From Methylomonas sp. (GTDB lineage Bacteria; Pseudomonadota; Gammaproteobacteria; Methylococcales; Methylomonadaceae), in NCBI GenBank assembly GCA_002928965.1, contig PERU01000006.1, forward strand, positions 1 through 64,000: a stretch of 64,000 nucleotides of DNA. Direction: 5' to 3'. The notes below the pieces were generated by a model. That model had not been told where the DNA came from, searched no databases, and saw only the letters and a list, made by a program, of their open reading frames with translations. Within the stretch, counting starts at the first letter, position 1. Every line of letters starts with the position of its first letter. The position numbers and the translations under genes were made by a program. Of this stretch, positions 1-64,000 are shown one piece after another.

Positions 1-101
1 CACAAGTCTAGCAATAGACAAACTAACCCTAAGTACTTTACTTTCAAGTACTTGGGGTTTTTTATGTTCTCTACCTTTAGTCATTTTCAGATGTTTGCAG
101 G
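1..101. repeat. Left arm of a 101-bp perfect inverted repeat
   Basis: Bases 1-101 are the exact reverse complement of 1460-1560. The right arm is the natural downstream sequence of the initiator tRNA gene, including its terminator. The left arm is therefore a second, inverted copy and may extend beyond the window edge. Confidence 0.9.
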
Positions 102-138
102 GGATGTAATCCTGCAAACATCTGAAAATGACTAAAGG
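74..138. repeat. 28-bp perfect hairpin, one arm repeated at 1460-1487
   Basis: Bases 74-101 and 111-138 are perfect inverted copies separated by 9 nt. The 111-138 copy occurs again in the same orientation at 1460-1487. The integrase gene is thus enclosed by a 28-bp direct repeat, a length that would suit an attachment core. Whether it is one is inference. Confidence 0.8.
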
Positions 139-160
139 TGTAATTGATATATATAACTAA

Positions 161-1393
161 TTAATTACCAATTAGATTACTCAAATAATCTGACCATACT
201 TGCATCATTTTTCTTCTTTCATCTAAATGTGTAGTTCTATTGTATGCTCTTCCAAGCGGGTCTCTTACATTATGTGCTAATTGATGCTCTATATAATCTG
301 GTCTAAATTTAAGCACTTCATCTAATAATGTTCTAGCAGTTGCACGGAAACCATGAACTGTAACCTCTGATTTTTCATACCCTAATCTTCTTAAAGCAGC
401 TAAAAGAGTTGCGTCAGAAATTGGTTTAGAACCATTTGATGATCTCAAAGAGGGAAAAATATAAATTCCATGCCCCGTAACCGGTTTTATTGACTCTAAT
501 ATTGATATAACTTGATTAGATAAAGGTACTATATGATTAGTTTGGGTTTTCGTAACTAAATAACGCCATTCTTTAGCTTCAAAATCTATTTCTGACCATT
601 TAGCAGTTCTCAATTCATTAGGTCTAACAAAAACATGAGGCGCAATCTTCAAAGCAGCTTTTACAACTTTAGAGCCTGTAAAATATTCAATAGAACTTAA
701 AAGCCCTTTTAATTTCTTTACATCTGTAATAGCCGAAAAATGACCACTTTTAACAGGCGATAAAGCACCTTTTAAAGATAGAGTAGCATCAGAACTAAGC
801 CGACCAGTTACAATACCATACCGAAAAATCTGACTACATGTTCTTAAAGTTCTATGAGCTGACTCAATAGCTCCTCTTCGCTCTATTTCTTGAACTAATT
901 TCAAAAGCTCTTGCGAGTTAACTTCGGCAATATGTGTATTTCCAATATAAGGAAATACATCTCTTACTAACTGGCTATATACTCGACTTTTATAAGCGCC
1001 AGCCATGTTTTGCATTTTCTTGTTGAACCATTCATCAGCAATACACCTAAAAGAATTTATAGCAGGCAATCCATTGCTGATTCTTTCATGCTCAATTTGG
1101 AGTTTTAGCCCTTCTTCTTTTGCTGCTTTCCTAATTTCTGATGGATCAGTACCATTAGCCACTAACTTTTTAAGCTCAAGTGCTTTTTTTCTTGCATCAG
1201 CAAGACTTGTTAGAGGATATGTTCCTAAAGAAAGCGTTTTACGTTTATTGTTGATGATGTAATCAATTCGCCACCATCTTGAATCGTTCGGCTTGATAAG
1301 AAGATACAAACCATTACCATCAAATAACCGAACATCTTTTAATGTTGGCTTGGTTGCACGAATTGTTGCATCTGAAAGAAGTTCTTTAGCCAT
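161..1393 (-). CDS. P4-type tyrosine recombinase (integrase)
   Basis: This 410-residue protein would catalyse site-specific integration and excision of a mobile element. The N-terminal 90 residues are the DUF4102 arm-binding domain, with TKPTLKD and GLYLLIKP. A central SAM-like core-binding domain follows. The C-terminal catalytic domain carries RPNELR (catalytic Arg), HGFRAT (His and Arg), HQLAHN (His) and the Tyr in GRAYNRTTH. Length and residues are complete, so it should be active. It is AT-rich compared with pgk next door and sits against an initiator tRNA gene, a usual target for this family. No cargo gene lies between its flanking repeats. Confidence 0.95.
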   Translation of the reverse strand: MAKELLSDATIRATKPTLKDVRLFDGNGLYLLIKPNDSRWWRIDYIINNKRKTLSLGTYPLTSLADARKKALELKKLVANGTDPSEIRKAAKEEGLKLQIEHERISNGLPAINSFRCIADEWFNKKMQNMAGAYKSRVYSQLVRDVFPYIGNTHIAEVNSQELLKLVQEIERRGAIESAHRTLRTCSQIFRYGIVTGRLSSDATLSLKGALSPVKSGHFSAITDVKKLKGLLSSIEYFTGSKVVKAALKIAPHVFVRPNELRTAKWSEIDFEAKEWRYLVTKTQTNHIVPLSNQVISILESIKPVTGHGIYIFPSLRSSNGSKPISDATLLAALRRLGYEKSEVTVHGFRATARTLLDEVLKFRPDYIEHQLAHNVRDPLGRAYNRTTHLDERRKMMQVWSDYLSNLIGN

Positions 1394-1459
1394 GTGCAGT
1401 AACTCCTAGAGCAGTTACTACATTTTTTGCCGTTACTGTAGAAGCTACTGCGGTAACTT
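1394..1459. promoter_or_regulatory. Integrase upstream region with repeated arm-site-like motifs
   Basis: Directly upstream of the integrase start are four short variants of one motif, GCAGTAACT, GCAGTTACT, CCGTTACTG and CTGCGGTAAC, in both orientations. Similar clusters occur near 37460-37492 and 38448-38503. Such clusters resemble arm-type binding sites of P4-like integrases and may also cover the int promoter. This is inference from motif repetition only. Confidence 0.4.
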
Positions 1460-1560
1460 CCTGCAAACATCTGAAAATGACTAAAGGTAGAGAACATAAA
1501 AAACCCCAAGTACTTGAAAGTAAAGTACTTAGGGTTAGTTTGTCTATTGCTAGACTTGTG
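1460..1560. repeat. Right arm of the 101-bp inverted repeat
   Basis: This is the exact reverse complement of 1-101. It begins 2 nt from the CCA end of the initiator tRNA gene and includes that gene's terminator. Confidence 0.9.
1498..1534 (-). terminator. Rho-independent terminator of the initiator tRNA gene
   Basis: On the minus strand, the AGGG-AAGTACTT type stem (1523-1534 with 1504-1515, 7-nt loop) is followed by six T residues at 1498-1503. It lies about 30 nt past the tRNA 3' end. An inverted duplicate sits at the left window edge. Confidence 0.75.
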
Positions 1561-1562
1561 TC

Positions 1563-1639
<77 letters not shown>

Positions 1640-1751
1640 ATTGATTTGGGTATTATACTGTTTTAATTGATTATGTCAAATTCAATTAACTATTCATGTC
1701 TAAACAGTACGCCACGCCATCCCAAAGATTGCTTCATTTTTGGTTGTTGCA

Positions 1752-2924
1752 TTACGCTTTTGCTTTTAACACAGCAACGGCAGGCAGCTCTTTACCTTCC
1801 AAAAACTCCAGGAAAGCACCGCCACCGGTAGATGTGTAGGATACTTTATCTGCAATGCCATATTTATCAATTGCTGCCAGCGTGTCGCCACCGCCTGCAA
1901 TAGAGAATGCGGGACTATCGGCAATCGCCATAGACAAAGTTTTGGTGCCTTCGCCAAATTGATCGATTTCAAACACGCCGACCGGACCATTCCAGACGAT
2001 AGTGCCGGCTTTGGCCAAAATGTCGGCATATTGTTTGGAAGTTTCTGGACCAATATCCAGAATCAAATCGTCTTCCGCTACGTCTGCCACATTTTTGACT
2101 GTCGCTACGGCCGTTTCAGAAAACTCTTTCGCACACACCACATCGACCGGCACAGGAATATCTGCACCACGTTGTTTGGCGGCCGCCATCAATCGTTTGG
2201 CTTCATCGATCAGATCTGCTTCGTACAATGATTTGCCCACGCCATAACCGGCAGCAGCAATAAACGTATTGGCAATACCGCCACCGACGATCAGTTGATC
2301 CACTTTAGTAGACAAGGATTCCAGTACAGTCAATTTGGTAGACACTTTGGAGCCGCCAACGATAGCCACCAAAGGTTGTTTTGGTGTTTCCAGGGCTTTA
2401 CCCAATGCATCCAATTCTGCTGCCAGCAATGGGCCGGCGCAGGCAATCGCGGCGTGTTCAGCAACAGCATGTGTTGAAGCTTCGGCACGATGCGCGGTTC
2501 CGAAGGCATCCATCACAAAAATATCGCATAGCTTGGCCATTTTTTCGCCCAGCTCCGCGCTGTTTTTCTTTTCGCCTTTGTTGAAACGGACATTTTCACA
2601 CAGTACCACTTCGCCACGTCTGACATCTACGCCTTCCAGCCAGTCTTTTACCAGACGCACAGGTTGACACAGCAGTTTGGAAAAACGCTCGGCAACTGGT
2701 TTCAAGCTGGAGGCTTCATCGTATTCGCCTTCAGTGGGGCGCCCCAGATGCGACATCAAAATCACCGCAGCACCGCCTGCTAAAGCCGCCTCAACGGTGG
2801 GTACGCTAGCTTGAATGCGCAGATCGCTGGTGACTTTGCCGTCTTTGACGGGAACATTCAAATCCTGACGAATCAGCACACGCTTACCGGCTAAATCCAG
2901 GTCAACCATTCTTTTAATAGACAT
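1752..2924 (-). CDS. pgk: Phosphoglycerate kinase
   Basis: This cytoplasmic glycolysis/gluconeogenesis enzyme interconverts 1,3-bisphosphoglycerate plus ADP with 3-phosphoglycerate plus ATP. The 390-residue length is typical. Visible motifs are RQDLNVP near the N-terminus, the substrate-binding SHLGRP near residue 60, ENVRF near 113, the KVSTK segment near 200 and the glycine-rich GGGDTLA near 345. It stands alone here, with a divergent intergenic region shared with the peroxiredoxin gene and the initiator tRNA gene downstream. Confidence 0.98.
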
Positions 2925-3168
2925 ATACGCTCCTCAATGAAAAAAACCCAACCATTATAAAGTGTAATCCGCTGACAAGGCGCATTTAAGCCGTTATCCA
3001 GGCAGATTAAAACCCCATGACTAAATAGCTAAAAACTATCGATACTATAAAAACAATCGATTTTATATTAATGACTTACTTCGATAGACTAGCACCGCAC
3101 TGAACGGATAAGGATTGGAAAAGGCTAGACCTTGACCCATCCATCTTAATAAAAACCGGAGAATTATC

Positions 3169-3693
3169 ATGACCCCCAATGTCCCCCAAGTTATATTCAA
3201 AACCCGTGTTCGTGACGAAAGCATAGGTGGCGACAATCCATTCCGCTGGCAGGATGTCAGCAGCGACGACCTCTTCAAAGGCAAAACCATCGTGGTGTTG
3301 GCCTTACCGGGCGCATTTACACCGACCTGCTCCAGCACCCACCTGCCAGGTTATGATGCCAACTATAAAGACATCATCGCCCAAGGCATAGATGAAGTGT
3401 ATTGCCTGAGCGTGAATGATGCATTTACCATGTTCCAATGGGGCAAACAACTCGATATCAAGCATGTCAAGATGCTGCCGGACGGCAACGCAGACTTCAC
3501 CCGTATGATGGGCATGCTGGTCAAGAAAGAAAATCTTGGCTTTGGCTATCGCTCCTGGCGCTACTCGATGTTGGTTGAAAACGGTCAAATGATCAAATTG
3601 TTTAGCGAACTAGGCCAAGCCGACAATCACCCAGATGATCCGTTTGAAGTCAGTGATGCCGACACCATGCTGGCTTATCTAAAACAACGCTAA
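3169..3693 (+). CDS. Peroxiredoxin, Prx5 type
   Basis: This thiol peroxidase reduces hydrogen peroxide and alkyl hydroperoxides. The motif PGAFTPTCS places the peroxidatic cysteine at residue 54, and a second cysteine lies at 79 (VYCLSVND). Length (174) fits stand-alone Prx5 proteins of gammaproteobacteria, without the fused glutaredoxin domain of some relatives. The start follows a good GGAG ribosome site. Glutathione reductase follows 62 nt downstream on the same strand, which suggests glutathione as the reductant and co-expression. Confidence 0.93.
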   Translation: MTPNVPQVIFKTRVRDESIGGDNPFRWQDVSSDDLFKGKTIVVLALPGAFTPTCSSTHLPGYDANYKDIIAQGIDEVYCLSVNDAFTMFQWGKQLDIKHVKMLPDGNADFTRMMGMLVKKENLGFGYRSWRYSMLVENGQMIKLFSELGQADNHPDDPFEVSDADTMLAYLKQR

Positions 3694-3755
3694 ATCCTTA
3701 TCAGACCGGATATTTCAAGTATCCGGTCTTTTCAATATTGCCCGAGAAAATAACC

Positions 3756-5108
3756 ATGACCGAATTTGATGTTGATTTATTTGTGATAGGCGCCGGCTCC
3801 GCTGGCGTGCGCGCAGCCCGCATGGCAGCAGGATTGGGCAAGCAAGTAGCGATCGCCGAAAATCGCCATTTTGGCGGCACCTGCGTCAATGTGGGCTGCG
3901 TGCCCAAAAAACTATTTGTGTACGCCTCGCAGTTTGGTGATGATTTTGTTGCCGCTGGAGGTTTTGGCTGGACACATAATCCCGCCCGATTTGACTGGTC
4001 ACATCTGATGGCCCAAAAAAACCGGGAAATTCAGCGCCTGCAAGGCGTCTATCAAAACCTATTGGATAACGCAGGTGTGCAAATCATCACTGGTCAAGCC
4101 CGCGTGCTGGATGCTCATACCGTTGCAGTCGATGCACAACAATTCCATTGCGAACGAATTGTGATTGCTACCGGCGGACAACCTACCATCCCTGACATCC
4201 CAGGCAAACAGTGGATCAAAACCTCGAATGATATGTTCGCGCTGAACACCCTGCCCCAGCGTATTCTGATTGTCGGTGGCGGCTACATTGCAGTGGAGTT
4301 TGCCGGCATCATGCACGGGCTGGGCGTAAAAACCACCCTGTGCTATCGCAGCAACCAGTTGTTACGCGGTTTTGATGACGATATTCGCGAATTTGTGACG
4401 CAGGAAATGCGCAAAAAAGCCATCGACATTCGCTTGGATACCCACATCAGCCGGATTGAACAAACCGCTGACAGCTACACCGCATACACCGACCAAAACC
4501 AGGCCATCAGCACAGATTTAATCCTCTATGCCACAGGCAGAACCCCCAACACAACGAATTTGGGATTATCCCAATTGGGCGTGGAGTTGGATGAAAAAGG
4601 CGCAATAAAGGTGAATGCCCATTATCAAACCCATGTACCTTCGATTTATGCGCTGGGCGATGTTACCAATCGCATAAATCTGACCCCGGTGGCAACCGCA
4701 GAAGCCATGGCTTTGATTAATCATTTATACAGCGACCGCCAGACACCCGTGGATTATGACAATATTCCGACAGCCGTATTCAGTCAGCCTAATATTGCCA
4801 GCGTGGGCTTGACCGAAGCCGAAGCCCGCAAACGCTATCCGCACATTGCTGTTTATAAATCGGTATTTACCCCGATGAAGCATAGCCTGTCCGGTTTGGG
4901 CGCACAAACCCTGATGAAACTAGTGGTGGATCGCAGTAGCGACAAAGTACTGGGGGCGCATATGGCAGGTGACAATGCGGGTGAAATCATCCAGGGCATG
5001 GCCATAGCAATTCGGGCCGGCGCCACCAAAGCTGTATTCGATTCCACCCTCGGCATACACCCCACCACCGCAGAAGAATTTGTGACCATGCGGACAGCCG
5101 CGAATTAA
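3756..5108 (+). CDS. gor: Glutathione-disulfide reductase
   Basis: This NADPH-dependent flavoenzyme regenerates reduced glutathione. The FAD-binding GAGSAG lies near residue 12. The redox-active pair is C43/C48 in GTCVNVGCVPKK. The NAD(P)-binding GGGYIAVEFAG is near residue 170, and the C-terminal dimer motif GIHPTTAEEF carries the active-site His. I chose the ATG at 3756, giving 450 residues as in E. coli, over an in-frame TTG at 3738. It sits behind the peroxiredoxin gene as a likely two-gene peroxide-defence unit. Confidence 0.96.
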   Translation: MTEFDVDLFVIGAGSAGVRAARMAAGLGKQVAIAENRHFGGTCVNVGCVPKKLFVYASQFGDDFVAAGGFGWTHNPARFDWSHLMAQKNREIQRLQGVYQNLLDNAGVQIITGQARVLDAHTVAVDAQQFHCERIVIATGGQPTIPDIPGKQWIKTSNDMFALNTLPQRILIVGGGYIAVEFAGIMHGLGVKTTLCYRSNQLLRGFDDDIREFVTQEMRKKAIDIRLDTHISRIEQTADSYTAYTDQNQAISTDLILYATGRTPNTTNLGLSQLGVELDEKGAIKVNAHYQTHVPSIYALGDVTNRINLTPVATAEAMALINHLYSDRQTPVDYDNIPTAVFSQPNIASVGLTEAEARKRYPHIAVYKSVFTPMKHSLSGLGAQTLMKLVVDRSSDKVLGAHMAGDNAGEIIQGMAIAIRAGATKAVFDSTLGIHPTTAEEFVTMRTAAN

Positions 5109-5235
5109 AAAAGGTTTGATTTCTGAGTAAGCTCCCTGGCAAGGTGTGCAGGTTTTGCTGATGCGCGTTTGGCATTGCCTCGAAACCTCATCGCCATGTT
5201 GGCGCATTCCCTCGCTTACCGGGTATTTTCAGCAT

Positions 5236-5263
5236 TTTAGACATTTGTTATGGAATGTCTAAA
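5236..5263. other. Perfect 10-bp hairpin downstream of gor
   Basis: TTTAGACATT and its complement are separated by 8 nt, 128 nt after gor. There is no clear T-tract, so it may be a weak terminator or a processed 3' structure. The rest of 5109-5402 shows no convincing gene. Confidence 0.5.
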
Positions 5264-5402
5264 TTAGACCCACTGGTCAAACTCGCACATAAATCTAGAA
5301 AAATCAGTTGGCATGAGTGAATTTGGTTCGTGCTGCATTTATCGAAGCGCGAGCGGATTTTACGCCAAAAAATCCAGCTAAACTATAAGCTGCAGAATTG
5401 GC

Positions 5403-5648
5403 CTAACGACTTTGCGCATCATCCGGCACGAAGCCCTCGGGCGATTTTTCCTGCCCTTTTCGGCCTTGTAACAGCATGGCGCGAATCCGTTCGCCTTGCT
5501 CATGGCGAACTTGTTCTTGTTGAATTCTGAGATTTTCGGCGACCTGTTTGGCTTCACTTTCCCGCTGCAACTGCCAAATTTCCAGGGTTACTGCCGATGT
5601 CAGCGTGCCCAAAAATACGCCCAGCGCAATTTGTAATACTAATTTCAT
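5403..5648 (-). CDS. Small membrane-anchored hypothetical protein
   Basis: I do not recognise this family. The 81-residue product has one N-terminal hydrophobic segment (LVLQIALGVFLGTLTSAV) followed by a highly charged, coiled-coil-like region rich in Q, E and R (residues 25-60). It is probably a bitopic inner-membrane protein with a soluble tail. I chose the ATG at 5648 because GGAAA lies at proper spacing before it and it puts the membrane segment at the N-terminus; an upstream ATG would add 11 residues. It stands alone between two hairpins. Confidence 0.6.
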   Translation of the reverse strand: MKLVLQIALGVFLGTLTSAVTLEIWQLQRESEAKQVAENLRIQQEQVRHEQGERIRAMLLQGRKGQEKSPEGFVPDDAQSR

Positions 5649-5703
5649 ATGCGTTTCCGTTTTGCCAAAGGTATCCAGCAATAATCAGATGTCATAAACA
5701 TAA

Positions 5704-5736
5704 AAAAGCCGTTACCTAAAGACGATAACGGCTTTT
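5704..5736 (-). terminator. Rho-independent terminator of the HbpS/GlcG-like gene
   Basis: A perfect 11-bp stem (AAAAGCCGTTA with its complement, 11-nt loop) is followed on the minus strand by a T-run, 65 nt past the stop codon at 5802. The symmetrical A/T flanks could let it work in both directions. Confidence 0.85.
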
Positions 5737-5801
5737 GGCAAACTGATGCTTAGCTATTCGAAATTAGTCAGAACACGCCATTGATCTCAATCAATATCTG
5801 A

Positions 5802-6557
5802 TCAGTCCGCACCGGCACCGATACCCTCGGTGATTCCAACCACTACAGCATTACAGACTGGGTGAGCCCAACCACTGGCTTGGTTATAATCGATACCGTC
5901 TGTGCCATTTGGGCCTACGCCACTCGGCACATTATCCAAACCCAGCAGGTCACGGGTTCGCCAAGCGATATTATGGTCCGCGCAGGAGGAGTCACCACTA
6001 ACGCCAATCGCCCCCAGCAATTTGCCGTTGCCGGCGTACAAAGCCAAGCCGCCGCCAAACACATTGACGCCACCAATTTTTGTACCAACTAATGGATCAT
6101 TGAACTGACCATAGTTTCTTGACGGACCTTTATAGGCTGCCTCGGTATCGACCGGATTGCTAAGCTGCAAACCAAACAAACTGCCACCGGGTTGAGTCGC
6201 GGTATAGAGGTTGGCAGTAGACAATGCCAGCCCAGGCAAACTGAAGGCATTGGCGGTGTTGGCTTTTTGCGCAGAAATAACCCGGCTGCCGGGCCATTGT
6301 TCACCGCGATCAGCGCCTGTGAAAGCCACTGCGCACACAATACCGTCTCTATCGACGATGGTGCCCCACATATCCAGATTAAAACCACCGTTGCTTTGAT
6401 TTCGCGCGGTTGTCAATGCCTGCTTCAATACAGCATGTTTGGGTAAAGCACCACAGTTGTTGCTGGCTGATTTTGATTTATCTGAATCGGCAAATACCAC
6501 GCCGGATGAAACAGCCAGAGCACCCAGTAAGACGACTTGAGTCAGTGATTTTTTCAT
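5802..6557 (-). CDS. Secreted HbpS/GlcG-like (DUF336) protein
   Basis: The 251-residue product starts with a Sec signal peptide (hydrophobic stretch to about residue 23, ending VFA-DS). The mature part is a HbpS/GlcG domain: HAVLKQAL helix, NGGFNLDMWGTIVDRDG, and the conserved glycine-rich NVFGGGLALY and IGVSGDSSCADH. Relatives bind haem or are of unknown function; the substrate here is unknown. Two cysteines at the N-terminus of the mature part and two more toward the C-terminus could form disulfides. It is monocistronic with its own terminator. Confidence 0.8.
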   Translation of the reverse strand: MKKSLTQVVLLGALAVSSGVVFADSDKSKSASNNCGALPKHAVLKQALTTARNQSNGGFNLDMWGTIVDRDGIVCAVAFTGADRGEQWPGSRVISAQKANTANAFSLPGLALSTANLYTATQPGGSLFGLQLSNPVDTEAAYKGPSRNYGQFNDPLVGTKIGGVNVFGGGLALYAGNGKLLGAIGVSGDSSCADHNIAWRTRDLLGLDNVPSGVGPNGTDGIDYNQASGWAHPVCNAVVVGITEGIGAGAD

Positions 6558-6597
6558 TTTTGTAAAACTCCTCTATGTAACCATTTTATGATTTTTT

Positions 6598-6739
6598 GTA
6601 ACTATTCCGCGGCCCCGTTGTAGGGTGAAATGTATTCGACCCGTGGGCTTCGATACAAGCCAATGGGCGAATGAATTCGCCCCTACACCTAATCTTGTTT
6701 GCCTGAACTCATAAAAATCAATGAGCACTGAATAGTTAC
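6598..6739. mobile_element. MITE-like repeat element
   Basis: This 142-bp non-coding segment is bounded by perfect 10-bp inverted ends (GTAACTATTC and GAATAGTTAC), each flanked by a T/A-run. It contains a palindrome GGGCGAATGAATTCGCCC near 6665-6682, typical of dispersed REP/BIME-type units. It fills the gap between the HbpS-like gene and pgpA. Confidence 0.45.
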
Positions 6740-6852
6740 GATTTTTTTTTGAACCTCATGGCAAAAACATGGGGCAGCTGGATTCTATCTGTTAGCTTAC
6801 TGAATTGGCAACTACCCGAAAGTTCATGAAAAAATCGGTTTGGGTATAGTCT

Positions 6853-7305
6853 TTATGCAAACCATACCTGCAAGATCAAAGCCGCAAAAACGCCAGCGAC
6901 CACATCATCCAGCATGATGCCAAAGCCGCCGTGCACATGCTGATCCAGCCATTTGATCGGCCAGGGTTTGAGGATGTCGAACAGTCTGAACAACACAAAC
7001 CCCGCCAACAGGTTTTGCCATGAAAAAGGTAGCCAACACAGCGTGATCAGGAAACCGGCAATTTCGTCCCAAACAATACCGCCATAATCGGGTACCTGCA
7101 GCTTTTGCGCGGCGTAGTCACATATGGCAATACCGGAAATGATGCTAATCAAGGTCGCCAGCAAATAAATCCAGCCGGAGGTTTGTATTAATAGCAAATA
7201 CAACGGTATGGCGGCAACGGTCCCCATCGTGCCGGGCATTTTTCGACTCAAACCGGAACCAAAACCAAACGCCAACAGCAGAAGCGGATCTTTTAAAATC
7301 TGCAT
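6853..7305 (-). CDS. pgpA: Phosphatidylglycerophosphatase A
   Basis: This inner-membrane phosphatase converts phosphatidylglycerophosphate to phosphatidylglycerol. The family signature GFGSGLSRKMPGTMGT is at the N-terminus, followed by three or four hydrophobic segments. The acidic motif WDEIAGFLI near residue 78 and the terminal MLDDVVAG segment are typical. I chose the ATG at 7305 (150 residues); an earlier in-frame start would overlap thiL by about 80 bp. It is the last gene of the nrdR-rib-nusB-thiL operon. Confidence 0.93.
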   Translation of the reverse strand: MQILKDPLLLLAFGFGSGLSRKMPGTMGTVAAIPLYLLLIQTSGWIYLLATLISIISGIAICDYAAQKLQVPDYGGIVWDEIAGFLITLCWLPFSWQNLLAGFVLFRLFDILKPWPIKWLDQHVHGGFGIMLDDVVAGVFAALILQVWFA

Positions 7306-7336
7306 GGCAGACAAGCGACTATTACCGTAATGCTCT

Positions 7337-8272
7337 CTAAGAAAAATGCTCAAAGCCTTTAGCCTCAATAGTTTGAAGATTATCGCCGTGCTGAATGCGT
7401 AATCCCGGATCGGCTTCAATTACCCCGATACAATGACAATTAGCGGGTAATTGCGACTGAACTTCCGCCGGGGCAGTAAAACATAATTCGTAATCATCAC
7501 CTGCCGTCAGCGGCATTTGCCAATCACCGGATTGTTTAATGTAATGCAGCACTTGCGCTGATAGCGGTAATTGTGACCACTGCAGACAAGCACCAACCTG
7601 ACTCCGCTTTAAGATATGTCCCAAATCGGATGCCACGCCGTCGGAAATATCGATACAGGCGTGGGCAATGCCGCGCAAGGCCATTCCTTCGGCAATGCGT
7701 GGTAGCGGCTGATTAAAACGACTTAACGGCAACTCGGCATCGCCGCATTGAAAACCTTGGGCAATTTTCAAACCTAATCCGGCGTCCCCCAACATCCCGG
7801 TGACAAAAATCAAATCGCCAACTTTGGCTTGCGAACGGAGCAGCGCCCTACCCTGCGGCACGCTGCCCATGGCCTGCACGGTCAAGGTCAAGGGTCCGGA
7901 AGTGGTATCGCCACCCATTAAATCGACATTAAATCGTCGCGCCAATGCCATAAAACCGCTGGAAAAGGCCTGCAACCAGCTTGCATCGACTGCAGGTAAA
8001 GTCAGTGCCAGTGTCACTGCAAAAGGTTCAGCGCCCATCGCCGCTAAATCGCTTAAGTTGACGGCCAGCAGTTTATGTCCGAGCAGATAAGGATCGGCAT
8101 CAGCGAAAAAATGCACATTTTCCACCATGGTGTCGGTGGTGACTGCCAGCTGATAACCAACCGGCAGATTCAACAATGCACAATCATCACCAATACCCAA
8201 CTGATTATTAGGATGCTGCGGCGCATGCACCGCAAAATAACGGCTGATTAAATCAAATTCGGCCAACGCCAT
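7337..8272 (-). CDS. thiL: Thiamine-monophosphate kinase
   Basis: ThiL phosphorylates thiamine monophosphate to the active cofactor thiamine diphosphate. It belongs to the PurM/AIR-synthase fold. The N-terminal FDLISRYF, GIGDDCALL (Mg-ATP binding), TTDTMVENVHF and GGDTTSG are characteristic, as is CIDISDGVASDLGHI in the middle. Length 311 is typical. It lies 5 nt downstream of nusB, a conserved arrangement. Confidence 0.96.
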   Translation of the reverse strand: MALAEFDLISRYFAVHAPQHPNNQLGIGDDCALLNLPVGYQLAVTTDTMVENVHFFADADPYLLGHKLLAVNLSDLAAMGAEPFAVTLALTLPAVDASWLQAFSSGFMALARRFNVDLMGGDTTSGPLTLTVQAMGSVPQGRALLRSQAKVGDLIFVTGMLGDAGLGLKIAQGFQCGDAELPLSRFNQPLPRIAEGMALRGIAHACIDISDGVASDLGHILKRSQVGACLQWSQLPLSAQVLHYIKQSGDWQMPLTAGDDYELCFTAPAEVQSQLPANCHCIGVIEADPGLRIQHGDNLQTIEAKGFEHFS

Positions 8273-8277
8273 GTTGA

Positions 8278-8715
8278 TTAAGACTGGGCCTTTTTAGCGG
8301 CAATTTCCACCGCACGATGCTTTTGCGACAGCTTGTCGAGGATACCGTTGATGTATTTATGACTGCCTTCAGCACCAAAGTCTTTGGCCAGATTGACGCC
8401 TTCATTGATGATGACTTTGTAAGGCGTTTCCAGACGATGCATCAATTCATAAGTGCCAATCCGTAAAATAGCCCGTTCTACCGGATCAATTTTATCCACA
8501 GGCCGGTCGACGAATTCAGCTAAAGCTTCGTCAATTTGCGTCAAGTCTTTGGGCACACCATGAAACAACTCGGTAAAGTAGCTTTTTTGCGCGCCTTTTA
8601 AATGTTGCTCTTCCAGAAAATAAGTTTCAATACGGGTCAGACTGTCCCCGCTCATTTGCCATTGGTATAGCGCCTGCACCGCACATTTGCGGGCATTGGT
8701 TTTTCCCTGACTCAT
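8278..8715 (-). CDS. nusB: Transcription antitermination factor NusB
   Basis: NusB is a small helical RNA-binding protein that works with NusE (S10) on boxA of rRNA operons. The N-terminal ARKCAVQALYQWQMSG and the conserved PVERAILRIGTYEL and VIINEGVNLAKDFG segments identify it. Length 145 is normal. Its start overlaps the ribH stop by one base (TAATG), so the two are translationally coupled. Confidence 0.97.
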   Translation of the reverse strand: MSQGKTNARKCAVQALYQWQMSGDSLTRIETYFLEEQHLKGAQKSYFTELFHGVPKDLTQIDEALAEFVDRPVDKIDPVERAILRIGTYELMHRLETPYKVIINEGVNLAKDFGAEGSHKYINGILDKLSQKHRAVEIAAKKAQS

Positions 8716-9191
8716 TAATTACCCATATTCTTGAACAAACTGACCATTTCGATGGCAGACAAGGCTGCTTCAGCGCCTTTATTACCGGCTTTGGTACCGG
8801 CACGCTCAATCGCTTGCTCTATGCTGTCTACGGTCAACACACCAAAAGCGACCGGTACGTCATATTGCAAGGCGACCTGGGCAATGCCTTTTACGCACTC
8901 GCCGGCCACGTATTCAAAATGCGGCGTACCGCCACGAATCACCGCACCTAAGGCAATAATGGCATCGAATTTTTTACTGGCTGCGACACGCTGCACCACC
9001 ATCGGCAACTCAAAAGCACCTGGCGCTTTCACCAGGGTAATATCAGATTTGTTGCCGCCATGGCGGACGATGGCATCGATTGCCCCGGCTTCCAGTTGCT
9101 CGACAATAAAGCTATTGAAGCGAGAAGAAACAATGCAAAACTTGCCGCCTTGCGCAGAAAAATGACCTTCCAGAGTAGTCACTGCTGTCAT
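8715..9191 (-). CDS. ribH: 6,7-dimethyl-8-ribityllumazine synthase
   Basis: This is the penultimate enzyme of riboflavin synthesis. It condenses 3,4-dihydroxy-2-butanone 4-phosphate with 5-amino-6-ribitylaminouracil. Recognisable segments are [41 protein letters not shown] with the catalytic His, and PVAFGVLT. At 158 residues it is full length. It lies 46 nt after ribBA in the riboflavin operon. Confidence 0.97.
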
Positions 9192-9237
9192 AGTAGTACC
9201 TTACGTTATTAATAAATTTTTTGTTGGTTAGCCAAGC

Positions 9238-10350
9238 TTAGTGAACTGTATCGACATGCTCGACCACTTCCAAATCAAAGCCTGACAAACCAATATATTT
9301 TTTCTGCGCACCCATTACCTTCAGGCGACGCACGCCCAGGTCGGACAAAATCCGCGAGCCTGTGCCGGTGGTGCGCCAATCCGCATCCGCAGTCAGATCA
9401 TGCTGAGTCTTGATGCCGTGATCCTGCATCTGATAAGCATGGATTAATTCGACCAACGCCTTGTTGTCCTCTTTTTGGCGAATAATCACCAACACACCGC
9501 AACCGGCTTCAGCGATTTTTTTCATGGCCTCCCGTACCGGCAGACTGCAATCGCTGCGCTGAGAAAAAAACAAATCGTCGATCAAATTCCGCGCATGCAC
9601 TCTGACCAAAACCGGCTTGTCCCCCGCCACATTGCCCATCACCAAAGCCAGATGCACGTTATCATCGTTTCGGTCCTGATAGGCGTACAGTCTAAAATCG
9701 CCAAACTCGGTAGGATAGACGCATTCGCTGATCCGCTCCAGGGTGTTTTCGTGCTTGATACGGTACTGAATCAAATCGGCAATGGTGCCAATTTTTAGAT
9801 TATGTTGTTGGGCGAACACTTCCAGGTCGGGGCGGCGCGCCATCGAGCCGTCGTCATTCAAAATCTCCACGATCACAGCTGCAGGCTCAACTCCCGCCAA
9901 GCGCGCCAAATCACAACCGGCTTCAGTATGCCCTGCCCGATTCAACACGCCGCCAGCTTGTGCCATCAATGGAAACACGTGGCCGGGCTGCACCAAATCG
10001 CACGGCTGAGCATTGATGGCTACAGCTTTCTGGATGGTCAAAGCCCGATCCGCAGCGGAAATACCTGTAGTCACACCCTCAGCTGCTTCGATCGAAACGG
10101 TAAAATTAGTGGTATATGGCGTCTGGTTATCGTTGACCATCAATGGCAAACGCAATTGCTGGCAGCGTTCGCGAGTCAAGGTCAAACAAATCAGTCCACG
10201 ACCGTATTTGGCCATGAAATTAATGTCTTCCGGGCGAGTAAAGGCCGCTGCCATCAACAAATCGCCTTCGTTTTCACGGTCTTCATCATCCATGATAATA
10301 ACCATTTTGCCTTGGCGTAAATCGTCGATAATTTCTTCTATGCTATTCAT
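9238..10350 (-). CDS. ribBA: DHBP synthase with degenerate GTP cyclohydrolase II domain
   Basis: The N-terminal 200 residues are a complete RibB domain ([32 protein letters not shown]), which makes 3,4-dihydroxy-2-butanone 4-phosphate from ribulose 5-phosphate. The C-terminal 165 residues have the RibA fold, but the zinc-site region reads [19 protein letters not shown] instead of a Cys-x10-Gly-Cys-x-Cys pattern, so only one cysteine remains. The domain is probably not a GTP cyclohydrolase, as known for RibBX-type fusions, and a separate RibA is expected elsewhere. It overlaps ribE by 4 nt. Confidence 0.93.
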
Positions 10351-11003
10351 TTAATAAAGCCTGCGTTTTGTAATAAGGCTTCCGTGACGTTGCTGTGTTG
10401 CTGCACCGCCGCTTCGCCAGCCATCAGTCTTTCCAGATACCTCGCCAGTAAATCCACTTCCAGATTCACTTCTGTACCGGGTTCTGTGTTGCCTAATGTG
10501 GTTTCCTGCAAGGTGTGCGGGACGATATTCACCGAAAAATGTGCACCATCAATGCTATTGACGGTCAGACTGATGCCGTTGATACAGATCGAGCCTTTTT
10601 CGGCAATATATTTGGCCAGATTATCGGGGGCTTTTAGGGTAAACCGAATCGAACGGGCATCGACTGCTTTCTCAATTACTTTACCAATGCCATCAACATG
10701 TCCGCTGACAATATGTCCGCCCAGTCGACTGGTCGGCATCAACGCTAATTCCAGATTGACCGGCGTTCCCACTTTGGCGGATTTTAATATGGTGCGGGAT
10801 AAAGTTTCATTGGATACGTCCGCGCAGAAATGATGTTCACCCAATTCAACAGCGGTTAAACAGACGCCGTTCACCGCAATACTGTCACCCAGATGACACT
10901 CTTTCAAACTCAGCTTGCCCGTATTAATGGTAAGACGACAATCACCGCCTTTGGCTTGGATGGCCGCAATATGGCCTATGGCTAAAATAATTCCTGTAAA
11001 CAT
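10347..11003 (-). CDS. ribE: Riboflavin synthase, alpha subunit
   Basis: This enzyme performs dismutation of two 6,7-dimethyl-8-ribityllumazine molecules to riboflavin. Two tandem lumazine-binding barrels are visible: [21 protein letters not shown] (residues 1-95) and [22 protein letters not shown] (residues 96-190). The start MFTGI is the invariant family start. Length 218 is normal. Confidence 0.97.
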
Positions 11004-11010
11004 TTAGTAG

Positions 11011-11289
11011 TTATTGCAGGTTGAAATGGTTATCCGTTAATCGTTCCGCTGGATTTGAACCCAGACTCGGCGAGTCTTTTTCCAAATTGCGCGGCGCTGT
11101 CAAGTGTTGCCAGATACCGGCATAAAAAGTACCGGCATTGGAGTCGTAAAATGCCAAACCGTCATCATCTTCATCATCAAGCTTGACTTGCTGTGGCTGT
11201 TCATTCGTTTCTGCAAGAACAGGTTCACTCAAACTCACGCTGACTATCATACCTAGCGAGACACAGATTGCTTTGCCTCTTCTGTTCAT
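11011..11289 (-). CDS. Small secreted hypothetical protein in the riboflavin operon
   Basis: I do not recognise this family. The 92-residue product has a Sec signal peptide (to about LAET) and an acidic segment LDDEDDDGLAFYD, followed by NAGTFYAGIWQHL. It lies 7 nt upstream of ribE and points the same way, so it is probably co-transcribed. The YDSNAGTF string resembles YDYHTGTF in the other small secreted protein upstream (11615-11878), so the two may be related. Confidence 0.7.
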   Translation of the reverse strand: MNRRGKAICVSLGMIVSVSLSEPVLAETNEQPQQVKLDDEDDDGLAFYDSNAGTFYAGIWQHLTAPRNLEKDSPSLGSNPAERLTDNHFNLQ

Positions 11290-11614
11290 TTTGATTACCT
11301 CCCAAGCTTACGAGTTTACACTCAAGGCAAGTTACAACCCGACTCTAAAGATACTTCCGCAACAATGCCATTCCTACCTACTTTCCGAGCTGGTCTGGAT
11401 TGCCGGAATTCAGTCCAAAGCATGTTGCTCCCCCCTTACCAACCATGACTGGATTTTGATATCCCTGCCGCGAGAAGGCTTTTAATTTATACCATTCCAT
11501 TTCAAATTTCGGCGCATCTGTTCCCTCGTCTTTCGGGAGAGGGCAAGGGTTAGAGAACAACTTTAAGTACGATGGCTATAGTTGAAACAGCTTAATTATC
11601 AGTAGATAAAAGGC
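11290..11614. other. Intergenic gap inside the riboflavin gene cluster
   Basis: No convincing gene lies in this 325-bp stretch. A REP-like motif, CCCTC..GAGGG at 11523-11543 followed by GCAAGGG, is present. The gap separates two small secreted-protein genes and may hold a promoter for the downstream rib genes, but I see no clear one. Confidence 0.4.
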
Positions 11615-11878
11615 CTACTGCGGTTTTACTGTGGCTTCCGGCTTTTTGGCATCCGCTTCTTTCAGCTTTTTCTCCGGCTGACGATAGACCTTAAAGGTCT
11701 GAAAGGTGCCGGTATGATAATCGTAAACCTCTACTTCATGCTCTTCGCTGATCACTTTGCCGTCATGGATAATCAAGGTGCGCTTTTGGTCTGAATCCAT
11801 ATCTTCGTCTTGGGCAAACAGGTATTGCGAAAACGTCAAACACAACAGGAATCCTAAAATAACTTTCATGATAAACAT
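11615..11878 (-). CDS. Small secreted hypothetical protein following ribD
   Basis: The product (87 residues, or 84 from the ATG at 11869) has a signal peptide ending near LFAQDE. The mature part contains TLIIHDGKVISEEHEVEVYD and a short YHTGTFQTFKVYR, then a Lys/Pro/Ala-rich tail. The family is unknown to me. It begins 4 nt after ribD and is surely co-transcribed. Confidence 0.7.
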   Translation of the reverse strand: MFIMKVILGFLLCLTFSQYLFAQDEDMDSDQKRTLIIHDGKVISEEHEVEVYDYHTGTFQTFKVYRQPEKKLKEADAKKPEATVKPQ

Positions 11879-11882
11879 TTAA

Positions 11883-12983
11883 TTAAACACCCAGATTTCG
11901 GTAACTCAATCGCAAATCAGGACCGACCTGCCTCACATCAAATAGTTGCAGGTTGATCTTATCCTGCATGGTTTGCAGGGTATCAGGCAAATGAAACAAG
12001 CCTCGCCCCTGATTACCCAGAACAGAGGATGCCATGTAAATTCGCCATTCATCAACCAAACCACTGACCAACAGCCCCCCATTCAAGGTTGCGCCCGCTT
12101 CCACCCAAACCTGATTAATTTGCTGTGCAGCCAGCAATTTAAAGGTCTCTTGCAGATCAATGCGGCCATTGACACCATCCACCTGGAAAATTCTGCAGCC
12201 GGCATCCAGCAAGGTTTGCTGTTTGGCTTGATCGCTGTTGACTGTGATTAACCACGTTTCGCCGGGTAATTGCAGCATTTTGGCCTGTAATGGCATACGC
12301 AACTGACTGTCCAAAACGACCCTGATCGGTTGTTTTACATCAAAATCCACGCGTGCATTTAACGAGGGATCATCTGCCAGTACGGTATCGATACCGGTCA
12401 AAATCACACTGCTTTCGGCCCTGAAACGTTGTACATCCTGACGCGATTGCGGTGAGGTAATCCATTGACTTTGCCCATTGGCCAAAGCGGTGCGACCATC
12501 CAGACTCATAGCCAGTTTGCTGACAATAAACGGCAAACCGGTTTGCATGCGTTTGATAAAGCCTCGATTCAAGTGTTCAGCATCGGCTTCCAGCAAGCCG
12601 CAGATCACTTCAATACCGGCTTCGCGCAGCTTCTGCAGGCCATTACCCGCCACCAGCGGATTGGGGTCCTGCATGGCAGCCACTACTCGACGAACACCGG
12701 CTGCAATCAATGCATCACAACAAGGACCGGTGCGACCGTGATGACTACAGGGTTCCAGGGTGACATAGGCGGTAGCGCCACGAGCCGAATATGGCGAAGC
12801 CAATTTGGACAACGCATCAATTTCCGCATGAGCCTGCCCAGCTTGCCTATGCCAGCCTTCAGCAAGGATGACCTGATCTTTAACCAGGACACAACCGACC
12901 CTCGGATTAGGATCGGTAGTATAAAAACCATTACGGGCCAATTCCAAAGCCCTGAGCATGAATCCCGCATCGGTTCGATTCAT
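11883..12983 (-). CDS. ribD: Bifunctional riboflavin deaminase/reductase
   Basis: RibD deaminates and then reduces the pyrimidine intermediate of riboflavin synthesis. The N-terminal cytidine-deaminase-like domain has the zinc motif HAEIDAL plus [11 protein letters not shown]. The C-terminal reductase domain starts around residue 147 ([16 protein letters not shown]) and includes [13 protein letters not shown] and [13 protein letters not shown]. Length 366 is typical. The start overlaps the nrdR stop by 4 nt (ATGA). Confidence 0.97.
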
Positions 12984-13432
12984 GAATTTTGCAATTTCGC
13001 GATCATGTCGGTAAATTCGCTGACATCCTCAAAACTCCGGTATACCGAGGCAAAACGCACAAAAGCGACGTGATCCAGCGAGTTAAGCTCCTTCATGACC
13101 AACTCACCCAACTCATTGGCGTGAATTTCCCGCTCGCCTTTGCTAACCAACACTTTTTTGATGCGACTGATGGCCGCTTCGACCGCGTCTACTTTCACCG
13201 GACGTTTTTCCAGGGCTCTTTGCATACCGGCGCGCAACTTGGCTTCATCAAAGGCTTCTCTGGCGCCATTGCGTTTGATAATACGCGGCAGCGTCAACTC
13301 GACCACTTCAAAGGTGGTGAATCGTTCTTTACAGGCCACACATTCGCGACGACGTTTGACCTGATCACCATCATCGGCCAAACGGGTGTCGATAACCCGG
13401 GTATCTTGTGCAGAGCAAAATGGACAGCGCAT
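12980..13432 (-). CDS. nrdR: Transcriptional repressor NrdR
   Basis: NrdR represses ribonucleotide reductase genes in response to ATP/dATP. The zinc ribbon is formed by CPFC near the start and CVACKERF near residue 32. An ATP-cone domain follows ([19 protein letters not shown]). Length 150 is normal. It is the first gene of the riboflavin operon, a common gammaproteobacterial arrangement. Confidence 0.98.
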
Positions 13433-13517
13433 TGATATATCCGGTCAAAACCAAAGACTTTTAAAACCGTCCATTTTATTACAGATTGGTTTTTTAATAA
13501 AATCGACCACTTGTGGC

Positions 13518-16500
13518 TCATTTTGAGGGCAAAATTCCCTCTGCCACAGAACGAATGTGCACATCGCGCTGCGGATAAGGTATTTCGATATGGTGCCGAG
13601 TCAGCAACGAATAAATGGCTTTATGCAAATGATTGGCAACAGGTAACCGGTCGCTAAGCTCCTTGACGTACACATTAACCTTGAAATCCAGCGAACTCTC
13701 ACCAAAACCAACAAAATTGACCGTCGGCTCAGGGTCTTGCAAAACCAGCTCGGTATTTTTAATCGCCTCGTTCAAAAGCGTTTCGACCATATCCGCATCG
13801 CTACCATAGGCCACCCCGATGGGTACCACCACCCGCGTGACCGTGTCTGACAGTGTCCAATTGATCAACTGATCGGTGATAAATGTTTTATTCGGTACAA
13901 TCAACTCTTTTCTGTCCCAATCGACAATATGGGTGGCGCGCATCTGAATATGGCTGACCCGCCCGGTTACATTACCCACGGTAACCGTATCGCCCACTCG
14001 AATGGGGCGTTCAAACAACAAGATAATGCCGGACACCATGTTGGCAAAAATCTCCTGTAAGCCAAACCCCAAGCCCACCGAAAGTGCCGCGACCAACCAT
14101 TGCACCTGCGACCAGCTGCCGCCCAATTCGTTGGCAATCGCCAAAAATGCAATGCTCACCAAGGTGTATCTGACCAGCTGAATCAAGGCATAACGACTGC
14201 CTGCGGTCATGGCGTATTTACCAACCGACAATAAATCGACCAGTGCCGGAAAGTTGCTGACAAAAACCAGGGCCAGTCCGGCATATAACAGACAAATCAT
14301 GATATTTATCAGTGTGATCGGCTGCAGGATCTCCTTTCCGTCCTGCATTTGCACATGCTGCCAAAGCTCGAATCGCTCAAACACCGAGAAGGCCGGCAAA
14401 ATTTCGCTCCAGATCATCCAGAATCCGACGGCCAAGATGGCTGAGATGACCGTCGTTAACAATTTGTTACTTTGCTGGCTGATTTTTGACAAATCGTGCA
14501 AATTTTCATCAGGCAGATGCACACCTTCAACAGCGACAGGTTGATCAATCTGTTTGCGTTTGTTCCGGGCATTCTGTAAAGCTAATTGACGCTTGGTTAC
14601 CGCCAACCATCGCAACGCCAAAGCATGAAACAACGCTGTGCCGACAAACAAACGTAGCGTGGTAATCAATTTTTCCTGTAATTCCAGAGCGCTCTGGTAA
14701 TAACCGGCCACTGCAAAACCAATAATCACCAGCGGCCCCAACACAGCAATGGCATACCAGACATAACGTAAGCGGCTGAGCCAGCTGTGTGAAAACCGGT
14801 AAAAACCTTTGGCCAGCCCCCTATCCGGATGGCACAATCGATGTAAAACATAGGCCAAAGTCAGCATCATCAGTATCAACGCAGTTCTACCTAACGCATA
14901 ACTGTGCTCTGAAAACAAATCGTTACCCGTCATTGCGACGATGAAAATGCACGGTATCACTACAAAACGCGACCATTGCAACTGACCGTACAACAATTCG
15001 ACAGTACGATGCTCCCATAAAAACAACAGCTCCGCTATGCCGCCCGGCTTGAAAACCCGGTAGAAAAATTGCATCACGCCCAACGAAACCGCGGCCGCCA
15101 ACACGCCATCAACAAAGGCCAGACTGAATGCATCCGCCCCCCGATTAAGTCTCAATACCCACGCTGTCCATACCATCATCAAAGGCACCGGCAAAGTGAG
15201 CAACAACACTTCACTCATACTGTGCACTATCTGACTAAAGCTGATTGCGTAGGGATTATTGCTACTTTTTTGCAGCCGACTCAGTAATCGAGCTTTAATC
15301 ACCCGTCTGAAACGCCAGTGCAAACCGACTATTGCCAAAATGACTGAAATAACCAAAGGATATGCGTTCAATCCCTGCCACAGATTGGCGACCAACTTTA
15401 TCCAATTGTTTGGATTCATCAACCACAATAGCGAATGAAAACTGTCTTTTAAATAATGATCGCTGATCACTGGCGCGCTCGGCACCCATAACAATCGCTC
15501 ATCCAGATATGCATTGAATTTATCGGCACTGCTCAACATCTGCTGCAGATTAAAATCAACATCACCCAATACCCGCGAATATTCGGCATAGGCTCCACTG
15601 AGTCGCACCACCAAATCTTTTTGATCGTTCAGCAGCATCCGCAATTCGGCTTGCATCCGCAGCCTGTCGCTATCAGTCAAATTGGCCTGCAACTGTTGAT
15701 CGAGCCGCTCCAATAAGGTCTGATTAATATCTGTTAATTGTTTTTTGGCTTCATCCAGTTTGAACATTTCCAGGCTGGCTTTGGCAATTTCATTTTGAAT
15801 ATCGTCATTCAGACCGCTGAATTGACTGCGTTGGGGCAAATTACGTCGCTGTTCCCGCAACAAATTTCCCAAGACGGGACTCAGTCCAGCCAAAGTGATT
15901 TTTTGCTCTGCACTTTGATAGTCTTTTTCCAATTGCTTATAACGCACTTCTATCTCGCTTTTCTGAACGAGATACTGCTCCATACTTTTGTTAACACTTT
16001 GCAGGCTATGGTTATAAGCCATATTTTCCTGGGTTGCCGACCTGATCAAAGGCGGCTTGCCTTCCGCCTCTCGCTGGGCCTGCAACAGCGCCGCCTGCTC
16101 TTTGTCAATTTCCTGCTGGCGTCTTTCCAGCAAAGCACCATCCAAATCGCTGATCAACAACATCAGCTGTTCATGCTGCAGGCTCAACAAATGCAGGCGA
16201 TCTTTCTGCAGCTGCAGCTGCATGGGATCGCTAATTGTTTCCAGTTCCAAAGCTTTTAAGTTGGCATTTAGCAAACGTAACTGAGTATCCAGCGCACTTT
16301 GCCGAGCTTCTTTTTCGACCAGATTGTCGCTGGCCTTACCGGCGATACCCTGCAGCTCCTGCAGGGTAGCTGTTTGTTTACTTTTAATTTCGGCGATTTT
16401 TTCCCGAATCACTATGGGCCGGTTGCTTAGATCACTGATCTGACCTTCCGTGCGACTGATTTCGGCGTCCAAGTCGCTTAGACGGGTCTTTTCGATAATC

Positions 16501-16892
16501 TGACGTTGCTCTAGTTCGTCGGTCGGAAATACCGAAAACTTTGTCTGGCTGCGATGTTTTAGATTAGCCTCTGCCTCGTTAATCTGCTTTAACAGTTTTT
16601 TGGATTCCAGGGGTAAACTGGTAAACGACTGTTTAAAGGCTTCCGCCTGAGCTTCCTGAGAGCGCAATTCATTCAGATTATCTTCACTCTCGTAATAACT
16701 GGCTAAAATCCGCGCCTTGAGATCTTCCGGTAAATTCTGCCTGTCTTTGATGACTTGAATTTTTTGCTGAATTTCCGGCAACGTTATGAGTTTATTGACC
16801 TGCTTTTGATTGGCGGCGTATGACAGGTTTACACTCATGCATAACAGCAGCAACCCAAACGACACAGCTGATTTGAAAATTTTAAATCGCAT
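13518..16892 (-). CDS. Large MscS-family mechanosensitive channel (MscK/MscM type)
   Basis: This 1124-residue membrane protein probably releases ions on osmotic downshock. A signal peptide (to about residue 26) is followed by a long periplasmic coiled-coil region (about 30-480) rich in Q, L and E, then roughly ten transmembrane segments. The conserved C-terminal MscS pore and beta domain contains GLGFGLQEIFANMVSGIILLF and the RPIRVGDTV motif. Architecture and size match KefA/MscK and YjeP (MscM); I cannot tell which. It is divergent from the aldolase-like gene, with only 16 nt between starts, so their promoters must overlap coding DNA. Confidence 0.9.
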   Translation of the reverse strand: MRFKIFKSAVSFGLLLLCMSVNLSYAANQKQVNKLITLPEIQQKIQVIKDRQNLPEDLKARILASYYESEDNLNELRSQEAQAEAFKQSFTSLPLESKKLLKQINEAEANLKHRSQTKFSVFPTDELEQRQIIEKTRLSDLDAEISRTEGQISDLSNRPIVIREKIAEIKSKQTATLQELQGIAGKASDNLVEKEARQSALDTQLRLLNANLKALELETISDPMQLQLQKDRLHLLSLQHEQLMLLISDLDGALLERRQQEIDKEQAALLQAQREAEGKPPLIRSATQENMAYNHSLQSVNKSMEQYLVQKSEIEVRYKQLEKDYQSAEQKITLAGLSPVLGNLLREQRRNLPQRSQFSGLNDDIQNEIAKASLEMFKLDEAKKQLTDINQTLLERLDQQLQANLTDSDRLRMQAELRMLLNDQKDLVVRLSGAYAEYSRVLGDVDFNLQQMLSSADKFNAYLDERLLWVPSAPVISDHYLKDSFHSLLWLMNPNNWIKLVANLWQGLNAYPLVISVILAIVGLHWRFRRVIKARLLSRLQKSSNNPYAISFSQIVHSMSEVLLLTLPVPLMMVWTAWVLRLNRGADAFSLAFVDGVLAAAVSLGVMQFFYRVFKPGGIAELLFLWEHRTVELLYGQLQWSRFVVIPCIFIVAMTGNDLFSEHSYALGRTALILMMLTLAYVLHRLCHPDRGLAKGFYRFSHSWLSRLRYVWYAIAVLGPLVIIGFAVAGYYQSALELQEKLITTLRLFVGTALFHALALRWLAVTKRQLALQNARNKRKQIDQPVAVEGVHLPDENLHDLSKISQQSNKLLTTVISAILAVGFWMIWSEILPAFSVFERFELWQHVQMQDGKEILQPITLINIMICLLYAGLALVFVSNFPALVDLLSVGKYAMTAGSRYALIQLVRYTLVSIAFLAIANELGGSWSQVQWLVAALSVGLGFGLQEIFANMVSGIILLFERPIRVGDTVTVGNVTGRVSHIQMRATHIVDWDRKELIVPNKTFITDQLINWTLSDTVTRVVVPIGVAYGSDADMVETLLNEAIKNTELVLQDPEPTVNFVGFGESSLDFKVNVYVKELSDRLPVANHLHKAIYSLLTRHHIEIPYPQRDVHIRSVAEGILPSK

Positions 16893-16908
16893 TTAACTGA
16901 ACAATAAA

Positions 16909-17574
16909 ATGAAAGAAAACAGCCTATACGATACAGAAGGCGTCATTAAATACAGACTTGACCACCAACACAGACCGCTTCCGGCCTCGATCGATATCCG
17001 AGCCATCAATGCTTGGCGTAATCTGCTGTTCAGACTGGGATTGGTAGGCCAGGATCCGGCTAGATACCATGGGTTGGGTTATGGCAATGTTAGTGAACGT
17101 CTGACAGCGAATGCTCATGGCTTTTTAATCACCGGCACCCAAACCGGACATCTTGCAACTTTAAATCGGGAGCATTTTGCCATGGTAGAAAGTGCTTCAG
17201 CAAAACAAAACAGCATTCAATCCAGTGGCCCCAGCAAGCCGTCGTCCGAAGCACTGACCCACGCCAGCGTTTACAGCCTGCTGCCCAAAGCACAAGCGGT
17301 GATTCATGTGCATTGTCCGGAAATCTGGCGCAATACGCTGGCATTGCAGTTACCCCACACCGGCGCTGACATTCCATACGGTACCTTGGAAATGGCGGAA
17401 ACAGTAGAACGGCTATTTCATTCCGGCCAACTCAACAAAAGGCCAATTTTCAGCATGCTGGGTCATGAAGACGGTATTGTCGCATTTGCAGACTCGCTGG
17501 CAACTGCAGCCCAAATCATTTTTGCGGAACTCGCTGAAGCATTGACTATTGAGCAAAACATGTCCGCTGGTTAG
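16909..17574 (+). CDS. Class II aldolase/adducin-family protein
   Basis: The fold is that of L-fuculose-phosphate aldolase and methylthioribulose-1-phosphate dehydratase. GLGYGNVSER, TGTQTG, the SSEALTHASVY segment with the catalytic-type Glu, and the metal-binding HVH in AVIHVHCPEIW are visible. A third His is in LGHEDG. The substrate cannot be read from sequence; no methionine-salvage genes are adjacent, so MtnB is not supported. The glutaredoxin gene follows 36 nt downstream. Confidence 0.8.
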   Translation: MKENSLYDTEGVIKYRLDHQHRPLPASIDIRAINAWRNLLFRLGLVGQDPARYHGLGYGNVSERLTANAHGFLITGTQTGHLATLNREHFAMVESASAKQNSIQSSGPSKPSSEALTHASVYSLLPKAQAVIHVHCPEIWRNTLALQLPHTGADIPYGTLEMAETVERLFHSGQLNKRPIFSMLGHEDGIVAFADSLATAAQIIFAELAEALTIEQNMSAG

Positions 17575-17610
17575 AATACCAGCTTTATTAGAATTTATTA
17601 ATTTATAACC

Positions 17611-17865
17611 ATGCCAAAAATAGTGATTTACACTGGCCGACTGTGCCCTTACTGCACCATGGCAAAAAAACTGTTTGAGCGGAAAGGTGTCAGTTACGCA
17701 GAAATCGATGTCGACTCACAACCTAATTTACGGCAAGAATTAATACAAAAGACCCGTCGCAGAACGGTGCCACAAATTTTTATTGGCGACCGTCATATCG
17801 GCGGATTTGACGATTTGCATGCGCTGGACATGCAACAACAGCTTGACCCGTTATTATTGGACTGA
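17611..17865 (+). CDS. grxC: Glutaredoxin 3
   Basis: This 84-residue dithiol glutaredoxin reduces disulfides and mixed glutathione disulfides in the cytoplasm. The active site is C12-P-Y-C15, and the glutathione-binding TVPQIFIGDRHIGGFDDL is complete. It is convergent with the PilZ gene, stops 8 nt apart. Confidence 0.96.
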   Translation: MPKIVIYTGRLCPYCTMAKKLFERKGVSYAEIDVDSQPNLRQELIQKTRRRTVPQIFIGDRHIGGFDDLHALDMQQQLDPLLLD

Positions 17866-17872
17866 TCAACGT

Positions 17873-18451
17873 TCAGTTGATTGAAACAATCTGCAGGCCA
17901 ATCAAAGTAGAATCATCCGAAGAACTGACCCACACAACTTTTCCTAGCGCAGCCAGACCAAATTCTTTGATTTGCAATTTGACTGGGGCATTTGGTTTGA
18001 TGGCTGGATGCTGAACGGAAAGCTTAACGCACAACCCTTTGGTAGAGCGGTTAACACCATCGACATGTAACCGGTCCTTATCGATAAACAGTTCGGCAGT
18101 GAACGGCTCGGTTTTGCGATAACCACGACGTTTTAACCAAAGTTTTTCGGCGTTGTGCACCACTGTTTCAAATTCCAGCCCCATCATGATTCTGCCGCGC
18201 TCTTCCCGTACCCAAACGATAGACACCTCGCCGGCCAACATCAACTCTTCGACAAAGATCTCCGCCCGTCTATCTTCGCAGAGCAATTTTTCAAAATCAT
18301 CCACAGAACTCAATAACTGACCGGGTACCAATTCAATCATTGCGCCTTTAACGGACACATCGTAACAATTGAAATGTAAAGTCTCACCTCCTACATTCAA
18401 CTGACCTACAGCGTTGAAATTTTTTCTATATTCTTTTCGTTCTTGAAACAT
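17873..18451 (-). CDS. Tandem PilZ-domain protein
   Basis: PilZ domains bind cyclic di-GMP. The first domain (from about residue 3) has ERKEYRKNF and DVSVKGA. The second (from about residue 105) has the fuller RRGYRK plus NRSTKG, matching the RxxxR and [D/N]xSxxG ligand motifs. I chose the ATG at 18451 because AAGAGA precedes it; an upstream start would add 12 unlikely residues. A c-di-GMP phosphodiesterase gene lies just upstream, suggesting a common pathway. Confidence 0.85.
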   Translation of the reverse strand: MFQERKEYRKNFNAVGQLNVGGETLHFNCYDVSVKGAMIELVPGQLLSSVDDFEKLLCEDRRAEIFVEELMLAGEVSIVWVREERGRIMMGLEFETVVHNAEKLWLKRRGYRKTEPFTAELFIDKDRLHVDGVNRSTKGLCVKLSVQHPAIKPNAPVKLQIKEFGLAALGKVVWVSSSDDSTLIGLQIVSIN

Positions 18452-18531
18452 GGTGAAAATCTCTTGTGTATCCGATGAGTGAATCAAAGATAGCTTATTT
18501 TTGCATTCTGCGCTTTAAATAGCGCCTTAGT

Positions 18532-20181
18532 TTATTCAGAATCTGCAGACTTGGTGTATTGCTTCGCATCTGATTGCATCCATTGATGAAAGGTCTCCAA
18601 CGAGACAGGTTTACTGAAATAATAGCCTTGAGCCAAATCACAAGCGTAGCTGTCGAGCAAATCCAGGGCTTGCAAACTTTCCACGCCTTCTGCAGTTACC
18701 TGCAAGCCCAGATTATGGGCAAGATTGATGGTTGCCTTGACAATCACCGCATCATTTTCACTGAGTAACACGTCACTGACAAAGGATTTATCGATTTTAA
18801 GCTCAGTTAATGGCATTTTTTTTAAATAAGCCAACGACGAATACCCCGTGCCAAAATCGTCAATCGACAATTTGTACCCCATTTCATGCAGGCGCTGGAT
18901 AATCTCCAGGCTTCTTTCGGGATCTGTCATGATGGAGCTTTCGGTTATTTCCAGCATCATCCAGGCCGGATTGACGCCGTATGACGCTGCCACCCCTGCG
19001 ACGATGTCAGGCAACTCGGGATCATGTAAATCTCTGGCAGATAAATTCACAGACACTGTCAAGTTCAAACCTAGCCGATGCCACTCGGCGCATTGCTTAA
19101 AGGTCTGCTTCAAGGCCCACAAGGTCAAATATTTGATCATGCGGGTTCTTTCGGCCATCGGAATAAACTCATCCGGGGAAATAAAGCCATGCTTGGGATG
19201 ATTCCAGCGTACCAAGGCTTCCACACCGTATAGCTGCCCTGTCTTGACAAATATTTTGGGTTGATAATAGACCGCCAGTTGGTCCTTTTCCAACGCTTGG
19301 CGTAATTCGCTCATCAACGTTAAACGTCTGGGACTGTGATCATCAAACGATGAAGTATAAACCGCATACCCATCGTAAGACTTGGCTGCCATAAACAACG
19401 CCACCCCGGCTTTTTGCACCAAGGTATCGACATCGTCGCCGTGCTCGGGAAAATTGACGATGCCAATATTGATATGAATCGACAAACTCAACCGCTCTGC
19501 CTTAAACGGTGGTTCTAATGCCACCTGTACGCTTTTGGCCAACGATATGCCGGCATGTTCATCATCGGTACCCGTCACCAGTAGACTGAAAATATTGCCA
19601 TCTATGCGCGCCACACTGTCATTACCCATGATCACATTTTGCAAACGGGTGGCGATTTGTTTCAGAATCAGGTCACTACTGTTGCGCCCCAGCGTGTCAT
19701 AAACCTCTTTAAAATTGGCAAACTCCACCAACAGAATGGACAGCAGTTTATTTTGATTATTCGCGGACAGAATAGCTTGCTCAACTCGATCATAAAACAA
19801 CACCCGATTGGGCAAATCGGTAGCAAAATCATGAGTTGCAGAATAGTTAGCCTGTTTTTCCATCGATTCGGCCCGGCTGCGCAACTCCTGAGTTTGGTCA
19901 AAAATCATCGCGCCGGCCTGATAGGCAATCATCGAACTGGAGTACTGCCCCCAAAACCCAAACACAAATGGAATACTGTCCAGCACCCATAAGGCATAGT
20001 TTTCGGTCTGCGCTTTGATGATGCCATCCAGACTGATCCCGCCTGTTTGAAATAAACAGACGCCCAAGGTGGCAACAACAATACTGGTCACCGCAATCGC
20101 CACCCCCTGATACGCTGTTTTGGTAACCTGGCTTTTCAGGACCCTAACGTTCTCGGACAGCACATTGCGGGCAAAATCCAT
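18532..20181 (-). CDS. Membrane GGDEF-EAL protein, probable c-di-GMP phosphodiesterase
   Basis: Two N-terminal membrane segments (about residues 25-45 and 68-88) precede a GGDEF-fold domain (about 115-270) whose catalytic loop reads RIDGNIFS, so cyclase activity is lost. The EAL domain (about 290-530) keeps YGVEALVRW, the Asn in VSVNLS, EITESS, the paired Asp in SIDDFGTGYSSL, LKIDKSF and TAEGVES, so it should hydrolyse c-di-GMP. The degenerate GGDEF domain may serve as a GTP-binding regulator. The gene lies between metZ and the PilZ gene. Confidence 0.9.
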   Translation of the reverse strand: MDFARNVLSENVRVLKSQVTKTAYQGVAIAVTSIVVATLGVCLFQTGGISLDGIIKAQTENYALWVLDSIPFVFGFWGQYSSSMIAYQAGAMIFDQTQELRSRAESMEKQANYSATHDFATDLPNRVLFYDRVEQAILSANNQNKLLSILLVEFANFKEVYDTLGRNSSDLILKQIATRLQNVIMGNDSVARIDGNIFSLLVTGTDDEHAGISLAKSVQVALEPPFKAERLSLSIHINIGIVNFPEHGDDVDTLVQKAGVALFMAAKSYDGYAVYTSSFDDHSPRRLTLMSELRQALEKDQLAVYYQPKIFVKTGQLYGVEALVRWNHPKHGFISPDEFIPMAERTRMIKYLTLWALKQTFKQCAEWHRLGLNLTVSVNLSARDLHDPELPDIVAGVAASYGVNPAWMMLEITESSIMTDPERSLEIIQRLHEMGYKLSIDDFGTGYSSLAYLKKMPLTELKIDKSFVSDVLLSENDAVIVKATINLAHNLGLQVTAEGVESLQALDLLDSYACDLAQGYYFSKPVSLETFHQWMQSDAKQYTKSADSE

Positions 20182-20190
20182 TGTTTTTCC

Positions 20191-21369
20191 CTACAAGCCT
20201 CTTAAATCTGACTTGATATCGTCGATATTTTCCAATCCTACCGATATTCGCACCAAACTGTCTTTGATACCGGCCTCGGCCCTGGCCTCCGGGCTCAAGC
20301 GACCATGTGTGGTCGTAGCCGGATGGGTGATGGTGGTCTTCACATCGCCCAAATTGGCAGTAATCGATAGCATTTGGGTAGAATCAATCAATCGCCAGGC
20401 CTGTTCTTTGCCGCCTGTCAGTTCAAAACTCACCACGGCCCCAAAATGACTTTGCTGGCGTTTGGCCAGCTCATGCTGAGCATGAGAGACCAGTCCCGGA
20501 TAATGCACTTTGGCAACACTGGGTTGCGCCTCTAGCCACTGCGCCAAGGCAAAGGCATTGTCACAATGGGCTTTCATGCGTAAACCCAATGTTTCCAAAC
20601 CTGACAAAAACACCCAGGCATTGAATGGACTCATGCAAGAACCGCCAGTGCGCAAGTAGGGATAGATGTCTTTTTCGATTAGTGCTTCACTGCCTATCAC
20701 CGCACCACCTACGCAACGACCATGACCGTCAATAAATTTGGTTGCCGACTGCACTACCAAATCCGCCCCCAACGCCAACGGCTGTTGCAGGATAGGCGTA
20801 CAAAAACAATTATCGACCACCAACAGACAACCGTGCCGATGAGCCATCTCAGCCAAGGCTTGAATATCGGCAATTTCAATCAACGGATTGGAGGGCGTTT
20901 CCAGAAATAAGAACCGTGTATTCGGCTTGATCGCCGCTTCCCAAGCCGATAAATCGGTCAGATTGACGAAATCGGTGGTCACACCAAATTTGCCGAAGAA
21001 ATTCTGAAAGGCCAGCACAGTATTGCCAAACACACTGCGCGAACACAGCACATGATCCCCCGCTTTCAATAGCGCCATCCCGACAGCCATGATCGCCGCC
21101 ATACCGGATGAAAACGCCAGACAGCGTTCACCCTTTTCCATCAACGCCAACCGTTCCTGAAAAGCGTTAATGGTAGGATTGGTAAAACGGGAATAAATAT
21201 TACCTGGAGCCTTGCCGGTAAACCTCAGGGCAGCCTGTTCAGCCGAGTCGAACACATAACTGGACGTGGCAAAAATAGGGATACTATGCTCGTCTTCATG
21301 CGTCCGCTTATGCCCGGCTCTGATCGCTTGGGTCTCTTGAGAATAATCCTGCCAATCAAACTCGCTCAT
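20191..21369 (-). CDS. metZ: O-succinylhomoserine sulfhydrylase
   Basis: This PLP enzyme makes homocysteine directly from O-succinylhomoserine and sulfide. The Cys/Met-metabolism family is shown by NIYSRFTNPT, SSGMAAI, VVDNCFCTP and the PLP lysine in SATKFIDGHGR. Length 392 and placement 11 nt after purF match the gammaproteobacterial purF-metZ arrangement. Related transsulfuration enzymes (MetB) are similar, but the gene context favours MetZ. Confidence 0.92.
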   Translation of the reverse strand: MSEFDWQDYSQETQAIRAGHKRTHEDEHSIPIFATSSYVFDSAEQAALRFTGKAPGNIYSRFTNPTINAFQERLALMEKGERCLAFSSGMAAIMAVGMALLKAGDHVLCSRSVFGNTVLAFQNFFGKFGVTTDFVNLTDLSAWEAAIKPNTRFLFLETPSNPLIEIADIQALAEMAHRHGCLLVVDNCFCTPILQQPLALGADLVVQSATKFIDGHGRCVGGAVIGSEALIEKDIYPYLRTGGSCMSPFNAWVFLSGLETLGLRMKAHCDNAFALAQWLEAQPSVAKVHYPGLVSHAQHELAKRQQSHFGAVVSFELTGGKEQAWRLIDSTQMLSITANLGDVKTTITHPATTTHGRLSPEARAEAGIKDSLVRISVGLENIDDIKSDLRGL

Positions 21370-21380
21370 ACTGCTTCCTG

Positions 21381-22880
21381 TTATTTTTGGGCAAGGCTAT
21401 TGGGAGCGTTGCGCTGTTCCTGAGCACCATCATTGCGCAAAGCCTCAATGCGGGCCAGATACTCATCGTCAATATCACCGGTGATATATTCGTGACTGAA
21501 GCAGGAGGTATCAAACTGCTTGATATTGGGATTACCCTTGCCAACGGCATCGATCAAATCATCCAGATCCTGATAAATTAATTTATCTGCACCAATCGCC
21601 TCGCAAACCTGTTGTTCTGTACGACCATGAGCAATCAGTTCTCCCGCAGCCGGCATATCGATGCCGTACACATTAGGATAACGCACCGGTGGTGCCGCAG
21701 AAGCAAAATAGACCTTTTTCGCACCGGCATCGCGGGCCATTTGAATAATCTGCTCGGAGGTGGTGCCTCGCACGACAGAATCATCCACCAGCAATACATT
21801 TTTGCCTCTGAATTCCAGCGAAATGGCATTTAATTTTTGCTTAACGGATTTTTTGCGCATTTTTTGACCCGGCATAATGAACGTCCGCCCGATGTAACGG
21901 TTCTTCATAAAACCTTCCCGAAACTTGACGCCTAATTCATGAGCAATCTGTAACGCAGAGGTTCTGCTGGTGTCCGGAATGGGAATCACCACATCAATAT
22001 CGTGATTCGGCCATTCCCGTTCAATTTTTTTGGCGAGTTTTTTGCCCATGCGCATACGGGCTTTATAGACAGAGATATTGTCAATAATCGAATCAGGCCG
22101 GGCAAAATACACGTATTCGAAGATGCACGGGCAATGGTTGGTTTTCTCTGCGCACTGCTTTATGTGTAATTTGCCTGACGCTTCTATAAAAATCGCTTCG
22201 CCCGGAGCAATATCCCGGATCAATTTAAAATCCAGCACATCCAGCGCCACGCTTTCAGAGGCAATCATGTAATCGGTAGTGCCATCCTCGGTTTTGCGCT
22301 CGCCATAGATAATCGGTCTGATCCCATGCGGATCGCGAAAACCCAAAATACCGAATCCGGCAATCATCACCACCACAGCATAAGCACCTCGACAGCGCTT
22401 GTGCACGACGCTGACGGCCTTGAATACATCATCAACCGTCAAGGTCAGTTTGCCGGCCTGTTGTAACTCGTGAGCGAACACGTTCAGCAACACCTCCGAA
22501 TCCGATTCGGTGTTGATGTGCCGCTGGTCATCGACAAACACTTGTATCTTCAATTCTTCGGTATTAGTCAAATTACCGTTATGTGCCAAGGTCAAACCAA
22601 ACGGCGAATTCACATAAAAAGGCTGAGCTTCTTCAGAACTGGTACATCCAGCCGTTGGATAGCGCACGTGCGCAATCCCCATGCTACCTTTCAGCCTGAG
22701 CATTTCTTCACCGGAAAATACATCCCGAGTCAAGCCGTTTTCCTTACGCAAATGCAGACGAGAACCTTCACAAGTCGCAATACCTGCGGCATCCTGGCCG
22801 CGATGCTGCAGTACCGTCAGGGCATCATACAAGTCCTGATTGACATTTTGATTGGAAACAATTGCGGCAATACCACACAT
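21381..22880 (-). CDS. purF: Amidophosphoribosyltransferase
   Basis: PurF catalyses the first committed step of purine synthesis, transferring ammonia from glutamine to PRPP. The N-terminal nucleophile Cys2 is in MCGIAAI, and glutaminase motifs include HNGNLTN. The C-terminal phosphoribosyltransferase domain has the PRPP loop [14 protein letters not shown]. At 499 residues it is full length. It follows cvpA by 15 nt. Confidence 0.98.
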
Positions 22881-22895
22881 AACAAACCTAAATAG

Positions 22896-23414
22896 CTAAC
22901 GATAATGGATATAGCCCGCCAAATCGGACGGGATGTGATCTTTCAGCCAAACGGCGAGAGATTGAAACGGCGGAATCAATAAGGATTGCTTCCACCAGGG
23001 ATCTTCCGGCAGCGGTGTCACGCCAGCCAGCATGACCATGATTGACACCAACACTGCTCCGCGCAGAACACCAAACAGTAAGCCAAGTAAGCGATCAGTT
23101 CCTGACAAACCAGTTTTCTCGATCAGGTGGTTGAGAATGAAACTGATCAATCCGCCCAAAATCAGGGTCATGAAAAACAATAATCCAAAGGCTGTCGCTA
23201 TCCGTGCAGACGGATGGCTAATAACGTTTTGCAACAATACCGCAAAGTCGCGGCTGTATTGCCAGCCCACGCCCACAGCAACCATCCAGATACACAAGGC
23301 AAAAGCTTCCTTGATAAACCCCCGTAACAAACCGATGATGGCAGAAATCAACATCAAACCCGCTATGGCGTAATCAACCCAGATCAGTTTGCCCAACACT
23401 ACTCCCTCAAACAT
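22896..23414 (-). CDS. cvpA: CvpA family membrane protein
   Basis: This small inner-membrane protein is linked to colicin V production in E. coli; its biochemical role is unclear. The start region WVDYAIAGLMLISAIIGLLRGF is typical, with four hydrophobic segments over 172 residues. It lies between dedD and purF, its conserved position. Confidence 0.93.
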   Translation of the reverse strand: MFEGVVLGKLIWVDYAIAGLMLISAIIGLLRGFIKEAFALCIWMVAVGVGWQYSRDFAVLLQNVISHPSARIATAFGLLFFMTLILGGLISFILNHLIEKTGLSGTDRLLGLLFGVLRGAVLVSIMVMLAGVTPLPEDPWWKQSLLIPPFQSLAVWLKDHIPSDLAGYIHYR

Positions 23415-23445
23415 CTTGAAAAGCGTCTCTTAATCGGTAGTTGAA

Positions 23446-24216
23446 TTACTCATCACCTGTCACAAAGCTGTTGATATTGATTTGAGACAGCTTGGATTTA
23501 ACCGCTTGCGCCTTGGCTTTATCCAGCATGGGCCCGACTCTGACCTTGAAAACTTTGCCTTTTTCTGTAACCACTTCTTTGATTGAAGCGGCATAACCTT
23601 GCTTTTTTAAGGTTTCCTGCAGGGTTTGGGCATTGGCAAGTTGACTGAAGCTGCCGGCATTCAAATACAAACGCGTCGCTGAGGGCGTTTCGGCTGTAGC
23701 AACCGCAGGAGCCTGTTGCTTGATAACCGGTTCGGCAACAACAGGTTTAGGCGATTTTGCCGGCACCTCGGTGGCTGCCACCTTGGCAGTGGGTTTTACC
23801 GGTTTTGCGGGCTCAACCGGCATTGGGTGTATTGCCACATCCTCTTCTTCCGCATCGGGTTCTATAAATTTTGCAGGCGGCGCTGCGGTTTCTTTGGCTG
23901 TTATCCGGGCCAGAGGTTTGGGGGCTTCCATATCAGCTTCGTCTTCGCCCTCGAAGGCATTTTTGACATCCGCAGCCGGTACAGGCGGTTTTTCAATCGG
24001 CGCAATAGTCGCTACATCTTCGACTTTTTCAGGCAAAGGCATGATTTCCACGTCCTGCGCTTTGGCAGGCAATTCCGGAATTTTCAATTCGTTAATACTT
24101 TTACCGGATTCATCGATAGGATCATCAAATAACATCGGTACAAAAATGGCTGCCAGTGCGGTAATCACCGCAGCGCCTATCAATCTCTGCTTTAATTCTT
24201 GATCCATGCTCATCAC
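23446..24216 (-). CDS. dedD: SPOR-domain protein, DedD-like
   Basis: A short cytoplasmic N-terminus (DQELKQRLIGA) is followed by one membrane segment (about residues 12-28), a long Pro/Ala/Lys/Glu-rich periplasmic linker, and a C-terminal SPOR domain (about 178-256; LNAGSFSQLANAQTLQETL, FKVRVGPMLDK). SPOR domains bind denuded septal peptidoglycan, so a role in cell division is expected. It overlaps folC by 4 nt. Confidence 0.92.
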   Translation of the reverse strand: MMSMDQELKQRLIGAAVITALAAIFVPMLFDDPIDESGKSINELKIPELPAKAQDVEIMPLPEKVEDVATIAPIEKPPVPAADVKNAFEGEDEADMEAPKPLARITAKETAAPPAKFIEPDAEEEDVAIHPMPVEPAKPVKPTAKVAATEVPAKSPKPVVAEPVIKQQAPAVATAETPSATRLYLNAGSFSQLANAQTLQETLKKQGYAASIKEVVTEKGKVFKVRVGPMLDKAKAQAVKSKLSQININSFVTGDE

Positions 24217-25484
24217 CTACTAGCAAATTGGGATAAATACTCAGACACCAAAAAAAAGGAACCAAAAATCAGGATTAAGTCTCCTGGCCTGACATGCCTT
24301 CGAGCTGCATTAAAAGCCTCTGCAAAATCAACGTAGCCATGGTTCACATTTTTAATGCCTTGCTGCTGAAAATAACCGCTTAACAATTCGTCGTTAGCGG
24401 CTCGTGGATTTTTCAAGGGTGCCAGATACCACTCAGCCACCCGCTGCTTCATCAAACTCAATACACTCGGAATGTCTTTATCCTTCATCATGGCAAACAC
24501 CGCGTGAATTCTTACTTGCGGAAAGTGGGTCTGCAAATGTTCCAACAGGGTTTGTACAGCCTGTGGGTTATGTCCAACATCCAGCAAAATCTGGGGATCA
24601 TCTGCAACCAGTTGAAAACGACCCGGTAAATTCACCCTTTGCAAACCTTGGCAAATAGCTGCTTGCGACACCGGCAACAGGGACTGTAAACAAGTTACAG
24701 CCATGATCACCGCCGAGGCATTGCGAAACTGATGATCTCCTTGTAACGCCGGTAAAGGCAGCGAGGTTAATTCTAGTGTATTTGACGACCAATCCCAGCT
24801 TTGCAGATGTTTTTGATAGTCAAAGACGTTGCCAAGCTGTAAGACCTGTGTCTGCTTTTCCTGTGCGACCTGGAACAAAGACCCAGGCACTTGGTAATCA
24901 CCCACCACAGCCGGGGATCCTTGCCTAAAAATTCCGGCTTTTTCGCGCCCGATGGCGTCTACCGTGTGGCCCAGCCAATCCACATGATCAATGGAAATGG
25001 TGGTCACCAAAGCCACGTCGGCATCGATGATATTGACCGCATCCAGACGACCACCCAAACCGACTTCCAATATACGCACATCGACCGACGCCCGACTGAA
25101 TATATCCAGTGCTGCCAAAGTACCAAATTCAAAATAGCTTAAACTGGTATCCCCTCTGACGGCATCAATGCGTTCAAAGGCAGCGCAAATATCTTCACTA
25201 TTGACTGGAATCCCATCGATACGAATGCGTTCGTTGTAGCGCAGAATATGCGGTGATGTATAGGCACCCACCTTATAGCCCTGCGCGTGATAGATGGCCT
25301 CCAGAAAAGCCACGCACGAACCTTTACCGTTGGTGCCTGCAACCGTGATGGTGGGTATCTTTTCAGGTTGTTTGTCGAGGCGGGCTAGAACGTCCGCAAC
25401 ACGCTCCAACCCCAAATCGATAGGTCGTGGATGAAACTGCTCTTGCCAAGCCAGCCAATCATCCAACGCTGAAAATCGCGCCAT
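24213..25484 (-). CDS. folC: Folylpolyglutamate/dihydrofolate synthase
   Basis: FolC adds glutamates to (dihydro)folate and makes dihydrofolate from dihydropteroate. The ATP loop TVAGTNGKGSC is near residue 45, followed by YTSPHILRYNERI and the ligase-family VALVTTISIDHVDWLG. A C-terminal Mur-ligase-type domain includes LLDVGHNPQA. Length 423 is typical. It lies 6 nt after accD. Confidence 0.96.
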   Translation of the reverse strand: MARFSALDDWLAWQEQFHPRPIDLGLERVADVLARLDKQPEKIPTITVAGTNGKGSCVAFLEAIYHAQGYKVGAYTSPHILRYNERIRIDGIPVNSEDICAAFERIDAVRGDTSLSYFEFGTLAALDIFSRASVDVRILEVGLGGRLDAVNIIDADVALVTTISIDHVDWLGHTVDAIGREKAGIFRQGSPAVVGDYQVPGSLFQVAQEKQTQVLQLGNVFDYQKHLQSWDWSSNTLELTSLPLPALQGDHQFRNASAVIMAVTCLQSLLPVSQAAICQGLQRVNLPGRFQLVADDPQILLDVGHNPQAVQTLLEHLQTHFPQVRIHAVFAMMKDKDIPSVLSLMKQRVAEWYLAPLKNPRAANDELLSGYFQQQGIKNVNHGYVDFAEAFNAARRHVRPGDLILIFGSFFLVSEYLSQFASR

Positions 25485-25490
25485 CGCCAG

Positions 25491-26411
25491 CTAAATAACA
25501 GACTCTTGTGTCACGCTGACTTGCATTTCCGGCACGAAAACAGGTTCGACAGCAACAGGATCAGGAAACAAGATAGACAGCATGCTGGCAATTTTGTCGC
25601 GCATCTCCCGGCGATCAATGATCATATCGATAGCGCCATGCTCTTGTAAAAACTCGCTGCGTTGAAAACCTTCCGGCAATTTTTCACGCACGGTCTGCTC
25701 AATCACCCGTGGGCCGGCAAAACCAATCAATGCATCCGGTTCAGCCACATTGATGTCACCCAACATGGCCAAACTGGCCGATACGCCGCCCATGGTAGGG
25801 TCGGTCATGAAGGAAATATAAGGGATGCCAGCGTCGGCCAGTCGTGTCAGGGCTGCACTGGTTTTGGTCATTTGAAACAGCGAAAACAAGGACTCCTGCA
25901 TCCGCGCCCCACCGCTGGCAGTGAATACGATGAACGGTACCTGTGATTTCAGGCTTTCATTGACACCACGCACAAACCGTTCTCCCACAACCGAGCCCAT
26001 GGACCCACCCATATAGGTAAAATCGAACGCTGCTGCGACAATACCACGACCTTTCAAATTGCCTTTCATCACCACCAAGGCATCGGTTTCGTTACTTTGT
26101 TTTTGCGCCTGTTTGATGCGATCCTTGTAGCTTTTGCTGTCTTTGAACTTCAGGGGATCGCTGGGCTTCAGGCCGGCACCAATTTCCATCCGATTGTCCG
26201 GATCCAAAAATAAATCCAGACGGGTTCGGGCGTTAATCCGCAAATGATGGTCGCATTTTGGACATACACTGAAATTCTTCACCAACTCGGCATTAAATAA
26301 GATCGCATCGCAACTGGGACACTTATTCCACAACCCTTCAGGAACTGTGGTTTTTTTCTCTGCATTGTCAGTTCTGATTACAGAGGGTACTAACTTTTCA
26401 AACCAACTCAT
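25491..26411 (-). CDS. accD: Acetyl-CoA carboxylase carboxyltransferase subunit beta
   Basis: AccD and AccA transfer the carboxyl group from biotin to acetyl-CoA, the first step of fatty-acid synthesis. The N-terminal zinc ribbon is CPSCDAILF plus CPKCDHH (residues about 33-56). The crotonase-like core has [11 protein letters not shown] and [10 protein letters not shown]. Length 306 is usual. It lies between trpA and folC as in many gammaproteobacteria. Confidence 0.97.
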
Positions 26412-26435
26412 TCGTTGTCTACTCCGGGTGAATAC

Positions 26436-27239
26436 TTAACTATCCATCGCTTCGCGCATGGACTTCAACAAGGCGACAATATCGCGCTTGGCCTGTTCGG
26501 GATCATCCAGACTGGCTTCAATTTTACTGATCAAGGCACTTCCCACCACCACGCCATCAGCAAGATTAGCCACGGTTTTAGCGGTTTCTGCATCTTTTAC
26601 ACCAAAGCCCACACCAACCGGCAAGTCAGTGTTGGCGCGAATCAATTCCAATCGTTCTTTGACATCATCAGTATTCAAATGACCTGCGCCAGTCACGCCT
26701 TTCAAAGAAACATAATACAAATACCCACTGCCAACCGTATCCATTTTAGTGATTCGCTCAGCATCGCTGTTGGGTGCCAGCAGGAAAATCTGATCAATGC
26801 CCCGCTCACGTAAAAATGCGACACAGGCTTCTGATTCTTCCGGTGGCAAATCCACGGTCAAAACACCGTCGATATCGGCACGCTGAGCAGCATTGGCAAA
26901 ATCTTCGTAGCCCATCATTTCAATTGGATTCAGATACCCCATCAACACCAACGGCGTAGTCTGATCGGTTTTGCGAAACTCAATAGCCATTTTCAAGACC
27001 TTACGCAAACCTACCCGATGCGCCAAAGCACGCTCACTGGCACGCTGGATCACAGGGCCATCCGCCATTGGGTCGGAAAATGGCACGCCGAGTTCGATGA
27101 CGTCAGCACCGGCTGCCACCATCTCATGCAACAAGGGTACTGTAAACTCGGGAAATGGGTCACCCGCTGTGATAAACGGGATCAAAGCCTTGCGACCAGA
27201 AACTTTTAATTCTGCAAATTTATTGGCTAATCGACTCAT
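26436..27239 (-). CDS. trpA: Tryptophan synthase alpha chain
   Basis: TrpA cleaves indole-3-glycerol phosphate and channels indole to Trp[10 protein letters not shown], the catalytic-Glu motif [16 protein letters not shown], and [11 protein letters not shown] with the second catalytic acid are present. Phosphate-binding GVGFGV and VVGSALI are complete. The start overlaps trpB by 4 nt. Confidence 0.98.
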
Positions 27240-28456
27240 TCAGCAATCCCCTCGCGCTGCATAATGGTGTGCATGTCTTTGTCGCCACGTCCGGACAGAT
27301 TGACAATAATGATTTCATCTTTACGCATGGTAGGTGCCAGTTTCATGGTATAGGCCAAGGCATGACTGGATTCCAGCGCAGGAATAATACCTTCCATACG
27401 CGTAAGGGCATGAAAACCCGCCAGCGCTTCATCATCGGTAATGTTCACGTAATTGGCTCGGCCCGTATCTTTCAACCAGGCATGCTCGGGGCCGACGCCG
27501 GGATAATCCAGGCCAGCAGAAATGGAATGGGTTTCGATGATTTCACCGTCGTCATCCGCCATTAAATAAGTACGATTGCCATGCAGCACCCCAGGACGAC
27601 CTGCACATAATGGCGCAGAGTGTCTGCCAGTCTCAACACCATCACCCGCCGCTTCCACACCATACATTTTTACCGATTTATCATCGATAAATGGATAAAA
27701 CAGACCAATCGCGTTTGAACCACCACCGACACAAGCCACCAAGGCATCCGGTAAACGTCCGGTTTGATCGATACATTGTTGTTTGGATTCCCGCCCAATC
27801 ACTGCCTGAAAATCCCGTACCATTGCGGGATAAGGATGCGGACCGGCAACGGTACCGATAATATAAAAGGTATTGTCTATATTGGTTACCCAATCACGCA
27901 AGGCTTCGTTTAGCGCGTCTTTGAGTGTTTTGGAACCGGACTCCACAGGTACAACGGTAGCGCCCAACAATTTCATTCGATAAACGTTCAATGCCTGACG
28001 CGCCACGTCAACTGAGCCCATATACACCACGCACTCCAAACCCAGACGTGCGGCCACTGTAGCAGTGGCCACACCGTGCTGACCGGCGCCGGTTTCAGCG
28101 ATGATGCGGGTTTTGCCCATGCGCTTGGCCAGTAAAGCCTGACCCACCGTGTTGTTGACCTTGTGGGCACCTGTATGGTTGAGGTCTTCGCGTTTCAGAT
28201 ATACCTGTGCCCCACCCAGATGCTCGCTCCAACGCTGGGCGTGATAGAGCGGTGACGGTCTGCCGACATAATCGCGCAAATCGGCATCCAGTTCGGCGAT
28301 AAATTCGGGATCATCCAGATAGCGTTGATACGCTTCGTTAAGCTCGGTTATGGCCGGCATCAGCGTTTCCGCTACAAAAATACCGCCATAGGGTCCAAAG
28401 TGGCCCCGTGCATCCGGCATATCGTATTTGTGCCCCTGAGGGTGTTTTTCAGTCAT
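27236..28456 (-). CDS. trpB: Tryptophan synthase beta chain
   Basis: TrpB joins indole and serine using PLP. The PLP lysine is in [14 protein letters not shown], catalytic Glu in [10 protein letters not shown], and the phosphate-binding loop in [10 protein letters not shown]. Length 406 is normal. It overlaps trpF by 4 nt and trpA by 4 nt, giving strict translational coupling. Confidence 0.98.
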
Positions 28457-29082
28457 AGTTGCTCAGTCGCTAGATTAATTTTTTTTATAAATTCAGCCAT
28501 TTTTGCTACATCCTTGATGCCCTTGGCAGACTCCACGCCGCTACTGACATCCAGTGCATACGGTCTGACCTGTTGTACCGCCAAAGCCGCATTTTCCGGT
28601 GTCAATCCCCCCGCCAGAATAATCGGTAAACTACCTTGATTTTTGATCAGTTCCCAATCAAAACCACTGCCCGTCCCGCCTTGTAAGCCGGGATGGTAAG
28701 CATCCAGTAACAACCCTGCTGCATCGGCATAGTGCCGGGACCATTCAGCTAAATTGGTATCCGTTTTCATGCGGATGGCTTTAAGGTAAGACTTGCCATA
28801 TAGTCGGCACGCTTCCGGCGACTCGTCCCCATGAAACTGCAGACAATCAATAGGTACCTGTTGTAACACGGCATCAATAAAATCCGGTTCCGCATCGACA
28901 AACAACCCCACCACACTCACAAAAGCCGGCAAGGTTTGGGTAATCTTTACAGCCTGCTCAATACTCACATTTCTTGGACTAGGCTGGTAAAACACCAAGC
29001 CGATGGCATCTACCCCCAAACCCGCGGCAATCACCGCATCTTCAGCACGGGTAAAGCCACAAATCTTAACGCGGGTTCGCAT
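28453..29082 (-). CDS. trpF: Phosphoribosylanthranilate isomerase
   Basis: TrpF performs the Amadori rearrangement in tryptophan synthesis. The active-site cysteine is in VKICGFTR and the general acid Asp in [15 protein letters not shown]. The barrel ends with [10 protein letters not shown]. At 209 residues it is full length. It is the first gene of the trpFBA-accD-folC-dedD-cvpA-purF-metZ run. Confidence 0.97.
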
Positions 29083-29187
29083 AAAATCGCCTCACAAAAA
29101 AGGTCGGCTAGAATACCACACCCAAGTAAAATTGCATGTTCTGAACACTTAAAAAAACCCGGAAATCGCAGCTTATCCCCATTGCCA

Positions 29188-29940
29188 TTAATGACTGTGA
29201 TTATGCTGATGTTCGTGATCATGCTGCAGTTCATTATGATCAGGCTCCACCACTTGCTCAGCCGGATTCATAGTAGAGTCAGGCACCGCAGTTTTGGCAA
29301 TCTCGCGAACTTCTCCGTGCTCATGCAATTCGGCCGCTTGTCGATTGATTTGTGTCATGGGTTCAACGGCAACACCATAGTTGTAGACCATCACTCCTCC
29401 CAGATCGGCAGTAAACATCAGCAGCGCAGCCAAAATAGCTGCACTCATTAAATGCAGGGTATTAGCAGGGCCAGCAATCTGTTCCTTGGACAGCCACCGC
29501 CATATCGCCAATGCAGATGACAGCAAGAATACGGAAATCCCTAGATGCTCATGATTTTCCATAATTTCGTGGACATCACCACCATGAGGAATCGAACCGG
29601 CTGCAATCAAGCCAGCTGTAACTGTCAAGCCTGCAAACACCGCCCCGCAATACAAAAACCAGCTGGCCGCATGTCGCCAATCAGCCTTGTTGGCAACGCT
29701 TCCCACCAAATCCAGCAAGAAAAACAACGACAACAACGCAATTGGAAAATGCACCAATAATGGATGGATATTGTCCATCACAGCAAGGCCGGGCAGCAAA
29801 TTAGCAAACAATTCAGCGGGAGACAGCGACACTAAACCTTCTATAAAACCTAAAACGCCGGCCACTGTGCCAGCAACCCCACCACCGGAATCGCCGCCGC
29901 CGTGTACCGCAAACAGTAAATTATTGGTTAAATCAAACAT
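29188..29940 (-). CDS. DUF2231 membrane protein with His-rich tail
   Basis: The core (about residues 54-195) has four or five membrane segments with the DUF2231 signature NIHPLLVHFPIALLSLFF. The function of the family is unknown. The C-terminal tail (about 225-250) is packed with His, Glu and Asp and ends in QHNHSH, which could bind divalent metal ions. The N-terminus is Gly-rich. It stands between trpF and apbE with its own intergenic space. Confidence 0.8.
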   Translation of the reverse strand: MFDLTNNLLFAVHGGGDSGGGVAGTVAGVLGFIEGLVSLSPAELFANLLPGLAVMDNIHPLLVHFPIALLSLFFLLDLVGSVANKADWRHAASWFLYCGAVFAGLTVTAGLIAAGSIPHGGDVHEIMENHEHLGISVFLLSSALAIWRWLSKEQIAGPANTLHLMSAAILAALLMFTADLGGVMVYNYGVAVEPMTQINRQAAELHEHGEVREIAKTAVPDSTMNPAEQVVEPDHNELQHDHEHQHNHSH

Positions 29941-29990
29941 CAGCTCCCCCTGATCATGCTGTTACGATACTACCACGAAAAAAAACACCG

Positions 29991-31019
29991 TCATTCAATC
30001 GACAAGCCACTGGCTTCCAGTGCCTGGGATTTGGTTTCCACCAAACCGCTTGCCTGTTGCTGTACAAATAAAACCTGCAGGTGCTGGTCGTTGGCGATTT
30101 GCATGCCTTGCTGCACCCCCACACACAACAATGCCGTTGACCAGGCATCGGCAATAGTTGGATCTTCGTGCATCACAGTCACAGCCACCAGATCATGAGT
30201 AACCGGTTTGCCGCTTCGCGCATCCAGAATATGACTGTAACGCTGACCGTTAAAATCAAAATAATGCCGATAAGTGCCGGAGGTCATCACCGCAAACGGT
30301 TTATCTTTGGGCATGCTGACCACTTTCATCAGCTTTTGTTCACCCGGCAACGGTTTTTCCACCGCAATTTTCCACGCTGAACCATCCGGCTTATGACCAT
30401 GGGTTTTCAGTTCGCCACCGATTTCCACCAAATAATGGTGTACACCATGTTGCTCGAGCACCTGGCTGATTCTTTCCACGCTATAGCCCTGTGCCACTGA
30501 TGACACATCAACCCGCACATTGGCAGGCTTTTGCAGATGTTCGTCATCAATTTTCCTGACCTTATCCAAGCCCACCGTCGCCAAGGCATCCGCCAAAACA
30601 ACGGGTTCCGGAATGGTCAGGCTGTCGCCCTTAAAACCCCACAAATCAAACAATGGTTTGATGGTCAAATCGTAGCAACCCTGACTAATCTGACTGACTT
30701 TACTTGCCAAATCAACCAGCTGAACGATTTCCTTACCCACCCACTGACTACCATTCGTTGGATTGGCATTAAATATTTCGATCACCGAATCGGGCCGATA
30801 ATTGGAAAAGGTTTTATCAATGTCGGCAAAGGTAACGAGCACAGCTTGTTCCAAAGATTGATTCTCAATCGCTGCTTCCGACCAGAAACTAATGTGGTAG
30901 GTCGTGCCTTGCGTTTGCCCTTCCAGTTTACTGACCGGCTTGGTTTGTTCGCCGCACGCCGTCAGCAACAACAGAAAAAATACGCTGACAATGCCAAGAT
31001 TCATATTGATGTTAACCAT
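29991..31019 (-). CDS. apbE: FAD:protein FMN transferase (ApbE), lipoprotein
   Basis: ApbE attaches FMN covalently to Thr/Ser of target flavoproteins such as Nqr/Rnf subunits in the periplasm. A lipobox LLLTACG follows the signal peptide, so it is membrane-anchored. GTTYHISFW, the [15 protein letters not shown] segment, [13 protein letters not shown] and the Mg-site [11 protein letters not shown] are typical. The start at 31019 overlaps smpB by 8 nt; an ATG at 31004 is the alternative. Confidence 0.93.
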
Positions 31020-31497
31020 GCTTCATCACTCGGGCCTTTTCGCGCTGCCAATCTTTATCTTTTGCCGAGGCACGCTTGTCATGCAGTTTTTTACCTTTGG
31101 CCAGACCGATTTTCAATTTAGCCCGTCCGCGCACCCAGTACATGGATAACGGGATTAAGGTAAAGCCTTTACGTTCCACCGAACCGATCAAACGGCTTAA
31201 TTCGCGTTTATGCAATAACAGCTTTTTGCGGCGCACAGCTTCCGGATTTACATGGGTAGACGCCGATAATAGCGGCGACACATGCGCCCCGCAAAGCCAA
31301 GCTTCACCTCGCCGGATATCCACATAACTTTCTTTCAACTGAATACGCCCATCCCTTAAGCTTTTTACTTCCCAACCTTCCAGTACCAAGCCTGCCTCAA
31401 ACTGCTCCTCGATGAAATATTCATGAGTCGCCTGCCGATTGACCGCAATGGTATTGTCGGTTTGCTTACTGTCCTTTTTGGATTTTTTGGCTGCCAT
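31012..31497 (-). CDS. smpB: SsrA-binding protein SmpB
   Basis: SmpB carries tmRNA to stalled ribosomes for trans-translation. Recognised by [31 protein letters not shown] and the basic C-terminal tail [20 protein letters not shown]. Length 161 is normal. I see no ssrA gene in the window. Confidence 0.98.
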
Positions 31498-31594
31498 GGC
31501 TTTGCGTCGATTTTTAGACTGACTGAAAACAAGAATTTTGTTATTTTACCCGACCCGCCCATAAAATAACGACTTAATCACAGAGCGACACATC

Positions 31595-32953
31595 ATGACC
31601 GACAAATCCCAATCCATTCACGGCCAGTGGTCGTCGCGTTTCACATTTATTCTGGCCGCCACCGGCTCTGCCGTCGGCTTGGGGAATATCTGGAAATTTC
31701 CATACATCACCGGTGAAAACGGCGGCGGCGCTTTTGTGATGGTATACCTGATGTGCATCCTCGGACTGGGCATTCCGATCATGATCGCCGAAATCATGCT
31801 GGGCCGGCGCGGCAGACAAAGCCCCATCAATACCATGCGCAGTTTGGCCACAGAAGCCGGCAGCGATCCGCGTTGGCAATATCTGGGCTGGGCCGGCATG
31901 ATTGCCGGTTTTTTGATTTTGGCTTATTACAGCGTGATCGCCGGCTGGGCCATGGCCTATATCGTCAAGGATTTTTTCGGCAGCTTCATCAACAGCGACG
32001 CCATGGAAATCCAGCGACTGTTCGACAACTTGATGGCCAGCCCGTTTCAACAGATTTTCTGGCACACAGCTTTCTTGATTATCACCATGCTGTGTGTCAT
32101 GCGCGGCGTACAAAACGGCCTGGAAAAAGCCGTGCGTTTTTTAATGCCGACACTGTTTGTAATCTTGATGTTATTGGTGGCCTATGCCATGTCATCCGGC
32201 GGATACGAACAAGGCATGGCATTTTTGTTTCATGCTGATTTCAGCAAATTAACCGCTGATTCGATACTTACAGCCATGGGCCACGCGTTTTTTACCCTCA
32301 GCTTGGGCATGGGTGCAATCATGGTGTATGGCTCTTATCTCCCAAATAATGTCTCCATAGCCAAAACCACCTTCTTCATCGCTGGTGCCGATACCGTGGT
32401 GGCCTTGCTGGCAGGCATTGCGATTTTCCCGCTGGTGTTCGCCAATAATCTGGAAGCCGGTTCCGGCCCTGGGCTGATTTTCCAAACCCTGCCCTTGGCT
32501 TTCGGACACATGACTGGCGGGTGGCTGTTTGGCCTATTGTTTTTTATTTTGTTGTTTTTCGCTGCGTTGTCTTCATCGATTTCACTGATCGAACCTGCGG
32601 TAGCCTGGCTGGTGGAAAACAACAATATGGATCGCCCCACTGCCAGCCTGTGGGCAGGTGCCGCCTGTTGGGTGCTCGGCATCGGCGTGGTGTTTTCATT
32701 CAACATCTGGTCTGATCTGAAACTGTTCGATAAAAATCTGTTTGAATTACTAGATTATTTAACCGCCAATATGATGCTGCCATTAGGTGGCATGGCCATC
32801 GCCATTTTTGCCGGCTGGATCATGCAACCTAAAGACGCCGAAGAGGAACTGGAACTCCCTGCCCAGGGCTTTCAGATTTGGCAGTTTTTGATCAAATACG
32901 TCTCACCAGCTGCGGTATTTTTAGTGTTTTTGCATGTGCTCGGAGTGCTTTAA
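31595..32953 (+). CDS. Sodium-dependent transporter (NSS/SNF family)
   Basis: This inner-membrane Na+ symporter has the LeuT fold. The family start WSSRFTFILAATGSAVGLGNIWKFPYI contains the sodium- and substrate-site residues of TM1. About 11-12 hydrophobic segments span 452 residues. The substrate, probably an amino acid, cannot be read from sequence. It is divergent from smpB, and its stop overlaps the ratA start by one base. Confidence 0.93.
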   Translation: MTDKSQSIHGQWSSRFTFILAATGSAVGLGNIWKFPYITGENGGGAFVMVYLMCILGLGIPIMIAEIMLGRRGRQSPINTMRSLATEAGSDPRWQYLGWAGMIAGFLILAYYSVIAGWAMAYIVKDFFGSFINSDAMEIQRLFDNLMASPFQQIFWHTAFLIITMLCVMRGVQNGLEKAVRFLMPTLFVILMLLVAYAMSSGGYEQGMAFLFHADFSKLTADSILTAMGHAFFTLSLGMGAIMVYGSYLPNNVSIAKTTFFIAGADTVVALLAGIAIFPLVFANNLEAGSGPGLIFQTLPLAFGHMTGGWLFGLLFFILLFFAALSSSISLIEPAVAWLVENNNMDRPTASLWAGAACWVLGIGVVFSFNIWSDLKLFDKNLFELLDYLTANMMLPLGGMAIAIFAGWIMQPKDAEEELELPAQGFQIWQFLIKYVSPAAVFLVFLHVLGVL

Positions 32954-33387
32954 TGATCTCGGTGGTACAAAAAAGCGCACTGGTGAAATTCTCTGCCCAG
33001 CAGATGTTTGATCTGGTGGATAACATAGAAGCCTATCCGCAATTTCTACCCTGGTGCAGCGGTAGTCGCGTTCTCAAACGCGAAGACAATGTCGTCGAAG
33101 GCCAGATCGAAATCGCCAAGGCCGGTTTTCACAAATCTTTCACCACCCGCAACCTCATCGATCCCGGCGGCCGCATCACCATTAGCTTGTTAGATGGGCC
33201 GTTCAAATCGTTGGAAGGCGTGTGGAACTTCCTGCCACTACGTGAAGACGCCAGCAAAATATCGCTGGATCTGGAATTTGAAATCGCCAGCACCTTTGCC
33301 AGCTTGGCCTTCGGCCCGGTATTCAACCAAATCTGCAACACCATGGTCAGTTCATTCACCCAGCGCGCCAAAGCAATTTATGGCTGA
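32953..33387 (+). CDS. ratA: RatA family START-like protein
   Basis: The 144-residue SRPBCC/START-fold protein has the signature VDNIEAYPQFLPWCSG and the C-terminal FGPVFNQICNTMVSSFTQRAK. Relatives are E. coli RatA and mitochondrial Coq10, implicated in ubiquinone function. I chose the ATG at 32953, which overlaps the symporter stop (TAATG). It usually neighbours smpB, as here. Confidence 0.94.
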   Translation: MISVVQKSALVKFSAQQMFDLVDNIEAYPQFLPWCSGSRVLKREDNVVEGQIEIAKAGFHKSFTTRNLIDPGGRITISLLDGPFKSLEGVWNFLPLREDASKISLDLEFEIASTFASLAFGPVFNQICNTMVSSFTQRAKAIYG

Positions 33388-33661
33388 CGCATTAATCAGC
33401 GTCGAAGTGGCTTATGCCAAACCCGACCGACAGAACATCATCAGTCTGATACTGCCAATAGACAGCACTGCACAACAGGCCATTTTAGCCTCAGGCATCT
33501 TGCAACAGTTTCCTGAGATTGATTTGAGCCTGCAGAAAATCGGGATATTTGGGCAGGCTTGTAAACTGGATAAGCCATTGACGGATGGCGATAGAATCGA
33601 AATTTATAGGCCTTTGCAGCAACATCCGATGGAAGCAAGACGATATCGAGTATCAAAGTGA
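33380..33661 (+). CDS. ratB: RnfH/RatB family ubiquitin-fold protein
   Basis: The 93-residue product has the beta-grasp RnfH pattern: SVEVAYAKPDRQNIISL, the GIFGQACKLD segment and LTDGDRIEIYRPL. Its function is unclear. It overlaps the ratA 3' end by 8 nt, the conserved ratA-ratB pair. It is the last clearly core gene before the accessory region. Confidence 0.94.
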   Translation: MADALISVEVAYAKPDRQNIISLILPIDSTAQQAILASGILQQFPEIDLSLQKIGIFGQACKLDKPLTDGDRIEIYRPLQQHPMEARRYRVSK

Positions 33662-33716
33662 AGTTAAAATTATTGTTTTCCACGTTTTGCTGGTTTTGTG
33701 GAATTAAATCAAGCAT

Positions 33717-34277
33717 ATGAAATATTTGCCAACAGCATTTTCTCAACTAAATTTCACCTGGAAACTTTATAAATATGCTCTCGATGGCAACATAGACTTT
33801 AATAAGCTAGATATTCCTATTCAATCCCCTGAAAAAGAACTGATATTTGGTCATCATAATCAAATATTTAATACTAACGAAGACTTAATTGTTGCTATAG
33901 AAAACATACTGAAAGTTTCTTTTGGAGTTGCTGCTATTACCCTAAATAAAAGTAGAGAAGAGAGTGGAATACCAATTCCAAAGCTTATAAAAACTGAAAT
34001 AGATCAGTTTGTTGTTCTGACATACCAAATAAGAAATGCATTTGCACACGATATTTCTGAACCTTGTTGGGAAATTCGCAATCCCTCTTTTTTACGAAGA
34101 TACGAGTTTGGTCAAATTTCAGTAGACTTGACAAATTTACATAACTCACATTTTGACTATAAGCACATTGGCGGACTTGAAGTACTTTTTTTAATAAAAG
34201 CTTACGCTGAAACTAATGTTTGGCCCAAAGCCAAAGCACCATTAACGGAACACAATAATTCAACCCGATTTACATGA
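33717..34277 (+). CDS. Hypothetical protein with HEPN-like RxxxxH motif
   Basis: I do not recognise the family. The 186-residue helical, AT-rich protein contains R106-N-A-F-A-H111 (RNAFAHD), which matches the Rx4-6H motif of HEPN ribonucleases, preceded by a helix VVLTYQI. HEPN domains often act as RNases in toxin-antitoxin and phage-defence systems. No antitoxin-like partner is on the same strand. The first gene after ratB, it marks the start of foreign DNA. Confidence 0.6.
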   Translation: MKYLPTAFSQLNFTWKLYKYALDGNIDFNKLDIPIQSPEKELIFGHHNQIFNTNEDLIVAIENILKVSFGVAAITLNKSREESGIPIPKLIKTEIDQFVVLTYQIRNAFAHDISEPCWEIRNPSFLRRYEFGQISVDLTNLHNSHFDYKHIGGLEVLFLIKAYAETNVWPKAKAPLTEHNNSTRFT

Positions 34278-34347
34278 CAAAAGGAAATAAACCTTATTTT
34301 ATATTCACAATATGCTGCAAAATGAATGCAAAATTTACTTCACATAA

Positions 34348-34743
34348 TTATTTAAAAACACCAACAACATTAAGCATTTTATTAGTGAAGTGTATTTGAG
34401 CAACTTTATTAAATAACTCTTGATCGTTATCAATAACCAAGTCCAAATGGTCAGAAGGATTTATTGCCTTCTTAAAGTAAGTCTCCATGGAATCCATTAC
34501 CCACAATATAAACATCATTTTAATGCTTCCCATATCTTTCTCATTTCTAACTTCTTCTGAAAAAATATTTTTGAATTTTGAGTATAACTTTGAAATATAA
34601 ATATATGCATCAGAATGATTGCCATATTGAACACCAATTCTTTCAAAAAGCTTAATAAAAAATACTGTACTATGAGTTAGAATAAGACCATCTCTTTCAT
34701 CCAGTTGATCCTGACTTAATTTTTTTCTAAACATATTAAACAT
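34348..34743 (-). CDS. Hypothetical protein
   Basis: This 131-residue, AT-rich, mostly helical product has no motif I recognise. The N-terminus is basic (FRKKLSQDQLDERDG), then FFIKLFERIGV and MMFILWVMDSMETYFKKA. It is convergent with the HEPN-like gene, stops 70 nt apart. An upstream ribosome site is plausible (GAGACAAT). Confidence 0.55.
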   Translation of the reverse strand: MFNMFRKKLSQDQLDERDGLILTHSTVFFIKLFERIGVQYGNHSDAYIYISKLYSKFKNIFSEEVRNEKDMGSIKMMFILWVMDSMETYFKKAINPSDHLDLVIDNDQELFNKVAQIHFTNKMLNVVGVFK

Positions 34744-35426
34744 TATTGTCTCTATTTATAGATTTTTACTTAACTTACACAATGTAATTTTCCGTTGCTA
34801 TTGTAACATCCTGAACAAAAGTTTCGTTTTGGTAAAACCTAGCGCCGTAGATTAGCAAAGCGTGATCGGACGAATGGAGTATAAACCACCTCCATTACTC
34901 TGAATATGAATCAAAGCAACGAGTTTGTACATTTCCCTCTGATCAACATCCAAAGACACATTGAGCAATGGAAGAAGTAGAATTTTTAATCATGTTTAGA
35001 CGTCCGAGGTATCCGGTTTTGATTGTATCTTCCAGAAAAACCCACTCGGCATTCAACCTCAAATAATTGGCTAAAATCTGCGTAGCCCTACCACAGGATG
35101 AAAATAATTAAGTTCGAATCATTGACTCAACAGGTAGCGAGTCTTGGTATATGCCTGAAAATTTTCTATTAACGCCCGGCTTTGTCTGCAAAAAATGGTC
35201 AAAGAAACAACTGATTGAAACATTCAACAACGGTTCCAACGCCAGAGCATCTCAGCAAGCATATTCGATGAAATCCATGTCCAGTAAACAACTGGAACGG
35301 ATTATCAGCAACTTATGCAGACGTCTGAATACCGAAATCTGATATTGATACCCCGACTACAATACAATAATCATCTTTAACAGCCGACACCGGCACCCGA
35401 TATTTTTAATTCAACCGTAAACCAGC
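34744..35426. other. Accessory intergenic stretch, no secure gene
   Basis: About 680 bp. A 63-codon frame at 35151-35342 (+) exists, with a Lys-rich C-terminal half, but it has no recognisable family or strong ribosome site. I see no tRNA, repeat pair or transposase piece here. Confidence 0.35.
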
Positions 35427-36029
35427 ATGAGCAAAGACATCCGCATCCAGCGCCTCAGCGGCGAAGCCTTGATTCAATATATTCCGGAACTGGCGCGGCT
35501 GCGCATTGAGGTGTTTCGGGATTTTCCGTATTTGTATGACGGCGATTACGAATACGAGGAAAAATACCTGCAAACCTACATCAACTGCCCGGAAAGCGTC
35601 ATTGTGCTGGCGTTCGATGGCGATGCCATCATTGGCGCTTCGACGGCGATTCCGTTGAAATACGAAACCGACGAAGTCAAAAAACCCTTTATTGAACACA
35701 AATACGATCCGGAACAGGTGTTTTATTGCGGGGAATCGGTACTCAACAAAGCCTATCGCGGCTTGGGTATAGGCGTGAAATTCTTTGAACAGCGCGAAGC
35801 GCATGCCGAGGATTTGGGCGGTTTTAGACACATCACCTTCTGCTGCGTTGAACGCCCCGTCGACCACCCGCGCCGGCCGGCCGATTACGTGCCGCTGGAC
35901 GCCTTTTGGAACAAGCGGGGTTACGTCAAACATCCCGAGCTGAAAACCACCTACACCTGGAAAGACCTCGACGATGTCGAAGAAACCGCCAAACCCATGA
36001 CTTTTTGGTTGAGAGAAGACCGTGCCTAA
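35427..36029 (+). CDS. GNAT-family N-acetyltransferase
   Basis: This 200-residue acetyltransferase has the acetyl-CoA motif A in SVLNKAYRGLGIGVKFFEQRE (RGLGIG). FWNKRGYVKHPEL is the usual C-terminal strand motif. The substrate is unknown. The stop overlaps the start of the nitrilase-family gene by 8 nt; in other bacteria such domains occur fused, which points to a joint reaction. Confidence 0.88.
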   Translation: MSKDIRIQRLSGEALIQYIPELARLRIEVFRDFPYLYDGDYEYEEKYLQTYINCPESVIVLAFDGDAIIGASTAIPLKYETDEVKKPFIEHKYDPEQVFYCGESVLNKAYRGLGIGVKFFEQREAHAEDLGGFRHITFCCVERPVDHPRRPADYVPLDAFWNKRGYVKHPELKTTYTWKDLDDVEETAKPMTFWLREDRA

Positions 36030-36882
36030 AATCGCCAGCGCCCAATATGATGTCAGCTTTCTGGAAAGCTGGGACAATTTCGAAGCCAAAACCCGCAGCT
36101 GGGTCAGAGAAGCCGCCGACAACAAGGCCGATATTCTGTTGTTTCCGGAATACGCCTGCATGGAACTGGCGTCATTGTTTCCCAAAGATGTCTATTCGTC
36201 TTTATCCGGCCAACTCGACGCCTTGCAAACCCTATTGCCGCAGTATCTGGACTTATTCAAAACCTTGGCTGCAGAATACCGGGTGTACATCCAGGCCGGC
36301 ACTTATCCGGTAAAACAGGACAACGGCGAATTCCGCAATCACGCCTATTTCTTCACTCCGCAAGGCGAGGTGGATTATCAGGCCAAATTGACCATGACCC
36401 GTTTTGAAAACGAGCAATGGCACATTAGCCGTGGTTTGGACATCAAATTGTTCGATACCGTGTTCGGCAAAGTAGCAATCAATATCTGCTACGACAGCGA
36501 GTTCCCACACTACGCCCGGCTTCAGGCCGAGCGCGGAGCCACCTTGATTCTGGTGCCCAGTTGCACCGACACCGAGGCCGGCTATTACCGAGTGCGGATA
36601 GGCTGTCAGGCCCGTGCGCTGGAAAATCAATGCTATGTCGTGCAAGCCTCCTTGGTGGGTAACGCGGAATGGTCAGAAGCGGTTGACGTAAACTGCGGCG
36701 CAGCAGCCATTTATACGCCTGTCGATCGCGGCTTTCCAAACAACGGCGTTTTGGCTATCGGCGAATACAACCAAGTGCAGTGGGTGTATGCCGATCTGGA
36801 TTTGGCAGCGGTTGATACCGTGCGCCAGGATGGACAAGTATTTAATTATCGGGATTGGCCCAAGCAGTTTGATTGCCAGTAA
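36022..36882 (+). CDS. Carbon-nitrogen hydrolase (nitrilase superfamily)
   Basis: The catalytic triad is visible: Glu in LLFPEYACMEL, Lys in YQAKLTMTRFE, Cys in INICYDSEFP. The 286-residue length fits amidases of this superfamily. The start is GTG at 36022, inside the end of the acetyltransferase gene. The pair could acylate and de-amidate the same small molecule; this is inference. Confidence 0.9.
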   Translation: MPKIASAQYDVSFLESWDNFEAKTRSWVREAADNKADILLFPEYACMELASLFPKDVYSSLSGQLDALQTLLPQYLDLFKTLAAEYRVYIQAGTYPVKQDNGEFRNHAYFFTPQGEVDYQAKLTMTRFENEQWHISRGLDIKLFDTVFGKVAINICYDSEFPHYARLQAERGATLILVPSCTDTEAGYYRVRIGCQARALENQCYVVQASLVGNAEWSEAVDVNCGAAAIYTPVDRGFPNNGVLAIGEYNQVQWVYADLDLAAVDTVRQDGQVFNYRDWPKQFDCQ

Positions 36883-36899
36883 ATGATGCTTACTTGATC

Positions 36900-37063
36900 T
36901 AGGAGCCTGTCCGAGAATAGGAATCGTCGCGAGGGAAAGCCATTTTGAGTCAGATTGTTTGATCATTTGAGGCGAATAGTGCTGCTATTTAACGAAAATG
37001 AGCGGGAAATCTGGCCAAAAGGGCTTTTCCGCAGCAGGTTCTCTATTCTCGGACAAACTCCTA
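36900..37063. mobile_element. MITE with 21-bp inverted ends
   Basis: The ends TAGGAGCCTGTCCGAGAATAG (36900-36920, here with its flanking T) and its complement at 37043-37063 match at 19 of 21 positions. A 4-bp CTAG occurs at both outer borders, fitting a target duplication. The inside (about 120 bp) codes for nothing. It is a non-autonomous transposon whose parent transposase is not in the window. Confidence 0.75.
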
Positions 37064-37261
37064 GCCTTCAATCCGATTGTTGTCAATTGCAAGCCCTTCC
37101 CTAACGTCAACAGCGTGTCGGTATGATTTAATGTATCTAGCGACGGGTAGTAGCGCGTCGCCGATCGGGATTATCTGCAGATAAAGCGATTTATCATTAG
37201 AAAACTTGTAAGACTTTGCTCTGGGCTTGGCATTTTTTTTGCTTTTAGAATCTGTCAGCAT
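37061..37261 (-). pseudogene. Integrase N-terminus joined to an IS66-like fragment
   Basis: The first 33 residues (LTDSKSKKNAKPRAKSYKF, SLYLQIIP) match the DUF4102 arm-binding domain of P4-type integrases. The rest (VDVREGLAIDNNRIEG) resembles the conserved C-terminal DGRLEIDNN segment of IS66 TnpC transposases. The stop codon TAG is supplied by the MITE border. This is a scar of successive insertions and deletions and not a functional gene. Confidence 0.6.
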
Positions 37262-37350
37262 ATTCGTTACTCCACTGGACGATGCGGCCCTTTTTGTGGC
37301 CCCATTGGTGGATTAAACGAATCCAGCAAGGTAAAAAATTGTTTAAATCC

Positions 37351-37376
37351 ATAAAAAACGGGGCCTTAGCCCCGTT
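37351..37376 (-). terminator. Rho-independent terminator (minus strand)
   Basis: The stem AACGGGGC/GCCCCGTT (37357-37364 with 37369-37376) has a 4-nt loop and is followed by a T-run on the minus strand. It would end transcripts arriving from the PemK-like toxin-antitoxin genes. Confidence 0.75.
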
Positions 37377-37611
37377 CTTAAACTTAGGTGGTGGAGGTGT
37401 GTCTAACGAATCATGGTCTGAATAGCAGAAGTGGCAAGCTCTCTAGTATTGAACAAACTAGCTATTACTGTAAAAGTTACTGCACAATTGCCGCACAGAA
37501 TAGGACCTAAAAAGAGCATAACACAGGTGTAAAATTTGCTCTATTTTGAACCGCTAATCAGCCAGTTCAATTCCTAATTCAGGAACTGAACTGCTCTACT
37601 AAGCGCGAAAC
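37377..37611. other. Non-coding stretch with integrase-arm-like motifs
   Basis: Holds GGTGGTGGAG at 37387-37396, repeated at 38620-38629, and an arm-site-like cluster (TTACTGTAAAAGTTACTGC) at about 37465-37483. No gene is visible. Confidence 0.4.
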
Positions 37612-38034
37612 TCAATCTCGCGAAGTGATGCTTTTTGCTTTATGGCGAAGCTCAAGAATCTTGCTAACAATCTGCTTAAAAAATACTGGTGGTAGAAAGC
37701 CATAGTCATAGCTCCCAGGTTTTCCCGTTATGGTTCTCAGGTCATATCCTGGCCATGAAAACTCATTGAAATCATCAAGAATAATCCAGGATCTTTCGGA
37801 ATCTAATCCGAGGTGGCTTTTTACCTTTGCTGGAATTTCAATGGCTAAATCTGGATTGGCTGGCGGTGTATGTGCAATAGGTGCAACGGTTACTTTTTTA
37901 CTTTCATCTTCATTCTTAACAACCAGAATGATTGCGCAGGGCCTATTCTTTAAACCTTCAACTTTTTCAGCTTCGTATTCATTCCTCCATAAATAAGAAT
38001 AGGAAATAACAAGACCGCTTTCCGGTTCAGGCAT
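37612..38034 (-). CDS. PemK/MazF-like toxin-family protein
   Basis: The 140-residue protein shows the MazF-like start GLVISYSYLWRNE..RPCAIILVV, the VTVAPIAHTPP strand and a C-terminal FSWPGYDLR segment typical of the 'growth inhibitor PemK' group. Family members are mRNA endonucleases; activity here is not proven. The Phd/YefM-type antitoxin gene is 7 nt upstream, a normal antitoxin-first operon. Confidence 0.75.
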   Translation of the reverse strand: MPEPESGLVISYSYLWRNEYEAEKVEGLKNRPCAIILVVKNEDESKKVTVAPIAHTPPANPDLAIEIPAKVKSHLGLDSERSWIILDDFNEFSWPGYDLRTITGKPGSYDYGFLPPVFFKQIVSKILELRHKAKSITSRD

Positions 38035-38041
38035 ACGATCC

Positions 38042-38305
38042 TCAGTCCATTAAGCTGTTGAGATGATCGTGTGCTGAGTCCATTTCTACAGTCGCTAGTG
38101 CGCTGATCGTTTCGTCAGGAAGTTCACTAACATTGTAAGTCTTTCTTGAACTCGCTTTTAGTTGCAAGTATTCCATGTACTCGTGCTCAGAAAGAAAATA
38201 ACCGCTAGTCCTTCCATGACTTGTAATCGCAATGGCCTCCCTCTGTACCTGTTCACGGTATTGACCAAAGTTTTTGACAAATTTTGTTGCAGGAACTTCT
38301 ATCAT
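38042..38305 (-). CDS. Phd/YefM-family antitoxin
   Basis: The 87-residue product (start ATG 38305 behind GAGGTG) has VPATKFVKNFGQYREQVQREAIAI and SHGRTSGYFLSEHEYMEYL, the Phd/YefM DNA-binding fold. It should neutralise the downstream PemK-like protein and repress the operon. An upstream frame extending to 38359 is less likely, as it lacks a ribosome site. Confidence 0.8.
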   Translation of the reverse strand: MIEVPATKFVKNFGQYREQVQREAIAITSHGRTSGYFLSEHEYMEYLQLKASSRKTYNVSELPDETISALATVEMDSAHDHLNSLMD

Positions 38306-38884
38306 GACGCACCTCAATAATGCTTTTCCGTATTTTACGTAAATTACGCAAATATTCAATACTTGCTTCCTAATTCAACAACACACGAGAAGTAAAAATG
38401 AGAGCAGAGTACTTGGAAGCTAGAGGCCTCAACAGCTGGCGAATTTTGCAGTAACTTGGCTTGAAGTAACAGTAAACTTCGTCTGTTACTGTAATTTCTA
38501 CTGCTTATTTTGTGGGCTGTAGTGAGTTTTACCGGGTCTTCGTGAGACAACAAAAAACCCGCGATCCCTTGCGAGATGCGGGTTTTGAGACTTTCTGATA
38601 CTTCTTGATACTGATTCTTGGTGGTGGAGTCGCCACTTGAAACAAACCGCGTCTACACTGCGGTTGCGGGTCGATGCAGGTTGTTGCTGGTTTGTTAAGG
38701 AAGTGGTTTTGATGGCCTTTTGAAACGCCAGAAACCTGCTGGTTTTTTCTCAGGTTTCGCCGGCTGTGTTGGCAATGAGTTCAATTCCCGAAAACGGAAT
38801 CGAACCCGAGTCCATCACCCTGACCAGAAACACACCTGTTTACACTCACCCAAGCCGAATGCTCATCGGTGCAATGAAGCTGCA
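38306..38884. other. Non-coding junction region between two toxin-antitoxin operons
   Basis: About 580 bp without a gene. It contains an integrase-arm-like cluster at 38448-38503 (TGCAGTAACTT, TAACAGTA, TGTTACTGTA, CTACTGC), a terminator hairpin (38554-38586), a copy of GGTGGTGGAG (38620-38629), and tRNA-like scraps such as GGTTCGATTCC on the minus strand near 38806. I could not fold these into a tRNA or tmRNA. Confidence 0.4.
38554..38586. terminator. Rho-independent terminator hairpin
   Basis: The stem AAAACCCGC/GCGGGTTTT has a 15-nt loop. A T-run on the minus strand follows, so it works best leftward. Confidence 0.7.
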
Positions 38885-38913
38885 TTGACAGGGTAATGCG
38901 ACTGCATTACCAT
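38885..38913 (+). promoter_or_regulatory. prlF promoter with embedded operator
   Basis: A consensus -35 TTGACA (38885-38890) is 17 bp from a -10-like TACCAT (38908-38913). The spacer holds a perfect inverted repeat GGTAATGC-GACT-GCATTACC (38892-38911). A repressor bound there would block polymerase; the PrlF antitoxin encoded just downstream is the obvious candidate. Confidence 0.75.
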
Positions 38914-38946
38914 TTAAACATCATTCCATATCCGCAGGAGACTGTC

Positions 38947-39276
38947 ATGTCTGCAACCCTCGAAGTCGAATCCACTCTCACCGATCGCTATCAGACTACT
39001 GTACCGGAAACCGTGCGCAGGGCCCTCAATCTGGGCAAGCGCGACAAGATACACTACACCATTCGCCCCAGTGGCGAAGTGATGCTGACGCGCGCAGAGC
39101 CTTCAGAGGAAGATGACCCGGTGCTTGGTCAGTTCCTTGGCTTCCTGGCCAACGATATCACTCGCCATCCTGAGCAACTGCAATCCATGGATGCCGGCTT
39201 CGTCCAGCGGCTCCAGTCGCTGGTTGGCGATCTCGATCTCGATCTCGATGTCCCCCTGCCGGCAGACGATGAATGA
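38947..39276 (+). CDS. prlF: PrlF antitoxin (SohA type)
   Basis: The 109-residue antitoxin has a swapped-hairpin AbrB-type DNA-binding N-terminus (STLTDRYQTTVPETVRRALNLGKRDKI). PrlF neutralises YhaV and autoregulates. I chose the ATG at 38947, behind GCAGGAG, over an upstream in-frame start. The C-terminus has an Asp-Leu-Asp repeat (DLDLDLDVPL). It overlaps the toxin start (ATGA). Confidence 0.92.
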   Translation: MSATLEVESTLTDRYQTTVPETVRRALNLGKRDKIHYTIRPSGEVMLTRAEPSEEDDPVLGQFLGFLANDITRHPEQLQSMDAGFVQRLQSLVGDLDLDLDVPLPADDE

Positions 39277-39788
39277 GCACTGGGAAGCCCGAACTACTGG
39301 TCATTCATGGCTGGACGATCTTTGCCCACCCACTGTTCCTGGCTCAGATTGAAGCGCTAACACGGCAAGTCGAGACGCTAAAGCAGAAAGACCCGGCCGG
39401 GTACGTAAAAAAGAATGCCCGCAAGCGACTAGCTGCGATCATCAAACTGGCGTTCGACGTCATCCCGCAAGATCCTGTGCGTCCAGAGTACCGGCAAGGA
39501 GGAACGCTCGGCGAAGATCACAAACACTGGTTCCGCGCCAAATTCTTCCAGCAGTACCGACTGTTTTTCCGCTACCACGCACCTAGCAAGGTGATTGTCT
39601 ACGCCTGGGTCAATGATGAAGACACCAAGCGAGCCTACGAGAGCAGCGACGACGCCTACAGAGTCTTTCGCAAAATGCTGGAAGGCGGGCATCCACCGGA
39701 TGACTGGGATCAACTTTTGATCGAGGCGCAGAAAGAGTCGCAGCGGATGCAGGATTCGCTGGTAAAGTCAGTGACATTGCAGCTATAG
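39273..39788 (+). CDS. yhaV: YhaV toxin
   Basis: YhaV is a ribosome-associated ribonuclease toxin of the RelE superfamily. The 171-residue protein has the family start VIHGWTIFAHPLFLAQIEAL, the RLAAIIKLAFDVIPQDP segment, and DHKHWFRAKFFQQYRLFFRY with catalytic-type Arg and Lys. FRKMLEGGHPPDDWDQLL ends it normally, so it looks intact. Base composition is higher in GC than the flanking AT-rich genes. Confidence 0.92.
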   Translation: MSTGKPELLVIHGWTIFAHPLFLAQIEALTRQVETLKQKDPAGYVKKNARKRLAAIIKLAFDVIPQDPVRPEYRQGGTLGEDHKHWFRAKFFQQYRLFFRYHAPSKVIVYAWVNDEDTKRAYESSDDAYRVFRKMLEGGHPPDDWDQLLIEAQKESQRMQDSLVKSVTLQL

Positions 39789-39864
39789 AGATGCAGACTG
39801 GGCAGAGTGATCGTACTACCAGATTTCGCTAATGAATGGGTGTCCGTAATTTCAAGTCTACTGA

Positions 39865-40041
39865 TCATCCAGCGCGACGCAGTGCGATTGCTTCTCGAAT
39901 CGCAAGGGTTGCGTCTGGCGAATCCTCGTCATCTTCGGGTTCAATACCGGCCAATTTATTTTGGTGCAAAAGCGCCAAATCAGTTTTTGATTCGCCACGT
40001 TCCCGAGCCGCACGTATCTCTTTAAGTGTCATCGTAGTCAT
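39865..40041 (-). CDS. Truncated BrnA-like antitoxin
   Basis: The 58-residue product lies directly after BrnT, overlapping its end, and has the polar ARERGESKTDLALLHQNKL segment seen in BrnT partners. Related antitoxins continue past the LRRAGRP region into a DNA-binding tail; here a stop follows LRRAG, where the DNA changes to the YhaV locus. It was probably cut by recombination. Confidence 0.5.
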   Translation of the reverse strand: MTTMTLKEIRAARERGESKTDLALLHQNKLAGIEPEDDEDSPDATLAIREAIALRRAG

Positions 40042-40273
40042 TTTCAAGCCAGTCATGATAAGCCTCTCTTTCTGTGCGTTTGGCGGGGCGATAGCTGATG
40101 ATGTGAGGAATGTCACCAGGCAAATACACAACAGTCAACACCATTAGCAGATCGAATACATAGGCAAAAGATTGTTGGCGGCGTTCACCTTTGCGCTCTG
40201 TTTCAATGTCCAGGCGATAAGGACTTTTAGGCACCCAATCGGCATCCACGAAATCAAGCTTGTGTTTATCCAA
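40022..40273 (-). CDS. brnT: BrnT-family toxin, 5' truncated
   Basis: Residues HKLDFVDADWV, ERKGERRQQSFAYVFD and SYRPAKRTEREAYHDW identify BrnT, a RelE-fold ribonuclease. The reading frame continues upstream (TWQESKRQANLDKH) without any ATG or GTG before a stop, and the only start is a TTG at 40273, which would remove the first conserved strand. Upstream DNA belongs to a Fic gene fragment on the other strand, so the 5' end was lost. Probably inactive. Confidence 0.65.
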   Translation of the reverse strand: MDKHKLDFVDADWVPKSPYRLDIETERKGERRQQSFAYVFDLLMVLTVVYLPGDIPHIISYRPAKRTEREAYHDWLENDYDDT

Positions 40274-40297
40274 ATTGGCTTGCCGCTTGCTTTCTTG

Positions 40298-40405
40298 CCA
40301 AGTGTTCTGCGCGACATCAATGAATTGCTGGCTTATGGTTTGTTACGCAAATCGACGGAGGGTGGTCGCAGCACCAGCTACGAGATCAATCAATTTCTGC
40401 GTTGA
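40298..40405 (+). pseudogene. C-terminal fragment of a Fic-family protein
   Basis: The translated segment RDINELLAYGLLRKSTEGG followed by RSTSYEINQFL matches the winged-helix end of Fic-domain proteins. The Fic catalytic domain is missing; the 5' side is replaced by the reverse-strand BrnT gene. Confidence 0.6.
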
Positions 40406-40462
40406 GTATGCTTTTGACTCACGTCCCCAAATGTTGTCCCGTATAGACGGGTAATACATTTT

Positions 40463-40753
40463 TCATAGATTGATCTGATATTGGCAGAGTGTGCGGTGCA
40501 GAATTGCTTGGATTTCTTGCCTTGGTTGTTCTGGAGCTATCACTTCTATTCGATTACCCTCGCCAAGAATCTACCATCTGAATTGCCACGAATCCAAAAC
40601 TTTAGCGCTGATATCTCTGTAACCTGAGCCATCAGTCGGAGTAATTGTCTGGTTCAGACTTAATTTCGATTCATCAAGCATTAGTGCCAAATGATCACAG
40701 ATTCTTACTTTGAATATTATTTGGTTCACCGGCGACATTTTTGATAATGCCAA
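40463..40753 (-). pseudogene. C-terminal remnant of a WYL-domain regulator
   Basis: The frame encodes LMLDESKLSLNQTITPTDG, DSWQFRW, then an in-frame TAG at 40571-40573, then ILGEGNRIEVIAPEQPRQEI and a TGA at 40463. This is the WYL C-terminal pattern around WLLG-G--VEV--P. Both the 5' truncation and the nonsense codon indicate decay. Confidence 0.6.
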
Positions 40754-40889
40754 TCCGTCGGTGTCGCAGAAGCAGTTATACTGGTTTTTGCAGGCAGCTC
40801 GTCAAGCTGCATCGTATTTGCGGGTGTTGTTGATCGCAGGTTACGACCCGCCGGGTCGTCTGGTAAAAGGCTTGAAATACTATGACTGA
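40695..40889 (+). pseudogene. 3' end of an unidentified gene upstream of the FtsZ-like gene
   Basis: An open frame ends with QKQLYWFLQAARQAASYL and GRLVKGLKYYD and stops at 40887-40889, overlapping the start of the next gene in ATGACTGA fashion. No start codon is credible and the 5' part overlaps the WYL remnant. It looks like the tail of a third, mostly deleted operon member. Confidence 0.45.
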
Positions 40890-41835
40890 ACAAAATCAAG
40901 ATACTGAGGATTGCATCCGGATTGGTTTGCTGGCTTTGGATCATGCCGGCCACCAGGCAATCAGCGATTTACTCAAAAGCCCGATACTTCAGGACATCTC
41001 AATTGCACATTGGTCGGTGGCGGATACAGCAAGTCCAGAGCATGTTGACGCGGATAATCTAAACTCGTTTCTTAACGTTCATCATCGCCTGGATATCTTG
41101 TTTATTCTGGCAGACATACAAGTCGCCTTCGAGCAGGAAAGATACGCGGCAATACTGGCACAGATCTCCAGTCCCGACAAATTGGTTTTTACGATTCCGC
41201 TCGCGTCTAATAGTCAGTCCGGTCGGTTGATTTACGATCACTCGCTAGATCAATTAACAATCGATAATCACGCTGTATTAATTGAGCAAAGTACATACTC
41301 AATTGGTCAACTTAGTTTTACTGAGGAACAGTCCGCCAAAAACACTAAGAATAGGCGTCAAAATCTGGCCTTGATCATTTATGGCATTATAGGCCCTCTG
41401 ATTCATCATGGCTTGATCGGTACTGATTTAATGGAAGTCCAGGCTTTATTATCGCAAAACAGTCTGATTGATGTGTATTTAGCCGTGGACAATGACTCAG
41501 CTCGCGCACCAAATACCGCCCGCCGGATTTTGGATTATTGGCGAAATACTGAACATACGGTAACCAACAGCAGTATTGTGGATGTATTAATCACACTGAT
41601 TCATGGCAATGATTTTGCTCTCTTCGAACTGGACGAAGTCGCAGCACTTTTACTGCCAGCCTTTTCGGAAGTCGCAAATTGTAAACTCACAGAGACGCCA
41701 AACTTGGCGCTAGACGATCAAATGGCGGTTGTCATGTTTGTCAGCCGTCCAAACCTTAATCCCCAACCGATTAACGACCAAAGCCTCGGCATGGCGTCAA
41801 TGTTATTTAACGCAAAAAATCGGGAGGCAGTATGA
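40882..41835 (+). CDS. Degenerate FtsZ/tubulin-fold protein
   Basis: I infer the family from pattern only. The 317 residues follow FtsZ order: IRIGLLALDHAGHQAISDLL in place of the GxGGxGxN strand-helix; DILFILADIQVAFEQE where FtsZ has the GGGTGTG loop; then LALIIYGIIGPLIHHGLIG plus TDLMEVQALL, like FtsZ 'ISDLITRPGLINVDFADV'; then DVLITLIHGNDFALFELDEV, like 'ITAGFDLRLDEF'; and a final strand VVMFVSR. The glycine-rich GTP loop is absent, so nucleotide binding is doubtful. It is coupled by ATGA to the next gene. Confidence 0.5.
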   Translation: MTEQNQDTEDCIRIGLLALDHAGHQAISDLLKSPILQDISIAHWSVADTASPEHVDADNLNSFLNVHHRLDILFILADIQVAFEQERYAAILAQISSPDKLVFTIPLASNSQSGRLIYDHSLDQLTIDNHAVLIEQSTYSIGQLSFTEEQSAKNTKNRRQNLALIIYGIIGPLIHHGLIGTDLMEVQALLSQNSLIDVYLAVDNDSARAPNTARRILDYWRNTEHTVTNSSIVDVLITLIHGNDFALFELDEVAALLLPAFSEVANCKLTETPNLALDDQMAVVMFVSRPNLNPQPINDQSLGMASMLFNAKNREAV

Positions 41836-42692
41836 ATTGGCAAGATTTTTTACGGCAGTTACAAACTCAACCCATTGATCAGAATCAGGGTGATGCACTG
41901 CTCAACAAACTGGCAAGTTTGCATAAAACCCCTGATTTGTATTGGTATCCCGGTAGCGGCGACGATCTAACGCCTCTGTTGTTGGACGTACCCAATAATC
42001 CGACTGGCAGGCGCTTGTGTAGAATGAACGATGACTTTGACGAAAATCCTGTGTTGCTTTGGATGAACGACTACAGCGAGTTTTATCAGAACTATCCTGA
42101 TGCCGCTGTTTTAGGCAAGCAACTAGAATCATGTTACCCGGAAATTTGGCAGGACTACAACGCAACTTTTACTCTTGGTTATCATCGGGAGCGTTACCAA
42201 GTCAACGACGAGATAACGATCACTCTGTTCACCGTCATCGTCCAAAATCGGGATCAGGGCGAACATACTCGAGGTGCCGAAGGTGACGAGTATCTGGTGT
42301 GTTTCTCAAATTGTGTGTCATCAAAATTATTGAAACAAGTTTTTACCCCATTTCGTCTGCGTATTTGGTCTGTCGCTTTAATTCGGCAAGGTGGTTGTTC
42401 GGGTCAAATAGGCAATGGGCAATATTTTGATGTTCCTGGGGCAATCTACCAAGCTGCGATACAAAAATTAGTCGAAGATAGAAACAGTCGGTCTAGCGAT
42501 TTAGACCAATCTGAAGCTGTCGATCTCAGAGAGGTGGAATTCTGGATCATCGATCAGCAAGGCCAGAGTGACGAAATGCCAAGTAGTGTCGAGTTGTGGC
42601 ATTACGAAAATGTCGGATGTCCGTTTTCCTGGGGCTGGCCACCGGCAAGAGTTTTTGCTAAGCCCGGTGCGACTTATAATCGAGAGGGTTGA
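41832..42692 (+). CDS. Hypothetical protein, partner of the FtsZ-like protein
   Basis: I do not recognise this 286-residue family. Near the N-terminus it has YWYPGSGDDLTPLLLD, a motif I associate with uncharacterised proteins but cannot name. The C-terminal part is rich in aromatic residues (FSWGWPPARVFAKPG). No signal peptide or membrane segment is seen. Its start overlaps the FtsZ-like stop by 4 nt, so the two products very likely act together. Confidence 0.75.
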   Translation: MNWQDFLRQLQTQPIDQNQGDALLNKLASLHKTPDLYWYPGSGDDLTPLLLDVPNNPTGRRLCRMNDDFDENPVLLWMNDYSEFYQNYPDAAVLGKQLESCYPEIWQDYNATFTLGYHRERYQVNDEITITLFTVIVQNRDQGEHTRGAEGDEYLVCFSNCVSSKLLKQVFTPFRLRIWSVALIRQGGCSGQIGNGQYFDVPGAIYQAAIQKLVEDRNSRSSDLDQSEAVDLREVEFWIIDQQGQSDEMPSSVELWHYENVGCPFSWGWPPARVFAKPGATYNREG

Positions 42693-42949
42693 CTGGTTTG
42701 TCAAGCTACTGGCTGGATCGATCAGATTGGGTAACGATAGCAGCTGGAAAAATTTGTCAGGTGTCTTTGAAAATGAATTTAAGTACCAAATTTGGCATAT
42801 AATTTTCAAAAAATATTTTCTATGACCCAAAATAATTGGGATTTAGGTTGATATGGCTAGGTTTTATATGGCTACCTGGAAATATAAAAAGCATGATATT
42901 ACTCTTAATAATACCATTTAAACCTTGTTCAGAAGTTTTATTCAAAAGA

Positions 42950-43073
42950 TCAATCCACTGTAATCTGTGATGAAAATGGATCGCTTTTTTTGTAGAAACT
43001 TGACCGTGTCAAATATAAGTCATCTAAACTTAAAAGGGAATTAAAAAACCTTATCTCATACGTCATTTCGTCA
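42950..43073 (-). pseudogene. Out-of-frame 3' part of the heptamer-repeat gene
   Basis: Past the repeat at 43074-43094 a second frame continues with DEMTYEIRFFNSLLSLDDL and ends at 42950. Removing one 7-bp unit joins it to the upstream frame and gives a protein of about 170 residues. Confidence 0.6.
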
Positions 43074-43469
43074 ATTGTAAATTGTAAATTGTAAATTTTC
43101 AAGTTTTTCGTTGAAAATGTCACCGCCATCATTATGCTCTGAGTAAATGAAGTAGTCGGAATCAGTGTATGAATACAATATACTTCCATATTCTTCGTAT
43201 ACTTCATGAATGTTCTTAAAATTATATTGCACCATTTCTGTAAAGTTTTTCCATTCATCGTCATCAAACTCCCAAAAAATATTGAGTTCTTCGTCAAGCT
43301 CTTCGAGGTTATTAGAAAGCTCTTCTAAAGAGTCTTTAGTCTTTAAAAATTGTGCGTCATTGTTTATTATATTTAGTATTTTCCCTATACAATCGTTAAT
43401 TATAGATTGACTTTCAACTATCCTGATCATGTGATTAATATGGTCTTTTTCAATATCTATGATCTGCAT
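43071..43469 (-). CDS. Acidic hypothetical protein ending in a 7-bp repeat tract
   Basis: This 132-residue acidic, AT-rich, helical protein (ELSNNLEELDEELNIFWEFD) has no recognised family. Its last codons run through three copies of ATTGTAA (plus strand) and hit a stop within the repeat. It lies 64 nt behind the caspase-like gene on the same strand and is probably its operon partner. With two or five repeat copies, the frame would continue to 42950. Confidence 0.65.
   Translation of the reverse strand: MQIIDIEKDHINHMIRIVESQSIINDCIGKILNIINNDAQFLKTKDSLEELSNNLEELDEELNIFWEFDDDEWKNFTEMVQYNFKNIHEVYEEYGSILYSYTDSDYFIYSEHNDGGDIFNEKLENLQFTIYN
43074..43094. repeat. Three tandem 7-bp units (ATTGTAA) inside a coding region
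   Basis: Three perfect units lie exactly where the gene changes frame. Seven is not a multiple of three, so gain or loss of a unit shifts the frame, the classic layout for slipped-strand phase variation. Confidence 0.8.
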
Positions 43470-43533
43470 ATCATTACCCCCTATCTTCTGTTTTTTTTGA
43501 ATTTCATTTGTCTAGCAAAAATAACGAATCTAA

Positions 43534-44235
43534 TTATATGTTTTGAAATCTGTCATATTCATAAAAAACATTATCAGTTACGGTTTTGGCTCTTTTACCT
43601 TTTCCACTTGGTTGAATAACAAACTGTAATGAGTTACGGAGTTTTACGGGTTTGTTATGATAGTCTTCACCTATACTAAATTTATCAGAAAAGCTGCTGA
43701 TTGAACGCCCCAGACTTCTTATCATCTCATCCTCATTATTATAATCATCATGTTCCAAATTTGACATGCCAGACATAATGGCGCAGTCTATGAATGTGCC
43801 TTCAAGCCAAGCTGAACTTGTAGCATATCCGGCACACCATTTTAAATTTGTGTTCTGAATATAAACCTCCATTGTTGGTAGGTTTCCGCCTACAAAGCAA
43901 GAACCTAACATTAATCCTGTAATATTATGCTTTTTAGATTTTTCACCAACCTCAGACATAAGTTCTTGTATAGTTACGCCGCCAATCTTTTGTTTATATC
44001 CATGGGCTGCAATATAAACAATTGTATTTTGGAAGGATGTTTTGCATAAGCAATAAAGGGCTTTTATAAAACTGTTTTTGTCATAAAAGTTAGCATGGTA
44101 TACCTCTGTATCACCCGCAAACTTTGCAATCCCTTCAACAAAAGGTATTACGCTGCTTCTATTTGAATCACCAACATCCAACTCCCAAGGAGATTCAAGG
44201 ATCAATATGGCTCTATTTGAGTTCTGTATTTTCAT
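43534..44235 (-). CDS. Caspase-like (clan CD) protease-fold protein
   Basis: The 233-residue protein shows the caspase/CHAT-type pair: a hydrophobic strand ending in His (TIVYIAAHG, H78) and a second ending in Cys (GLMLGSCFVGGN, C113). The N-terminal strand RAILILESPWELD fits the first strand of the fold. Such proteases often act as suicidal effectors in bacterial defence; the target here is unknown. AT-rich, in an accessory region, followed by the heptamer-repeat gene. Confidence 0.65.
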   Translation of the reverse strand: MKIQNSNRAILILESPWELDVGDSNRSSVIPFVEGIAKFAGDTEVYHANFYDKNSFIKALYCLCKTSFQNTIVYIAAHGYKQKIGGVTIQELMSEVGEKSKKHNITGLMLGSCFVGGNLPTMEVYIQNTNLKWCAGYATSSAWLEGTFIDCAIMSGMSNLEHDDYNNEDEMIRSLGRSISSFSDKFSIGEDYHNKPVKLRNSLQFVIQPSGKGKRAKTVTDNVFYEYDRFQNI

Positions 44236-44270
44236 ATGTGTATTTGAATAATTATAATAGAACGACTATG

Positions 44271-44311
44271 GCCTAACGCGTAATGGATGGTGCCCTATGC
44301 AATAGTTAGAC
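44271..44311. other. attC-like imperfect palindrome
   Basis: GCCTAAC (44271-44277) and GTTAGAC (44305-44311) fit the outer RYYYAAC and GTTRRRY boxes of integron attC sites. The 41-bp span is shorter than usual. Low confidence. Confidence 0.25.
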
Positions 44312-44448
44312 TTATTCGTGCAGCACAAACGTAGGCTACGGTATATTCTAAAGTACAGACAAGCGCTCGGTATTGAGTGTGTCTCGGCAATCTATTTTCA
44401 ACGCGCCAATCTGTAAGCCATTGGGCAAACTAAATGGCCCGATTTCGG

Positions 44449-44851
44449 TTAAATCGTATAGAGAGCCGTCAATTTGCTTGGTTTTTTCTTTTTTGCCATT
44501 GCCTCGTCACAAAGTTTATCAAACTCAACTTTCATAAATCTTGCCAGTTTAGCTTCGCGGCGCCTCGGCCCCTCGTAATCTTCGCTCATCTTTTCAGCGC
44601 AGACGCACCAGACATCGAACTACTCGTCCAGATCCGGGTGTTCCATGATGTGGACATAGCGGATCTTCTTGTTGCTGCACATCTGGCAGGTAGGAGCCCA
44701 ACCAAACACGCTCGCCTTCGCAAGATACATTTTTGCTTAGCGGTTCATTGGTCAGCCTCAAAATTTCGCGAATGGCTGTAAATAACGGCGAATAACAATA
44801 TTTTTGAATCGCTTTTTCTAGGGAATTAGCTTTTTTGGATTCATAAGACAT
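44449..44851 (-). pseudogene. Decayed Cys-rich (zinc-ribbon-like) protein gene
   Basis: An N-terminal frame (from ATG 44851: SLEKAIQKYCYSPLFTAIRE) gives way, after a frameshift, to a frame with PTCQMCSNKKIRYVHIMEHP, an in-frame TAG, then FDVWCVCAEKMSEDYEG and RRREAKLAR before a TAA at 44449. Two CxxC/CxC clusters suggest a metal-binding protein of the kind common in genomic islands. Broken by at least two changes. Confidence 0.5.
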
Positions 44852-44860
44852 GTAATATTC

Positions 44861-47800
44861 CTACTTATTTGGAACAGCAGTCTTCGTGCTGCCACCATGC
44901 TGAGTCACTCTGGGGCGAGTCTTAACTTTTACCGCTCCCCGTGTGAAAGCGTCATCCGATGCCTTGCTTGACCAAATGTATGCTTCGCCGGTGCCAAGGT
45001 GACTCATCTTGTCAGAGGTCAATTCACCTAAAGCGGCATTCGCTTTCTGGATATGTTTCAACCAAGCGGGCGAGTTGAATTTATGCATGATGATCTGCGA
45101 TGACAGCTCGATCAGTGAGACAGGGACCGACGGTGGGTCCTGAGATGCCACCATGATGCTGGTTCCTTTGTGTCGCATTTCACGAACGACCTCAACGAGG
45201 CCGGAAACCAAGTCATCGTTCTCGATGTACTTGTGAGCTTCATCGAATACCACCAACTTGTTGAAGGCGCTTCCCTGATAGGTTGCTTCTGAGAAAATCT
45301 GCAGCATCACCACGAACAAGCCGAGGGCCTCATCCTTTTCGATGTATTCATCTCGTAGATCCACGATGATCAAACGACCTGGACGAATCAGGTCCTGGAG
45401 CCGCTGGTTATCATCAATGTATTCGCTGGCGAAGAGGAGGCGCGTCTGGGCCAGCTCTTTAAGGTGATCGGACAGACCAGAGTTATCGATGCCTGCTCGC
45501 AGAGCATCCAAGGTCAGGTTATCCCGCAGCCCCCTCATGATGAGATTGATTTGCCGCATATACATGCTCTGACTGCCAATCGCTCCCATCAGGAATTTCC
45601 AGTGCGCCGCCTTGAGTTCGGAGGCAGAGAAAGCAATCGGCTTAACTTCGATATCTGGGTACTCGGCTCTGCGGTCATCCACCTTGTTTGCCGGGGTAAG
45701 GATCAGCACATCGTTCAAGGCTTCAGGATTTGCCTTATAGCGCTCCCGGAGGATACGGATCTCTTCCTCCACTGAGTTGGCATTGATCATCGAGGTAAAC
45801 TCCGGCGCATAATCCTGCGTCGGGCTGTAATGGAAAATGACCGTAGCGAGTGGGCTTGGCAGGACATTGATGTGTTCGAGGGGCATGGAGGCCATCTCGA
45901 TTACCGTCCCAAGGGTGTAGCTCTTGCCGCCGCCTTGAACCCCAAATAGACTGATCGTGTGGGTGTGGTTGAGGTCAAGCGCGACCTTTCTTCCGGAGAC
46001 CTCTCCGAGCAGTCCGTACTGGGGCGAGTCACCATTAATGCCCAGCATGATGTCATAACTGACCTCCGCGTGAACCGCAGGCTCGGGTGCAGGATGCTCT
46101 TGCATGTCATGCACGGATTCAACAGGTGTTTCCGGCTCAACAACAACTACAGCGGGCGTTTCGTCCTCATCTTGCGCTTCAGGAGTATTCTCTAAGGAAT
46201 GAGGTGTTTGGGCTGCTGTATCCATTTGAGCAGTTACTGGTGTTTCTTCTGCGGCGGGAGGTAGCGGCTGGGGAAATGGTGCATCCGGCTCTTCATCCCA
46301 CAGCTCATCTACAGTCCATGACGTTGTCCGGACTCTTTTGGGAGCGATGAAGGCGGCTGTCTCGAGCTTCGGCACATTTGGTATAAACTGTTCGCTGAGA
46401 AGCGCGGTTGGTTCTTCATCAATCTCTGCAGAAACGGGCTTGCGGCAGTTCTCCAGTAAGGCATGAATGAGATCTTTACCGATGCGGTGGAATTCAATGC
46501 CCACCTCGTTGTCTGGGGCCTCGGTTCCGGTCTTGTCGAAGTCGAAGATTAGGGCGCAGCGTCTGAACTGCAGCGAGTAGCCTTGCTCGATAGATTCTAG
46601 TAAACCTCGCGCTTCCTGCGCGGCAGTCGCATCAAAGATCCCGTAACGCAGTGAGCGTTCTAGATAGAATCGAAGTATCTGAGCCAACTCCCGGCTCTTG
46701 AGCAACCTATCCGGCCGGTCAGGTTTTTTCACAGCTGGGTCAAAGTGGCGCTGGAGGATACGCTCACTCTGATTGATTTGGGAGGAAATCCGTTCCTTCA
46801 ATTGATTGAAGGCCGCAAAGTCGCCCACCTGCGAATAACACTTCACCTCGACCAGATTGCAAGTGATAGTCCTGGTGCTCAAATCCAAGTCGAACAAACC
46901 CAAGTCGGTGCGTTGCAGACTGATGGCATCGTTAACATCGTCTAATTCACCGCTTGTGCGATAGAGATCCGTGTGTGCGTCCAACGGCACAATGACCTGA
47001 TTACTTAAAGCACCTTGATATTCGAGATAGAGCCGCGCCAAAGCCAGGCCAAGTGCTTCCGCCTGTTGCGTGCGAGCAGAAATCAGCTTCAGGGCAAGCT
47101 GGCCGGAAAGTGACCGAAGGTTTGCCAGGATCTGAACAGATTGCTCGCCGTCGGCGGACAAACCATGCTCAAGTAGCACCGGCTTCAACATTGCCTCCAG
47201 CTCATCGTTTGAGCGCGAGGAGATGATTAGGTTATGTGTCGCCTGGGAGCTTGCTCCCGGCACATAGTCAATCAGATAGTCTGGTCTATTCTTCCGGCCG
47301 CCATGGTCGAAAAACTCAATCCCCATATTTCGGTCGATGGTGAACACCCAGTCGCTAATCTGGTGAATTTCATAGATCAGTGCTCGTTCAGCTACATTGA
47401 GGCCAAGGGTTACAACGGGTACAGCTTTGAAACTGGCACCAGAAGCAGCAACCGCTGAGGTGGCGAAACAGAGGTGTTTGCTCAGGGACGACAGCAAATC
47501 GAAGCATACTGCATGGCTATCTGTACTGAAAGGACGACCGACAATTGGCCGTTTATTCCAGAAGGTACCCGAATCGTCATCAACAAATTCTGTGTCGAAG
47601 TCCTGTATCAACCCATGTAGTGGAGTTACTCCCATTGGCTTCTCTGCTATGGAAAGCTCCTCAGCGGGAAACACATCAAGAAGTACGCTGATATGTGCTG
47701 GGAACGCCTTGGAATTTGTATGGAATGCATCCAGTGCGTGCTTGGCCAAATTCAGCTTGGAGAATAGATGACTGCCAGTAGAGGTCGCAAACGCATCGGC

Positions 47801-50308
47801 AGCCTCATTTATCGTAGCTCCTGGACGGACCATAGATTCGAGTGCTTCGCCCAAAACAGGCGAGTCGGGGGCGGAGCTAAAGAGCCGAATGTCATAGCGC
47901 AAATCGGCATGCTCACGCTTCTGTTGGAGCGATAACAGCGCATCCGCAATTACTGATCCGGCTCCTGGGTTGAAAATATTCAGGGATAACTCACGAACAT
48001 ACGGATGCTGGGAGAGATAGCGCTCGATCTTGTCGGCAATGACCTTTCCGGAAACATCGATTCCTGCCGCAGAGGGTTCGGTTAATCCGAGAGCAGAACA
48101 GATTTCCGCCAATAGGCCACGGGAGTTTTCCTCGGTTGTCGGGGCGTAAAGCGCCCAGAACGCATTTAAATTATCAACCGGCGTGAAGATTCGGCCATCT
48201 TCGACGGGGATTCCAACTGGATATGCAGAGGGAGCAAGACCATCTAATAATGCGGAACGGACGTGAGGGATATAATCCTTTCCGCCAGACCTGATCTTCT
48301 CAATCCAATCCTTGCCTAGGCTGACCCAACTGCTCAGCCACAAAGCCCGAAGAGGATGGGTTGGGGAAACCAGAACAGCTTCCCGGTGCCTTCCACGGAA
48401 ATCGGTCAATATGACGTGAATGGAATCTACGGCCAGCACATTTTTGAGCGCTTGCAGGTGTTGTTGGCGTTCAGCACCAGACGTCGCCTCAGCCTGCCGG
48501 ATAAGATTCCTTACCAAATCGAGATAGCCTTCTGCATACGCAAGGCATTCCTTCTCAGAGTCTCGGAATGAAAGCCCCTGCATGATTAGTTCAGCCGTAT
48601 CTTTGCGAACCGCTGCGAAAAACTCTTCCCGGGTTGCCAGGAAGGAGGCCATCGCCGCAGAAGTTGGCAGTGTTAGCCCGACCTGGGATGGTGGCTCCGC
48701 AGCATCCAGATTGATCTGCATACGCCAACCAGAGGGATGCTTGGGTTCCGACAAGATGCGCTGCTCGATGGTTTTGAGCATGCGCGAAAGCGGAATCTGA
48801 ACAGCCCCTTCACGACCGAATTTCGCCAGCAAGGTCTCCTGACGGGAGGCCTTTTTCGAACGACCACCCTCGGCCCAGGTGACACCAGCAATGGTTATAT
48901 CATCGGGATCACGCTCATCGCCCAACGCCGTCAGCTGCAGCCGAAAACGCGCATGCTCCAGGCTTTGTTCAATGGGTATGGCGCGTTGTGGTGGCTCTTC
49001 TTCGATATTGCCGCCGGGCAGGACGTAGAATGGTTCACTCTCGTAGGACCGTTTAGCGCCCTCAAAGGAAGAATCCACTTCCAGCGGAATCGGGTCACCA
49101 TCGGACGTCCAAGGCATGACGCGAATGAAATGCCACCCTTCCTCAAATTCGATCTTATTCAGGTTGACCAGGTTTGTCGTGCACTGTAGGCGGTTGGGCG
49201 TCCAAGCTTTGACGTTTTTAGATTTACCTACCGGACCGTCATTCTGCGAAACGATTTGAACCGTAAAATGGTCAAGTCCGCTGACCTTGCCCGGGTGAGG
49301 TTTGACCTCGAACACCACGTTCATTTTGCGGCGATCTTTCGGGACTAGAACCTGTTGTCCAATCAGGCCAGAAAGTTGATCGTCGGCCTCATCTTCCTGG
49401 ATAACTGGCAAGTCGGTTTCCAGTACTGTCAACAAGACCTTGTCCAGTGAAAGCTCCTCCTGGAACGTCCATTTGTCGAAAGAAATGCTCCACCAGCTAT
49501 TGTCGGTTGCGATGGAATGTGTCCAGGATTCGGGTTCCTGGACATCGTGTTTTTCAAAGTATGTGAATAGGCGCGACTCCAAAGCATTATCGCTAAGTCC
49601 CAGATCGGCGACACGACCACGAACCGACTTGTGCGAGGTCATCAAACTGCGGACACTGCCCAGGTTACGGTGAATCTTGCCATTAACCATGCCGGGATCG
49701 GCGAATAGTTTAAAGTCTGGAATCAGCGTCAATTCATAAAGACTGGCTCCAAGGGTCTCTCCATCAATCCCGTTTTCAAGAGCAGTGAGGAGGTACCTCA
49801 CTCGGGAAACATCATCGGAAAACAACCAATCTGCCTCTGTGAGGATGGCCATAAGATCGCGAACATAGCCGACCAGTGTTGTCGGGAGCCGATCAAGGAG
49901 CAAGTCGATAAGGTCTTCGTAAATTCCGGTGAAAGTCAGTTCTTCGAAGGTCGCCACACCAAAAGAGTCTTCCGCGCTGGTACGGAGTGAAGTCGGTATG
50001 AAAACCAACAAAGGCTGGCGCAACTCCCCGTTCTCGTCCGGGTTACGTAATTCCACCAGTTTGGTGGAAGTGACTCGGAAGGGCTTACCCTCTTGGTCAT
50101 GGCTGCCGAGGATAAAAATGTTTCCGTTTGGTCTGTTTCGACGCAATTCCTTACAGACCGACTCCATAACATCGTCATCGAGATCCGTAACTCGCATGCA
50201 GTGACCTGGACCACGGTCGCCCAGAATCGCGTCGATACGTGGGCTTAGGAGATCAGCGACCGCCGCGTTCAATTTATCCTGGGGAAGCTTGGTAAACGCG
50301 TTACTCAT
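44861..50308 (-). CDS. DptH/HerA-like ATPase of the MADS-type operon (probable mad8)
   Basis: This 1815-residue protein is the last gene of the defence operon. The C-terminal part (about residue 1440 on) is a HerA/FtsK-type ATPase: Walker A GVQGGGKSYT near 1458 and Walker B KLVVFDEAHKY near 1690, with an R-finger-like RPGRLIIVDLRDE between. The long N-terminal region has no motif I recognise; a Pro/Glu-rich linker (about 1350-1420) separates the two. Overall plan resembles DptH of phosphorothioation-linked restriction. It overlaps the preceding gene by 4 nt. Confidence 0.8.
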   Translation of the reverse strand: MSNAFTKLPQDKLNAAVADLLSPRIDAILGDRGPGHCMRVTDLDDDVMESVCKELRRNRPNGNIFILGSHDQEGKPFRVTSTKLVELRNPDENGELRQPLLVFIPTSLRTSAEDSFGVATFEELTFTGIYEDLIDLLLDRLPTTLVGYVRDLMAILTEADWLFSDDVSRVRYLLTALENGIDGETLGASLYELTLIPDFKLFADPGMVNGKIHRNLGSVRSLMTSHKSVRGRVADLGLSDNALESRLFTYFEKHDVQEPESWTHSIATDNSWWSISFDKWTFQEELSLDKVLLTVLETDLPVIQEDEADDQLSGLIGQQVLVPKDRRKMNVVFEVKPHPGKVSGLDHFTVQIVSQNDGPVGKSKNVKAWTPNRLQCTTNLVNLNKIEFEEGWHFIRVMPWTSDGDPIPLEVDSSFEGAKRSYESEPFYVLPGGNIEEEPPQRAIPIEQSLEHARFRLQLTALGDERDPDDITIAGVTWAEGGRSKKASRQETLLAKFGREGAVQIPLSRMLKTIEQRILSEPKHPSGWRMQINLDAAEPPSQVGLTLPTSAAMASFLATREEFFAAVRKDTAELIMQGLSFRDSEKECLAYAEGYLDLVRNLIRQAEATSGAERQQHLQALKNVLAVDSIHVILTDFRGRHREAVLVSPTHPLRALWLSSWVSLGKDWIEKIRSGGKDYIPHVRSALLDGLAPSAYPVGIPVEDGRIFTPVDNLNAFWALYAPTTEENSRGLLAEICSALGLTEPSAAGIDVSGKVIADKIERYLSQHPYVRELSLNIFNPGAGSVIADALLSLQQKREHADLRYDIRLFSSAPDSPVLGEALESMVRPGATINEAADAFATSTGSHLFSKLNLAKHALDAFHTNSKAFPAHISVLLDVFPAEELSIAEKPMGVTPLHGLIQDFDTEFVDDDSGTFWNKRPIVGRPFSTDSHAVCFDLLSSLSKHLCFATSAVAASGASFKAVPVVTLGLNVAERALIYEIHQISDWVFTIDRNMGIEFFDHGGRKNRPDYLIDYVPGASSQATHNLIISSRSNDELEAMLKPVLLEHGLSADGEQSVQILANLRSLSGQLALKLISARTQQAEALGLALARLYLEYQGALSNQVIVPLDAHTDLYRTSGELDDVNDAISLQRTDLGLFDLDLSTRTITCNLVEVKCYSQVGDFAAFNQLKERISSQINQSERILQRHFDPAVKKPDRPDRLLKSRELAQILRFYLERSLRYGIFDATAAQEARGLLESIEQGYSLQFRRCALIFDFDKTGTEAPDNEVGIEFHRIGKDLIHALLENCRKPVSAEIDEEPTALLSEQFIPNVPKLETAAFIAPKRVRTTSWTVDELWDEEPDAPFPQPLPPAAEETPVTAQMDTAAQTPHSLENTPEAQDEDETPAVVVVEPETPVESVHDMQEHPAPEPAVHAEVSYDIMLGINGDSPQYGLLGEVSGRKVALDLNHTHTISLFGVQGGGKSYTLGTVIEMASMPLEHINVLPSPLATVIFHYSPTQDYAPEFTSMINANSVEEEIRILRERYKANPEALNDVLILTPANKVDDRRAEYPDIEVKPIAFSASELKAAHWKFLMGAIGSQSMYMRQINLIMRGLRDNLTLDALRAGIDNSGLSDHLKELAQTRLLFASEYIDDNQRLQDLIRPGRLIIVDLRDEYIEKDEALGLFVVMLQIFSEATYQGSAFNKLVVFDEAHKYIENDDLVSGLVEVVREMRHKGTSIMVASQDPPSVPVSLIELSSQIIMHKFNSPAWLKHIQKANAALGELTSDKMSHLGTGEAYIWSSKASDDAFTRGAVKVKTRPRVTQHGGSTKTAVPNK

Positions 50309-51984
50309 GCGTGCCTCCCATTCTTATCTGTTCCGACATTTCTCTGAATGGCATAGCGGGGCGATACCTTCTGGGTCACGTAGGCATCCGACAGGTCCTC
50401 GTAAAACCCGATTTCGCGCAGGCGACGTTTGAAGGCTTCGTGGTTGAGACGCAGAGCGCGTCTGTCGACGATGCTGCTGTTGGTCTGGGCTCCTTCCGGA
50501 AGCCGATCAATATGAATGCCATAGCGGTTTCTCAAAAAGGCCAATAATTCCTCAATACGAACCTCACGCGTCACGAAATGCCCGCCATCCTGGGTGAGCA
50601 CAGCTACCTGAAGGAGCACTTCAAGCAGCTTGCTTCCAAGCACAAACCGCCGAGGACTTCCCTTAGTTCGGGATTGCGCCAGCAGGCCGTTCTCTTTATT
50701 CTTCAGAAGGAGAGAGTCCAAGCATTCAGTGATGTATTGACGGTGATATTTGCCGCGATATGCCATCAATATTTCAATGAATTTATCGAAGGCATTCAGA
50801 TTCATCGGTGTAACTTCCCGAATTTCGGGATCGAGTTCATCTTTATTGGTTCCCGCCTCATCAATTAAGGTTGAAAGACGAGCTGAAAAATAAGCTTCTC
50901 GATTTAAATCGTATTCAGGCTTAAGCAGAGATAACAAGTCACCAACTGTAAAATAGCCTCCTGAAGGTAACGGTAGCTTCCCTTGGAGGCGCATATTCTC
51001 CGCCATCTCATCGAGCTTCTTGACAACGAAATTGGCCTGCACGAAGACTGGGATCTGTCGATAATGTCGGTCAGTCGACTTGCGGGCTAACTCGGCCATG
51101 TGCGGGTTATTGGCGTCACCCATGTCCACGACCAGCGAAGCCTTGTATGGACAACCTTCCAGCGCATTGTCGAAACTGGGATTGATTGGGCATTCCTTAG
51201 TGCTACAGAGATCGTTTCCAGAACACTGTTTCACTAGCTTAGGGAGCATCTGCAGCAACTTGAGATGATAAAGTGCTAGATGAAATGCCATTAGAGTTTT
51301 AAGGTAATCTACCAGCACCGAACGGGGGATATAGGGCTCATAGGCCAGAAGCCGCAATATGTCATCGGCCATGATATCGGCTTGACCGATACACAGCGGC
51401 TGGAACCGTGAGGGCTCCTTGGAGTCCTTCATGTCCTGGGTAACCTGATGATCCAGACGTAGGATGGCCTGTGTTTCCACATCCACGGACGCATTGGGAT
51501 CGTACCTGTCCGTCACCAGGTCAATTCCTGGGAAGAAAAAGCGCTTCAAAGCATCTCGCGCAGCCTGTCCTTTGCCTTTTCTGGCATAGAAAAGCATCCA
51601 GTAAATTTGCTCGGCCGCACCATAATCACGGGTGTGTTTCGCGTTACGAAACTTATAAGTGTTGCCGTGGAGAGGACGTGGAGCAGCCAGCGCTTGATTG
51701 CTCTTCCCCCGATTTACCATATCCATAAGGTCTGTTTCGATCCAGGCTCGAGCAATATCTGGATGTTTGTCGAAACCGGAAAACCATTCAGGATGTTCCA
51801 GAAAATCCGCTAAAAATTCATCAATCGAAAGATCGCCTCCTCTGGGAGGGCGTCGACTTCCATATCCGTCATATTTGAGACGTGGGAAAAGCATTGTTAA
51901 CACTCTATCCATCTCGATATGCTTGAAATCGAGGTATGAAACTTTTGGGATTCTGAATTCCTTATCGCGTCCTTTAACTGCCAT
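50305..51984 (-). CDS. Unknown defence-operon protein (probable mad7)
   Basis: This 559-residue protein has no catalytic motif I can name. A cysteine cluster near residues 250-275 (CSGNDLCSTKECP then EGCPYK) could bind zinc or an Fe-S cluster. The C-terminal LLAFLRNRYGIHIDRLPEG looks like a winged-helix segment. It overlaps the kinase gene by 11 nt and the ATPase gene by 4 nt, so production is coupled to both. Confidence 0.75.
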   Translation of the reverse strand: MAVKGRDKEFRIPKVSYLDFKHIEMDRVLTMLFPRLKYDGYGSRRPPRGGDLSIDEFLADFLEHPEWFSGFDKHPDIARAWIETDLMDMVNRGKSNQALAAPRPLHGNTYKFRNAKHTRDYGAAEQIYWMLFYARKGKGQAARDALKRFFFPGIDLVTDRYDPNASVDVETQAILRLDHQVTQDMKDSKEPSRFQPLCIGQADIMADDILRLLAYEPYIPRSVLVDYLKTLMAFHLALYHLKLLQMLPKLVKQCSGNDLCSTKECPINPSFDNALEGCPYKASLVVDMGDANNPHMAELARKSTDRHYRQIPVFVQANFVVKKLDEMAENMRLQGKLPLPSGGYFTVGDLLSLLKPEYDLNREAYFSARLSTLIDEAGTNKDELDPEIREVTPMNLNAFDKFIEILMAYRGKYHRQYITECLDSLLLKNKENGLLAQSRTKGSPRRFVLGSKLLEVLLQVAVLTQDGGHFVTREVRIEELLAFLRNRYGIHIDRLPEGAQTNSSIVDRRALRLNHEAFKRRLREIGFYEDLSDAYVTQKVSPRYAIQRNVGTDKNGRHA

Positions 51985-54900
51985 AGTGTTGAGCTCCCTT
52001 TTCTGACACGCTCAGAGACAGCAAACCGCCGTCCTCCAGACAAATTTCATAAAATTGGTATCCTGTTTTTGTTAGCAGCACCTCTTTATAAGGCACTGAA
52101 GCCAAGAGATTTTTAAACACAGATAAACTTAGCAAAAACCCTTCCTGCTCCTCGATGCTGGGGCGGTAGCCGTTGTTGAGCCTCATCAGCATTTCGTAGA
52201 TGTCGAGATTGATGCGTAGGCTGGCCTTGTGTCCATTGCCGGTGTCGTAGAGCAACACCAAGGCCTGCGACAGACACTCGAGAAAAGGATGCGCCGCTGT
52301 CTCTTGCTCAGTGCGGAGTGTGAAATGTTCGCCGTCAAAGAGTCGGTAGCTGCGGATGGAGCCCCTATCTACCTGACGAACGCGCAGTGCCAACTGGTTA
52401 CCTAGCCGCGCCGGATCGCTCAGACCTTCGCCGCGGTTAATGGCCCGGAGAATGGCGGCAACCTCATCAATAGTTTTTGCACCTGGCTGCTCAATTGCTC
52501 CTAGGAAGGGATCTATGCTGCCATACGGCAGCATTTCCTTCCAACCGATATCGCGTCGTTCAAAGAAATGGCGGCGGCGCATATGCGAAAGATAATTGCG
52601 GTGCTTGGCAATCAATCGAGCACGGTTCTTTGACGAATAATCGCGAGGCAGATTGCGGAACAGCGTCTCCACCAGTTCATTGTCATAGCCAGCTCGTTCC
52701 GCGAACGAGAAACGGCTCATTGCCTTGGTCTTAGGATTGAGGAAGCCAAGCTCGCGATCCAGATCGGGATTACTGACTTCGGCAACGTCAATCTCGCGCA
52801 GCAGGGCAATCAGCCGGTCATTAGAACCATCCGTTCCGCCGAGCCACGAGTTGAAATAGAAACCGTCTAGGATGCGATTCAAAGTTTCTTCACCGCCATT
52901 CAGATAAAGCTGGTGAATGCCGTCGCAATCCTGGGTGCCCACCAACATAAAGGCCAACGCCGAACGCAGGTCGCGCATGGTGATGTGCAGTCGGCCGCGC
53001 AGATGGGTAATCGTGTAGAGCATCTTCAGGCGCTCGATCACCTTCGGTCCGGCTACCGGATCCTGGAAGGTTCGGGCGTTATGGTAGGCAAAGCACTTGT
53101 CCTTGAGATCGCAATTCTCACAGGCTTGCCAGTATTCTTGCTGCGTCATGCGGACAACCAGCCGCTCAAGAATCGAAGGCTGACCTTCCTCAGGTTCGGC
53201 GACCACTGAACGCAGATTGAGGTTGATGCCCGCGATACCGCCTTCTGGAGCGGCGCCGGCCAAACCCTGCTGAATCTGCTTGGCGAGTAGCGGGAACTCC
53301 TCTTCGTGCTCGAGGAAGAAATCGACCAGCCTTCCTTCATTGATCGCAATCAAGCGGGTTTGATTCTCTGGCCAGCCGGAGGCGTTCTTGCCCGCAAAGG
53401 GAGCAAAGAATTTCTGCAGCACAGCATCGTTTCGCTCGTCGCCCTCATCCTGGCTGCCATCATAGTTACTCTGGTAAGTATGTCCATTTAGCTGGAAAAC
53501 AGCTCCATTCGCGCCGCGCTGCATCTGTGCACCCTTGCTCTCGGTAAATGCCTCGAACTGCTGAATGAAGGCCGTCTTACCATCACCAGCATTACCGCTG
53601 ATGATGACTAGGCGATATTCGCCATTGAGCAGCGCGGGCTTGAGCTTCTCGTCCAGATAGGTCGACACGTAAGTAGCCCTGCCAACATCGTCGAGGCCTC
53701 GGGTGCCTGCGTTAGATACCTGGCTTTGGCTGTAGAGAGTCAGCAGATGTGTGACAAAAGGGTTTGTGTTGGGCTTCAGCGACTCGAAGCCTAGCTTGGG
53801 CACCATCTTGAAACTTGAATCTATCTCGCCGCTGGTCAACGCCGTACGTAGTCTTTTAACCTCGGCAAGGGCAATCAAGAGCTCATCAGCCGACGCAAAG
53901 CGATCATTTCGCTCCGCCGCGATCATTTTCGATAGGACATTGATCAACGAAGAACTGAAGTCGGCGCAGCCTTTGAATTGCTTAGGGTCCTTGGGCTGCG
54001 TTTTGACCGGCGGACTGGGTTCGTCAAAAGGATACTTGCCAGTCAAACATTCGTAGAAACAAATACCCAGGGCATAGAGATCGCGATCTATCCGATCGGA
54101 AGCATCCGGCTCGGAGGAGTAATCGTAATCTGGCGGCAGGTAGCGACGCGTACCGCCACTGCCATGAACCTCGTCATTCTCGGAAACCGCGACGTTGAAA
54201 TCGATGATGCGAACACCCTTATCGGTCCAAAGAAGGTTCGAGGGCTTAACATCCTGATGATAAACGCCGTGTTTGTGCAGGTGGGCTAGCCCATCGGCTG
54301 CCTCGCGTACTATGCGCACGGCGTCTTCCAGAGACAGCGCTTCGTTATTGATGAGATCGGAAACGTCCAACCCTTCAACATATTCAAACACGATGTACGG
54401 CGTCTGCTGGGCGTCGGCCATACGATCCGCCCAGATTACTTTCACGACATGCTGATGCTCAGGCAGATTAGTTAGCGTCTTGTATTCGCGTCGCAGCCGT
54501 TCGTAAACGCTACGACGATCCTTGGTTACTAGTTTGATGACGCGAACTACATCGCCCAGAGAATCAAAAACCTTGTAAGCAACGCCAAAACCACCACTGC
54601 CTAACTTTTTCTGGATACGAAAACGATCCGCGAGGATGAAATCCTGCGGCAGATTCATCAAGTTTTCCGAGAGCTGCGGTCCGACCTTGATCGAGCTATT
54701 TACAACGATAGCCGAATCGTTCTTGGCCTCGGGCAGGATGAGTTCTTCCAGAGTTTTACGGGCGATTGCCGCGCTGGCGTAACGATCTTCAGGGTCAAAT
54801 TCGCAGAACTTCTGTAACCACTCATCGACTCCCTTTGGTAAATCCGGCTTATGTTCTGAAGGCCTAATAGGGAACTTGCCATCGGCCTCAATCATCTGGT

Positions 54901-56146
54901 CAATGTTTTCATAGGGTAACTCGCCAGTGAGCAGTTCATAAAAAACCATTCCGGCAGAGAAAATATCAGAGGCAATTGATGCTTCTTTTGGCTCGGATTT
55001 TTGTTCGGAAACTACTAGCTCTGGCGCCCTATAGGTAGGATCCAGCTCATCGGAAATCTGATGAGCAATGGTTTCCGAAGTAGAACGATCTTTTCCGACA
55101 CGAGCGAAATCGAAGTCAGTTACCCGGGCAACACCGCCTTTGGTAACCAAAATTGCATCGGGAGTCAGATTCCGGTGAATAACTTGATGCTGATGGGCAT
55201 GGTCCAACGCAGCAAGAACACCCTTAATCACCTGATACTTTTGATCGGTGGTCAGCGCAAAAGACGGCTTTTTTAGATGCTGGCGTAACACTTGCCCGGA
55301 AACATCATCCGTTACCAAGGTAACTTCATTGCCATCTTCCGATTGAATTAAATCCCTTACGGCTAGCACGTTTGAGTGAGCGCTCATATGCTGAACTGCC
55401 ACAAAAGCATTGCTGATTTTCTTCAGCTCTGCTTTGCGAGACGGTACATCCAAGTAAGGATCGGCGCGATAGACCCGAAGACGAACTTGACCGGCTTTAG
55501 CGCCGAGCAGATTATGTTTGGCACGGTATTCTGTATAACGATCGTTACCACCTAGTTTTTCTTCGACTTGCCAACTGCCAAACACTGGTGGCGCAGAAAT
55601 GGGTTTAGCCTTACCTTGAATCGCCTTGTCGATGAAAGAATGATAATTGCGAATATCCGAGAGGCGATGATTGGGAATCTTAGTTTTATCGGCAAAAAAC
55701 TTAAGACAGCGCTTATAGTCAGTGACATCTGGACTATCGATACTTGCCGGGTCATAGAGTTGAGCATCATCTGAAGTCAGTAGTACGGCTGACTGTACAT
55801 GCACTTTTCTAAGTTCAGTAATACCTTTATTACTATCTGACAACAACGTGCTCATCACCCTGGCATGGTTACGAAGCTTGGCAAGGGGCGAGTGAAACGG
55901 CTGCCGTCCCTCGGGATACCATTTGGAACCATACACATCGATGTTGCCCCGCGTTCCTTTGACATCCACTAAGTACACCGCGTGAGGCGCGAGGATAGCG
56001 ATGTCGATTTCGAACACTTCCTCGCCCTGACGCATCTCAAAGTTGTGGAAGATCAGCCAGCCATCGGGCAGATGATCCCGAAGGAAACCGATGGCCTGGC
56101 GTTCAGAATCGTTCGCGGGTTGCCCGATGGGTATGACCTTCGCCAT
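51974..56146 (-). CDS. NERD/double-kinase/ATPase protein, PglW-like (probable mad6)
   Basis: The 1390-residue protein has, in order: a NERD nuclease-related domain (about 10-110; EVFEIDIAILAPHAVYLVDVK); a kinase-like domain (about 190-460) with degenerate VIHRNLTPDAIL and DFDFAR; a second kinase domain (about 505-775) with GSGGFGVAYKV, HQDVKPSNLL and DFNVA; and a P-loop ATPase (from about 860; GNAGDGKTAF), then a Cys cluster CENCDLKDKC. NERD plus kinase recalls PglW of Pgl/BREX systems. The second kinase has DFN in place of DFG. It probably senses infection and signals by phosphorylation (inference). Confidence 0.85.
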   Translation of the reverse strand: MAKVIPIGQPANDSERQAIGFLRDHLPDGWLIFHNFEMRQGEEVFEIDIAILAPHAVYLVDVKGTRGNIDVYGSKWYPEGRQPFHSPLAKLRNHARVMSTLLSDSNKGITELRKVHVQSAVLLTSDDAQLYDPASIDSPDVTDYKRCLKFFADKTKIPNHRLSDIRNYHSFIDKAIQGKAKPISAPPVFGSWQVEEKLGGNDRYTEYRAKHNLLGAKAGQVRLRVYRADPYLDVPSRKAELKKISNAFVAVQHMSAHSNVLAVRDLIQSEDGNEVTLVTDDVSGQVLRQHLKKPSFALTTDQKYQVIKGVLAALDHAHQHQVIHRNLTPDAILVTKGGVARVTDFDFARVGKDRSTSETIAHQISDELDPTYRAPELVVSEQKSEPKEASIASDIFSAGMVFYELLTGELPYENIDQMIEADGKFPIRPSEHKPDLPKGVDEWLQKFCEFDPEDRYASAAIARKTLEELILPEAKNDSAIVVNSSIKVGPQLSENLMNLPQDFILADRFRIQKKLGSGGFGVAYKVFDSLGDVVRVIKLVTKDRRSVYERLRREYKTLTNLPEHQHVVKVIWADRMADAQQTPYIVFEYVEGLDVSDLINNEALSLEDAVRIVREAADGLAHLHKHGVYHQDVKPSNLLWTDKGVRIIDFNVAVSENDEVHGSGGTRRYLPPDYDYSSEPDASDRIDRDLYALGICFYECLTGKYPFDEPSPPVKTQPKDPKQFKGCADFSSSLINVLSKMIAAERNDRFASADELLIALAEVKRLRTALTSGEIDSSFKMVPKLGFESLKPNTNPFVTHLLTLYSQSQVSNAGTRGLDDVGRATYVSTYLDEKLKPALLNGEYRLVIISGNAGDGKTAFIQQFEAFTESKGAQMQRGANGAVFQLNGHTYQSNYDGSQDEGDERNDAVLQKFFAPFAGKNASGWPENQTRLIAINEGRLVDFFLEHEEEFPLLAKQIQQGLAGAAPEGGIAGINLNLRSVVAEPEEGQPSILERLVVRMTQQEYWQACENCDLKDKCFAYHNARTFQDPVAGPKVIERLKMLYTITHLRGRLHITMRDLRSALAFMLVGTQDCDGIHQLYLNGGEETLNRILDGFYFNSWLGGTDGSNDRLIALLREIDVAEVSNPDLDRELGFLNPKTKAMSRFSFAERAGYDNELVETLFRNLPRDYSSKNRARLIAKHRNYLSHMRRRHFFERRDIGWKEMLPYGSIDPFLGAIEQPGAKTIDEVAAILRAINRGEGLSDPARLGNQLALRVRQVDRGSIRSYRLFDGEHFTLRTEQETAAHPFLECLSQALVLLYDTGNGHKASLRINLDIYEMLMRLNNGYRPSIEEQEGFLLSLSVFKNLLASVPYKEVLLTKTGYQFYEICLEDGGLLSLSVSEKGAQHYGS

Positions 56147-56904
56147 TAGCGACCTACTCCCTCAATGGCACGCTCGACGAGTGTGCGAGCTTCATCTTCA
56201 AGCTCTATAGCTAGATCACGTGACTTATATGCGTCAATAACAAGATGATTTATTTCGTCTTGAAAATCGCGAGTCGGATATGGAATCGGCAATTCATGAA
56301 GGAGGCTGAGAAGAGGATATTGCAGCTTCGATCCAAATGAAATTGATCGAATCATACGGAATGCAGTTTCCGATCGCATGAATGCGAATAAGCAACCCTG
56401 AAACATCTCCTCTTGGTCAGCAATAACGCGATAGAAAAGTTCCGAGTAAGCTCTCTCGGCAGCTTTACCCAAAATGAACTCACTGCGACAATACAATTCA
56501 AATTCGCCAAAAGTCCCGGCTCCAGCAATCAAAATTGTCCCTGGTTCAACGAGGACTTCATCGTCTACGCATGATTTTGCAATCCATCGCCCCTCAGGGC
56601 GTAACCAAAAAATCTCTTTCTGCCCAATCATATGGTAAGAATATTCAGGCTCAGCATCTATTCTGTTGTAACGCCCGCCTCGCTTAATGGAACCAGGTAG
56701 ACAAAGCTTCTCTAATGGTTTCCATTGAGTCGCCTTAATTCTGTTCGCAAGACGGTGAAATCTTTGGTTATAGTTGAGCGCGCGGAGTGAATGAACGCCC
56801 ACCTTTGAACTAAACCCAGTATCAGAACCCCATGAGTGCCACTCTGCTTGAGTGATATCTGACAACCCCACGGAACTGAAAAAAAGTCTAGTAGCTTCAT
56901 TCAA
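56146..56904 (-). CDS. Specificity subunit, C-terminal TRD part (probable mad5, split)
   Basis: This 252-residue frame begins at a TTG and has a type I S-subunit-like target-recognition domain (KPLEKLCLPGSIKRGGRYN, then LLSLLHELPIPYPTRDFQDEI) followed by a coiled coil (DLAIELEDEARTLVERAI). It is in the same frame as the upstream 200-residue part; only a TAG at 56938-56940 separates them. Together they make a normal two-TRD subunit of about 464 residues. Confidence 0.8.
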   Translation of the reverse strand: MNEATRLFFSSVGLSDITQAEWHSWGSDTGFSSKVGVHSLRALNYNQRFHRLANRIKATQWKPLEKLCLPGSIKRGGRYNRIDAEPEYSYHMIGQKEIFWLRPEGRWIAKSCVDDEVLVEPGTILIAGAGTFGEFELYCRSEFILGKAAERAYSELFYRVIADQEEMFQGCLFAFMRSETAFRMIRSISFGSKLQYPLLSLLHELPIPYPTRDFQDEINHLVIDAYKSRDLAIELEDEARTLVERAIEGVGR

Positions 56905-56937
56905 TTGATTCTGTCCCTGCGAAAGTAGCTGAGCCGA

Positions 56938-57540
56938 CTATTCAACAAGCCTATTAGCTCGTTCCTCAATTTGGCCCAATCTCGGTACAGGCAGATTGGC
57001 TACGTGATGTGGTTCGATGCTTTGAATAATTGAGCCGTAAGTTCCCGACACGACAATTGGGATGCCAAACCGTGACGACAAAAAGGCATAGAGATACCCT
57101 GGTTTTACCTTCTCCGTGTTTGGGACAACTCGCATAACATGCTCAGAGCAAGCCATGCCATCCATCGCCTCGCGCCCGAAGGCCATCCGACCTGTTGTCC
57201 CAGAGCGAGTGATAAGGGTCCATCCTTTGCGAATGATGAAATTAGGATTCTTTTCTACTTGTCGTTTTGATAAAAGCGGCTGGGAGGACAGATCAAATGC
57301 GAGGATATCTGTGCTTCCCATGAAGGGGACACCATGTTCTGCATCAATCACATATTGCCGCCCCTCCCGGCCTGCATGGAAAATTCCTTCGGTGACGCTA
57401 TCTAAAGGTTCAGTCTGGAATTTTTTCAACAGTTCAATTGCTTCGATTGCACCAGACATATAAGGTCCACAATCAAGGCGACGACCATTGTGTTCAAGCC
57501 ATGTGCTTGGAATCGCTCTGCATTGAAATTTTCTGCTCAT
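56938..57540 (-). CDS. Specificity subunit, N-terminal TRD part (probable mad5, split)
   Basis: The 200-residue product contains the first target-recognition domain (YVIDAEHGVPFMGSTDIL, IIRKGWTLITRSGTTGR, LYAFLSSRFGIPIV) and stops at a TAG just inside the central coiled-coil linker (QIEERANRLVE). It overlaps the methyltransferase stop by 4 nt. It would direct methylation to a sequence motif; with one TRD per half it might still assemble as a half-subunit. Confidence 0.85.
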   Translation of the reverse strand: MSRKFQCRAIPSTWLEHNGRRLDCGPYMSGAIEAIELLKKFQTEPLDSVTEGIFHAGREGRQYVIDAEHGVPFMGSTDILAFDLSSQPLLSKRQVEKNPNFIIRKGWTLITRSGTTGRMAFGREAMDGMACSEHVMRVVPNTEKVKPGYLYAFLSSRFGIPIVVSGTYGSIIQSIEPHHVANLPVPRLGQIEERANRLVE

Positions 57541-59555
57541 AACGTCACCTCACTGGTTGTAAGAAATTCCTTGTATTTCTCTGCTACTACCGGCAATTCA
57601 TCATCGATACGTGGGTTAAGACGGAATGAGTGGCGAATCTCCACTTCTCTACCATTCCGGATCCGTTCGATAACTTCTTCCTTAAAGATCAAAACATCAC
57701 CATCAGGCGCGCGTTGAAATAGTCTTCCCCGTGTGTCTACCCCAGCCCGTTCAACAACAGCCATGAAAACTTTGTATTCCGGGTGTTCAGTGTTAATTAG
57801 CTCTTCCTGACTGCGACGACGCAGGACGAGAAGACTTGGCCTGGCAGCCTTCAGACCATATTCCTTCACGGTGACCTTGAACGGCTCCTCCGGCAGGTCA
57901 ACCGAAGCCAAGACCTCGCAGTGGCGTAATATCCACCAGCGAATGTACTCATCGCCTGGGTTTCCTAAAACACCATCAGGGAGAAGAATTCCAACACGGC
58001 CTATTCCGGGTTTGACCCAAGCCAGCGCACGCTCAATAAATAAAACTTCAGGTGGAACACCTCCCGTGTTGATGGCACCTGAGTTAACGTAACCGTCTCC
58101 ACCTTCTTCTTTGTTCCAGACCTTTCCAAGGTCATACTGGGAGAGAATTGATTCGTCGACAATAACATCCTTTGTTGAGAACCAGGGGTTGAGCAGAACC
58201 ACGTCCATGCTGCCCAGCGGCAAGGCTGGGCGAGCTGCTTCGATGCCATCCAAATCGCCCTCCGGAAAGGTTCGGGCATCTATGCGGAACACACGACCGG
58301 GATTGCCGGTGGTGAACAGCAGGTTCATGCGGCTGGCGACGGCCAGAAACGGATCGATGTCGCAGCCCAGAGCGTTGCTGGCCGCCCAAACGGCGGTTTC
58401 GTTTTGCGCTTGGCGGTTCTGTTCATTGGTGGCTTCGTCGGGCGTAGTACCCAGGGCAGCCAGTTTCTTCTTGAAAATGTGCACGGCGGTCATAGCCAGA
58501 AAGGTGCCGGTACCGCTGGAACAATCTATTATGCGTTCGCCTGGTTGTGGGTCAAGCATCTCCACCGCCATCTCGGCAACATTCAGCGGCGTAGGGTAGC
58601 GCCCCTCACGGCCGTCCATTACGCTGCGGGCGACAGCACGGAAGGCTCCAGTGCGGAATCGGGGTTGGGTTTCGCACAGAGAGTAGCGCGCCAGTTCCAT
58701 GACCACGCGGGCAATCTCGTGAGGCTCTAACGTCAGATCCCAGCCACGTGTCAGCAGGTTCGGTTGCCAAACCTTGGCAGCGGCAATGGATTCATTGATG
58801 CGCTGGGCAATAGCCTGTTGGCCTGCTTCGGTGAAAGGCTCGTCGCCCCTGATCCAGAATTTGCTCTCGCCGGTGGACAGGGTCTCATCAAAGATTTTGG
58901 CCAGCATCAGAACAGCCAATTGCTTGAAGGAATCCTTGTGGTCTAGACCGAGATTGCGATTCAGATACTGGCGGCAACGCAGTAGGGCATCTTCAAGACC
59001 TTCTGCTTCGGCACTAACCTGGATGACCCCACCGGAACGGTCGATATCGGTGGTATTTTCACCTCGCACAGGCCAAACGCCCAGAGGCTTAGCGCGGACC
59101 TCAAATCGTGTGCGCACGACTTGGAACAGAAATTCTTCCTGACCATTTGTCCACATACCCAGTGTCGCGCCAGGCATCAATTCCAGTAGCTCTTTAAGCT
59201 CGCGAATATCTATATCGGCCTCGGCAATAGAACGAAGTTCGACGCGTTTTTTTTGATCTTTACAAACAATGATCCGCTGCAGATTGTCGTTGTTGTGCTC
59301 AGCGCCGGGTCTAAAAATCGCGATGTCGATACGTTTTCGCCGCTGGCCTGTGATCTGGGGATTGTAATTCACCTCCAGATCATCCCGATCAAACCCGTAG
59401 CTATCAATAAGCTGGCGTAATACTTTCTGTACCAACAGCTTTTTGGCAGAAACGGTTTCCTTTGTTCCGGTTAGGATATCAATGAAAAAATTATCTGGGC
59501 CGCTCTCTTCGTCAGCATCGAGTTGGACTTCCAAAATCTCGTCTTGCTCGCTCAT
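57537..59555 (-). CDS. N6-adenine methyltransferase-like protein with altered motif IV (probable mad4)
   Basis: The 672-residue protein has an N-terminal HsdR_N-like domain (about 25-170, with WTNGQEEFLFQ) and a HsdM-like methylase domain. SAM motif I is DCSSGTGTFLA. Motif IV reads LNPWF where active enzymes have NPPF/NPPY. This may lower or abolish catalysis, so it could be a structural partner of the other methyltransferase. It overlaps its neighbours by 4 nt on each side. Confidence 0.85.
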   Translation of the reverse strand: MSEQDEILEVQLDADEESGPDNFFIDILTGTKETVSAKKLLVQKVLRQLIDSYGFDRDDLEVNYNPQITGQRRKRIDIAIFRPGAEHNNDNLQRIIVCKDQKKRVELRSIAEADIDIRELKELLELMPGATLGMWTNGQEEFLFQVVRTRFEVRAKPLGVWPVRGENTTDIDRSGGVIQVSAEAEGLEDALLRCRQYLNRNLGLDHKDSFKQLAVLMLAKIFDETLSTGESKFWIRGDEPFTEAGQQAIAQRINESIAAAKVWQPNLLTRGWDLTLEPHEIARVVMELARYSLCETQPRFRTGAFRAVARSVMDGREGRYPTPLNVAEMAVEMLDPQPGERIIDCSSGTGTFLAMTAVHIFKKKLAALGTTPDEATNEQNRQAQNETAVWAASNALGCDIDPFLAVASRMNLLFTTGNPGRVFRIDARTFPEGDLDGIEAARPALPLGSMDVVLLNPWFSTKDVIVDESILSQYDLGKVWNKEEGGDGYVNSGAINTGGVPPEVLFIERALAWVKPGIGRVGILLPDGVLGNPGDEYIRWWILRHCEVLASVDLPEEPFKVTVKEYGLKAARPSLLVLRRRSQEELINTEHPEYKVFMAVVERAGVDTRGRLFQRAPDGDVLIFKEEVIERIRNGREVEIRHSFRLNPRIDDELPVVAEKYKEFLTTSEVTL

Positions 59556-60679
59556 CCTTTGTGCTCCTTTTTGTCTTTTTTGTATTTAGGCTCTGGAAGC
59601 AGTCCCTTAGCCATTTGCTCAATTTTCCCAGATACTTTGGCAATGTTATCTACCGAAACCCCGGACGGAAGAAAATCTGAATCTTTTAGGTGGGCTGATA
59701 CATAAGCAGGGCTTGAACCACATAACCCCAATTGTTGGGTAACAATAAACGCGGTCGCTTCGGCCTCAATCTCCATAGAGTGGTGATCTAAGTTAAATCG
59801 GCTAGGCCACCAAAGATCTTGATCGCCTCCCAAGTGCCCCAAGAAAATGTGCGCTAGTTCGTGGCAAAGAACGCCAAATCGGCTTGGCTCATCGATTCCG
59901 TTGTGAATAACAATCCGCATTTTCCATTCGCTACCACGCTTGGCATGCGTTGCGAATCCACTGTTAGAAAGACTTAGGGCTTTAAATTCGACTCGAATTT
60001 TATAGCGATCTGCGTTCTCAATAAGTTTTTCTAACCATTTGGGCTCCCATTTACCTTCAAACTTAGAGAAGTTTGTTAATTCAGCAGGAAGCGGCTTACC
60101 CTCCGTGGAATCCACGTCATAAACCAACATCACTGGATGCATGGGCGCTAAAATTAGCATCGGCCTAGCGTCCTCGATAATGGTTCGTTCAAATCGATGC
60201 TTCCAATCGGCAGCCGTAGCATAAAAGCCACAGCTTGGATTTTGTATTCTGACCAGCATGTTGTTGTATGGGGCGTAATCTCTAAACTGGCCCATGAAAC
60301 AAATCATTTCTTGAAAGTCCTTGGAATACCGATAATCCTTGCTCATAGAAATAAGGTTATCTATCCCCGTATTTATTTCTCTCCGACCATGAGAATCAAG
60401 AGAGCCAGCAATCGCTTTATCAATACTTCTATCAAGAAGGATATGATTGAGGTACTCCTTCTTATATTCAGATAGGTTTGTGTCTTCAATCAGGCGAAGC
60501 AATGTTTCTTTCAAGCTTTCTCTAGCAGAAAGTCCACACTCCTTTTCGCAAATGCTCAATAACTCTTCAGCGGATGGCTGCAGAGAGCTATTAAGCAAGT
60601 TCAAAATGACGCTCTCGAGCAGCAATGATGAATTATCTTCGAATGAGAAGAGCTCGGCTTGTTGGAACGAGCTGCTCAT
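59552..60679 (-). CDS. ImmA/IrrE-type zinc protease with ArdC-like N-terminus (probable mad3)
   Basis: The 375-residue protein has the zinc-protease motif FGVLCHELAHIFLGHLGG (HELAH) near residue 275, with a Glu-rich EIEAEATAF helix as third ligand. The preceding part (PYNNMLVRIQNPSCGFYATA, DWKHRF) resembles the ArdC N-terminal domain of antirestriction proteins. ImmA-type proteases cleave repressors, so it could relieve the XRE regulator of this operon (inference). Confidence 0.85.
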   Translation of the reverse strand: MSSSFQQAELFSFEDNSSLLLESVILNLLNSSLQPSAEELLSICEKECGLSARESLKETLLRLIEDTNLSEYKKEYLNHILLDRSIDKAIAGSLDSHGRREINTGIDNLISMSKDYRYSKDFQEMICFMGQFRDYAPYNNMLVRIQNPSCGFYATAADWKHRFERTIIEDARPMLILAPMHPVMLVYDVDSTEGKPLPAELTNFSKFEGKWEPKWLEKLIENADRYKIRVEFKALSLSNSGFATHAKRGSEWKMRIVIHNGIDEPSRFGVLCHELAHIFLGHLGGDQDLWWPSRFNLDHHSMEIEAEATAFIVTQQLGLCGSSPAYVSAHLKDSDFLPSGVSVDNIAKVSGKIEQMAKGLLPEPKYKKDKKEHKG

Positions 60680-62211
60680 CCATTTTGCTCCTCAACGAAT
60701 TCACGGTATTTTTGAGCAATAACCGGCAGATCGTTGTCTTCGATTTTTTCGCTGCGGGTTAGTGTTCGCTCCACAAAGCGACCACCTATGCGAATACGCT
60801 CGATGTGCTGTTTTGGCTCGATAATCTCTTCTCCGTCTGGCGTGCGCTTATAGAGTTTGTTTCCACGACGATCAAAGCCGACTTTGTCGGCTACCGCCAT
60901 AAAGACCGGATATTCTTCAGCGCCGCCCAATGCTTCTGCACGTTTTTCCTCTTCGGTTTTGCGACGTAGAAACAGCAGGCTGGTCAGGATGTTGACGTTA
61001 GCTTCTGCAATAAATGCCTCTACCGGCAGGTCGATGGAAGCGAGTACCTGAGTTTCCCGCATGATCCACCAACGGATGTATTCGGCGGCTGGGTTTCCAA
61101 GAACACCATCGGGTAAAACGATCCCCATGCGCCCTGATCCCGGTTTTAGCCATTTGATGCAACGCTCGATAAACAGGATCTCTGGAGCCACGCTGCCTTT
61201 TAGAACGCCTGTATTTCGAAAACCAGAATCGCCATCGGATTCCCAACTATGGGCGAGCTCGTATTGTTCAAGTATGTGTTTGTCGGTGATCGGAATATCA
61301 GATCCAAAGGGAGGATTAGTCGCGATGATGTCAATCGATCCCAGCTTGATTTCAATTTTGGCGTTCGCCAGATCAGCCAGATGGCCCAGAGGAAATTCTA
61401 AGGAATTGATGTTGTATATGTGTCCACGGCCGTCACCCGCCAACACCATATTCATCTGAGCAGCCCGGATCAGAAATGGATCAAAGTCTGCTCCGAATAC
61501 ATTTGCGGCGGCGTATTCTTTCAGTCGTTCATGAACATTTAGGAATTCAGTTGTATCCTCATTTCCAGCTTGCGTGTTTTGCTCGTCACGAAACTTTTTC
61601 AGCATGTGTCCCAGTGTCGCCACTAGGAATCCACCGGTCCCGCAGGCCGGATCCAAAATGGTTTCACTTTCTTTAGGGTCAAGCATTTGAATGACCAGTT
61701 TCACCACGCCTCTTGGAGTGAAATACTGGCCACGGTCGCCACGTAAATTGACGCCTACCAATTCTTGATATGCAACACCTTTGGCATCGACATCGGTTCG
61801 AGTGAAGTCGTATTTAGCCAACTCGGAAACGATAAAAGCTAAGGCTCGGTCGGACAATGTAATTTCTTCATTGCCGCGAAAGATATTTTTGTATTGACTC
61901 TTTACTTCGGTGAAGAGCTCTTCAATTCGTTTTCGAATGGCCTTACGTCCTTCATCCTCGAATTGCTCTTTTGGTCCAGCCCAGAATCGCCGCTGCCATG
62001 CTTGGCGCTGCGTACCCCGCAGGTTCTCGTCGTGCATTTTGCAGAAAATAAGATAAAGAAATTGCCAAAACGCAGCGTCTTTGGGCATGCCTTCGTTGCC
62101 ATGGATAAAGTTATGGCAACGACGGAATGTGATTTTCAGCATCTCGTTGTCAGCCACACGCGTATGGGCGTCAGAGATCACTTCCTTTGTGCCGATCGAT
62201 TCTTCCGCCAT
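60676..62211 (-). CDS. N6-adenine DNA methyltransferase, catalytic part (probable mad2, split)
   Basis: This 511-residue HsdM-like protein has intact motifs: SAM-binding DPACGTGGFLVAT and catalytic NPPF in IIATNPPFGSD. It starts at ATG 62211, but the same frame runs upstream through a TGA at 62323-62325 into an N-terminal HsdR_N-like domain; the sequence between (YGLWTNGLEFFFIEKEQ) matches the equivalent part of the other methyltransferase. Original length was about 668 residues. Re-initiation at 62211, after GGTGAT, could still give an active methylase domain. Confidence 0.85.
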   Translation of the reverse strand: MAEESIGTKEVISDAHTRVADNEMLKITFRRCHNFIHGNEGMPKDAAFWQFLYLIFCKMHDENLRGTQRQAWQRRFWAGPKEQFEDEGRKAIRKRIEELFTEVKSQYKNIFRGNEEITLSDRALAFIVSELAKYDFTRTDVDAKGVAYQELVGVNLRGDRGQYFTPRGVVKLVIQMLDPKESETILDPACGTGGFLVATLGHMLKKFRDEQNTQAGNEDTTEFLNVHERLKEYAAANVFGADFDPFLIRAAQMNMVLAGDGRGHIYNINSLEFPLGHLADLANAKIEIKLGSIDIIATNPPFGSDIPITDKHILEQYELAHSWESDGDSGFRNTGVLKGSVAPEILFIERCIKWLKPGSGRMGIVLPDGVLGNPAAEYIRWWIMRETQVLASIDLPVEAFIAEANVNILTSLLFLRRKTEEEKRAEALGGAEEYPVFMAVADKVGFDRRGNKLYKRTPDGEEIIEPKQHIERIRIGGRFVERTLTRSEKIEDNDLPVIAQKYREFVEEQNG

Positions 62212-62322
62212 AGGCCAATCACCGATGGGATTGCACTTGGTTTCGAAGCGTCTCTGTTCTTTTTCGATAAAGAAAAATTCCAGACCATTGGTCCAAAGAC
62301 CGTATTGAATCGATTCAACGTC

Positions 62323-62682
62323 TCACATTATTGATTCAATTTCGTCAAGATCCTTTGCAGCTTGTTCGAAATCTCGAATGCGTACTGCATTTTTGCCTAC
62401 ATTAGGTTCTTGTCGACAGAGCACAGCCCGACTGATGTTTTCAATCGCGTGCGGCTTACCACTATGAAAAATTGCAACATCCACCTTTTTACGACCGCCA
62501 ATGGCAAAATCGAGCTGCATATCTTCAGGAGAAAAACCATATTCGTGTATCAATGCACGAACAATTCGTTGTCGCACGAGTTCTTTACTTGTTTCTTTTA
62601 CTTGTTTACCCGAAATATAGTCGAGCGTATATCCAGCAGGTATAGTGCCCTCGTTATGCTCGCTATTGTTTTTTGAACTCAT
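62323..62682 (-). CDS. N-terminal domain of the split methyltransferase (probable mad2, 5' part)
   Basis: The 119-residue product has an HsdR_N-like core (ELVRQRIVRALIHEYGFSP, MQLDFAIGGRKKVDVAIF) related to nuclease-fold domains of type I restriction proteins. It ends at an in-frame TGA, after which the frame continues into the methylase domain. It is the first gene of the leftward operon. Confidence 0.8.
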   Translation of the reverse strand: MSSKNNSEHNEGTIPAGYTLDYISGKQVKETSKELVRQRIVRALIHEYGFSPEDMQLDFAIGGRKKVDVAIFHSGKPHAIENISRAVLCRQEPNVGKNAVRIRDFEQAAKDLDEIESIM

Positions 62683-62840
62683 GAAGCAATCCTTTTTGTT
62701 ATTTGGTTCATTATTTCTCTATGACCTGAAGGTACTGGATGTAAAGCATCGTATTCGACATACAAAGGGTGCTACACCAATGTAGGCGAAATTTTATCAC
62801 AGAGTGTTCTGTGTTGCACAACACTAAACATTCGAGTAAT
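62683..62840. promoter_or_regulatory. Divergent control region of the defence operon
   Basis: This 158-bp region separates the regulator gene (rightward) from the operon (leftward). GTGTTG-CA-CAACAC at 62811-62824 is an inverted repeat close to the regulator start and is a candidate operator for an XRE-family dimer. Confidence 0.5.
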
Positions 62841-63218
62841 ATGAATGCCATGAACAATTTCGGCGAAACCTTACGCGACTTAAGAGTAGCTCAAGACCTT
62901 GGCTTGCGGGAAACAGCTACTAAAGTCGGCATTTCACCAGCTTATTTAAGCCGTATTGAGCGCGGCAAGGAAAAACCACCCCGCCCTGAGATAATTAAAG
63001 CTCTAGCGAAGGAGCTTGCCGCTGATCCGGACGTTTTATTTCGTTTGTCATCATCTACTGATCCTGACGTCGTCGACTTTCTCCACGAAAATCAAGATGC
63101 CATGCAACTACTCAGGTTGATTAAAGATGCATCATTCTCTGATATTGAAATGAAGCAATTGATCGATGTAGCTGAAAATTTAAAAAAATCTCAGCAAACC
63201 AATTCATTATCACCCTAA
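62841..63218 (+). CDS. XRE-family regulator (probable mad1)
   Basis: The 125-residue protein has a helix-turn-helix (ETATKVGISPAYLSRIERGKE) near residues 22-42 and a C-terminal helical part. It probably controls the divergent defence operon. I chose the ATG at 62841; 62850 is equally possible, and a longer frame from 62769 would run through the operator. Its 3' end overlaps the lysozyme gene by 9 nt, convergent. Confidence 0.85.
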   Translation: MNAMNNFGETLRDLRVAQDLGLRETATKVGISPAYLSRIERGKEKPPRPEIIKALAKELAADPDVLFRLSSSTDPDVVDFLHENQDAMQLLRLIKDASFSDIEMKQLIDVAENLKKSQQTNSLSP

Positions 63219-63668
63219 AAGCCCGGCCTCCATAACTCGCCTACGCACTAATCCAGGCTGCACCCGTCCCCCGCCGTATACCCACCGTCTTAATTCTTGC
63301 CCGGTAGTAACCCAATCACGCTGGTTGATGCGCAATCGTAGAGTCGAAGTCTGCAATCGCCCTGCGCCAAGATTAAACGTGAAATCGACGATAGCCGCGA
63401 GCCTATTGTCTGGCTCGGTAGCTAATATCGGACAGTAACGCAGTGTCGCCTTAAGCGCTGATTGTAGATCGGCAGACAGGTAGATTTCGGCCTCGGCTTC
63501 AGTGATCGGCGGATGATCGGGCTTGCATAAATGCCCAAACCCGATTGTCCAATAACCCGCCGGGCAAATGTACGGGTGTGCCCGCCGTTCCGGATCAAAC
63601 TTCGGCACTCGTTGAAATCCCTCGAACTGCTTGGCCAGGTCGACAGCCGCCTGTGGTACTTCAATCAC
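63210..63668 (-). CDS. Phage-type lysozyme (GH24 endolysin)
   Basis: The 152-residue muramidase has the catalytic Glu in KQFEGFQ, the YWTIGFGHLC segment and the C-terminal DFTFNLGAGRLQTSTLRLRI and WVYGGGRVQPGLVRRR of T4/P21-type endolysins. No signal peptide is visible. It overlaps the holin-like gene by 4 nt, as in lysis cassettes. Confidence 0.92.
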   Translation of the reverse strand: MIEVPQAAVDLAKQFEGFQRVPKFDPERRAHPYICPAGYWTIGFGHLCKPDHPPITEAEAEIYLSADLQSALKATLRYCPILATEPDNRLAAIVDFTFNLGAGRLQTSTLRLRINQRDWVTTGQELRRWVYGGGRVQPGLVRRRVMEAGLLG

Positions 63669-64000
63669 GACCGCCCCCGATCAAACACCCTGCCCAAAAA
63701 CCAGAAATTGATCACACCGGCCCATAAGGCCTGATCGGCTTCCGTCCATGCGTGCACCACGGCGGCTTCCCAACCGGAACCGGCATTGATAGCTGCGACA
63801 AATGCTGCGGTTTTAGCCGAGCAGTACAAAGCCATGAACCAATAGGTAATTACCGGTCTGACGCTGGAGGACAAGGCATCGGCCCAGGCCACTCCGGTTT
63901 TCTCACCCTGGCTACGCACTGCGTCTTTCAAGGCTTCCAATGCACCGGTGTTCCAGGCGGCATCCGAGCTGGCACCAATTTCCGCCATCTTCTGGGCGCC
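63665..64000 (-). CDS. 3TM holin-family protein (partial)
   Basis: The frame is open to the window edge. Residues RPVITYWFMALYCSAKTAA and WTEADQALWAGVINFWFLG with the terminal GRVFDRGRS resemble the GTA/3TM holin family. It would form the inner-membrane lesion that releases the lysozyme. An internal ATG at 63988 exists, but the real start is probably beyond the edge. Confidence 0.7.
   Translation of the reverse strand, partial: GAQKMAEIGASSDAAWNTGALEALKDAVRSQGEKTGVAWADALSSSVRPVITYWFMALYCSAKTAAFVAAINAGSGWEAAVVHAWTEADQALWAGVINFWFLGRVFDRGRS

Follow-up and report, generated by a model that had tools for sequence, protein, structure and literature searches.

The locus analyzed here probably encodes a stand-alone caspase-fold protease of an undescribed family, one that has moved horizontally and often lies near defence genes; the acidic open reading frame (ORF) behind it is best read as specific to this locus, and the heptamer array at the end of that ORF is not a demonstrated switch. 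This reading builds on the fold, on an invariant His and Cys, on a foreign base composition, and on the defence neighbours seen at several loci. The window (the whole stretch of DNA analyzed, 64,000 nt) opens contig 6 of a Methylomonas genome (4.03 Mb in 85 contigs). The features at its centre are the following.

43534..44235, minus strand: caspase-fold protein of 233 aa with the putative dyad H78/C113 (ORF call, alignment, AlphaFold model)
43071..43469, minus strand: acidic ORF of 132 aa, function unassigned (ORF call, codon-position GC)
43073..43097: 25-bp perfect array, 3.6 tandem copies of AATTGTA, across the 3' end of the acidic ORF
42950..43072, minus strand: alternative frame of 40 codons plus stop, joined at -1 or +2 units (frame calculation)

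The AlphaFold model of the 233-aa protein (pLDDT 89.7) matched caspases and SAVED-CHAT, and thus shows the caspase-like fold of clan CD. In caspase-fold (clan CD) cysteine peptidases the catalytic dyad is contributed by a His-Gly and a Cys motif, and both motifs are conserved in the family. H78, G79, and C113 are invariant in 21 of 21 aligned members (alignment A2, from which L022, where the contig ends inside the gene, and L026, a truncated gene, were left out); the alignment used for the model (A3) held 17 of these 21 rows, the four plasmid loci being omitted. Loci L069–L074 were retrieved after A2 had been built and so lie outside it. A script found both motifs in four of five further members (L069, L070, L071, and L074), and in L072 an AHG and an SSC that the script's filter overlooked are visible by eye. 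In L073 (genome G410) the caspase-like gene is disrupted and reads as two overlapping frames. The initial annotation had described a caspase-type protein with H78/C113, a description now backed by the fold, the invariant His and Cys, and the defence neighbours; its label of a suicidal protease is plausible.

Profile and sequence searches were also performed with this family. The window protein had no match in Pfam or NCBIfam at E <= 1, and the 21 members gave no match to a caspase model at E <= 0.1; the top curated-profile match among them was Peptidase_C13, for one member, at E 0.023 and under its cut-off. A sequence search of the PDB returned unrelated matches only (E 0.28 or worse), and sequence searches of phages and viral contigs returned no homologue; in a viral structure library the top match was an uncharacterised phage protein (E 8.7e-07). 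The gene was not found in 40 close relatives, and no other genome of the genus has it. No caspase-like match was obtained in 397 other genomes of the phylum, nor in E. coli genomes searched with the Dickeya gene, and four genomes of the bacterial family besides the source genome gave a match (G288, G410, G442, and G463). Caspase-like immunity has reportedly been treated by Rousset et al. in 2025. The protein family is unnamed in the profile and defence libraries searched (Pfam, NCBIfam, and PADLOC), caspase-like peptidases of conflict systems being already known. It is likewise undescribed in the open-access literature searched, which included parts of PMC12839542, PMC7159879, PMC13373217, and PMC4365076 and left most subscription papers outside its scope. 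The GC content is 0.353 for the caspase-like gene and 0.296 for the acidic ORF versus 0.489 for the sampled genome, and these low values fit a transfer from elsewhere.

Upstream of the caspase-like gene, on the same strand, lies a MADS-type defence operon.

44861..50308, minus strand: MAD8-like protein of a MADS-type defence operon (PADLOC mad8, 1.5e-42; NCBIfam antiphage_MADS8, 8.2e-71)
50305..62211, minus strand: remainder of the MADS-type operon, with mad7, mad6, a split mad5, two methyltransferases, and one 375-aa gene (PADLOC, 7 proteins)

The mad8-like gene is separated from the caspase-like gene by 625 nt, and its product scored 238 bits with antiphage_MADS8, for which the cut-off is 175. 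The two methyltransferases of the operon match type II and mad2 models of PADLOC. The mad5-like specificity gene (56146-57540, minus strand) consists of two ORFs in one frame with a TAG stop between them, the halves matching mad5 at profile positions 6-154 and 203-389. Between mad8 and the caspase-like gene (44434-44851), short ORFs on both strands have a degenerate look by eye. Two overlapping genes at 40882-42692 (plus strand) run convergently toward the acidic ORF; a weak match to FtsZ (TIGR00065, E 7.6e-4, far under the cut-off) was obtained for the first and none for the second.

Colocation with defence genes was found in the window and at six other loci, these being selected loci considered without a background control. 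The neighbours are BrxA, BrxB, and BrxC in L020, LeoBC in L011, PDC-S28 in L018, CARF-HEPN in L070, a type I methyltransferase in L010, and a TIR-domain protein in L009. A 225-aa neighbour in L017 and a 206-aa neighbour in L025 had no profile match. Counting against our preferred explanation, inspection of L012–L016 and L019 by eye revealed no evident defence gene over about 1.2 kb on the upstream side and 1.5 kb on the downstream side. In L014 the gene lies among flagellin-like genes, and in L013 and L016 it is flanked by a sugar-transport gene on one side and an nfo-like gene on the other (both by eye). In a divergent branch of the family, a two-domain AAA ATPase lies ahead of the caspase-like gene (L070, L023) or of what remains of it (L026), and a WYL regulator is found near the gene in L070, L022, and L024. 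The combination of AAA ATPase, caspase-like gene, and WYL regulator recurs in L023, L070, L071, L022, and L026, an arrangement that was Pfam-checked in part (L071 and the regulator of L023 were judged by eye). Three divergent Vibrio loci (L007, L024, and L025) have by eye two successive downstream genes in common, the first coding for about 206-220 aa and the second for about 121-130 aa. These common downstream genes may be real partners in that branch, in which case some members would work with partners. It is conceivable, though we hold it to be a long shot, that the family is an add-on death effector traded among MADS, BREX, Leo, and CARF islands, run in some lineages by an AAA ATPase and a WYL regulator, and joined here by an acidic modulator with a C-terminus that depends on slippage of the heptamer.

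We examined the acidic ORF as a possible functional companion of the caspase-like protein. As the initial annotation had stated, it starts 64 nt past the caspase stop codon on the same strand and encodes an acidic protein (pI 4.10; 30 D/E versus 8 K/R). A ribosome-binding-like GGGGG ends 7 nt ahead of its ATG, and the codon-position GC of its body is 0.42/0.16/0.34, a pattern that speaks against a spurious ORF. The single-sequence structure model was not interpretable (pLDDT 41), and the top Pfam match was DUF6630 (E 0.027, under its cut-off). The shared strand, the short spacing, the GGGGG, the strong acidity, and the codon structure would all suit a constitutive, antitoxin-like inhibitor or a substrate of the caspase-like protein, encoded with it in one operon, with the array altering the tail only. 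A locus of Marinobacter (L026:5001-5659) also speaks for such a relationship, because a caspase gene reduced to about 30 recognisable residues, with an AAA ATPase ahead of it, is followed there by an intact acidic ORF of 164 aa (pI 4.05). This ORF is 22% identical over 74 aa to that of the window, at a marginal E = 0.011 obtained in a single comparison of two proteins that are both acidic. It had no match in plasmids. When 180 ORFs from 28 loci (the window's and 27 others) were searched by phmmer at E <= 5, only the acidic protein itself was recovered, apart from the ORF of L026 at E = 1.9 in this small database. L009 and L017, whose caspase-like proteins are relatives at 64% identity, lack this acidic ORF. 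Within 1.5 kb downstream of the caspase-like gene, a homologue of the acidic ORF was found in 0 of 27 other loci, a count that includes the truncated L026 and the broken L073 and omits L068, which is the same locus as L009. The conserved adjacency of both genes that marks a toxin-antitoxin pair is therefore absent from these loci, and we consider an inhibitor or substrate unlikely.

No homologue of the acidic ORF was found in plasmids or phages by tblastn, or in viral contigs, and tblastn over the whole of loci L004–L026 gave no convincing match (best E 0.066, to a dynamin-like gene). At E <= 1, 45 of 121 genomes of the bacterial family (the source genome included) contain a match, the best non-self one being weak (E 0.00186, 32% identity, 64 aa). 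Four of these besides the source genome also carry a caspase relative, never close to the acidic-ORF-like matches, which lie on other contigs in G410 and G442 and more than 1 Mb away in G288 and G463. The role of partner that had been proposed for the acidic protein thus gains no support, since none of the 27 other loci showed the homologous gene pairs suggested as a check and searches elsewhere yielded no good homologue. The negative searches of plasmids, phages, and viral contigs, the weak matches in the family genomes, and first downstream ORFs that differ from locus to locus speak for the acidic ORF as unrelated cargo inserted behind the caspase-like gene, whereas the 64-nt spacing and common strand fit an operon. 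We give the cargo explanation a little under an even chance; it is compatible with a stand-alone caspase-fold protease.

The array itself is unusual. Three ATTGTAA units occupy 43074-43094 inside the 25-bp period-7 run, and the TGA of the acidic ORF follows directly after the array, which confirms the frame break previously placed at the three units. We sampled 444 kb, or about 11% of the genome, as 19 stretches of 20 kb together with the window; this sample contains no other period-7 run of at least 18 bp and no other perfect 7-bp array of at least 2.5 copies. Shuffling of the 444 kb in 200-base blocks, 20 times, gave a mean of 0.1 period-7 runs of at least 18 bp and none of at least 21, ruling out the array as a chance product. 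In the whole source genome ATTGTAAATTGTAA occurs at this site only, twice and overlapping, and three ATTGTAA units were not found in any of 36 further genomes of the genus; with no other site in any of these genomes, a dispersed genomic repeat is also ruled out. No period-7 array of at least 2.5 copies was present in 22 caspase loci scanned (234 kb). The array is a pure repeat in a coding region and its unit length is not a multiple of three, a feature of genes whose phase variation is driven by simple sequence repeats.

We then calculated by script the length of the acidic protein at different unit numbers. The present allele gives 132 aa; changes of -2, -1, +1, +2, and +3 units give 130, 170, 137, 177, and 139 aa, respectively. 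The arithmetic behind the earlier statement that about 40 further codons are restored at -1 or +2 units is right, and it applies to two of the six computed states; in the other four the protein has 130-139 aa, a shift of a few residues. A local Markov model, whose training DNA included the opening itself, puts the chance of at least 40 open codons at P = 0.061 for a single specified frame and at 0.118 when either of two frames would do. The 40-codon opening is unremarkable. Its codon-position GC is flat (0.30/0.33/0.35), and its codon score (0.05 when trained on the caspase-like gene and acidic ORF, -0.03 when trained on the caspase-like gene alone) does not exceed what intergenic DNA gives. 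Of the two, codon-position GC is the clearer measure, the codon score being noisy: with caspase-alone training, codons 1-40 of the acidic ORF scored -0.014 and intergenic frames up to 0.169. Searched against the caspase loci, the extension gave E 0.34 at best, which is not a convincing match. Another repeat number therefore leads into 40 codons that carry no coding signal, and the frame beyond the array is probably not a real coding frame.

These results bear on the proposal that slippage of the heptamer switches the acidic partner between a short and a 170/177-aa form and thereby controls a suicidal protease. Such a switch would be new if true, and phase-variable defence genes exist, as with the G tract of pglX (described in part of PMC4365076). 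The perfect 25-bp array, with its frame-shifting unit and its uniqueness in the genome sample, and the correct frame arithmetic are what favour it. Weighing against it are an alternative frame that lacks coding signal and reaches its length by chance in 12%, the lack of a homologue of the ORF body or tail in our searches, an array of only 3.6 copies, and the four of six unit states that give 130-139 aa. As for the claim of phase variation, slippage of the repeat is possible in principle, but flat codon-position GC and a noisy codon score not above that of intergenic DNA mark the frame that slippage would open. The initial annotation had held that an unconserved 3' frame would tell against the idea, and our searches point weakly that way, with no homologue found to show conservation. 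The tests run point against a switched partner, which is not supported, and we regard it as very improbable.

For the stand-alone protease, we infer from the fold, the conserved dyad, and the genomic context that the protein has protease activity, responds to a trigger, and serves in defence. It would most likely be a cysteine protease that stays dormant until infection activates it, either directly or by way of a sensor encoded nearby, and the neighbouring systems may supply the trigger. Once activated, it could cut cell proteins, leading to abortive infection, or a component of the neighbouring system. The acidic ORF would be a locus-specific addition, cargo or modulator, and the heptamer array a local product of slippage that chiefly alters the C-terminal tail of the acidic protein. 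At about 230 aa, a caspase-fold family found near defence genes is small enough for direct testing, and it could reveal how a bacterial caspase acts without a fused sensor.

The locus can be compared with several known systems. Pgl is a phase-variable defence system for which switching frequencies of the pglX G tract are reported in part of PMC4365076. As in the Pgl system described there, a repeat tract lies inside a gene of a defence locus; unlike in Pgl, one allele is known here and the alternative frame looks non-coding. The animal caspases (caspase-3, -7, and -8) are 8-15% identical to the window protein, which has no Pfam caspase match. SAVED-CHAT (PDB 8tl0) is a caspase-like CHAT protease with a SAVED domain, whereas the window protein, at 8% identity, is a single domain of 233 aa without SAVED or another sensor domain. 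According to part of PMC7159879, caspase-superfamily peptidases occur in prokaryotic conflict operons, placed in vWA-MoxR, GTPase, or membrane systems, and are occasionally stand-alone. In contrast to the peptidases placed in those systems, no vWA-MoxR, GTPase, or membrane partners were seen here, though a two-domain AAA ATPase precedes some of the divergent members.
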